Origin: Lachnospiraceae bacterium
Lineage (GTDB): Bacteria; Bacillota; Clostridia; Lachnospirales; Lachnospiraceae
DNA length: 37,145 nt
NCBI GenBank assembly: GCA_900199595.1
Contig: FZRB01000009.1
Location: forward strand, 99,218-136,362
Direction of reading: 5' to 3'
The position numbers were made by a program, and so were the translations under genes. The notes beneath the pieces were generated by a model. It saw only the letters and a list, made by a program, of their open reading frames with translations, did no database searches and was not told the origin of the DNA. Of the stretch, positions 1 to 37,145 are shown in pieces (within the stretch, counting starts at the first letter, position 1; each line of letters opens with the position of its first letter).

Positions 1-2013
1 TTTCCCTGGTCCCTGTTCTACCTCAAGTCCTGACTCTATCCCAAGTCCCTTCTCTATAAGTTTCAGGTTGTCATCTTCATCAGTTCCCTCAGCTATGAGC
101 ACCTTGTTAACTCTTATTCCATACAATTCCTTATTCTCAAGCAGTTCTATTATTCCGCTTACATGGTCGGTATCGGTATGTGATACGAAAACAGCATCCA
201 CATGATCCATACCATAGTATTTGAGAGCCGGGATAAGTATATACTTTCCTACTGACTTTCTGCTGGAGGAGCCACAGTCGATGATATAGTTCCGTCGGGA
301 AGAACTCCTTATCAGAGAACCATCCCCCTGCCCCACATCAAGAAATACCACCTGACGTCCCATATAGTTATATAGCTTTCCGGACATAGTCATTCCAACA
401 CTGATAAGCATACAGCATAAAATGTAACCAACAGTCAGCTTGATTCTTCTATTCTTATCATCTGACTTCACCGGTCTTCTCTGTATAAGCTTATAGCTGA
501 CAACCAGAAATGCTATAACACACGTATACATTATTACTGCCTGCCATACTTCTATGTGCCCGGAAATGATTACAGAAAATGGACACCTTAACATCAGATG
601 ACAAACCCTTCTATATAATTCAAGGATACTTGATGATATGAAAACCAAAGGTTTTATTACTACTTCAGAGGCTGGTCCCACTCCGGCAATCATTCCTGTC
701 AATGCAACAACAAAACCACAGCTGATAAGTGCTGTCAGAAGTCCGGTCACAAACAGATTAATGATCAACGAAAACACAGGAACCTCATATGCAGTAATCA
801 TCAGAAGCGGCGTCATCCAGAGGCCTATGCTGACGGATATTATTATCGATCCCACCAGCTTTTTTATCAGCGGCCTTATCCTTTCGGGAACCTTGCTGAA
901 ATGTTCTCTCATATAAACCGAGTCATAGAAAATCCTCTCAGTCCACACACCCAGAACAGCTGAATAGCTCATCAGCATACCGGTACTGAAAATACAGTCC
1001 GGATTAATAAAAACCATTATCAGAAGTGCCTCCATCATATTGGTTGGAAGGTCAGGCGTTCGTTTAAAAATAAACGCCGTCTTAGATACACTGAGCATCA
1101 GAACCGCCCTGAGAGTCGCAGGGGAGAATCCTGTCATAATTCCGTATAGAACCATAAATACTATAACGATCACAGCAGATACTCTTCTTTTTACATACAG
1201 CTTTGACAGAAGCAGCTCCAACGCTCCTGCAAGAAGTGCTATATGAAGCCCGGATATTGCAAGTATATGTGCCACGCCATTTCTTCTGAATAGAATTGTC
1301 GTCTCATCTGACATATCAGATCTGTCACCAAGCAGCATGGTTTTAAGGATCCCCGCATCCTCAGGTTCGTAACAGCTGTCGATTACTTCTGAAGCTTTCT
1401 TTCTGATCCTTCCAAGATAAAGAGCAGCATAATTAATCCCATCTTCAGCCTTCTTTAAACTTAAGCACTTTATCTGAATATTAACTCCCTTTCCAAGATA
1501 ATAGTATTTCATATCAAATTGTCCCGGATTTGTGGCGCCTTCAATATGCGATACTGTTCCTTTCACATATATGCTTCGTCCCGCTTCAACAAATGCCCCT
1601 CCAAACCCATCTTCATCCTGAAGATACATAATAAGATTAGTTTTCTTTTTCAAAAATCCATTCTTCTTACTGAGCAGAAGCCGCTCACCTGTAGAGGTTT
1701 TATCAACTGCGGATATATACAGCTTCATACTCAACTTTTCTTCATTCGTTATATATGTTTCCAATATTTTCTCTGTATCATTTTCGCCCGTATAATAATA
1801 TCCATAGCTCCATATTGCTCCGGCTGCAAAACATAAAAAAAGCAACAGATTGATGCTTTTATATCGTCCAAACATCCTTCTGTTGCTTATATAAGCTATT
1901 ATAATACCTGATACAATTAATCCTACGGAGTAATATATATTCTCCGTCATCTCACGGACAGCAGCTTCTCCAATCACAAAGATAGCTCCTGCCACCAGTA
2001 ATGGTCTTCTCAT
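1..2013 (-). CDS. comEC: ComEC/Rec2-family DNA uptake channel (partial, continues past left edge)
   Basis: I translated this region by hand; about 671 codons are open from the ATG at 2013 to the window edge, so the C-terminus is missing. An N-terminal hydrophobic region is followed by an extracellular OB-fold-like segment. The Competence domain then carries the family hallmark ILAISGLHIALLAG (about 1270-1300) and many membrane segments. A metallo-beta-lactamase-like domain follows, with the DVGQGDGS motif and a metal site HTDTDH (about 164-181). ComEC forms the channel that takes single-stranded transforming DNA across the membrane. Known full-length proteins are 700-800 aa, so little is lost. 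A ribosome site AAAAGGAAAA precedes the ATG, and the gap from the upstream lipoprotein gene is 12 bases, so it is probably co-transcribed with ppk1, the kinase and the lipoprotein. Many non-competent Clostridia keep comEC, so the gene does not prove competence. Confidence 0.93.
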   Translation of the reverse strand, partial: MRRPLLVAGAIFVIGEAAVREMTENIYYSVGLIVSGIIIAYISNRRMFGRYKSINLLLFLCFAAGAIWSYGYYYTGENDTEKILETYITNEEKLSMKLYISAVDKTSTGERLLLSKKNGFLKKKTNLIMYLQDEDGFGGAFVEAGRSIYVKGTVSHIEGATNPGQFDMKYYYLGKGVNIQIKCLSLKKAEDGINYAALYLGRIRKKASEVIDSCYEPEDAGILKTMLLGDRSDMSDETTILFRRNGVAHILAISGLHIALLAGALELLLSKLYVKRRVSAVIVIVFMVLYGIMTGFSPATLRAVLMLSVSKTAFIFKRTPDLPTNMMEALLIMVFINPDCIFSTGMLMSYSAVLGVWTERIFYDSVYMREHFSKVPERIRPLIKKLVGSIIISVSIGLWMTPLLMITAYEVPVFSLIINLFVTGLLTALISCGFVVALTGMIAGVGPASEVVIKPLVFISSSILELYRRVCHLMLRCPFSVIISGHIEVWQAVIMYTCVIAFLVVSYKLIQRRPVKSDDKNRRIKLTVGYILCCMLISVGMTMSGKLYNYMGRQVVFLDVGQGDGSLIRSSSRRNYIIDCGSSSRKSVGKYILIPALKYYGMDHVDAVFVSHTDTDHVSGIIELLENKELYGIRVNKVLIAEGTDEDDNLKLIEKGLGIESGLEVEQGPGK

Positions 2014-2025
2014 ATATTTTCCTTT

Positions 2026-2529
2026 TTATTCATTGTAGTAATAAAACGAACTGTCAGTATAGGTTGCTGTTTCCAGTTCCCTGTCATCTTCACCCAAAGT
2101 AATTACATAGATTGTTGTGAAGTCAAGATTTTCTATGCTCTTTACTATGGCGGCGTCATTAAGAAGTTTTATCTCTTCTGTAATCTCCTTGTCATATCGG
2201 ATATATAGAGTTACTTCCTTATCCTCTTCCAGAGAATACCTTTCTATGGTAACCATGGGATCCAGTGTCATAGCCTCGATAACCTCTTCCAGTGCAGCTG
2301 ACTGATTGTCCGGCTGTTTAAGCTGATATCTCGCTTCATCCGGCTCAACCGAACTGTCTGTTGCATGATAAAGCTGAACAGTTCCGGCCTTCTGAGATAC
2401 ATTATCTGTAATAGAGCCCTGTCTTTCCGTATCACTGTTTCCACAGGAAACAAGCCCCATTCCCAGAGATAGGATCATTAAAAGTATTAAATTATTACCA
2501 CGTAATTTTCTCATAATAACATTACGCAT
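2026..2529 (-). CDS. GerMN-like lipoprotein
   Basis: This 167-aa protein has a short basic start, a hydrophobic stretch (residues 12-28) and a lipobox LVSC, with Cys29 as the predicted lipidated residue. The mature part (60-165) has alternating strands and the pattern VTLYIRYDKE...TTIYVITLGEDD. This resembles the GerMN (sporulation/spore germination) domain, which often occurs as a lipoprotein next to a sensor kinase in Clostridia. The start at 2529 lies inside the last codons of the kinase gene (8-base overlap), and AGAGG in the kinase tail sits 6 bases before it, so translation is probably coupled. An in-frame ATG at 2514 is the alternative start. A plausible role is extracytoplasmic partner or regulator of the kinase. 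The lipoprotein call is firm; the GerMN call is moderate. Confidence 0.75.
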   Translation of the reverse strand: MRNVIMRKLRGNNLILLMILSLGMGLVSCGNSDTERQGSITDNVSQKAGTVQLYHATDSSVEPDEARYQLKQPDNQSAALEEVIEAMTLDPMVTIERYSLEEDKEVTLYIRYDKEITEEIKLLNDAAIVKSIENLDFTTIYVITLGEDDRELETATYTDSSFYYYNE

Positions 2530-4003
2530 CCTTTACCTCTGTTTTTAACTCGGACGTAGATTCCTCAGCCTTTATCTCCTGAATCTTTGCCTTATTCTGT
2601 CTTAATGGTATTCTGACCGTAAATGTAGTTCCCTTGCCTGACTCGCTATACAGCTTTATTGTACCTCTGTGTGCGTTGATTATATTTCTTGTAATGGAAA
2701 GTCCCAGTCCGGTTCCTCCGGTATCTCTGCTTCTTGCCTTATCAACTCTGTAAAACTTTTCAAAAACCTTATCCTTTGCATCATCAGGGATACCAACTCC
2801 CGAATCTGCAACCTTGATATAGAAAAATTTATGATCGGCATTCAGACTGCATCTGATCCATCCACTCTCTATATTGTACTTAACTGCATTTTCAACCAGA
2901 TTTGATATAGCCAGGGACAGCTTGACCACATCCACCTCTGCGGTAACCTCGCGATAACCCTCATAGCTGATATCTATACTTCTCTGCTTAGCCAGAGGTG
3001 TAACAGTCTTAACTATTGTTTCCATCATATTGTTGATATCAGACTCTTCATAATTCATCTGATTATTCTGAGAATCTGTTTTTACAAGTGCCAGAAGATC
3101 GTTTATTATCTTCGTCTCTCTGTCTATCTCATCGACTATGTCTGTCATGAATTCCTTATAGTCATCTACATCTGCACCTTCATTTTCAATAATTGATTCT
3201 GCAAGAACCTTCATGGAGGTAATAGGTGTTTTCAACTCGTGAGACACATTGGAAACAAATTCAGATCTTGTCTGGTCTATAGTTGAAAGCTTGGAAAGCA
3301 CCTCATTAAAGCTGTCTGCAAATTCCTGAGTTTCAGAGAATCTCTGTCTTGAAAGACCTTCCTGAAGATTACCCTGTACAGTATGTATCATCTGCTCATT
3401 TATATCCTCAAGATCACTTACTGCGCCTCTTGCTATTCTTATAATAATGAGAATATCAATAAACAGAACCAAAAGAATAACAGCTCCGATTATTATAAAC
3501 TGCTTCATAAGAGATGTATTTGTGTCATAAAGTGAGGCTGTGGAAATAACCACTCCCATTACATTTCCATCACTTTCTATTGGATTAATAACCTCAACAT
3601 TATTATCCACATGATTGATCATTTTGTCGATTTTACCGGTCATAACCCGCATTATATTTCTGCTTATGATCAGACGGTCTGTATGAGAGTTATCTGTATC
3701 CTGAAGAATATGATAATCTCTGGAAATGATCATTATCCTTCCGTTGTTCTTCTTCGCATTTTCCTCAACTTCATAAAACAGTCGTCCTCTGTTTATGAGT
3801 TCTTCTGTTCCATAAGCCTTAACATCCTCGGAAATAGTCTTTGAATCCGCAGCAATTCCATTAACAACCCGGCTGGTAAGTCTGTTTTTTACAAAGAAAA
3901 ATGACACGAAAAATACAGCTATCAGCGACAGGCTGACAAGCATTATAACAGTAATCAGTATATATGTTTTTATGCTAATATGTTTATCTGTTTTCTGCTG
4001 CAT
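2522..4003 (-). CDS. PhoR/ResE-type membrane sensor histidine kinase
   Basis: This is a classical two-TM sensor kinase. Counted from an in-frame ATG at 4018, TM1 is at 19-43, an extracytoplasmic loop at 45-172, TM2 at 174-197 and a HAMP-like linker at about 195-248. HisKA has the phospho-acceptor His260 in SHELKTP. The ATPase domain has an N box (NLVENAVKYN, 373-382), G1 (DSGVGIP, 405-411) and G2 (GGTGLGL, 434-440). All catalytic motifs are present, so it should be active. I prefer the ATG at 4003 because GAGGAAG lies exactly 6 bases upstream; the ATG at 4018 has no such site. Either start overlaps the 3' end of ppk1. No response regulator is next to it, which is unusual for this type; the partner must be elsewhere. 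Closeness to ppk1 hints at phosphate or stress sensing, but that is inference. Confidence 0.92.
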   Translation of the reverse strand: MQQKTDKHISIKTYILITVIMLVSLSLIAVFFVSFFFVKNRLTSRVVNGIAADSKTISEDVKAYGTEELINRGRLFYEVEENAKKNNGRIMIISRDYHILQDTDNSHTDRLIISRNIMRVMTGKIDKMINHVDNNVEVINPIESDGNVMGVVISTASLYDTNTSLMKQFIIIGAVILLVLFIDILIIIRIARGAVSDLEDINEQMIHTVQGNLQEGLSRQRFSETQEFADSFNEVLSKLSTIDQTRSEFVSNVSHELKTPITSMKVLAESIIENEGADVDDYKEFMTDIVDEIDRETKIINDLLALVKTDSQNNQMNYEESDINNMMETIVKTVTPLAKQRSIDISYEGYREVTAEVDVVKLSLAISNLVENAVKYNIESGWIRCSLNADHKFFYIKVADSGVGIPDDAKDKVFEKFYRVDKARSRDTGGTGLGLSITRNIINAHRGTIKLYSESGKGTTFTVRIPLRQNKAKIQEIKAEESTSELKTEVKDA

Positions 4004-6032
4004 TATAAGCTTCCTCATAGCAGATTTCCTGAGAATTTATGAGTGGCTTCCTATGAGTAACATATTTATATGTACCATCACTTTTCAGAATTCTTGACTT
4101 AACATTATCTGTCATCTGAAGTTCAAAGTACTTCCTTACTCTGTCTCTTATGTCAGGATCATATAACGGTGTTGCCACCTCAACACGACGGACTGTATTT
4201 CTGGTCATAAAGTCTGCCGATGCTATAAACATTTCCTCTCTCTCACCTTTTCCGAATATATATATTCGGGAATGTTCAAGAAATCTTCCGACTATGCTTA
4301 TTATACGGATATTATCTGTCTTACCCTTAACGCCGGGATGGAGACAGCATATACCTCTGATAACCATATCAACCTTTACTCCGGCGGTAGACGCCTCAAC
4401 AAGCTTGTCTATGATTTTCTTGTCGGTAAGCGAGTTTATCTTCACGCCTACATACCCCTCTCCACCATCAAGGGCTATCTGGATTTCTCTGTCTATTTTA
4501 TCAATAACCTTGTTCTGAAGACATTTTGGTGCAACCAGAAGGTGCTCGGTTCTCTTAATAACTCCCCCCAGAGAAAGAGCATGGAATACTCTTGCAGCCT
4601 CAGCTCCTATACGTTCATCAGCAGTCATAAGACATAAGTCCGTATAAAGTCTTGCAGTTTTTTCGTTATAATTTCCGGTTCCTATCTGGGTTATATACTT
4701 AACCTCTTTTCCACTCTTCATCGTGATAAGGCAGAGCTTTGAATGAACCTTGAGACCATCAAGTCCGTAAATAACATGACAGCCTGCATCCTCAAGCATA
4801 CGGGACCAGCCTATGTTGTTTTCCTCATCAAATCTGGCCTTCAGTTCTACCAGAACATCGACCTCTTTGCCATTTTCAGCTGCCTCTACCAGTGCTTCAA
4901 CCACCTTGCTGTGTTTAGCCAGACGATAAAGGGTCATCTTTATAGATACAACATCCGGATCATTTGCCGCTTCATGAAGCATGGAAAGAAACGGTCTGAT
5001 AGATTCATAAGGATATGAAAGCATCTTATCCTTTTCTATAATCTGCGGAATAATCGGCTTAGATTCATCTATTTCAGGCGATTTCTGCGGAAGTCTTTTC
5101 TCAAAGAACAACGATTTATCATGTCTTAACGCATCCTGAAAATCAAATAAAAATGACATATCAAGAGGTGCTGAAGTTTTAAATATCATGTCCTTGTCGA
5201 TTTTAAAAGACTCAGCTATATTTTTTATTATTTTCTTATCTATATCTCTGGTATATTCAAGTCTTACAGGCTCAAGCTTTCTTCTTAGCTTGATGACCTC
5301 TGCCATATGATCTCTGTAATTAAGTTCCTCATCGTATACCTTGTCAGCGTCTATGTCCGCATTTCTGGTTACCCTTATAAGTGACTTGCATGATATGGTA
5401 TATCCAGTAAAAACTTCTGTTATGAAATGCAGAATAAGCTCCTCTGCCAGTATATATCTGCCACCAACACCCGGGATCGGAACAAGCCTAGCAAACATAC
5501 CGTTGTTACATGGAACTATACCAAATCTGTTCTTTCCGCCCTTTGTCTCCAGAACAGCTACAGCACATATCTCTCTGTTCTTTATAAAAGGAATAGGGCT
5601 TTTCTTGCTGATTGTATATGGCGAAAGCAGTGGAAGGATTTCCCTCTCAAAGAAACCATGGAGAAATGCGCTCTCCTTTTCATCTACTTCAGCGAAGCTG
5701 ACAAGCTTTATCCCCTTCTTCTCAACTTCCTTCATCAGCTTGTGATAGGATTCATCCTTTCTAATTCCAAGCTCTCCTACTCTTTCTCTGATAGCCTCAA
5801 GCTGCTCAGAAGAAGTCATATGAGTTTTATTCTCCTTTGGATTATCCTCCAGAAGCATCTGATCATGAAGAGAACCTACCCTGACCATAAAAAATTCATC
5901 CAGATTAGTCTGGTAAATGGACATAAATGTAAGTCTTTCACACAGAGGATTTCTTTTATCCTCAGCCTCTTCCAGAACTCTTTCGTTGAATCTGAGCCAT
6001 GATAGCTCCCTGTTTTCATATAGTTCGCTCAT
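3984..6032 (-). CDS. ppk1: Polyphosphate kinase 1
   Basis: The product is 682 aa, the usual length for PPK1, which transfers the gamma-phosphate of ATP reversibly to polyphosphate. The N domain begins with ENRELSWLRFNERVLEEA and holds QTNLDEFFMVRVGSL (41-55). The two phospholipase-D-like catalytic domains carry the autophosphorylated His430 in LKVHSKLCLIT, the following IGTGNYNEKTARLYTDLCL (450-468), and the second active-site His587 in FLEHSRIYIF. These match His435 and His592 of the E. coli enzyme. AGAAGG lies just upstream of the ATG. It is the first gene of the ppk1, kinase, lipoprotein, comEC run. An inverted repeat at 6085-6107 lies in its upstream region. Polyphosphate supports stress survival and phosphate storage; the coupled sensor kinase may share that theme. 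Confidence 0.96.
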   Translation of the reverse strand: MSELYENRELSWLRFNERVLEEAEDKRNPLCERLTFMSIYQTNLDEFFMVRVGSLHDQMLLEDNPKENKTHMTSSEQLEAIRERVGELGIRKDESYHKLMKEVEKKGIKLVSFAEVDEKESAFLHGFFEREILPLLSPYTISKKSPIPFIKNREICAVAVLETKGGKNRFGIVPCNNGMFARLVPIPGVGGRYILAEELILHFITEVFTGYTISCKSLIRVTRNADIDADKVYDEELNYRDHMAEVIKLRRKLEPVRLEYTRDIDKKIIKNIAESFKIDKDMIFKTSAPLDMSFLFDFQDALRHDKSLFFEKRLPQKSPEIDESKPIIPQIIEKDKMLSYPYESIRPFLSMLHEAANDPDVVSIKMTLYRLAKHSKVVEALVEAAENGKEVDVLVELKARFDEENNIGWSRMLEDAGCHVIYGLDGLKVHSKLCLITMKSGKEVKYITQIGTGNYNEKTARLYTDLCLMTADERIGAEAARVFHALSLGGVIKRTEHLLVAPKCLQNKVIDKIDREIQIALDGGEGYVGVKINSLTDKKIIDKLVEASTAGVKVDMVIRGICCLHPGVKGKTDNIRIISIVGRFLEHSRIYIFGKGEREEMFIASADFMTRNTVRRVEVATPLYDPDIRDRVRKYFELQMTDNVKSRILKSDGTYKYVTHRKPLINSQEICYEEAYNAAENR

Positions 6033-6084
6033 TATATACCTTCTTTCGTTTTTTGTTTGTAACCCGTTTTACCTTTTTATTCCA

Positions 6085-6107
6085 TATGACATACGGATTG
6101 TGTCATA
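6085..6107. promoter_or_regulatory. Inverted repeat upstream of ppk1 (possible operator)
   Basis: TATGACA at 6085-6091 and TGTCATA at 6101-6107 form a perfect 7-bp inverted repeat with a 9-base spacer, 53 bases before the ppk1 start. A TACAAT box (minus strand 6120-6115) could be a -10, but its -35 position is a T-run belonging to the neighbouring terminator, so no promoter is claimed firmly. The 15-mer ATGACATACGGATTG here (6086-6100) recurs upstream of the TetR gene (13084-13098); one such match in a window this size can be chance. Confidence 0.3.
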
Positions 6108-6134
6108 ATTGATTATTGTAACATATCTATCGTA

Positions 6135-6170
6135 TAAAAAAAAGGGCGGACTAGTTTGCACAGTCCGCTC
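6135..6170 (-). terminator. Intrinsic terminator of the MMPL/heptad-repeat operon
   Basis: Read on the minus strand, GCGGACT (6167-6161) and AGTCCGC (6152-6146) form a GC-rich stem that runs into a run of T residues (CCCTTTTTTTT). It follows the stop codon of the heptad-repeat gene by about 50 bases. A second perfect hairpin (GTACACT/AGTGTAC, about 6174-6192) lies between the stop and this terminator. Confidence 0.9.
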
Positions 6171-6215
6171 CCGGTACACTTCAGCAGTGTACTAGTGTAT
6201 AGAGAGGATGAACTC

Positions 6216-8720
6216 CTATTTCTTATCTTTTCCAACACCCTCAACCTTTATTATGAATTTAGTTTTTCCTGTCATAGACGAAGACTTTCCACCAAATGAC
6301 TGATACTCTTCTGTAGCCCTGCTGACCTTATTCAGATCATCTACATAACCGTCAACATCCTTCTGAGCTGACTTAAGCTTCTTAATTATCAGTTCTGTCG
6401 CCGACTTAAGCTGATCAGCTCCATCTCTCAGTTTTCCGCTGTTAGAGGACAGTTCGTCAGTTCCATTCTTAAGCTGGCCAACACCATCATCAAGAGTAGC
6501 TGTTCCTTCATCCAGAATATCAGCACCTGATTTGATCTGAAGAAGACCTGTCTTAAGAGATCCAGCTCCCTTGTCCAGTTTGCCAAGTCCTGTTGTAAGA
6601 CTCTTTGTTCCTGATTCAAGTTCCTTGGCTCCATCAGAAAGCTTCTTTGTTCCACCTGCCAGTTTCGTTGCTCCGTCAGACAGATTCTTTGCACCATCTG
6701 CCACCTGACCGGCACCTGTTGCTACCGCCTGTGAGCCTTCATAGGCTGATACCGTACCCTCGGCAAGGGCCTGTGAACCTGTATAGGCTGATGCGGCTCC
6801 TGAGGAAATCTTCTGTGCCCCTGAATAAGCTCCTGATACTCCTGCAGTATAACTGTTTATTCCTTCACTCAGAGCAGATGCTCCACCTGCCAGCTGACTT
6901 ACTCCATTAGTATAACTTGATATCCCGTCCTTTAATCCTGAAGTTCCGGCTTTCAGATCCGAAAGGCCAGCGCTGGCCTGACCTAATTTATCAGATACAC
7001 TTCCAAGTGCAGCAGCTGCTCCGGCTGCTTCTCCATACTGCTCTATGGTTGCAGCATACTGCTCCATATATGATGCATAACTCTCCATACATGCAACATA
7101 TGCGTCCATATCCTCTGCATCCTTCGCTGCATCTGCTTCTGCCTTCGCTGCATCTGCTGCAGCCTTCAGAAGATCGGCTCCGCCCTTCGCGGTATCAGCT
7201 CCACTCTGATAAGTGGATGCATTTGACTGTATTTCGCCTGCCGCCTCAGTCATGGCACTTATAAGTGTATCGACACCAGCATCAACCGCTGCTATACCAT
7301 TATTTAAACTGTCATTATTCTCCGTGAGCTGTGATATTCCGCCTTCAAGCTGAGATACACCATTTGTAAGATCCGAACCCTTGGAATCAAGTGTCTTTAG
7401 ACCTTCTTCCAGACTTGAAGCTCCATCAGACAGACTTGAAAGTCCTGTATTTAAGCTGGTCGAACCGGTCTTCAGCTGACTCAGTCCATCCTTAAGGCTG
7501 TCTGCTCCGGTTGATAGGCTTGACGCTCCGGTTGATAGGCTTGATGCTCCGGTTGATAAGGTTTCGGCACCTGTATTTAATTCTGTGGCACCATTCTTAA
7601 GCTCTGTCGAACCACTTTCAAGCTTTGAAGAACCATCATAAGCCGACTTGATTCCTTTCTTCAGTTCTCCTGCTCCTTCAGCAGCATCTCCGGCACCCTT
7701 TGCCAGATCACCTGTTCCACCTGCAAGCTTCTCAGTACCACTCTTTAATGTCGTGACTCCGTCCGCCACTTTATCAACACCGCCTGTGTATTGCATAATT
7801 CCCAGATCCAGTGAATTCATTCCATCACGATACTCATCTGAGGCATCATTTATCTTCTCCTCTATCCCTGATATATCTATATCTTCATCAAACAGTGCCT
7901 CCGGCTGAGCTTCTGTTATACTCATGCCTATTTCAAACTTGGTAGTATCAGCTTCTATTTCGAAATAATCAGGAATGTCTATATCCTTTTTGTTAAGTCC
8001 CAGACTCTTTTTCAGTCCCGGCATTCCATAACCTATAACTATATATCTCATACCATCGGATATGAGTCGTCCGTTGGTTATCTCTATATTACTGAAATTC
8101 TTCTGATCGAGGATCATGGCAGTAAGCATAAGGATTGAAGCATTTACATCACCGCTCTTTGCCTTGTTAATATATTCATATCTGATCTTAACATGTCCTG
8201 ACTTATCGGCTATATCTTCTGCATCCACTTCTTCTCCATCAAGATAGTAGCTGACTTTTATGCCCACTGGTAGCTCTTGATCAGTACTTCCCTGATAATA
8301 TATATCCTCACCGTTGGATTTCCAGGTAACCTTATTACCATTCTGGGAATAGCTTTCCTCTCCCTTTACATTTTCTATATCCTTAAGTGAACTTTCATCC
8401 TCGATAACATCCTTATTATCCGGATTCTTTAACCATTCCTCAACTATGGTTTTCTTTGCATCTCCGTCTGTATCAGCTATTATATATACTGTCTCTTCTT
8501 TGTCGGCATTTTTATTTTTTCCAAATGTCAGACTTTGATCCAGCACTTCTTTAAGCTCATCTATATCTTCCGGCTTATCATCAGAACTGCTTTCTGCTGC
8601 ATAAACCTTGCTGACATTAGCATTATTATTTCTGTAAAATGTACCGGCCGGCATACTGACTGCCAGCATTATGGCTGCTGCAACTGCTATATATTTTTTA
8701 TAAATATTCTTTCTCATCAT
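6216..8720 (-). CDS. Secreted XXXLXXG heptad-repeat protein (YhgE/Pip-like tail, no ABC-2 domain)
   Basis: This 834-aa protein has a signal peptide (1-41). A globular N-terminal part (45-290) contains an acidic, Tyr-rich beta-like region. Two long blocks of XXXLXXG heptads follow (about 314-480 and 586-775, with units such as SSLSTGA and KLSDGAK), separated by an Ala/Tyr-rich coiled segment (500-575). The C-terminus ends in TGKTKFIIKVEGVGKDKK with no membrane anchor. Such heptads are known from YhgE/Pip proteins and from genes next to MMPL transporters; the heptad probably forms a long rod. Unlike YhgE, no ABC-2 membrane segments are present. It lies 28 bases after the MMPL gene, with AGAGGAAT before its start codon, so the two should work together. 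A likely role is an extracellular rod or adaptor for the transporter. The domain reading is firm; the role is inference. Confidence 0.85.
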   Translation of the reverse strand: MMRKNIYKKYIAVAAAIMLAVSMPAGTFYRNNNANVSKVYAAESSSDDKPEDIDELKEVLDQSLTFGKNKNADKEETVYIIADTDGDAKKTIVEEWLKNPDNKDVIEDESSLKDIENVKGEESYSQNGNKVTWKSNGEDIYYQGSTDQELPVGIKVSYYLDGEEVDAEDIADKSGHVKIRYEYINKAKSGDVNASILMLTAMILDQKNFSNIEITNGRLISDGMRYIVIGYGMPGLKKSLGLNKKDIDIPDYFEIEADTTKFEIGMSITEAQPEALFDEDIDISGIEEKINDASDEYRDGMNSLDLGIMQYTGGVDKVADGVTTLKSGTEKLAGGTGDLAKGAGDAAEGAGELKKGIKSAYDGSSKLESGSTELKNGATELNTGAETLSTGASSLSTGASSLSTGADSLKDGLSQLKTGSTSLNTGLSSLSDGASSLEEGLKTLDSKGSDLTNGVSQLEGGISQLTENNDSLNNGIAAVDAGVDTLISAMTEAAGEIQSNASTYQSGADTAKGGADLLKAAADAAKAEADAAKDAEDMDAYVACMESYASYMEQYAATIEQYGEAAGAAAALGSVSDKLGQASAGLSDLKAGTSGLKDGISSYTNGVSQLAGGASALSEGINSYTAGVSGAYSGAQKISSGAASAYTGSQALAEGTVSAYEGSQAVATGAGQVADGAKNLSDGATKLAGGTKKLSDGAKELESGTKSLTTGLGKLDKGAGSLKTGLLQIKSGADILDEGTATLDDGVGQLKNGTDELSSNSGKLRDGADQLKSATELIIKKLKSAQKDVDGYVDDLNKVSRATEEYQSFGGKSSSMTGKTKFIIKVEGVGKDKK
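7503..7565. repeat. 21-bp tandem repeat inside the heptad-repeat gene
   Basis: Three near-identical copies of a unit based on GCTCCGGTTGATAGGCTTGA encode three heptad pairs (residues about 386-407). The DNA identity is much higher than between the other heptads, which points to recent duplication and makes this a site for length change by slippage. Confidence 0.8.
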
Positions 8721-8748
8721 TCATTCCTCTTTTCTATCAAGTAATTAT

Positions 8749-10842
8749 CTACTGTCCCAGACGATGTCTGAGTATTCTCTTTTCCGAAAATCCCATGGAG
8801 GTTCTGACTATGATTCCGTCAAAAACTCTCAGTACTGCCGGAAGCAGAAGAACTACAACAAACATACTGATCAAAGCGCCTCGTGCCATAAGCGTGCACA
8901 GAGCACTTATCATATCTATCTTTGAATACATTCCAACACCTATTGTTGCCGCAAAGAAGGATAATGCACTTACAAAAATAGATGTTATAGAGCCTTCAAG
9001 TGCCGCTGTAACCGCCTGTTTTTTATCCATGCCCGAAACTCTTGCTGTTTTATATTTATTGGTCATAAGTATGGCATAATCCACTGTCGAACCAAGCTGT
9101 ATCGTACCGATTACTATAGAAGCTATGAATGGCAGTACTGCTCCGGTATAGTGAGGTATTCCCATATTAATGAATATGGCAAACTCTATAACAGAAACCA
9201 GCAGAACAGGAAGTGATATCGATTTGAAAACTATTGCTATTATTACTGCAACCAGAATTATCGAAACACTGTTAACTATTTTAAAGTCTCTATCCGTTAC
9301 CTTTATCAGATCCTGTGTACAAGGAGCTTCTCCTATAAGCATTCCGTTCTTATCATATTTATCAAGTATTTCATTAATCTTATCGCACTGGGCATTTACC
9401 TCTTCTGAGGCAACTCTGTATTCCGACATAATGAATATAAGCTGATACTCTCCATCATCAACCAGATCTCTGATATGCTGAGGTATCATATCCTTCGGAA
9501 AGCCTGCTCCGATAAGCGAATCAATACCAAGTGTTGCCTTAACTCCCTCGACATCATTTATCTCATCTGTCATTTCTCTGATCTTTGTATCATCAAGATC
9601 TGAATCGAAAAGTATCATGTGCGTCGAGTTCATTTCAAATGTTTCCTCAAGTTTTTTATTTGCCTGTATGCTGTCCAGCTCCTGAGGAAGCGATGAATCC
9701 AGATTGTAATAAACCTTGTTGTGACTCTGACCATAAAAAGCAGGAACTATGAGAACTGCAAAAAGTATTAGAGCTATATAATAATGCTTTACTATGTATG
9801 AACTGATCTTTGAAAAATCAGGAATGACCGGCTTATGGGTTGTTTTTGTAATAGCCTTATCGAATACAAGTATCATGGATGGAAGCACTGTTACACAGCA
9901 TACAACACCGATAAGAACTCCCTTTGCCATTACTATTCCCATATCAAATCCAAGAGTAAAGCTCATAAACATAAGGGCAACGAAACCTGCTATTGTTGTA
10001 ACAGAACTTCCCATAACAGATACAAGAGTACTGTTTATCGCATTTGCCATAGCTTTGAGATTATCATCCGGGTAGCTCAGCTTTTCATCTCTATAGCTGT
10101 GCCACAGGAATATTGAATAATCCATTGTTACGGCAAGCTGCAGAACCGCTGCCAGAGCTTTAGTCACATATGAGATTTCACCTCTCATTACATTTGAACC
10201 CATATTGTAGACAATTGCCAGACCAATACTTAGCAGAAAGAAAATCGGGATAAGAAATGAATCCATCGTCAGCATAAGTACTGTAAGCGAAAGTGCAACT
10301 GCAATTGCCACATACACAGGAACCTCTTTATCACTCAGATTCTTTGTATCAATTACTACTGCGGACATACCGCTCAAGAATACCTGTCTGTCAGCGATAG
10401 CCCTTATATCCTCTATACCTTTTAAGGTTTCATCAGCCGAAAGAGTTGTATCAAAGAAGATTATCATCAACTGAGAATCTCCTCTTATCAGACTGTCTTT
10501 CAGTTCATCGGGAAGCAGCTCCTTCGGTACAGTTTCATCCATGAAAGAACCGCACCAAAGTACCCTCTTTACATGGTCCACCTTTTCTATCTTATCTGCG
10601 AGCTTACGGATATCCTTATCCTTCATGCCCTCAACCACAACCATTGAAAAAGCTCCGGTTCCAAAATCCTCAGCAAGGATATTCTGTCCCTTCATGGTCT
10701 CGATATCCTTCGGAAGATAAGTCAGAATATCATAATTGGTTCTTGTCTTTAGATAACCTATAGCTGATGGAATCATCATCAGAACAGCTATTATGAGAAT
10801 TGGGATTCTGAGCTTTACAACTGTTTTTCCAAAAATCTCCAC
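8749..10842 (-). CDS. MMPL/RND-superfamily membrane transporter
   Basis: About 697 aa from the GTG start. The layout is TM1 (near 10-30), an extracytoplasmic domain (35-170), five TM helices (about 174-332), TM7 (354-370), a second extracytoplasmic domain (to about 522) and five TM helices to about 690. This is the duplicated 12-TM RND fold. Each half has an Asp-Tyr pair in the fourth helix of its bundle (D241-Y242 in VTMDYSIFLW, D588-Y589 in STVDYAILMT), the known proton-relay residues of MmpL transporters. Family members export lipids, lipopeptides or drugs using the proton gradient. I chose the GTG at 10842 because AGGAGG (10854-10849) sits 6 bases before it; the in-frame ATG at 10860 has no good ribosome site. 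It is transcribed from the promoter at 11016-11045 with two operator palindromes, together with the heptad-repeat gene. The substrate is unknown. Confidence 0.92.
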   Translation of the reverse strand: MEIFGKTVVKLRIPILIIAVLMMIPSAIGYLKTRTNYDILTYLPKDIETMKGQNILAEDFGTGAFSMVVVEGMKDKDIRKLADKIEKVDHVKRVLWCGSFMDETVPKELLPDELKDSLIRGDSQLMIIFFDTTLSADETLKGIEDIRAIADRQVFLSGMSAVVIDTKNLSDKEVPVYVAIAVALSLTVLMLTMDSFLIPIFFLLSIGLAIVYNMGSNVMRGEISYVTKALAAVLQLAVTMDYSIFLWHSYRDEKLSYPDDNLKAMANAINSTLVSVMGSSVTTIAGFVALMFMSFTLGFDMGIVMAKGVLIGVVCCVTVLPSMILVFDKAITKTTHKPVIPDFSKISSYIVKHYYIALILFAVLIVPAFYGQSHNKVYYNLDSSLPQELDSIQANKKLEETFEMNSTHMILFDSDLDDTKIREMTDEINDVEGVKATLGIDSLIGAGFPKDMIPQHIRDLVDDGEYQLIFIMSEYRVASEEVNAQCDKINEILDKYDKNGMLIGEAPCTQDLIKVTDRDFKIVNSVSIILVAVIIAIVFKSISLPVLLVSVIEFAIFINMGIPHYTGAVLPFIASIVIGTIQLGSTVDYAILMTNKYKTARVSGMDKKQAVTAALEGSITSIFVSALSFFAATIGVGMYSKIDMISALCTLMARGALISMFVVVLLLPAVLRVFDGIIVRTSMGFSEKRILRHRLGQ

Positions 10843-10944
10843 GTTATTCCTCCTCTCCATACTCTTGAGTCGTTTTCTCTATACACCTGTAAAATAGACC
10901 TTATATCGAAAATTGTAATTAGACAGACTTTTATTCGTGAATAA

Positions 10945-10976
10945 TTTTTTGACACAGTTTGATTTTTGTCAAAAAA
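10945..10976. repeat. Perfect inverted repeat in the MMPL leader
   Basis: TTTTTTGACA (10945-10954) and TGTCAAAAAA (10967-10976) are perfect 10-bp arms around a 12-base loop. It lies in the approximately 165-base leader between the predicted transcript start and the MMPL start codon. It could be an RNA hairpin or an extra operator; no function can be assigned. Confidence 0.5.
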
Positions 10977-10988
10977 ATACAAAATAAA

Positions 10989-11001
10989 ATAACAGTGTTA
11001 T
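10989..11001. promoter_or_regulatory. Operator palindrome 2 (transcript start)
   Basis: ATAACAGTGTTAT is a 13-bp palindrome around one central base, lying about 8 to 20 bases downstream of the predicted start point of the MMPL promoter. It is the same palindrome as at 11025-11037. The extended ATAACAGTGTTATGT is shared by both copies, in opposite orientation. Centres are 36 bp apart. The size and symmetry suit a TetR-type repressor. Confidence 0.75.
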
Positions 11002-11015
11002 GTTAGAGCTCTCTA

Positions 11016-11045
11016 ATTATATACATAACACTGTTATCTTGTCAA
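11016..11045 (-). promoter_or_regulatory. Sigma-A promoter of the MMPL/heptad-repeat operon
   Basis: On the minus strand a perfect -35 (TTGACA, 11045-11040) and a perfect -10 (TATAAT, 11021-11016) are 18 bases apart. The -35 starts where the upstream terminator repeat ends. An operator palindrome fills most of the spacer, so a bound repressor would block polymerase. The predicted start point is near 11009. Confidence 0.85.
11025..11037. promoter_or_regulatory. Operator palindrome 1 (between -35 and -10)
   Basis: ATAACACTGTTAT on the plus strand equals ATAACAGTGTTAT on the minus strand. It occupies the promoter spacer, the classical position for repression by steric block. The TetR-family gene at 12462-13058 is the obvious candidate binder, though binding is not shown by sequence. 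Confidence 0.75.
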
Positions 11046-11097
11046 CATAAAAAAGATGACAGAATCGAACCAGGTTCACTTTTGCCATCTTTTTCAT
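11045..11097 (-). terminator. Terminator of the M23 gene; member of the GAACCAGGTTC repeat family
   Basis: A 17-bp imperfect stem around the core GAACC-N-GGTTC, with A-run and T-run flanks, starts a few bases after the stop of the M23 gene and ends in TTTTTT on the minus strand. It shares ACATAAAAAAGATGACA and the core with the elements at 15630-15682 and (inverted) 16971-17018. Confidence 0.85.
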
Positions 11098-11099
11098 TT

Positions 11100-12362
11100 C
11101 TATAAATATCCACCCGGATCTACATAGGATCCGTCTACTCTTACTGCAAAATGAAGATGTGGACCTGTAGATATTCCTGTGCTTCCAGCATAACCTACAG
11201 TATCACCTGCAGCTACATTTGCGCCCTGATCTACTGCAAAGGACGAAAGGTGCATATATAAAGTCGAAAGTCCATTTCCATGATCTACTATAACAGTATT
11301 TCCGCCGCCACCGAAATAACCTACATAAGAAACTATTCCATCTGCTGCAGCTATTATAGTTGATCCATAATCACAACCAATATCAATTCCATTATGGAAG
11401 GTTGTTGCTCCTTCTGTAGGTGCCTCTCTGCCGCCATATCCTGAGGTTATGATATAGGATGACGGACAAGGCCACAGGAATGCTCCACCTGTATAGGTTG
11501 CTATCTGATTAGCCGGTGTTGCATCTGTACCTGATGCTGTCGGTGCCTGTTCAGCCGCTGCTCTCGCTGCTGCTTCTGCCGCTGCTCTGGCTGCCGCTGC
11601 CGCTGCTTCTATAGCTGCTATCTGGGCATCCTGTTCTGCTTCTATAGCCTCAAGCTGTTCTATACTGTACTCGGTGTCTGATATCTGAAGATTATATTCC
11701 TTTATAGTTGCTTTCTTTCCTTCCTGCATAACCGAAAGGGCTTCCTGCTCACCCTGAGCTTCATTTTTCAGTTCCTGTACCTCTGCAAGATTGAGAGAAA
11801 CCGAATGCTTATATTCGCTTATATTTTGCTCTATTTTCAGAAGCTCCTTTAACTGCTTCTGATCATATAAAGAAACTTTATCAACATATTCAGACTGATT
11901 GATTACCGACGAATACTCTTTTATTGATAGAAGAGCCTGTATATAATCAGCATCACCATTTTCATATGCAAACTGGATACGATCCTTCATCTCCTCATAC
12001 TGTCTGTTCTCAAGAACATAAGCTGCATCCAGCGCATTTTCTATAACAGCTGCTTCAGCTCTCAACTCATGTCCCTTATTATCAAGAGTCCTTATCTTAT
12101 CCTCATAGTCTGCTATCTCTGTATCAAGCTTTTCTATCAGATTCAGAACATCATCCTTCTCATTCTTAAGAGAAGTCAGTTTCATCTGTGCTTCTTTTTT
12201 CTTTTCGGTTGCTTCTGCCTTCTTCTCCTCAGCTTCGGAAAGCTCGTCAGCATGTACATTTCCTACAGTTTTCCAGGAAGGAATGGAGGCTGCAATCAAC
12301 ACAAAAATCATTGATGCGCAAATAATCTTCTTTATTTCGTTTCTATTCTTGGAAAATCTCAT
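11100..12362 (-). CDS. Secreted M23 (LytM) murein hydrolase with EnvC-like coiled coil
   Basis: About 420 aa. A signal peptide (to about residue 40, ending VHA) is followed by a long charged coiled coil (42-260), an Ala-rich hinge (250-275), a linker with Pro and Thr, and a C-terminal M23 domain (about 295-422). Counting two residues more for the alternative TTG start at 12368, the zinc ligands are His325 and Asp329 (FHNGIDIG) and His406 of PHLHF; His373 and His404 complete the active site. All are present, so it should cleave peptidoglycan cross-bridges itself, unlike degenerate EnvC. The coiled coil resembles those regulated by FtsEX in EnvC/PcsB-type proteins. The ATG at 12362 is preferred because TGGGGCC lies at proper spacing. 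It has its own promoter (12417-12445) and a terminator of the repeat family. Confidence 0.93.
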   Translation of the reverse strand: MRFSKNRNEIKKIICASMIFVLIAASIPSWKTVGNVHADELSEAEEKKAEATEKKKEAQMKLTSLKNEKDDVLNLIEKLDTEIADYEDKIRTLDNKGHELRAEAAVIENALDAAYVLENRQYEEMKDRIQFAYENGDADYIQALLSIKEYSSVINQSEYVDKVSLYDQKQLKELLKIEQNISEYKHSVSLNLAEVQELKNEAQGEQEALSVMQEGKKATIKEYNLQISDTEYSIEQLEAIEAEQDAQIAAIEAAAAAARAAAEAAARAAAEQAPTASGTDATPANQIATYTGGAFLWPCPSSYIITSGYGGREAPTEGATTFHNGIDIGCDYGSTIIAAADGIVSYVGYFGGGGNTVIVDHGNGLSTLYMHLSSFAVDQGANVAAGDTVGYAGSTGISTGPHLHFAVRVDGSYVDPGGYL

Positions 12363-12416
12363 AAACAAGGCCCCAGTCAGTTACCATAATTCTTGTATTA
12401 TGTCTACCAAAATACG

Positions 12417-12445
12417 ATTATAACCTAATAATATTAATTTTGCAA
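12417..12445 (-). promoter_or_regulatory. Promoter of the M23 hydrolase gene
   Basis: Minus-strand -35 TTGCAA (12445-12440) and -10 TATAAT (12422-12417) are 17 bases apart. The promoter lies right after the stop codon of the TetR gene, giving a leader of about 48 bases. Confidence 0.75.
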
Positions 12446-12461
12446 GAACCTGCGAATCATT

Positions 12462-13058
12462 TTATGGCTCATTTTTTTCATTCGGAAGATCCTTTACCAC
12501 TTCCTCCGTTGCATATATATATGCCGCTCTTTCGCAGTGAATCAGAAGTTTCCTCATATTCTGTGCTATATACTCTGGCTCCTCCTGCATTCCACCTGAA
12601 GCCCACTCTATGATAGTTCCACACACACCGTATGCGAAGAACCGGGATATAAATGCTCTCTGCTGGGAATCAACTCTCGTATGCTCATCCAACTCATCTA
12701 TGGCCCTCTGAAACCACGCTCCGGCCTGTTCTACCAGGTATCTTTGAATATAGTTTTCAGTATGATTTATCGTATTTATATAAAATCTTTTATCCGTCCT
12801 CATGGTTTCCAGAGTATTTTTTAGCTTTACATGCCAGTTATCAAAATCTACCCCTTCCATATTAGGATCCAGAAGTTCTGTCTGATATATCCACTCAAGA
12901 AGATCGAACTTATCTACAAAATGATAATAGAAGGTCTGACGGTTGATACCACATTTTTCTGATATATCCTTAACTGATATCTTGTCAAATGTCTTCTCTC
13001 TGGTTAGAATCTTCAGACTGTCTGCTATAGCTTTTTTAGTGATAAGTGATTCAGCCAT
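12462..13058 (-). CDS. TetR/AcrR-family transcriptional regulator
   Basis: The 198-aa product has the TetR size. The N-terminal DNA-binding domain has ITKKAIADSLKILTREKTFDKISV (6-29) leading into the helix-turn-helix VKDISEKCGINRQTFYYHF (29-47) and then DKFDLLEWIY. The rest is the helical ligand/dimer domain with FFAYGVCGTIIEWASGG, similar to the DhaS-like/TetR_C subgroup common in Firmicutes. The start ATG at 13058 has a GGAGGGGG-like site directly upstream. The neighbours downstream are the M23 hydrolase and the MMPL operon, whose promoter contains two identical palindromes; repression of that operon is the natural guess. The gene's own upstream region lacks that palindrome but has another inverted repeat (13093-13127). 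Confidence 0.92.
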   Translation of the reverse strand: MAESLITKKAIADSLKILTREKTFDKISVKDISEKCGINRQTFYYHFVDKFDLLEWIYQTELLDPNMEGVDFDNWHVKLKNTLETMRTDKRFYINTINHTENYIQRYLVEQAGAWFQRAIDELDEHTRVDSQQRAFISRFFAYGVCGTIIEWASGGMQEEPEYIAQNMRKLLIHCERAAYIYATEEVVKDLPNEKNEP

Positions 13059-13092
13059 TTCCCCCTCCGATACTATGTTTATAATGACATAC

Positions 13093-13127
13093 GGATTGCT
13101 CCTTTACTAAAGCAAATCTCGCAATCC
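13093..13127. promoter_or_regulatory. Inverted repeat between the TetR promoter and gene
   Basis: GGATTGC (13093-13099) and GCAATCC (13121-13127) flank a smaller palindrome CTTTACTAAAG (13102-13112). The element sits immediately downstream of the TetR gene's predicted -10. It may be an operator or an mRNA hairpin; it does not match the MMPL operators. Confidence 0.4.
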
Positions 13128-13129
13128 TT

Positions 13130-13158
13130 ATTATATCATAATAGATATTTAAATTGAA
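13130..13158 (-). promoter_or_regulatory. Predicted promoter of the TetR gene
   Basis: Minus-strand -10 TATAAT (13135-13130) is perfect; the -35 position 17 bases upstream reads TTCAAT (13158-13153), which is weak. It overlaps the predicted divergent promoter of the LemA-like gene, so the two may compete. Confidence 0.5.
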
Positions 13159-13176
13159 TTGATTTTGTGTTAAAAT
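13148..13176 (+). promoter_or_regulatory. Predicted promoter of the LemA-like gene
   Basis: TTTAAA (13148-13153), a 17-base spacer and TAAAAT (13171-13176) make a plausible but weak plus-strand promoter. A perfect hairpin GTTACT/AGTAAC (13187-13192 and 13199-13204) follows in the leader. Confidence 0.4.
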
Positions 13177-13245
13177 GAACTAGGTATGTTACTGAAAAAA
13201 GTAACTAAAGTGTCAGGTAGTATTTGACATTTTGGGGAGGGCAAA

Positions 13246-13776
13246 ATGAGTATTGCAGGATTTATTGTAATAACGCTTATCATCGTATTTGGCGCAGTTT
13301 TTATATATGTAACAAGCAAAATAAACAGTATGGAGATCAAATCCCGTGACAGGGGTGCCGAAATCGATTCCGGCATCTGGGACAGAACCTTCAGGCTTTC
13401 AAAAATGATTGATATAATCAGAGAAAAAGGAATAGAAAATGACATCGATGTTCCGGACACCAATTCCTTCGGACTTGGAAGTTCAGCAGTTCTTCAGTCT
13501 ACAAGAGCAGAACAGCTTGATACCGCAGATAAAAAACTGAGGAAACTCCTTAAGGAACATCCGGAGCTCCTCAAAAATGAAGAATTCCAGGTCAACCTTG
13601 AAAAGTTCAACACAGCAAGACAGGAGCTCTTCGCTTACAGTCTGGCCTATAACAAATGTACTTCAGCCTATAACAGCTACATATCGGGCTTCCCGGCAAG
13701 CGTACTTGCCACCCTTAATAAGAAAAACGACCGCCCGCTTTTCGGATACGTATTTACAGAAATCAAAGAGGATTAA
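13246..13776 (+). CDS. LemA-family membrane protein
   Basis: This is the only clear plus-strand gene. It encodes 176 aa with one N-terminal membrane helix (4-23) and then a helical domain. The C-terminal part YNKCTSAYNSYISGFPASVLA matches the LemA signature (YN..V..YN..I..FP..L.A). The region before it is more divergent from typical LemA, with IWDRTFRLSKMIDIIREKG where family members usually have a longer helix. GGGGAGGG precedes the ATG. LemA proteins are widespread and their function is not settled; in Clostridia they often sit near zinc-ribbon or TPM-domain membrane proteins, and a zinc-ribbon membrane protein lies 1.9 kb away. No complete terminator follows; only a half repeat (about 13787-13803) is present. 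Confidence 0.82.
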   Translation: MSIAGFIVITLIIVFGAVFIYVTSKINSMEIKSRDRGAEIDSGIWDRTFRLSKMIDIIREKGIENDIDVPDTNSFGLGSSAVLQSTRAEQLDTADKKLRKLLKEHPELLKNEEFQVNLEKFNTARQELFAYSLAYNKCTSAYNSYISGFPASVLATLNKKNDRPLFGYVFTEIKED

Positions 13777-13779
13777 TTA

Positions 13780-14016
13780 TCACTTAAAGTAGTTAACATA
13801 AAAAAGATGAGTTCCTGGCACATTGACATTTGTTTCTGTTCCTGTATAAGAGGAAATGTTAGCATCAAAATCCCCAGATTTATTTTCTACCAGAGTATAT
13901 GTGTAATCCCCGCTGGTATATGTTTCTGTTGCTGCATTAACCTTTGAAGGACATCCATTTACCAGTCCAACTATTAATGCAACAGATAAAACAAAACTTG
14001 TTAATCTTTTTACCAT
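13780..14016 (-). pseudogene. Truncated BspA-like (LRR_5) surface protein, remnant
   Basis: The ORF encodes 78 aa: a signal peptide (KRLTSFVLSVALIVGLVNG, cleavage near VNAA) and then SGDYTYTLVENKSGDF...ISSYTGTETNVNVPGT. This is the standard opening of BspA-like leucine-rich-repeat surface proteins, which continue with hundreds of residues of repeats. Here the match ends at VNVPGT, and the last residues (HLFYVNYFK) are encoded by half of the terminator-type repeat found elsewhere in the window. It therefore looks like a deletion that removed the repeat domain and ended in a terminator stem. The ATG at 14016 has AGAGAGG 7 bases upstream; a GTG lies one codon earlier. The leftover could still be secreted as a small peptide. 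Confidence 0.65.
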
Positions 14017-14041
14017 CACGTTACCTCTCTATCCTCGTATA

Positions 14042-14080
14042 AAAAAAAGCAAATTTTGCCAAGCAAGATTTGCTTTTTTT
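14042..14080. terminator. Bidirectional intrinsic terminator
   Basis: AAAAAAAGCAAAT (14042-14054) and ATTTGCTTTTTTT (14068-14080) are perfect 13-bp arms, with an inner TTGC/GCAA pair. It lies just after the 362-aa secreted protein gene and before the BspA-like remnant; a T-run is present on both strands. Confidence 0.88.
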
Positions 14081-14093
14081 ACATGTATATAAA

Positions 14094-15182
14094 CTACTTT
14101 ATCTTAATTGTTGCATCTCCTCCAGAAGTACTCGATACCATAATATAATAAGTACCTGCAGGAAGTTTCACTGTCTTTTTCTCCATAAGAAGAGAATCTA
14201 TACTTTTACTCGTCTGTCCATTAAAGGATATTTTACCCTTTTTGCCATATTCTTTATATCCACTTAAATATGGTACCTTACCAGCCTTCTTCTTATATAT
14301 TTCTACATTCATATCGCTAAGTAATTTTGAAGAATCAGCAGTAACACTAATCTTTTTAGCCTTCTTTAATGTAACCTTATAATATAAAGCACCTTTTGTT
14401 CCATTTGAAGCATAAAGCTTCATCTTTACATTCTTTCCAACCTTTATCTTTTTTGCTTTCTTTTGTGTAACGTTTTTATCAGTTGAAGTATTATTAATTG
14501 TATATTTAAACTTTTCAATACCCGCACTGGTCTTTATATAATATGTACCCTTCTTAAGGTATGTAGATACTGAATCCCCATCAGAAGGAACAGATGTAAG
14601 GAACTCCTTCTTTGAATCACATAATGAAACCTTATCTCCTGAAACAGTGATCTTACTGTCTTTTTTAAGCTTAATTGAATAATAAAGTCCGTCCATTGAT
14701 ACAGCCTTAACTTCTTCATCAGCCTTAACAGATTTACCTTCTGTTTCCGGAACATTGTATGTACAAGTAACCTTAATAGTCTTTGCTCCTGCAGGTGGAT
14801 TTTCTGAATAAACAAAGAGATAATAGTTAATTGGTTCTTTTATAACCTTTGTAAATTCTTTCTCAGTTCCATTAAATGATGTAAAGGATGCAATATCATC
14901 AGCAGATGTTGCTTCAGCCTTCTTCAGAAAATCAACATGAACTGTGTCTGCAAATCCAGTAACTTCTATCTTGTATGTATAAACGCCTGCTTTTGAAAAT
15001 GATATTGGGATTATAGATCCGGTTTTACCACTTTCCACATTATAACTATATGGTGTTTCGCTTGTAGCATCAATAGCAGCTTCTTCAGCATTTGCTTTAA
15101 CCCCATATGTTCCAATTACTAAAATACAGCACAGAATGAATTTAATTATAGTTAAGCTTTGTTTTTTTAATGATTTTTTCAT
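14094..15182 (-). CDS. Secreted protein with PPC-like beta-domains
   Basis: The 362-aa product has a signal peptide (about 1-32, ending KANAEEA). Three similar beta-rich stretches follow (about 40-145, 155-235 and 245-362). Each holds a pattern of the type KKGTYYIKTS / LPAGTYYIMVSS / GVYTYKIEVTG, as in bacterial pre-peptidase C-terminal (PPC) domains. It is very Lys-rich in its C-terminal half (KKAKKIKVGKNVKMK), which suggests contact with the anionic cell wall. No catalytic domain or sorting signal (LPXTG) is visible. GGAGA lies before the ATG, 21 bases after the stop of the small secreted gene upstream, so the two are one operon. No function is claimed; an extracellular structural or binding role is plausible. 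Confidence 0.7.
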   Translation of the reverse strand: MKKSLKKQSLTIIKFILCCILVIGTYGVKANAEEAAIDATSETPYSYNVESGKTGSIIPISFSKAGVYTYKIEVTGFADTVHVDFLKKAEATSADDIASFTSFNGTEKEFTKVIKEPINYYLFVYSENPPAGAKTIKVTCTYNVPETEGKSVKADEEVKAVSMDGLYYSIKLKKDSKITVSGDKVSLCDSKKEFLTSVPSDGDSVSTYLKKGTYYIKTSAGIEKFKYTINNTSTDKNVTQKKAKKIKVGKNVKMKLYASNGTKGALYYKVTLKKAKKISVTADSSKLLSDMNVEIYKKKAGKVPYLSGYKEYGKKGKISFNGQTSKSIDSLLMEKKTVKLPAGTYYIMVSSTSGGDATIKIK

Positions 15183-15203
15183 ACTAGTTAATCTCCAATC
15201 TTA

Positions 15204-15448
15204 TTATTTTTTGATCTTAACCTTTTTAACTTTACTCCACTTTCCATAAACCTTATTACCATCAGAATCCACCTCTTCTGTGTACTCCTTTTTATCTGAT
15301 TTTCCAAATAAATATCCTTCATCAGATTTGTATGTAACTTCATACTTTGATTCGTCTGCATATACATTACTATCCATCTTTATACTACTAAAACCAAGAC
15401 CGGCAGTTAGTAACACAGCAAATGTGTAAAACCCTTTTGTTTTTTCAT
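15204..15448 (-). pseudogene. Small secreted protein with a one-base frameshift in its signal peptide
   Basis: The open frame visible without correction begins at a GTG at 15416 and lacks the signal peptide start. An ATG at 15448 has an excellent GGGGAG ribosome site, but its frame stops after 13 codons. Adding one A to the A6 run after that ATG gives MKKTKGFYTFAVLLTAGLGFSS, a perfect signal peptide in frame with the rest (about 81 aa in all). The mature part is short, acidic then basic (YEVTYKSDEGYLFGKSDKK, ending in KVKKVKIKK). So the gene is frameshifted in a homopolymer. This may be a real mutation, a phase-variable site, a programmed slip, or a sequencing error. It is first in the operon with the 362-aa secreted protein. 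Confidence 0.7.
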
Positions 15449-15541
15449 TTTACTCCCCTTTCTGCTATAAAAATTTAGTGCTATAAAACATTTATATTTT
15501 ACCACTCCATGGTGATATTTTCCACCATTTCATTCGAAAGG

Positions 15542-15569
15542 ATTATAATCTAAACTAGCATGTAGACAA
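15542..15569 (-). promoter_or_regulatory. Promoter of the secreted-protein operon
   Basis: Minus-strand -35 TTGTCT (15569-15564) and -10 TATAAT (15547-15542) are 16 bases apart. The leader then holds a hairpin ATGGTG/CACCAT (15528-15523 with 15514-15509). Confidence 0.65.
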
Positions 15570-15629
15570 GTATACTTTAGTACCATGTGAGGATATTTGT
15601 ATGATAAGCATACGCTTCAAAATCTAAGG

Positions 15630-15682
15630 ACATAAAAAAAGATGACAACTTGAACCAGGTTCAAGTTGTCACCTTTTTATGT
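15630..15682 (-). terminator. Terminator of the zinc-ribbon gene; best copy of the GAACCAGGTTC repeat
   Basis: A near-perfect palindrome of about 53 bp begins 6 bases after the stop of the zinc-ribbon gene. Its inner stem, centred on 15657, is GTGACAACTTGAACC against GGTTCAAGTTGTCAT, flanked by A-run and T-run arms (ACATAAAAA and TTTTTATGT). It ends in TTTTTTT on the minus strand. Confidence 0.92.
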
Positions 15683-15688
15683 TAACTA

Positions 15689-16954
15689 CTATTGTTTGTT
15701 TTTTGCTTTTTTGTTTGTTTCTTTTCTAAGGAAGTTATCGTACTGGGCGGTTACTTTGAAGCTTCCCGGTATTACGTAATCGAGTGCCTGTGTTCCCTGA
15801 TGAACGCTTGTGGTTTTACCCTTCATTACAAGTGCTATGATCACACCTATAAGCACACCCATAAATATCATAAAGCCCATTCCGGCACCTGTAACTCCGA
15901 TAGCATGTGCCAGCAGGAACATAAGAAGTCCCAGTCCGCCGCCGGCTCCCAAAAGGATGCCCCAGAACTTACCCATGCTGCATGGAACATTTCCTACCAG
16001 CTTACCGGTCTGTCCGTTCATTGCAAATGTATATTTATTTCCATTCCAAACTGTATTAAGTATCCAGACAGGAAGAAGTGCATATCTGTGCTTAAGGTTA
16101 TTAATCTTCACATCGTGAGTTTTTTCTGTTACGGTGTTATAATCTTTAACCTGTTTTCTCAGAAGATCACGGGCTGTATTATCTATTCTCTTCTCAGCAC
16201 GAGGCTTGCAGTCCTGAGCAGTAACATCATATCTATCTGCCAGATATCCTGCCATATAAGCAGCGCTGTATGGAACTCCTGCAGACAGGTCATAAGGCTC
16301 TATGGAATCCATGAGCTTATCATCCATTTTGTTGGATGCATCAGCAGGGATATCCTTGAACTTCATGTTACCCTCACGCATTACATCGTAATAGCTTATT
16401 TCTTCATATTCAAAGTTAGCATCCTCAGTCTTCTTTTCTTTCTTCGCGTCATAGGTTGCCTTTGCATGAACATCGGCATCATATAACCAGAATGGTACAT
16501 ACACACCCTTCAGTTCCTGTATATGATTTCCCGCCTTAAATGCGCCCGGAGCCAGCTTTATCTTGTTTATATGCTCCTTCAGTGCATCGGTAGCAGCATG
16601 CTTGTTCAGCTTAAAAGGAATTACAACATCCGGTCTCAGTGAACCCTCAAACTTACTTGAAATAACTATCGGATTATCGCAATAAGGACATTTGGTCGAT
16701 GCCATATTCTTGTCACCGATTACCTCACCGCCACAATTCTTACATTCATAAACCACAAGACCCTCTTCTTCAACATTCCACTGGTCTTCCTTTGGTTTAT
16801 AGTCTGAACCTTTGTTTTCTGCACTCACCGCCTCTTCAAATTCGCTTACATCGTACTCTGACTCGCAGCTTGCGCAAACAAGTTTCTGCTTACGAGAACT
16901 GAACTGAAGAGTACCCCCGCAGTTTCTGCACTTGTAACTACTTATTTCAGCCAT
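15689..16954 (-). CDS. Zinc-ribbon membrane protein of unknown function
   Basis: The 421-aa product begins with two zinc ribbons: Cys9, Cys12, Cys27, Cys30 and Cys71, Cys74, Cys89, Cys92 (CRNCGG...CASC and CKNCGG...CPYC). A mixed central domain (100-320) contains RPDVVIPFKLNKHAATDAL and YVPFWLYDADVHAKATYDA. Two Gly-rich membrane helices follow near 330-350 and 358-378, and a short basic tail ends the protein. This architecture is common in Clostridia and is sometimes mislabelled as PriA-like helicase or RNA polymerase subunit because of the ribbons; no helicase motif is present. AAGGGGG precedes the ATG. A terminator-type repeat lies on each side of the gene in opposite orientation. Its function is unknown. 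Confidence 0.8.
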   Translation of the reverse strand: MAEISSYKCRNCGGTLQFSSRKQKLVCASCESEYDVSEFEEAVSAENKGSDYKPKEDQWNVEEEGLVVYECKNCGGEVIGDKNMASTKCPYCDNPIVISSKFEGSLRPDVVIPFKLNKHAATDALKEHINKIKLAPGAFKAGNHIQELKGVYVPFWLYDADVHAKATYDAKKEKKTEDANFEYEEISYYDVMREGNMKFKDIPADASNKMDDKLMDSIEPYDLSAGVPYSAAYMAGYLADRYDVTAQDCKPRAEKRIDNTARDLLRKQVKDYNTVTEKTHDVKINNLKHRYALLPVWILNTVWNGNKYTFAMNGQTGKLVGNVPCSMGKFWGILLGAGGGLGLLMFLLAHAIGVTGAGMGFMIFMGVLIGVIIALVMKGKTTSVHQGTQALDYVIPGSFKVTAQYDNFLRKETNKKAKNKQ

Positions 16955-16970
16955 TATATATCCCCCTTAT

Positions 16971-17018
16971 ATTTTTATGACACTGCTGAACCTGGTTCGC
17001 GGTTGTCATCTTTTTTGA
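16971..17018 (+). repeat. Inverted copy of the GAACCAGGTTC palindromic repeat
   Basis: On the minus strand this reads AAAAAAGATGACAACCGC-GAACC-A-GGTTC-AGCAG-TGTCATAAAAA. The outer TGACA/TGTCA and inner GAACC/GGTTC pair. The T-run follows the hairpin only on the plus strand, so it is oriented against the flanking minus-strand genes. It sits in the leader of the zinc-ribbon gene. It shares AAAAAAGATGACAAC with the copy at 15630. Confidence 0.75.
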
Positions 17019-17059
17019 TTCTACACCTAAATCAAAATGATTTCTACATTCAATGTTTT

Positions 17060-18238
17060 CTACTTCAGTTTTCCCGAACTCTTGATTTTCACATTCATTC
17101 CTGAGCTGAAGGTTCTCATTCTGGAAAGAAGAGCCTTCTTCTCTTTTCCCTTAAGAACTCTCGGCTGAAAATCATTTGTATATGATACTCCCGAAAGAGA
17201 ACATGGAATTATCTTCGCATCATTGGTTTTCTGAAGTTTACCCTTCTTGATATAAAATGTCTGCTGGAATATCATTGTATCCTTGTCATCAGGATCCATA
17301 TTTCCACCGAAACAGAAATTACCCAGACTGTATACGATATATCTTCCTTTGTATTTCTCAATCCCCTGAAGAACATGTGGATGATGTCCTATAACCAGAC
17401 TTGCGCCCTGTGAAATAGCATATCTTCCAAGGCTTCTCTGATCATCATCAGGATAATAATCTCTTTCGATTCCCCAATGGAAATTGCAAATGATTATCTT
17501 TGCCTTTTTCTTCTTGGCTTTCTTAATGGCGGCCTTAACATCAGCCTCACCATCTCCATCCAGCTGGTTAAAACCGATAATTGCAACCTTCACACCTTTA
17601 ACTGTCTTATATGCAATCGTCGATTTATAGCAGTAAGCAATTTTATTTTTTTTCAGAGTTTTCTTTGTATCCTCAAAGCCCTGATAACCAAAATCATAGG
17701 AGTGGTTATTCGCAAGTGTTACCACCTCAACCGAGCCTTTCTTAAGAATCTTGGCATACTTTGCAGGTCCCTTAAATGTAAAGGACTTATCCTGTCTGTC
17801 AGTCGATTCTGTAAGAGTGCCCTCGAAATTAACTATGGTAATATCATCCTTTGAAAAAACAGGCTTAACCTTTTTTAAAAAATAAGCTGCATTATTTGCT
17901 GCATAATACTGGTTAAATGCGTCATTATATCTGGTATCAACACCCAGGGTGCAGTCACCAGCCGCACTTATGGTTATAGCAATAGGCTCTACCTTTTTCT
18001 TCTTGGCAGCAGTTGTGGCTTCTGTTGTAACTTCCGGAACAGCTTCTGTGGTTGCTTCTGTGACAGCTTCTGTCGTCGTTTCTTTGTCTGTCTCGGATAC
18101 TACGCCTGCAGTCTCTGTGGAATCCCCTGCAGCTCTTACACTATTTACAGATGCAAAGGATGTTATGAAAAATGCGATGACAAGCATTACGCTTACCTGT
18201 TTTATGATTCTGTGTTTTAAGATTTTCCGTTTTATCAT
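17060..18238 (-). CDS. Secreted CapA-family metallophosphatase-like protein
   Basis: About 392 aa. A basic start and membrane signal segment (16-37) are followed by a Thr/Glu-rich linker (40-85, repeats of TTEA) and then a CapA/PGA-cap domain. Its calcineurin-like motifs are all present: AAGDCTLG, VNFEGTLT, ANNHSYDFG, NFHWG and GHHPHVLQG followed by YIVYSLGNFCFGG. These are the metal-binding His, Asp and Asn positions. The family includes CapA/PgsA of poly-gamma-glutamate capsule synthesis and many stand-alone surface proteins. No capB, capC or capD neighbour is present, so a capsule role is not supported here. The ATG at 18238 is preferred because GGAGA sits 7 bases before it; the ATG at 18244 is too close. 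A copy of a leader repeat (AAGCTGATTGATGAG) lies upstream. Confidence 0.88.
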   Translation of the reverse strand: MIKRKILKHRIIKQVSVMLVIAFFITSFASVNSVRAAGDSTETAGVVSETDKETTTEAVTEATTEAVPEVTTEATTAAKKKKVEPIAITISAAGDCTLGVDTRYNDAFNQYYAANNAAYFLKKVKPVFSKDDITIVNFEGTLTESTDRQDKSFTFKGPAKYAKILKKGSVEVVTLANNHSYDFGYQGFEDTKKTLKKNKIAYCYKSTIAYKTVKGVKVAIIGFNQLDGDGEADVKAAIKKAKKKKAKIIICNFHWGIERDYYPDDDQRSLGRYAISQGASLVIGHHPHVLQGIEKYKGRYIVYSLGNFCFGGNMDPDDKDTMIFQQTFYIKKGKLQKTNDAKIIPCSLSGVSYTNDFQPRVLKGKEKKALLSRMRTFSSGMNVKIKSSGKLK

Positions 18239-18312
18239 ACCCATTCTCCATTAATCCTTTTAAGATGATACCTCATCAATCAGCTTCCTTTTCAGTGAAG
18301 CCTTTAGAATAA

Positions 18313-18621
18313 TTAATTCTTCATAAGTGATTTTCTCACTACGCCCTTAGGGTCGGTGATCAGTAATCTTACAAGCCATACCACCAAACCAAGTGCAACC
18401 ACCGATACGCCTAAAAATGCGTCATTCAGCATATCTGCAGGTGCAGGTGCAAAAAACTCATCCCTGAGTTCTACGTATTCGAATACTGCATCTATCATCC
18501 ACATAAGGGATGCTCCCCAGTACATAAAAATGAGTATTCCAAGCTTCATATCATCATCCTTGCGGTTGTACCATTTAACGGTAACTATTATAGCCGCAAA
18601 TATAGTAATTAATAATGTCAT
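18313..18621 (-). CDS. Small three-helix membrane protein
   Basis: The 102-aa product has membrane helices at about 2-16, 26-45 and 67-88. The motif MYWGASLMWMIDAVFEY in the second helix parallels YMLWGGSFLLMFEHIWHG of the 126-aa protein encoded upstream, so the two look like diverged paralogues (a Trp/Gly-rich helix followed by an acidic loop and a last helix). GGGGAG precedes the ATG. I do not recognise a named family. The paired layout suggests a heteromeric membrane complex, but no function can be assigned. Confidence 0.72.
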   Translation of the reverse strand: MTLLITIFAAIIVTVKWYNRKDDDMKLGILIFMYWGASLMWMIDAVFEYVELRDEFFAPAPADMLNDAFLGVSVVALGLVVWLVRLLITDPKGVVRKSLMKN

Positions 18622-18675
18622 TTCTTATATCTCCCCTATATATAGATCCTTCGCTTTGCTCAAGATGTCTCTCAT

Positions 18676-18719
18676 CAGTCAGCTTTGTTCAGGATGAACC
18701 CTCATTAATCAGCTTCAAT
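18676..18719 (-). repeat. Tandem leader motif AAGCTGAYTRATGAG
   Basis: Two tandem units on the minus strand (AAGCTGATTAATGAG and AAGCTGACTGATGAG, each followed by a short CATC-type hairpin partner and YTGARC) lie between the two small membrane genes. A third copy (AAGCTGATTGATGAG, about 18271-18285) lies between the second membrane gene and the CapA gene. Each copy can fold as a small hairpin such as GATGA/TCATC. Confidence 0.6.
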
Positions 18720-18733
18720 CGGTCTGAACCCAA

Positions 18734-19114
18734 TTACTTTGCTTCGCTGACAGCTCTCTTCACTATAATGTCTGCGGTTACGCAGATTCCGAGCCATACT
18801 ACTGTTACAAGAACGGCCATGGATACTCCCACTGTTGCCATCTCGTGAAGCATAGTCATGGTTTCTTCCGGATCTGACATTGCTGTAAGGAAAGGGAACC
18901 ACGGAACTACCTCTCCATGCCATATATGTTCAAACATAAGAAGGAAGCTTCCTCCCCAGAGCATATAAGTAAGCCATTTAAGCTTTCTGCTTAGTGGAAT
19001 TTTAACAGCCTCTGCGCTTTCCTTCTCAGGACTTGCCTGTTCCTTTTTCTCTTCGATTTTTTCAACTGCGGTTACAACTACAGCCTCAGCTGCGGATACC
19101 AAAAAACATGCCAT
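18734..19114 (-). CDS. Small membrane protein, partner of the 102-aa protein
   Basis: The 126-aa product has a hydrophobic N-terminus (1-17), a charged Lys/Glu-rich linker (18-42), a membrane helix (46-64), a loop rich in Trp and acidic residues (HIWHGEVVPWFPF...SDPEETMTMLHEM) and a final helix (92-115). AGGAGG lies 6-8 bases before the ATG. Similarity of the helix motif to the next gene suggests ancient duplication. It is preceded by about 300 bases of non-coding, hairpin-rich DNA that begins with a TATAAT box, so it may be controlled by its leader. The family is not recognised. Confidence 0.72.
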   Translation of the reverse strand: MACFLVSAAEAVVVTAVEKIEEKKEQASPEKESAEAVKIPLSRKLKWLTYMLWGGSFLLMFEHIWHGEVVPWFPFLTAMSDPEETMTMLHEMATVGVSMAVLVTVVWLGICVTADIIVKRAVSEAK

Positions 19115-19150
19115 AATACATACCTCCTCGCATGGTATTTTTATTTTTGT

Positions 19151-19331
19151 ATGATGCCGCGGATTACTTCGTTGCTACGCAACTTTCGTAATCCTTAAAA
19201 CATTCGGAATCCGCTAAATTGCCGGCTTCACCAGCAATTTGCTACTTTCTCATGTTTTAGCGCTCAAAAAGGTATTAAGCCTATTTCGTGCCAGCACGAA
19301 CGGCTTAATACTTTTTTGACCTTGGCATCAT
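19151..19331 (-). ncRNA. Candidate structured leader RNA or small palindromic element
   Basis: A 181-base stretch is bounded by ATGATGCC (19151-19158) and GGCATCAT (19324-19331). Inside are GTATTAAGCC/GGCTTAATAC with inner TTCGTGC/GCACGAA (19272-19311), AAATTGC/GCAATTT (19216-19240), and GGATTAC/GTAATCC with GTTGC/GCAAC (19161-19194). Two further pairings compete: GCGGATT/AATCCGC (19159-19165 with 19208-19214) and TAAAACAT/ATGTTTTA (19196-19203 with 19252-19259). On the minus strand a TATAAT box (19338-19333) would start transcription near 19326, so the RNA would open with the closing stem. No known riboswitch consensus was recognised. The alternative is a MITE-like or REP-like element. Confidence 0.45.
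19266..19317. terminator. Strong bidirectional terminator after the GH3 gene
   Basis: AAAAAGGTATTAAGCC and GGCTTAATACTTTTTT pair almost perfectly around an inner 7-bp stem (TTCGTGC/GCACGAA). T-runs follow on both strands (CCTTTTT on the minus strand). It is placed to end transcripts from the GH3 gene; if the TATAAT box at 19338-19333 is real, it would also be an early attenuator for the membrane-protein gene. Confidence 0.8.
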
Positions 19332-19422
19332 TATATCATTATTCCCTTTTATGCAAAACCCAATTTTTGTTATAATTAGGTCTTTTGTTGCTATGATATT
19401 CTATGAATATAATCGTAGGTGA

Positions 19423-21867
19423 TTATACCGAAACTGAGATTATTATCTCAGCGCCCGGTTCTGCATCCTTTACTCTTTCAAATGCAACAAGCCTGCTTCC
19501 AACCGGTATCTTTCTTCCTTGTACATCTCTGCCGGTTCTGTCCTCTCCATAGAGATAGGTTTCTCCATCCGGTGACTGATATATCTGTACCACGTAATCT
19601 GAAGTGCAGTTACCTATGTTTTTTATTCTTATTCGGTAACTCTTTACATCTTTATTCATTACCTGATCATCATTTACGTCTGCAGGAGCATCTGCTTTTA
19701 AAAACTCCACCTCAAACTCTGAATAGGTCAGTCCGAATCCAAACCTGTATAATGGTTCTTCCGTCATATAGAGATATGTCATGCCATTCTTTTTTATGTC
19801 ATAGTCTTCTATATCTGCCAGCTGATAGTCTCCCTTGTACCAGGTCTGTGGAAGTCTGCCTGCCGGGCTCTTTCTACCGTAGACAACGTCAGCCAGTCCG
19901 TTTCCAAGCTCTTCACTTCCGAAGGCTGACCACAGTATACTTCTTATCTCATCAGCCTCTGACTCCTCCAGAATGCCAACCGGCGCATTTGCCAAAAGAA
20001 GAAGTGATATGCTGCTGAAGCGTTTTCTAAGCTCTTTTAACACTGCTCTCTGGAACGGAGGCAGCTCGATGCTGTCTCTGTCTCTTTCCTCTTTGCAGTT
20101 AACGATAGGATGAAGTCCGAAGCATGCCACTATGGATGCATCTTCTCCGATAGAGAATTCTCTGACGGTCTTATCAATCATATCCGGAACATTCTCTACC
20201 GTTTCAAAAACCATTTTCATGCTTCCGTCATTATTACGGATTCCTTTAATCCTGTTATCTTCCCAGAAGCAAATAGCATTCTCTTCGGTAAAATGTAATG
20301 CCTCGCCCGCTTCATCTATCAGCTGAAATGCCTCATTTGCAAACCAGCTGAATGCATCATCTGCATTAGCAAACAGTTCATAATCTCCGGATTCATTTAC
20401 AAAATTAACTATTCCGGCCTCCGGTTTAATAGTTGTGAGAAGCTTTCCTGTTGAAACAGCCTTAATTGTAATCCTTGAATCATCCCAGAGCATGATTCTG
20501 AAAAGCTCTGCATCTTCCTTTTTCACAGGAACCAGTTTTTTGTCATCCAGACCTGCATACTTTGCATTTTCATCTAATCCTGCATAATCTGCATTTTCAC
20601 TCGATTTTGAATCCCCTGAAAGTCTGATCCTTACATAAGGCATCAGCTCATCACCGGTTCTGTTCATTCCCTCCTTCAGAGTCACCTTATGACTTGTCAC
20701 TCCACTGTACCAGTCAAGAGGCCATCTGTCGATCATCGGACCAAACAGAAAAGTATTCTCCGAATCACTGATTGGAAGCATCCCGTCATTTTTCAGGAGC
20801 ACCACTGACTCAGAGGCTGACTCTCTTGAAAGAGTCCTTGATTCTTCTGTGTCAACTCTGCTCATATTGTATTCGCTCTTCGGAAAAGCTTTTGAGCTTC
20901 CGTCAGCATTAAGGCAGTCCGGCATAACTCCGAGCATGGAAAGAGCCGTCAGTTTATTTATGAGAGCTCTGTCTATATCAGCTTCTGTTACAACTCCCTT
21001 CTCAACAGCTTCCTTCATGGCAGGTATCTCAAAGCTCCAGTCCTCCATGAAGAAATCCACATCCGCATCAAAGGCTTTTCTGATGGCATCCACACCATCC
21101 TCAGCCTTATGCTGCAGGTCTACTGCTCTAAGCAGGGTAAATGCGTCTGAAACTATAAATGGTACACCCCATTCTCTGAGCAACTCCTTTACCTCAGGAT
21201 TAAAGGTGGCTGTTACACCATTTATCCTGTTATAAGAAGTCATAACAGACATGGGCTGTGCATACTCAATAATCTCCTTAAACACTCTCAGGTAATAATC
21301 CTGCTTCAGTTCCTCAGACATCCTGCTGTCCGATGTATATCTGTTATTCTCGGCATTATTTGCATAGAAATGTTTCAGAGTTGCACCACATCTTACATAC
21401 TTTTCATCATCTCCAGCCATTCCCAGGATATATTCTCCTGCAAGTCTGGAGGTAAGATGAGGATCCTCTCCGTATGCCTCTTCATTTCTACCCCATCTGG
21501 GGTCACGTTCCATATCTACAGTCGGAGCAAGTGCACAGATTCCGTTGTGAAGAAACTCATTTACAAGACTTCTCGACTCGGTTCCTACTACCTCACCGAT
21601 ATCATGCATCAGCTTCTTGTCGAAGGTAGCAGCCATACCAATGGGGTTAGGGAAAATCGTCGTGTAAACAGGAGCTCCCTTGTCAAAATCCTGATCGTGA
21701 CGGGCCTGCACGCCATGCGCAGCTTCACCGGAGAAATCAATATAGGGAAGTCCCAGCTTCATTTTATCTTCAAATGATCCATATCTGGCAATCATCTTCT
21801 CCTCAAAGCTTAAGTGAGCGACAAATTCCTCCGCTATTTTTTTATGATAACTGATATCTCTGATCAT
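19423..21867 (-). CDS. Glycoside hydrolase family 3 (beta-glucosidase/beta-xylosidase type), cytoplasmic
   Basis: The 814-aa product lacks a signal peptide. The N-terminal GH3 barrel has FSGEAAHGV (45-53), FPNPIGMAATFD, RDPRWGRNEEAYGEDP (121-136), LKHFYANN and the nucleophile Asp241 in FIVSDAFTL. The C-terminal GH3 sandwich has ESVVLLKNDGMLPI and GRKSPAGRLPQTWY, followed by a fibronectin-III-like domain opening with YRFGFGLTYSEFEVEF. Between about 425 and 560 an extra segment (RIMLWDDSRITIKAVSTGKLLTTI...FQLIDEAGEALHF) looks like an inserted beta-trefoil/fascin-like module. Family members remove terminal beta-linked glucose or xylose from oligosaccharides taken up by the cell; substrate cannot be told from sequence alone. 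GAGGAGG precedes the ATG. It stands alone, without a sugar transporter beside it. Confidence 0.9.
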   Translation of the reverse strand: MIRDISYHKKIAEEFVAHLSFEEKMIARYGSFEDKMKLGLPYIDFSGEAAHGVQARHDQDFDKGAPVYTTIFPNPIGMAATFDKKLMHDIGEVVGTESRSLVNEFLHNGICALAPTVDMERDPRWGRNEEAYGEDPHLTSRLAGEYILGMAGDDEKYVRCGATLKHFYANNAENNRYTSDSRMSEELKQDYYLRVFKEIIEYAQPMSVMTSYNRINGVTATFNPEVKELLREWGVPFIVSDAFTLLRAVDLQHKAEDGVDAIRKAFDADVDFFMEDWSFEIPAMKEAVEKGVVTEADIDRALINKLTALSMLGVMPDCLNADGSSKAFPKSEYNMSRVDTEESRTLSRESASESVVLLKNDGMLPISDSENTFLFGPMIDRWPLDWYSGVTSHKVTLKEGMNRTGDELMPYVRIRLSGDSKSSENADYAGLDENAKYAGLDDKKLVPVKKEDAELFRIMLWDDSRITIKAVSTGKLLTTIKPEAGIVNFVNESGDYELFANADDAFSWFANEAFQLIDEAGEALHFTEENAICFWEDNRIKGIRNNDGSMKMVFETVENVPDMIDKTVREFSIGEDASIVACFGLHPIVNCKEERDRDSIELPPFQRAVLKELRKRFSSISLLLLANAPVGILEESEADEIRSILWSAFGSEELGNGLADVVYGRKSPAGRLPQTWYKGDYQLADIEDYDIKKNGMTYLYMTEEPLYRFGFGLTYSEFEVEFLKADAPADVNDDQVMNKDVKSYRIRIKNIGNCTSDYVVQIYQSPDGETYLYGEDRTGRDVQGRKIPVGSRLVAFERVKDAEPGAEIIISVSV

Positions 21868-21943
21868 ATGTAACCTCCTCAGAAATCCGTAAATTCCTCA
21901 ATATACTCAGAATCTATAACAGCACAATCTACAACTATACCAT

Positions 21944-24289
21944 CTACAACAATACACCGGCCACTGCGTACACAGCCAGTGAAACAACCCATGCGATCGC
22001 ACACTGCATAAATGCGATCCCTACAGCCCATTTTGCTCCCAGCTCTCTTCTCACTGCAGCTATGGCAGCCACACAAGGTGTATAAAGAAGACAGAATACC
22101 AGAAGTGCAAGAGCTGATGCTGTCGGTATAACTTCAGCAAGCACTACACCTTCTCCGAAAAGAACCGTTAATGTTGAAACAACGCTTTCCTTAGCCATAA
22201 AGCCTGTGATGAGTGCTGTTGTAATCCTCCAGTCGCCAAAGCCCATAGGGCTGAACACAGGAGCGATCAGTCCTGCCACTCCGGCGAGTATGCTGTCATG
22301 CGAGTCCGCGGCAATTCCAAAATGAAGATTAAAGGTTCTAAGAAACCATATAACGATAGTTGCGACAAATATAATGGTAAATGCCTTCACCAGAAAGTCC
22401 TTTGCCTTCTCCCACAGGAGCTGGCCCACATTTTTGATACCGGGCATACGATAATTCGGAAGCTCCATAACGAATGGAACCGCCTCTCCTCTGAATGCTG
22501 TTTTCTTCAGCATAAAAGCCGTGATAATCCCCATTATAACTCCGAACAGATAAAGCCCTATCATTATGAGCGCTTTATACGATGGGAAAAATGCGGCTAT
22601 AAAAAATCCATATATAGGCAGCTTTGCGGTACAGCTCATGAAGGGAATCATCATTATCGTCAGCTTTCTGTCCCTCTCTGACGGCAGTGTCCTGCTTGCC
22701 ATTACACCGGGAACAGAGCATCCGAAGCCTATGAGCATCGGAACTATACTTCTTCCTGAAAGACCTATCTTCCTCAGAAGCTTGTCCGTTACAAAAGCAA
22801 CCCTCGCCATATAGCCCGTATCTTCAAGCAGTGATAAAAAGAAGAACAGAATAATGATTATCGGAAGAAAGCTTAGTACGCTTCCCACTCCGGTAAAAAT
22901 GCCGTCTATCACCAGCGAATGAACCACTTCATTTACATCCCAGGCAGTCAATGCCGAATCAAGCTGTACAGTAACAAAATTGATCATCGATTCCAGCAGT
23001 CCCTGAAGCCAGGCTCCTATTACGTCAAATGTAAGCCAGCCGATAATTGCTACAATAGCTATAAATGCCGGAATCGCAGTATATTTGCCGGTGAGGATCT
23101 TATCGATCTTTTCGCTTCTTTCTCTCTCTTTACTTTCAACAGGCTTTACAACCGTTTCATCCACCAGCTTGCGGATAAAGGAAAATCTCATATCTGCCAT
23201 GGCGGCAGCCCTGTCAAGGCCTCTTTCCTCCTCCATCTGAAGGATTATGTGCTCCACCATTTCCTTTTCGTTCTTCGAAAGCTTCAGAGCATCTATAACT
23301 CTCGAATCACCCTCTATAACTTTATTGGCAGCAAATCTTACGGGGATTTCCGCCCTCTTTGCATGATCCTCTATCAGATGCATGATTCCGTGTATACATC
23401 TGTGAACCGCTCCACCATTATCGCTCTCATCACAGAAGTCCTTCTTACCCGGACTCTCCTGATACTTGGCCACATGGATGGCGTGATTAACAAGCTCGTC
23501 AACACCTTCATTTTTCGCGGCCGATATGGGAACTACAGGAATCCCCAGCAGTTCTTCCATCTCATTTATTCTGACAGAGCCTCCGTTACCACGGACCTCA
23601 TCCATCATATTCAGGGCAAGAACTATTGGGATATCAAGCTCGATAAGCTGCATAGTAAGATAGAGATTTCTCTCTATGTTCATAGCATCGACTATATTGA
23701 TTATTCCCTTAGGCTTCTCGCCTATTATGTACTGTCTGGATACTATTTCCTCATCAGTATAAGGAGAAAGAGAATAGATACCGGGAAGATCAACCACCTC
23801 TGTATTAGGTCTGTTTTTTATCTCTCCGCTCTTTCTGTCGACAGTTACTCCCGGAAAGTTTCCTACGTGCTGATTAGAACCGGTAAGCTGATTAAAAAGA
23901 GTAGTCTTTCCGCTGTTCTGATTACCTGCAAGAGCAAATGTAAGAATAGTATCCTCGGGAAGTGGTTTCTCCTTTGTCTTATCGTGATACTTACCACCTT
24001 CACCAAATCCGGGATGATCCTTATAGTTGCCTCTTTTTTTTGTTTTATTCTCTCCCTTTTTACTGTCCTGAAGAGCTATATCAATTTTCTCAGCATCATC
24101 TAATCTCAGAGTCAGCTCATAGCCATGAATTCTCAGTTCCATAGGGTCACCCATAGGTGCCAGCTTTATAAAGCTTACCTCAGCACCGGGGATAACTCCC
24201 ATGTCAAGAAAATGCTGTCTCAGAGCTCCCTCACCGCCTACCTTTTCGATAATCGCGGTCTGACCTATGCTTAAATCCTTAAGTGTCAT
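21944..24289 (-). CDS. feoB: FeoA-FeoB fusion ferrous iron transporter
   Basis: The 781-aa product joins a FeoA-type SH3-like domain (1-72, LSIGQTAIIEKVGGEG...FLDMGVIPG) through a charged His/Lys-rich linker (75-112) to FeoB. The G domain has G1 GNQNSGKTT (122-130), the switch region GNFPGVTVD, G3 DLPG (167-170) and the NMMD specificity motif. The membrane part holds the two Gate motifs with conserved Cys (GFGCSVPGVMASRTL and SCTAKLPIYGFF) and ends in CLLYTPCVAAIAAVRRE. FeoB imports Fe2+ and FeoA is a cofactor that is usually a separate protein; the fusion is known in some Firmicutes. No FeoC or Cys-rich associated protein follows. The upstream GGGAG is rather far (12 bases) from the ATG, so translation may be modest. 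Confidence 0.96.
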   Translation of the reverse strand: MTLKDLSIGQTAIIEKVGGEGALRQHFLDMGVIPGAEVSFIKLAPMGDPMELRIHGYELTLRLDDAEKIDIALQDSKKGENKTKKRGNYKDHPGFGEGGKYHDKTKEKPLPEDTILTFALAGNQNSGKTTLFNQLTGSNQHVGNFPGVTVDRKSGEIKNRPNTEVVDLPGIYSLSPYTDEEIVSRQYIIGEKPKGIINIVDAMNIERNLYLTMQLIELDIPIVLALNMMDEVRGNGGSVRINEMEELLGIPVVPISAAKNEGVDELVNHAIHVAKYQESPGKKDFCDESDNGGAVHRCIHGIMHLIEDHAKRAEIPVRFAANKVIEGDSRVIDALKLSKNEKEMVEHIILQMEEERGLDRAAAMADMRFSFIRKLVDETVVKPVESKERERSEKIDKILTGKYTAIPAFIAIVAIIGWLTFDVIGAWLQGLLESMINFVTVQLDSALTAWDVNEVVHSLVIDGIFTGVGSVLSFLPIIIILFFFLSLLEDTGYMARVAFVTDKLLRKIGLSGRSIVPMLIGFGCSVPGVMASRTLPSERDRKLTIMMIPFMSCTAKLPIYGFFIAAFFPSYKALIMIGLYLFGVIMGIITAFMLKKTAFRGEAVPFVMELPNYRMPGIKNVGQLLWEKAKDFLVKAFTIIFVATIVIWFLRTFNLHFGIAADSHDSILAGVAGLIAPVFSPMGFGDWRITTALITGFMAKESVVSTLTVLFGEGVVLAEVIPTASALALLVFCLLYTPCVAAIAAVRRELGAKWAVGIAFMQCAIAWVVSLAVYAVAGVLL

Positions 24290-24325
24290 TATATAAATAA
24301 ACTCCCATTAATTATTCCGTATATG

Positions 24326-24358
24326 ATAAAAGTGCCTGCATTCAGCAAGCACTTTTAT
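24326..24358 (-). terminator. Terminator of the 94-aa gene
   Basis: ATAAAAGTGC (24326-24335) and GCACTTTTAT (24349-24358) are perfect arms, with an inner TGC/GCA pair. It lies between the 94-aa gene and feoB; the T-run is short (TTTT) on both strands. Confidence 0.75.
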
Positions 24359-24371
24359 TATAGGAATCCCT

Positions 24372-24656
24372 TTATATGATGCTCCTGATCTCCTCAAGAG
24401 CTTTTTCATCGATTGGTGCCTCCTTCAGCTTTTCCCATGTCTTTTTTGCAATCTCAATAATCTTAGGCGGAAGAAGTTCCTCATTTACGTAACGACCATA
24501 TCCACGATAGTGGTTAGAATACTGGGCAACCTCCTGACCATCTCTGGTAACCCAAACCTTCATGTTAGGCTCACCCTCATGTGTATTGTTACGAGGACGA
24601 AGCTCTATAGCCCACGAATCGTTTTCGAAAATCATTACTTTCTCTCTGTTATCCAT
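24372..24656 (-). CDS. Conserved-looking small soluble protein, function unknown
   Basis: The 94-aa product is soluble, with a beta-rich first half (VMIFENDSWAIELRPRNN...MKVWVTRDGQEVAQYSNHYRGYGRYV) and a helical C-terminus (PPKIIEIAKKTWEKLKEAPIDEKALEEI). It has no Cys, no signal peptide and no membrane helix. It has its own promoter, ribosome site (GGGAGG) and terminator, so it is a genuine stand-alone gene. The aromatic and Arg-rich motif NHYRGYGRY is distinctive, but I do not recognise the family. Confidence 0.75.
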   Translation of the reverse strand: MDNREKVMIFENDSWAIELRPRNNTHEGEPNMKVWVTRDGQEVAQYSNHYRGYGRYVNEELLPPKIIEIAKKTWEKLKEAPIDEKALEEIRSII

Positions 24657-24698
24657 ATGAAAGTACCTCCCTTATAATAGTAATAACCTCTCCTATTA

Positions 24699-24727
24699 AA
24701 TTTACGATACTTTATACCTATTGTCAA
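24699..24727 (-). promoter_or_regulatory. Promoter of the 94-aa gene
   Basis: Minus-strand -35 TTGACA (24727-24722, perfect) and -10 TAAATT (24704-24699) are 17 bases apart, right after the carB stop codon. Confidence 0.7.
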
Positions 24728-24768
24728 TCAATATCGACTCGAAAAATTAACATTTTTGTAATGATTTT

Positions 24769-27700
24769 TTAGATGGTTGATATACGTGGTGTTATATCCT
24801 CAAGAACATCTAAAAGAATCCTTACAGTATCAAGGGAAGTAAAGATTGTGACGCCATTCATTATGGCACATCTTCTTATTTCAGCACCATCCTGATAATG
24901 TATTCCGGACAGTATGGCTCTGGTATTTATTATATAACTTACGTAGCCGGCCTCGATAGATCTGAGAACCTCATCACTTCCGTCACTGAGCTTAGCTCTG
25001 ATACGGGTTCTGATCCCATGTTCCTTCAGAAACTCTCCGGTTCCTATAGTTGCCTCAATGTTGAAGCCCAGCTCGTAGAATCTTCTGACAAGCGGAAGTG
25101 CCTCTTCCTTATCCTCATCAGCAAGGGTTACCATTACTGTTCCGTATTCCTTCATCTTGATTCCTGATGCCTGGAGAGCCTTGTAAAATGCCCTCTTCAG
25201 ACTTCTGTCATAGCCGATGGCCTCTCCTGTTGACTTCATCTCCGGTGAAAGATACGGATCCATTCCATTTAACTTGGCAAATGAGAAGGCAGGGGTTTTA
25301 ACATACCACTTAAGTTCCTTCTTTGATGCATTTTCAATCTTGGCTCCGCCCTCTCCAGCAAGACCTGTGTAGCCCTGACTTTTCAGGCTGTTTCCGAGCA
25401 TAACTCTTACTGCTATATCTACAAGAGAATAGCCTGTAGATTTTGACAGGAACGGAACACTTCTGGATGCTCTAGGGTTAACCTCAATGATATAAACATT
25501 GTCCTGCTTATCAACTATAAACTGGATATTGAACAGACCCACGATACCCACTCCAAGTCCCAGCTTCGTGGTATAGTCTGTAATCGTTTCCTTAACCTTT
25601 TCGGATATAGAATATGGTGGATATACACTTGTACTGTCGCCGGAATGAACACCAGTTCTCTCAACCAGCTCCATTATTCCGGGCAGGAATACATCCGTTC
25701 CATCGCAGATGGCATCAACCTCCACCTCTTTTCCGACTATGTACTTATCAACAAGTACCGGTCTGTCCTCATCAACCTCAACGGCAGTTTTCAGATAATG
25801 ACGGAGCATTTCTTCATTAGCCACGATCTCCATGGCACGACCACCCAGAACGAAGCTCGGGCGAACCAGAACAGGATAACCTATTCCTTCAGCTGCCTTG
25901 ACACCGCTTTCAATATCTGTAACAGCAACTCCCTTTGGATGAGGGATATCAAGACTCTCGATAACGCCCTCAAATGCATCTCTGTCCTCAGCATTGAAGA
26001 TAGCTTTGCAGTCTGTGCCTATAATTTTAACACCACGGGCTGCCAGCGGCTCAGCCAGATTGACAGCAGTCTGACCACCCAGAGAGGTGATAACACCTTC
26101 AGGATTTTCCAGGTCGATTATATTCATTATATCTTCAACCGTAAGTGGTTCAAAATATAGTTTATCTGCCGTAGTATAATCAGTAGAAACCGTTTCCGGA
26201 TTATTGTTTATTACTATGGCCTCATAACCCATATCGTGTATGGTTCTTACTGCATGAACTGTTGAGTAGTCAAACTCAACACCCTGACCGATTCTTATAG
26301 GACCTGAGCCAAGAACTATAATCTTCTTTTTATCAGAAACCACAGATTCATTTTCAGTCTCATAAGTAGAATAAAAATACGGAACATAGCTGTCAAATTC
26401 GCTTGCACAGGTATCAATCATCTTATAAACCGGCTTTATATCATACTGCTTACGAAGCTTCCAGATATCATCCTCAGAGCATCCTAAAAGCTCAGCTATA
26501 TACGAATCGGAAAAGCCCATTTTCTTGGCATCATAAAGTGTTTCCTTATCAGGAGTCTGACCTGATTCGGCCATTGCTTCAAGCTTTCTCTCGAAATCAA
26601 CAATATTCTTTATCTTATCCAGGAAGAACATGTCTATTCCTGTTTTGTTATATATAACCTGAAGATCCACTCCCAGCCATATCAGCTGTGATAATGCATA
26701 GATACGGTCGTCTGTTCCGTCCTCAACATACTTGAGAAGCTTTTTGACCGCTTCCTTCTTTGCCTCTTTGCTGTCCTCTTTATCTGAAAGACTCTTTACA
26801 TCGAACTTCTCCAGATGTATATGATTCTTTCCGTCCTCCAGAGATCTGATAGCCTTAAGAAGGCTTTCCTCTGCAGTACGTCCGATACTCATGGTTTCAC
26901 CGGTTGCCTTCATCTGGGTTGAGAGTACATTTGACGCAAGAGTGAACTTATCAAACGGGAATCTCGGCATCTTGGTAACCACATAATCAAGTGCAGGCTC
27001 AAAGCATGCCGGAGTGTTGGCAAGCATTATCTCATCAAGATTCATTCCTACTGCTATCTTTGCAGAAACTCTCGCAATAGGATAACCGCTGGCCTTGGAA
27101 GCCAGTGCGGAGGATCTGGATACTCGAGGATTCACCTCAATAACATAGTACTTGAAAGACTGCGGATCCAGAGCGAACTGACAGTTACAGCCTCCCTCTA
27201 CGCCCAATGCCCTAATGATTCTGAGAGCACTGTCACGAAGCATATGATACTCCTTGTTGGTAAGTGTCTGACTTGGAGCCACAACTATAGAATCTCCTGT
27301 ATGTATTCCCACAGGATCCATATTTTCCATATTACAGACTACGAGAGCCGTATCATTTGCGTCTCTCATAACCTCGTACTCTATTTCCTTATAGCCTTTG
27401 ATGCTCTTTTCAACGAGTACCTGATGAACCGGAGAAAGAGCAAGCGCATTCTTCATCATATCGCTCATTTCTTCCGGATTATTGGCAAAACCACCGCCGG
27501 TTCCACCGAGGGTAAATGCGGGTCTCAGGATTACAGGATATCCTATTTCTTCTGCTGCCTTAAGTCCCTCCTCAACCGAATAGGTTATTTCCGATGGAAC
27601 TATAGGCTCTCCCAGCTTCTCACAGAGTTCCTTGAACTCTTCTCTGTCCTCGGCACATCTGATACTTGCTGCATCAGTTCCCAGAAGCTCTATCTCACAT

Positions 27701-28029
27701 TCTTCAAGAACACCCTTATCATAGAGCTGCATAGCCAGATTAAGTCCGGTCTGTCCACCTATGCCCGGAACGATCGCATCCGGTCTCTCATAACGGCAGA
27801 TACGCGCCATATATTCCAGTGTAAGGGGTTCCATATATACCTTATCGGCAATCATTGTGTCTGTCATGATGGTAGCAGGATTTGAATTGGCAAGAACCAC
27901 CTCATACCCCTCTTCCTTAAGTGCCAGACAGGCCTGGGTTCCGGCATAATCGAACTCTGCTGCCTGACCGATTACGATAGGACCGGAGCCGATTACGAGT
28001 ATTTTGTGTATATCTTTTCTCTTGGGCAT
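24769..28029 (-). CDS. carB: Carbamoyl-phosphate synthase large subunit
   Basis: The 1086-aa product is full length. Both halves carry the pre-ATP-grasp motif ([20 protein letters not shown] near the start and [20 protein letters not shown] near residue 575). Both ATP-grasp domains have their metal-binding ends ([20 protein letters not shown] and [20 protein letters not shown]). The C-terminal MGS-like allosteric domain (about 935-1086) ends in [20 protein letters not shown]. It makes carbamoyl phosphate from bicarbonate, ATP and the ammonia supplied by CarA, for pyrimidine and arginine synthesis. It follows carA by 13 bases. No pyr or arg gene is adjacent, so the pair is a stand-alone carAB locus. 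Confidence 0.98.
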
Positions 28030-28042
28030 TTTTCTTTCCTCT

Positions 28043-29116
28043 TTATAGGTTGTTTACAAATCTATCAAACAGATACGTGCTGTCCTGTGGACCGGGAGCG
28101 CTTTCAGGATGATACTGTACTGAGAACACCTTTCCATCCTCGGAGCAGAGTCCCTCAACTGTATTATCCAGAAGGTTGATGTGTGATACCTTAAGTCCGG
28201 TTCCTTCTATACTCTTTTCATCAACTGCATAGCTGTGATTCTGACTTGTTATCTCTATCCTTCCTGTTGCAAGATCCTTAACAGGATGATTTCCGCCTCT
28301 GTGACCGAACTTCAGCTTATAGGTCTTCGCACCATAGGCGAGCGCTATAAGCTGATGACCGAGGCATATACCGAACATCGGAAGCTCACCCTTCAGTGTC
28401 TTCAGGCATTCGATAACCTCCGGAACATCCTCCGGATCTCCGGGACCGTTTGATATAAACAGTCCGTCAGGATTCATTTTGATTATCTCCTCTGCGGGAG
28501 TATTGTATGGAACTACGGTAACATTGCAGCCGTGGGCATTCAGCTCGCGAACTATGTTCATTTTCATTCCGCAGTCTATTGCGACTACATTATACTTATG
28601 ATTTGAGGTTCTGGAATACCATCTCTTTTTTGAGCTGCATCTTGCAACCATGTCACGTCTCAGCTCAGTATTCTTCAGCTTCTCCAGTCCCTCCTCCAGG
28701 GTTGTATCTGCCCCTGTTATCAGAACCTTTCTCGAACCAAAGTCTCTTATGCTTCGGACAAGCTTTCTTGTATCCACACCGTAGATTCCCGGCACGTCCG
28801 AATCTTCCAGAAGCTCAGACAGAGTCCTTGTAAATCGGAAATTCGATGGAAACTCATTTACCTCTCTTACAATAAGAGCTCCGAGATTGATCATCTTACT
28901 CTCGAAGTCCTCATCAGTAATTCCATAATTTCCTATAAGGGGATATGACATTACTATTGCCTGATCCGTATAGGATGGATCGGATATGATTTCCTGGTAG
29001 CCTGCCATGGAAGTATTAAATACGATCTCACAGACTGCCTCTTTGTCGGCACCAAAGCCAACTCCGTAATATTCACTGCCATCCTCTAAAATAAGTTTTT
29101 TGTTATAGTACGACAT
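28043..29116 (-). CDS. carA: Carbamoyl-phosphate synthase small subunit (glutaminase)
   Basis: The 357-aa product has the N-terminal CarA domain ([34 protein letters not shown]) and a class I glutamine amidotransferase domain with the complete triad: Cys251 in FGICLGHQ, His336 and Glu338 in [18 protein letters not shown] (272-279) is the typical CarA motif. It releases ammonia from glutamine and channels it to CarB. A promoter lies at 29215-29242 and a hairpin in the leader at 29142-29175. Confidence 0.97.
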
Positions 29117-29141
29117 AATATTTTCCTGCTCTTTTCTTTAA

Positions 29142-29175
29142 AAGGCACTTCGAGCCTTAAACTCAAAGCGCCTTT
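29142..29175 (-). promoter_or_regulatory. Hairpin in the carA leader (possible attenuator)
   Basis: Minus strand AAAGGCGCTTTGAG and its partner CTCGAAGTGCCTTTT form a stem of about 10 bp or more, ending in TTTT, between the predicted carA promoter and its ribosome site. Because the promoter lies upstream of it, the hairpin is in the carA mRNA. It could act as an attenuator. No PyrR-binding consensus was seen. Confidence 0.5.
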
Positions 29176-29214
29176 GCTTCATAAAACAATTTATTAATTT
29201 TCTTAACAAATATT

Positions 29215-29242
29215 AGTATATAACTTTGTTTTTAAAAGTCAA
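29215..29242 (-). promoter_or_regulatory. Promoter of carAB
   Basis: Minus-strand -35 TTGACT (29242-29237) and -10 TATACT (29220-29215) are 16 bases apart, directly after the stop of the EAL-domain gene. The predicted leader is about 90 bases. Confidence 0.7.
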
Positions 29243-29253
29243 GAATGATTTTA

Positions 29254-31395
29254 TCAATCATTTGATAAATTAAATTCTTCCCATTCCATGCCTTTTGACT
29301 TAGTAAATGCTTTCGTCTCTTCCATCGGCATAGGCTTTCCGAAATAATAGCCTTGGGCTTTTTCACAGCCTATCTTCTTAAGGAATTCATAGTGTTCTTC
29401 GGTTTCAACGCCCTCACACAGCGGAAGCAGTCCCATTCCTCTTGCTCCTTCTATTATGTAGGTCATAAGGTCTGCTGCCTTCGGATACTTATCATAGCTT
29501 CTCAGGAAGACCATATCCAGCTTCAGAACGTCGAACTCATACTCCACCAGATTATTAAGTGAAGAATAACCACTTCCGAAGTCGTCCAACCATACCTGAT
29601 AGCCAAGAGAACGCATTTTTCTGCACTCCTCACTTATATAGCCTGAGCTGTCCTTCATGACACTTTCTGTAATCTCCAGATCCAGCATACTAATCGGGAC
29701 GTTGTATTTCTTTCTTGTATTTTCAACTACACTGAATATATCACAGAGTTCAAAGTCAAGACTCGAGAAATTGATAGATGCCGGAACTATAGGGTCACCA
29801 TTTTCTATTATCTTATTATAGTCTTTGCAGACTCTTTCAACCACAAATGTATCTACCTTATGAATCAGATGATAATTTTCCAGAGTTTCTATAAAGTCTG
29901 CCGGTGACAACATACCAACATTCGGATCCACCCATCTGACAAGAGCCTCATAGCCGCATATCTTACCGGTGCTGACTCTTACAACCGGCTGATAGAAAAC
30001 CTTTATATATTCATTCTCTATCGCTTCATCAACATGATCAACTACGTACTGCTGCTTTCTCATACGCTCTCTTATCATCTCATCATAGATGCAGATATTT
30101 ACGTCATGTCTGCCCTTTATGCTGTTGCAGGCGAGACGCGCGTGATCACAGGCAAGACCTATCTCCGTATATCGGTCCTCCATATAGTAGATACCGGCCT
30201 TAAGTCTGACTCTCTTTGCAGACTCTTCTGTCTGGAGAACCTTCTTATATACAGCCTCCACCTTGTTGGATATATTTTCCTTGCTTCCCATGGAGCAGAC
30301 AACAAAATGGTCATTGGAGAAACGGGAAACCACAGCACCAGTGAACTCATTTTTTATGGTCTTTGCTATATCACAAAGGAGCTCATCTCCTAAGAGGAAT
30401 CCGTTTCTTTCATTGAAGAGTTTAAAGTTCGGTATATCAAAATGTATTATAGATATGTGCTTTCTTCTGTTCTCCGGAGATGACAGAAGCATCTGTACAT
30501 TCTGATAGAAGAAGGACATATTGAAAAGTCCCGTAAGTGGGTCTGTTTCCTGATTCATGGAAAGTATTTCTGCCTCAGCCAGCGAATTCCTGCTGCGGTT
30601 CAGATACTCGTTCTGATCAACATCCACTATAAATACATAGAAATAGCTCTCTCCGTTTTTACCGTGAAGCAAATGGCCGAAGTCCTCTATATACTTTATA
30701 TCGCCCTGCTTATCGATGATTCTGTAACGAACATAGTCGTGCCTTTTCTCTCCGAACATTGTCTGAGCCTGTATCTGATTTTCTATCTTATGAAGATCAT
30801 CAGGATGAACCATTCCCTTAAAGGAATTGCCCACGTAATCCCTGAATTCCTCAAGAGTCTCACATCCGTACATCTTAATGATATTATCCTCTGCAAAAAG
30901 GATTTCTTCATCCTCATTGTTTCTGTATATAAAAAAACCTCCGGGAAGATCTGTGGGAATGTGTCCTGATAAATATTGCTTAAGAGCCTTCTTTAAATAT
31001 TCATATCTCAGAAGCTTTTCTTCTTTAGCAAAATGTACATCCCTCGTCTGCTCAGGATTATTCTCATAGGAAAGGACCTCATCACCAAACTGCTCACTTG
31101 TAAGGTCAAATATATGTCCATCCACTTCGTTGTAGCAGTGGAAATTTCCGCCTTCACGAGGTATCCCATAAACCTTTCCGCCAAATATATCCTGCACGAG
31201 AAAGGCTGTAATAGAGCACTGTCCGAGAGTCTTGTTATCCCTGCTCCACTCACTTCTGAGTCTGGGAGCCGCTGTATATTCACACCATACATTCGATAAA
31301 GCGTCATACAGCTGTCTCGGCGTCTCTATTCCTTTGTATTCTTCAGTCTTTGCCGAAACTGTTGCTTCTTCCCAGCCATAAAACTCATAGCCCAT
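29254..31395 (-). CDS. YunG-like / PAS / degenerate GGDEF / EAL protein (predicted c-di-GMP phosphodiesterase)
   Basis: The 713-aa soluble product has four modules. (1) Residues 25-140 resemble YunG-family proteins: LGQCSITAFLVQDIFGG with Cys60, NFHCYN with His86 and HIFDLTSEQF with Asp97, a papain-like Cys-His-Asp set. (2) A PAS fold lies at about 153-262 (VHPDDLHKIENQ, RYRIIDKQGDIKYIE). (3) A GGDEF domain (284-440) starts with DPLTGLFNMSFF, but its signature reads SNDHF (360-364) instead of GGDEF, so it should not make c-di-GMP. (4) An EAL domain (445-690) keeps the catalytic set: YEALVRW (Glu483), Asn542, Glu574, DDFGSGYSS (Asp604-605), Lys625, Glu661 and Gln681. It should therefore hydrolyse c-di-GMP. 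The ATG is 2 bases after the stop of the DegV-kinase gene, with AGGAG inside that gene's end; co-translation is likely. The YunG-like call is the least certain. Confidence 0.88.
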   Translation of the reverse strand: MGYEFYGWEEATVSAKTEEYKGIETPRQLYDALSNVWCEYTAAPRLRSEWSRDNKTLGQCSITAFLVQDIFGGKVYGIPREGGNFHCYNEVDGHIFDLTSEQFGDEVLSYENNPEQTRDVHFAKEEKLLRYEYLKKALKQYLSGHIPTDLPGGFFIYRNNEDEEILFAEDNIIKMYGCETLEEFRDYVGNSFKGMVHPDDLHKIENQIQAQTMFGEKRHDYVRYRIIDKQGDIKYIEDFGHLLHGKNGESYFYVFIVDVDQNEYLNRSRNSLAEAEILSMNQETDPLTGLFNMSFFYQNVQMLLSSPENRRKHISIIHFDIPNFKLFNERNGFLLGDELLCDIAKTIKNEFTGAVVSRFSNDHFVVCSMGSKENISNKVEAVYKKVLQTEESAKRVRLKAGIYYMEDRYTEIGLACDHARLACNSIKGRHDVNICIYDEMIRERMRKQQYVVDHVDEAIENEYIKVFYQPVVRVSTGKICGYEALVRWVDPNVGMLSPADFIETLENYHLIHKVDTFVVERVCKDYNKIIENGDPIVPASINFSSLDFELCDIFSVVENTRKKYNVPISMLDLEITESVMKDSSGYISEECRKMRSLGYQVWLDDFGSGYSSLNNLVEYEFDVLKLDMVFLRSYDKYPKAADLMTYIIEGARGMGLLPLCEGVETEEHYEFLKKIGCEKAQGYYFGKPMPMEETKAFTKSKGMEWEEFNLSND

Positions 31396-31397
31396 AA

Positions 31398-34076
31398 TTA
31401 TTTTCTCCTATACAAAAGTCCGAAGGTTCCGGGGCCGCAGTTAAGTGCAATAACCGGTGATGCCTTCTGGAATATAATCCTGTCAAACTTCATTTTTTTA
31501 TTAATTTCTTTTTCTATCAGATTCAGATCCTTCTGACTCATTCCCACATAGGTAACAAACAGAAGCCTGTTATCAATACTCTGAGGGAAACGAAGTTCTC
31601 TGTCGATATAATGGATCCAGGAATTCTCCTGGGAACCGAAGAATATCCTGCCTACGCGGATACGTCCCTTCTTCATTCTGAGAACAGGTCTCATCAGAAT
31701 AGCGTTAGAAATAACATTTATCCAGTTATCTACCTGTCCTGCCCTGGTCATATATTTCAGACTACTTACAACGAAGCTGGTAGAAAAGCTGGTACGTTCA
31801 TTCTCCAGTGTAGTCTTTATCATATCGGCGCTGAGGCCCTCTCTTACCAGGCGACAGGCCTCAAGTGCCATAAGTCCCTGACCACTTGAAAGATGTCCTG
31901 TATCAACAACCGTAACATTATCAAAGGCTTCCGCAGCCTCAACGGCCATAGGACATCCACTATCATTTACATCCTTTGAAATGGAAACATGGATTATGTT
32001 GTGCGCGTGTGAGAGAAGGCCTGCAAAAAAGGCTTCATATTCCTCTACTGACGGGGCTACATTTCGAGCCACATTGTCCCCGTTCTCCATATACGAAACC
32101 AGACCCTGAGATTCTATCTCTACTCCATCAGTGAATACACCTTCATTCGTCCTTATCTTGTGAGGAATAACAGCTATCCTGTATTTTTCTATGAGATCCG
32201 GCGAGATATCCGCCACGCTGTCTGTGGAAATAATAACCTCAACTTTTCTCTCATGCTCATTCAGCCAGGACATACTCTCTTCTACTATTTTATCATCAGA
32301 ATAAACCAGATGAACCAGATCCTTCGGAAGAAGTCTGAGACACTCATTTTCAAGAGCCTCTCCACTGGTCGGCTTGACGAGATATCCATCAAAGCCCTCT
32401 GATGAATAGAAAGCCTTGTTATCTGAACCGGCATTTGCCGTAAGTGCCACAACCTTGGAAGCTCTGCACATACCGCCCACCTGATTTTTTATCCGGTGAA
32501 GACATTCTATTCCGTCCATCTCAGGCATCATGTGATCCATGAAGATGAGGTGATATTCCTTGGAAATGGTCTTTTCAAGAGCAGCGGCACCACTGTCTGC
32601 TGTATCTATCTGAATCTTTGTATCTCTGAGAAGCTTTGTAACAACCAGGAGATTGGAAGCATTATCATCCACCACCAGCACCTTTGCATCAGGCGCATCA
32701 AAACGCTTCACATACTCGGACCGGTGGGACATGGAGCCCTTTATCTCAGAGCTGTAGGTCCTCTCACCTGCCAGAGAATCACCCACCACAACCTGTGGGA
32801 TATCTATGATAAATGTAGAGCCCTTTGTATAAACACTGTTAACAGTTATATTTCCGCCCATGAGCTCAACCAGCTGCTTAACTATGGCAAGACCAAGTCC
32901 TGTTCCCTCGATATATCTGTTTTCTGTTTCATCCACCCTCTTGAAGGCCGTAAAAAGGTACGGTATGCTTTCCTTTTTTATACCGATACCGGTGTCTGTT
33001 ACCGTAAATGTAACAATGCCCTGTTTCTCTTTTCCTTGTCTGAACTGTATGGAAAGAGTCACGGAACCTTCAGAGGTATACTTGATCGCATTGTTAAGTA
33101 TATTGATCAGTATCTGCTTTATACGGACTTCATCACCGTACAGATCTGTAGGAAGATTCGGGTCTATATCCGTATGGAAGCTGAGTCCCTTTTCTTTAGC
33201 CCGCATCCAGAACATGCCGACTATCTCGGATATCATATCACCGATATTGTAATTAACAGGCGCCAGTTCCATTTTACCTGACTCGATCTTAGACATATCA
33301 AGGATGTCATTGATGAGGTGAAGAAGCATCTTACTTGCTGAACGCACATTGTTCGCATCCTCCGCAACCTCTTCGGATATATCCTCTCTGAGGATCATCT
33401 CATTCAAACCGATGATCGTATTGATAGGTGTTCTTATCTCATGACTCATGCTGGAGAAGAAGGAATTCTGGGATTTATTCAGATCATCGATTTCTCTCAG
33501 CTGTTCCTCGGAGCGGTGATAGGCTTCTCTTAGAATTCTGACCTCAAATTCAATAAGGAAACATACGAGTGTACACACCAGAATTACGGAAATCAGTGAA
33601 TCCTGGAACACCATTTCTTCGTCATGCATGGTGATCATCTCAGGATGCAGATACTGGATGAAGTAGCAGATGATTATTACAATTATATTTGCTCCCATCA
33701 GGAACCATCTTCTTCGTCCGGTTATTATCATACAGGTGAATACCGTACAGAATATAAACCAGATAGGAGATCCGCCGTTGATTCCGCCTCCCGTGATAAA
33801 TGTAACAGGCATGACAATAAAGATAAGAAGCGCAGCAACTATAGTTGCACACAGCTGCACCTTATTATAGTGAAATGCTACGTAGGCTATAATACCAAAT
33901 ACAACAAATGCTATTCCCATAGTCACTATATCTTCGGTGCTTTCGCCTATAACTATTCCGACTATCATGATAACGAAAAGTGCAGACATGGCAACAAGCG
34001 TAAGCAATATCAGCATACGCTCCTGTGCATCCTTATTCTGATCAAAAAGTCCGGATATCCATTTCTTAAAACGCAT
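31398..34076 (-). CDS. Membrane hybrid histidine kinase fused to a DegV (fatty-acid-binding) domain
   Basis: The 892-aa product has six membrane helices (about 21-178) and a short coiled linker. HisKA carries His212 (SMSHEIRTPINTI). The ATPase domain has an N box (NILNNAIKYT, Asn329), DTGIGI (361-366) and GTGLGL (391-396). A receiver (464-584) has acidic pair Asp470-471, phospho-Asp514 (IFMDHMMPEMDG), Thr546 and Lys568. From about 613 to 891 a complete DegV fold follows: ISTDSVADISPDLIEKYRIAVIPHKI, YMENGDN..RNVAPSVEEY, VTVVDTGHLSSGQGLMALEA, LKYMTRAGQ and GPGTFGLLY. DegV/FakB proteins bind fatty acids and hand them to a kinase for phospholipid synthesis. The usual SG motif is altered (ISKDVNDSG), and the residues before GPG are NC rather than the His-containing pair, so binding may be changed. 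The HPt partner is encoded in the preceding gene (16-base gap). Confidence 0.92.
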   Translation of the reverse strand: MRFKKWISGLFDQNKDAQERMLILLTLVAMSALFVIMIVGIVIGESTEDIVTMGIAFVVFGIIAYVAFHYNKVQLCATIVAALLIFIVMPVTFITGGGINGGSPIWFIFCTVFTCMIITGRRRWFLMGANIIVIIICYFIQYLHPEMITMHDEEMVFQDSLISVILVCTLVCFLIEFEVRILREAYHRSEEQLREIDDLNKSQNSFFSSMSHEIRTPINTIIGLNEMILREDISEEVAEDANNVRSASKMLLHLINDILDMSKIESGKMELAPVNYNIGDMISEIVGMFWMRAKEKGLSFHTDIDPNLPTDLYGDEVRIKQILINILNNAIKYTSEGSVTLSIQFRQGKEKQGIVTFTVTDTGIGIKKESIPYLFTAFKRVDETENRYIEGTGLGLAIVKQLVELMGGNITVNSVYTKGSTFIIDIPQVVVGDSLAGERTYSSEIKGSMSHRSEYVKRFDAPDAKVLVVDDNASNLLVVTKLLRDTKIQIDTADSGAAALEKTISKEYHLIFMDHMMPEMDGIECLHRIKNQVGGMCRASKVVALTANAGSDNKAFYSSEGFDGYLVKPTSGEALENECLRLLPKDLVHLVYSDDKIVEESMSWLNEHERKVEVIISTDSVADISPDLIEKYRIAVIPHKIRTNEGVFTDGVEIESQGLVSYMENGDNVARNVAPSVEEYEAFFAGLLSHAHNIIHVSISKDVNDSGCPMAVEAAEAFDNVTVVDTGHLSSGQGLMALEACRLVREGLSADMIKTTLENERTSFSTSFVVSSLKYMTRAGQVDNWINVISNAILMRPVLRMKKGRIRVGRIFFGSQENSWIHYIDRELRFPQSIDNRLLFVTYVGMSQKDLNLIEKEINKKMKFDRIIFQKASPVIALNCGPGTFGLLYRRK

Positions 34077-34092
34077 AAACTATCCTCGCCTG

Positions 34093-36750
34093 TTATTCCT
34101 CATCAGGGAAAAACTCAAATATTTCTTCTTCCTCACCAGCCTCAAAGCCCTTGGCTTTAGATATGGTCTGGGTTATTTCATCATACTGCTTCATAAGCTC
34201 TTCGTGGTTTTCTTCCACGAACTCTAAGTTTCCTGCCTTTGAAGCAAGCTCCAGAGCCTTAGCTTTTGCAGAAAAACCTTCCGCTCCGATCATAAGAGAA
34301 GTGCTCTTTAATGAGTGAACAAGTATGGCATAATTCTTAAGATCCTTCTCTTTAAAATAATTATTCATTTTTTCTTTTTTATCCACAGCCTCATCAACAT
34401 ACTGCTGAAGAAGCGAATCATATAATTCCTCATCCTTCTCGCAGTATCCAAGACCTACACTTCTATCTATTCCACAGGAAGCAAGGATTTCTGTTTCTGA
34501 AGGTTCCGAAGACAGTCCATCCGGTGTTTCAACTGATGTTTTATCGGACATTTTATCGGACATTTTATCGGACATTTTATCGGACTTCTTGTCGGACATA
34601 TCGCCGGTCTGATCCGATCCGGGGGATGTTTCAGAAGCAACCTTAGCAGAATCTTCAGAAGCAGACTTTCTTGAATCTTCAGATACATCTTCATCATCCT
34701 CAAAAGTAACCAGCGCCTCAGGAAGAACCTTCTTAAGTACACGTTCCAGCTCACCCAGTTCAATAGGCTTGCTGACAAATCCGTCAAAGCCCTCAGCAAT
34801 GAACATTTCTCTTGCCGAACTGAGCGCATTTGCTGTAAGAGCTATAATTATAAAACTCTTCATGTTCTTGGTCCCGTCATAGCGTATACGCTTCATAGCC
34901 TCTACACCATCCATTCCGGGCATCATATGATCCATAAATATCACATCAAAATCTTCATTGATGCACATACTGATGGCTTCCTCACCGGATGCGGCCGTTC
35001 TGACCTCCATTCCGTACCTCTTGAATATTCCTCTGGCAACACTCAGGTTCATAGGTTCATCATCCACAACCAGAGCTCTCACGCCATCACACCTGATTTT
35101 CTTCTCAGGTGCCTCGGTAGGTGCTTTCTCAGAATTCAGAACTGCAACAACAGGAATACAGTAGAATGGCTTTCTCATTATCTGAGCCTTCGAATCCTTC
35201 GGAAGCTCATACGACGCTCTTGCCACAATGACTACCTGCATCTCAGATTCCAGCTTACTGATAAAATCACGGCTTCGCTCGTATTCCTCATCAGTAACAA
35301 AGAGATGAGTAAGCTTTACCTTATCCAGGAGCTTCGCAAGATCTGCCTCATTATCAACCCAGTGCATAGTAGTCTTTAATCCCTGAACGATATTCAGGAT
35401 CATCCTGTTGTAAAACTCTCTGACATTTGGATTACTGTATTTGCCAAGATCAAGATATGCACCCAGAGATATCTTTGATTCGTCAGCAACGATCATACAT
35501 TTTTCATCATCAACAACCTTCTGAGGAATGCTGACTCTTACTGTCGTTCCTTCACCCTGCTCGCTTAAAATAGTAATAAAACCGCCCATGGCACGGACAA
35601 AGCCCGATACTATGACCATGGATATTCCCAGACCGCCGGACCGGATCACTCTTCCGGACTGTGCCTGATAGAATCTGTTATAAATTCTGTCCAGCTCATC
35701 CTTCGACATGCCGACGCCGGTATCCCTTACCTCTATGCAGAGATTGACGCCATAGGCCTGCTTAATAACACTGAACTTTACATATACTCCACCTTCCTTG
35801 GTATACTTAAGACCATTATTGATAAGGTGGTATATAATCCTTTTCAGCTTTGTGGAGTCGCCCCTTAAAACTGCGGGTATCTCAGCATCAACATCAATTA
35901 TCAGTTCTATATCATCAGGCATGATCGGTCTCAGTTCGCTCACCAGATCGTTCAGAACTGAGGCTATCATGTAATTCTCATCATTTGTTACAAGGCTGTC
36001 CATCTCTATCTCGGAATAATCGAGGATATCTCCGACCTGATCTGCCAGACGATCACCGGCATTTAATATCTCGTTCATGTTGGCGCGCATTTCCTTATCT
36101 TCTACCTTATCAAGCATAACATTTGTTATACCAAGGATAGCATTGATAGGAGTACGCAGCTCATGTGAGAGATTTGCCATAAATGCATTCATACGCCTGG
36201 TGCTTTCATTCAGCTCCGCAATCCTTTCTCCGGACTTGCCAAAAAGAGCTGCCCAGCGTCTGATAATAGTACGCGCAAGCCAGCCGGCCATGAAAATTAA
36301 TCCTATATGAAGGATGGTTCTGGATATAAGAAGGCTGTCCCATTCGGTGCCTTGTATCGACATGACAACAACGTCATAAAGAAGAGTTACAAAATAAGTT
36401 ATCTGACATATATTTATGAGATTTATTTCGCCTGCCGTGGTATAGATCATGATCACGATCATCATCAGAAGCCCCATATCGTAGGCGCTGGTTACATGAA
36501 TTCCGTAAAAGAAAAATGATGCCATCATCAGAAGAGTAATTACCCATATCCTTACTCTGTCCGAAACGACCTGTGCTATATGCAAGCCCCAGCTCAGCAG
36601 AAGACCTGCCACCAGAAGAGGAATAGCCCACAGTTCCCATGACATCAAAATCGTCTCTGCTATAAGTCCACAGCAGAGTGCAGTATAACTCAAAAGTATC
36701 ATCAGAGGAGAAGTCTGGAAAACCCCTCCGTTTTTATTCTGATCAGACAT
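34093..36750 (-). CDS. Membrane hybrid histidine kinase with pseudo-receiver, receiver and HPt domains
   Basis: Counted from the ATG at 36750 the product has 885 aa. Five or six membrane helices lie in 14-165. HisKA has His196 (NLSHELRTPINAI). The ATPase domain has HLINNGLKYT (Asn312), DTGVGM (343-348) and GGLGIS (372-377). A receiver-like region (410-545) lacks the phospho-Asp pattern and looks like a pseudo-receiver. A true receiver (556-680) has Asp563-564, phospho-Asp607 (VIFMDHMMPGMDG), Thr639 and Lys661. An acidic and MSDK-repeat linker (683-755) leads to a C-terminal HPt domain with His812 (VHSLKSTSLMIGAEGFSAKAKALE). This is a complete internal phosphorelay (His-Asp-His). TGGGGA before the ATG at 36750 supports that start; a longer in-frame version from 36801 lacks support. 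It is first in the three-gene signalling operon. Confidence 0.92.
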   Translation of the reverse strand: MSDQNKNGGVFQTSPLMILLSYTALCCGLIAETILMSWELWAIPLLVAGLLLSWGLHIAQVVSDRVRIWVITLLMMASFFFYGIHVTSAYDMGLLMMIVIMIYTTAGEINLINICQITYFVTLLYDVVVMSIQGTEWDSLLISRTILHIGLIFMAGWLARTIIRRWAALFGKSGERIAELNESTRRMNAFMANLSHELRTPINAILGITNVMLDKVEDKEMRANMNEILNAGDRLADQVGDILDYSEIEMDSLVTNDENYMIASVLNDLVSELRPIMPDDIELIIDVDAEIPAVLRGDSTKLKRIIYHLINNGLKYTKEGGVYVKFSVIKQAYGVNLCIEVRDTGVGMSKDELDRIYNRFYQAQSGRVIRSGGLGISMVIVSGFVRAMGGFITILSEQGEGTTVRVSIPQKVVDDEKCMIVADESKISLGAYLDLGKYSNPNVREFYNRMILNIVQGLKTTMHWVDNEADLAKLLDKVKLTHLFVTDEEYERSRDFISKLESEMQVVIVARASYELPKDSKAQIMRKPFYCIPVVAVLNSEKAPTEAPEKKIRCDGVRALVVDDEPMNLSVARGIFKRYGMEVRTAASGEEAISMCINEDFDVIFMDHMMPGMDGVEAMKRIRYDGTKNMKSFIIIALTANALSSAREMFIAEGFDGFVSKPIELGELERVLKKVLPEALVTFEDDEDVSEDSRKSASEDSAKVASETSPGSDQTGDMSDKKSDKMSDKMSDKMSDKTSVETPDGLSSEPSETEILASCGIDRSVGLGYCEKDEELYDSLLQQYVDEAVDKKEKMNNYFKEKDLKNYAILVHSLKSTSLMIGAEGFSAKAKALELASKAGNLEFVEENHEELMKQYDEITQTISKAKGFEAGEEEEIFEFFPDEE
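34538..34600. repeat. 12-bp tandem repeat encoding MSDK units
   Basis: About four to five copies of a 12-base unit (ATTTTATCGGAC on the plus strand) encode the repeated MSDK of the linker before the HPt domain. A 12-base unit keeps the frame, so copy-number change would alter linker length without breaking the protein. Confidence 0.85.
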
Positions 36751-36801
36751 AGTGTATCCCCACAAAACACATAACCTTACGTCCCAAATACAACCATTCA
36801 A

Positions 36802-36830
36802 AGTATAACAATCTTCAGTCGCAAATGCAA
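36802..36830 (-). promoter_or_regulatory. Promoter of the signalling operon
   Basis: Minus-strand -35 TTGCAT (36830-36825) and -10 TATACT (36807-36802) are 17 bases apart and give a leader of about 45 bases before the ATG at 36750. Confidence 0.6.
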
Positions 36831-36877
36831 GATGACACTTTGAAGAGACAGCGTAAATTTACATTCGGAAATTAAAT

Positions 36878-37126
36878 GTGGGAACCCACCAAAGATAGCT
36901 GAGTGCTCAGCTATTAGATGCGCTGATTTTACTATACATTTAACTTCTTTGCAATACTGGGCTCCGCCCAGACCCGTCCCTCGTCGGGAAGGCAGGGAAA
37001 CAACTCTTGTTGTTTCCGGAACATAAGGGTTATCCGTGTCACTCCGTCAAGTGCTGCCCGGATGCTTCGCATCCAGCGTACTGTCACTTGACTACGTTCC
37101 CGCGCCACGATCTATAAATTATAGAT
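36878..37126. repeat. Cluster of perfect hairpins at the right edge (non-coding)
   Basis: No gene is visible in 36831-37145. Hairpins are GTGGG/CCCAC (36878-36889), ATAGCTGAG/CTCAGCTAT (36895-36914), CTGGGC-TCC-GCCCAG (36957-36971), CCCG/CGGG (36973-36988), GGAAACAAC-TCTT-GTTGTTTCC (36996-37017), GGATGC-TTC-GCATCC (37060-37074) nested in GTCAAGTG/CACTTGAC (37046-37092), and ATCTATAA/TTATAGAT (37110-37126). The middle part is GC-richer than its surroundings. It could be REP-like palindromic DNA, a structured RNA, or the terminator region of a gene beyond the edge; the sequence alone does not decide. Confidence 0.55.
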
Positions 37127-37145
37127 ATGGTTCTTTATCGCGAAA

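Follow-up and report, generated by a model that had tools for sequence, protein, structure and literature searches.

Two membrane hybrid histidine kinases encoded side by side, the second of which carries a DegV domain, raise the question of what this locus senses and where its signal goes. The window (the whole 37,145-nucleotide stretch of Lachnospiraceae DNA that was analyzed) holds the two kinase genes, HK1 and HK2, followed by a third gene with c-di-GMP domains. A sequence-only reading had described the three as a compact operon that may link a phosphorelay, lipid sensing, and c-di-GMP breakdown. When the gene positions were re-derived, all three agreed with that reading, as did the gaps of 16 bases between HK1 and HK2 and 2 bases between HK2 and gene 3. 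The features referred to below are as follows.

34093..36750, minus strand: HK1, a membrane hybrid kinase of 885 residues counted from the ATG (TM-HisKA-HATPase-probable degenerate receiver-like segment-REC-HPt; Pfam)
35086..35505, minus strand: MID1 segment of HK1, between HATPase and REC (residues 416 to 555), with no Pfam match
34738..35073, minus strand: REC domain of HK1 (residues 560 to 671; Pfam)
34174..34413, minus strand: HPt domain of HK1 (residues 780 to 859), with His812
31398..34076, minus strand: HK2, a membrane hybrid kinase of 892 residues (TM-HisKA-HATPase-REC-DegV; Pfam)
32349..32681, minus strand: REC domain of HK2 (residues 466 to 576)
31407..32231, minus strand: DegV domain of HK2 (residues 616 to 890), FakB fold, with N, Q, and F at the equivalents of His270, Arg173, and Arg205
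29254..31395, minus strand: gene 3, 713 residues (YunG-PAS-degenerate GGDEF-EAL; Pfam)
30970..31320, minus strand: YunG domain of gene 3 (residues 26 to 142)
29332..30033, minus strand: EAL domain of gene 3 (residues 455 to 688)
36847..37145, strand not assigned: multicopy repeat that runs to the contig end from a point 96 bases before the HK1 start codon

Pfam searches placed an HPt domain with its histidine at residue 812 at the C terminus of HK1, and a receiver followed by DegV (E 8e-40), without HPt, in HK2, both as the earlier reading had it. That reading had also found no DNA-binding output, and Pfam matched no such domain in any of the three window proteins; a helix-turn-helix protein is encoded upstream of HK1 in one relative (L187). 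The MID1 segment of HK1 probably has the look of a degenerate receiver, and it served as the marker for this kinase family. Both kinases resemble the BarA/TorS/ArcB/LuxQ types, which are their best NCBIfam kinase matches, all under the curated cut-offs; we know of no kinase of these types with a DegV domain. Downstream of the trio lie two genes (28043-29116 and 24769-28029) that we take, from their translations, to be carAB-like. A separate row at 2522-10860 comprises genes for a histidine kinase, a polyphosphate kinase, an unnamed 834-aa protein, and an MMPL-family protein.

Conservation of the kinase pair was examined in related genomes. With the HK2 DegV domain as the query against 299 genomes of the family, the top of the match list consisted mostly of open frames of ∼890 to 930 aa. 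Neighborhoods were taken of 60 loci family-wide, 36 loci in the genus (L165 being without the fusion), and 80 named GTDB loci, the best 80 of 547 confirmed relatives. The resulting 177 sources (176 loci plus the window) were cleared of 10 duplicate fusions and of six loci without a complete fusion (L047, L056, L081, L089, L092, and L165). The named loci are mostly MAGs, many of them titled as from the rumen or other ruminant gut, and the isolates with the locus include Lachnospiraceae bacterium NE2001, Lachnospiraceae bacterium G41, and Ruminococcaceae bacterium YAD3003. Across 391 surveyed genomes of the class, the matches listed include frames of at least 700 aa in at least nine genomes; six of these, counting the genome of the window itself, belong to the window's family and three to one genus of a second family.

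The proposed linkage of the first two genes was borne out by gene order. An HK+REC gene lies directly upstream, on the same strand, in 143 of the 163 distinct HK-REC-DegV fusions, and the gap is at most 30 bases in 125 of these 143 HK1-HK2 pairs, which may be cotranscribed. The 20 remaining fusions have no upstream ORF on the contig (5), pieces of HK1 or HK2 (13), or an opposite-strand ORF (2) at that position. Co-occurrence in the genus was nearly perfect: both markers were present in 38 of 61 genomes, HK1 alone in 1, the fused-type DegV alone in 0, and neither in 22, a fused-type DegV being a match of E 1e-22 or better (4 of the 38, G310, G324, G332, and G339, are partial frames). The residues expected of active kinases were largely kept. 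In aligned columns, HK1 (n = 143) retained the kinase His in 140 sequences, the ATP-site Asn and Asp and the REC Asp in 143, and the HPt His in 130; HK2 (n = 163) retained its His in 161 and the ATP-site Asn and Asp and the REC Asp in 163.

The distribution of the HPt domain bears on whether the two kinases act together. Of the 143 pairs, 134 carry it on HK1, 8 on HK2, 1 on neither, and 0 on both. A further, separate HPt gene is found nearby in 6 of the 134 HK1-HPt pairs, and the pair without HPt (L051) has HPt encoded separately, two genes upstream. Pfam confirmed an HPt domain after DegV in L050 and, in L056 (7595-11803), successive HK-REC, DegV-HPt, and REC-GGDEF genes that form a compact relay. 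Because the single HPt sits on either kinase and never on both, the two kinases appear to work through one phosphotransfer domain, and its occurrence on either kinase or on a DegV protein fits phosphate passing between HK1 and HK2. The His-Asp-His residues of a hybrid-kinase phosphorelay are intact in the pair; a receiver for the last step is present in the upstream regulators of relatives and, in the window's genome, in a candidate regulator on contig C12 (see below).

A likely destination of the phosphate is suggested by the genes upstream of HK1. In 82 of 135 loci, the gene directly ahead of HK1, on its strand and no more than 200 bases away, encodes a GGDEF, EAL, or HD-GYP domain, and 79 of these 82 also encode a REC domain, in keeping with the c-di-GMP output that had been suggested from the window. 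The background frequency, taken from genes of at least 150 aa more than three genes away, was 13 of 689 (Fisher 4e-62, a value that treats these mutually related loci as independent and so overstates their independence). Eight of the 143 pairs, the window's included, were left out of this count since the sequence stops there. The proportion was 18/47 in the family-wide sample, 21/30 in the genus, and 43/58 among the named loci; the 18/47 indicates that the c-di-GMP link is weaker in the wider family. Upstream proteins confirmed by Pfam were of the types REC-HD-GYP, REC-GGDEF-REC-HD-GYP, REC-GGDEF-REC, and REC-GGDEF, with REC-HD-GYP in 18/135 loci and REC-GGDEF-REC-HD-GYP in 28/135. The 53 loci without an upstream c-di-GMP domain have no close same-strand gene (15), a gene with none of the domains sought (15), REC only (12), an MCP (7), or others (4). 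In L080 and L082, the MCP gene upstream of HK1 is preceded by genes for CheW, CheA, and a REC protein.

Near relatives of the window vary at this position. The upstream gene encodes REC-GGDEF in L132 and an alpha-galactosidase-like protein in L130, where a REC-GGDEF-REC-HD-GYP gene adjoins HK2 on the opposite strand; the upstream proteins of L133 and L134 have no significant family. In the window's own genome, contig C12 encodes a 788-aa REC-GGDEF-REC-HD-GYP protein beside another HK-REC-HPt. This protein is the closest match to the L132 upstream regulator (66% identity over its residues 1 to 446), and it is likely the partner of the window pair, acting in trans. Phosphate would thus probably flow to a c-di-GMP response regulator besides, or instead of, passing from HK1 to HK2.

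A single promoter had been placed before HK1, but a consensus scan of 28000-37145 returned 20 sites versus 21.0 ± 3.9 in shuffled sequences, and the promoter reading was rejected because the site count is at chance level. The sole same-strand consensus site upstream of HK1 is a 9-of-12 match inside the multicopy repeat. This repeat (36847-37145) matches the genome at 12 places, counting itself, several of them at contig ends: three other copies are 99 to 100% identical over about 300 bases, four are 87% identical, and four are shorter. Its left border, 96 bases upstream of HK1, is sharp, and the repeat may be a mobile element or an rRNA flank. An Rfam search of ten sources yielded tRNAs only, in one source (L252), the other nine being empty. 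Since the window stops at the contig end, genes farther upstream of HK1 are out of view.

Does gene 3 supply the conserved output instead? The phosphodiesterase assigned to it earlier fits its domains: the EAL domain matches with an E of 3e-57, and residues E483, N542, E574, D604, D605, K625, E661, and Q681 align with 2r6o, an EAL domain of solved structure, where we take the equivalent residues to be catalytic. The GGDEF motif is degenerate (FSNDHF), and gene 3 is probably a c-di-GMP phosphodiesterase. A c-di-GMP gene, however, lies directly downstream of the fusion in 4 of 154 loci, the window included, and the form with YunG occurs there in the window only. In five genomes that carry the pair (G331, G340, G346, G341, and G349), the YunG-GGDEF-EAL gene is on a contig other than that of the kinase pair or its HK2. 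For gene 3, the scattering that the sequence-only reading had named as counting against it was thus observed, and membership of gene 3 in a conserved operon was not upheld. Gene 3 as a conserved output was rejected on these two grounds. Moreover, gene 3 has no REC domain through which the relay could phosphorylate it.

The N-terminal YunG domain of gene 3 (PF24585, E 3e-34) was absent from the earlier reading. YunG is present in 38 of 61 genomes of the genus, and GGDEF and EAL share a frame with it in 7 of 20 fetched YunG loci, the five genomes named above being among these; it also stands alone or near the C terminus of a larger protein (L257, L259, L260, and L275). All 21 aligned domains share Cys60, His86, and Asp97, which may recall a cysteine-peptidase or transglutaminase-like triad. 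A single-sequence structural model of the domain was poor (pLDDT 54.5), and the search for a solved relative gave three weak matches, none of them clear, the best being to actinohivin (E 0.0044).

Next, the DegV domain of HK2 was characterized. It scored 137 bits against Pfam PF02645 (cut-off, 27) and 158 against TIGR00762 (cut-off, 99.7), and its PDB sequence matches were led by 4x9x (2e-22). An AlphaFold model of REC-DegV had a mean pLDDT of 83.7 and a pTM of 0.60; with the linker at low confidence, no fixed interface between the two domains is visible. In a fold search with this model, the two best PDB matches were fatty-acid-binding DegV/FakB proteins (TM-scores by target length of 0.88 and 0.90). 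HK2 thus contains a DegV-family domain by sequence match, with the fold of FakB.

Residues that define FakB function were then compared. In Staphylococcus aureus FakB1, as described in excerpts of PMC8892158, the fatty-acid carboxylate is held by a network of Thr62, Ser95, Ser171, and His270, and Arg205 binds FakA; Arg173 is required in fatty-acid kinase catalysis (excerpts of PMC8892158 and PMC9136124), and both arginines are called completely conserved across the FakB family (PMC8892158). Positions were mapped by motif, with FakB2 numbers one below those expected. The window DegV has Q, F, and N at Arg173, Arg205, and His270. The signature of all three residues was found in 0 of 163 fusions versus 19 of 20 ordinary standalone DegVs. 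At the His270 column, Asn is present in 141 of 163 fusions; at Arg173, Gln in 104 and Arg in 28; and at Arg205, Arg is kept in 2 and replaced in 161, by Phe in 95. Thr62 and Ser95 were not relied on, Pro appearing in the Thr62 column of 36 fusions, probably through a small alignment shift. The window genome encodes one other DegV, a standalone protein with all three signature residues that is counted among the 19. These changes make transfer from the fused DegV to FakA unlikely. A response of the domain to fatty acids, as proposed earlier, is plausible, and the best reading is of a ligand receptor uncoupled from FakA, whose ligand would probably be a lipid.

To place the fused DegVs relative to standalone proteins, a maximum-likelihood tree was built from 71 of the 163 fusions (the window and 70 taken at random), 23 hand-picked standalones, and 3 PDB sequences. 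All 71 fused DegVs formed one clade (support, 95/80), which was recovered in 96% of 200 bootstrap trees. Its nearest relatives among the 23 standalones are three DegVs, each encoded directly 3' of an HK1-type gene (a gap of 9 bases and overlaps of 13 and 4 bases), one of them being followed by a REC-GGDEF gene. At position 270 all three already show Asn, and at 205 Phe or Ile, whereas position 173 is still Arg or Lys. DegV is a separate gene after HK1 in L313-L315. Other layouts were seen as well. DegV lies at the N terminus of HK2, ahead of the membrane part, in L051; in L047 it occupies its own frame behind HK2, perhaps as a broken fusion. In L081 (7814-10378), DegV is fused to an HK1-type protein without a Pfam HisKA or REC match, possibly a pseudokinase. 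It appears that the link of DegV to HK1 is older than its fusion to HK2 or that the standalones are later splits, the tree alone not deciding between the two. Either way DegV is tied to HK1, which makes it more likely that DegV regulates the relay than that it serves the HK2 receiver as an output.

We lean toward a two-kinase, one-HPt relay to a c-di-GMP regulator, with DegV as a specialized receptor, probably for a lipid. The two membrane hybrid histidine kinases, HK1 and HK2, would act as one unit, in which each kinase autophosphorylates and loads its own receiver. The lone HPt, on HK1 here, would take phosphate from both receivers and deliver it to the receiver or receivers of a c-di-GMP response regulator. 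DegV, probably unable to serve FakA, would bind a hydrophobic ligand, which is probably a lipid or a derivative of a fatty acid, and would bias the activity of a kinase or of the HPt. The neighboring EAL gene would contribute breakdown of c-di-GMP locally.

Four other explanations were weighed. DegV might be the output of HK2, with phosphorylation of the receiver opening or closing a domain that binds or releases lipid or contacts a protein; DegV does follow REC toward the C terminus, where response regulators usually carry their output, in all fusion layouts displayed except L051. We consider this unlikely, as DegV has no preceding receiver in L051, L313-L315, L056 (DegV-HPt), or L081. That DegV is a functional FakB, attached to a kinase and feeding fatty acids to FakA, is scarcely credible: the FakB fold is kept, at the TM-scores given above, but the joint signature is missing from every fusion, Arg205, the FakA docking residue in excerpts of PMC8892158, survives in 2 of 163, and the genome already has an ordinary DegV bearing all three residues.

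The other two concern the genes rather than the domain. If gene 3 were the true output and the three genes a closed circuit, the two-base gap in the window and the intact EAL residues would be accounted for; the rarity of a downstream c-di-GMP gene (4/154), the restriction of the YunG form to the window, its location elsewhere in the five genomes named above, and the lack of REC make this improbable. Still more doubtful is the proposal that HK1 and HK2 are independent and share only an operon, DegV being a structural or stability domain. In its favor, each kinase has its own catalytic residues, but HPt is never on both and co-occurrence is near-perfect, and the consistent residue change in DegV (Asn at 270 in 141/163) suggests a function.

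Among known systems, RpfC-RpfG of Xanthomonas offers a close comparison in layout. According to excerpts of PMC5391125, the hybrid kinase RpfC has five TM helices and carries REC and, at its C terminus, HPt; the HD-GYP regulator RpfG degrades c-di-GMP, and the DSF signal is a fatty acid. In some relatives, HK1 and the REC-HD-GYP gene upstream of it are arranged similarly, HK-REC-HPt being adjacent to REC-HD-GYP there; the candidate in the window's genome is on another contig. The present system differs in its second hybrid kinase with DegV, in regulators that often also contain GGDEF, and in the lack of an adjacent REC-HD-GYP in the window; RpfC is absent from the 25 NCBIfam names displayed for HK1, of 146 matched. 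In S. aureus, the FakAB-SaeRS link likewise ties the fatty-acid kinase to a two-component system, but the excerpted text of PMC5539427 notes no fusion or operon of the HK1-HK2 kind. The fused DegVs differ from FakB in that none of the 163 retains the signature trio as a whole and in being joined to a kinase, or kinase-adjacent in three relatives. Excerpts of PMC3146951 describe DegV as a neighbor of hemolysin III genes, and the titles and abstract openings of the matching open-licence PMC articles that were listed name no DegV-histidine-kinase fusion. Architecture databases probably hold such fusions already.

DegV proteins are known as fatty-acid carriers, and here a residue-altered clade is tied to histidine kinases and, through the upstream genes, to c-di-GMP (82/135). 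The shift of HPt between two kinases is a clean natural case of a shared phosphotransfer domain. Tentatively, the locus may represent a class of intracellular receptors for lipids that is widespread among Lachnospiraceae of the rumen and gut and some neighbors; DegV would have given up fatty-acid activation to serve as the sensor of a two-kinase, one-HPt relay that sets c-di-GMP levels, a Gram-positive counterpart to the fatty-acid-sensing RpfC-RpfG. If DegV binds lipid, the pair would connect the lipid state of membrane or diet directly, and in a way open to testing, with c-di-GMP in rumen bacteria.
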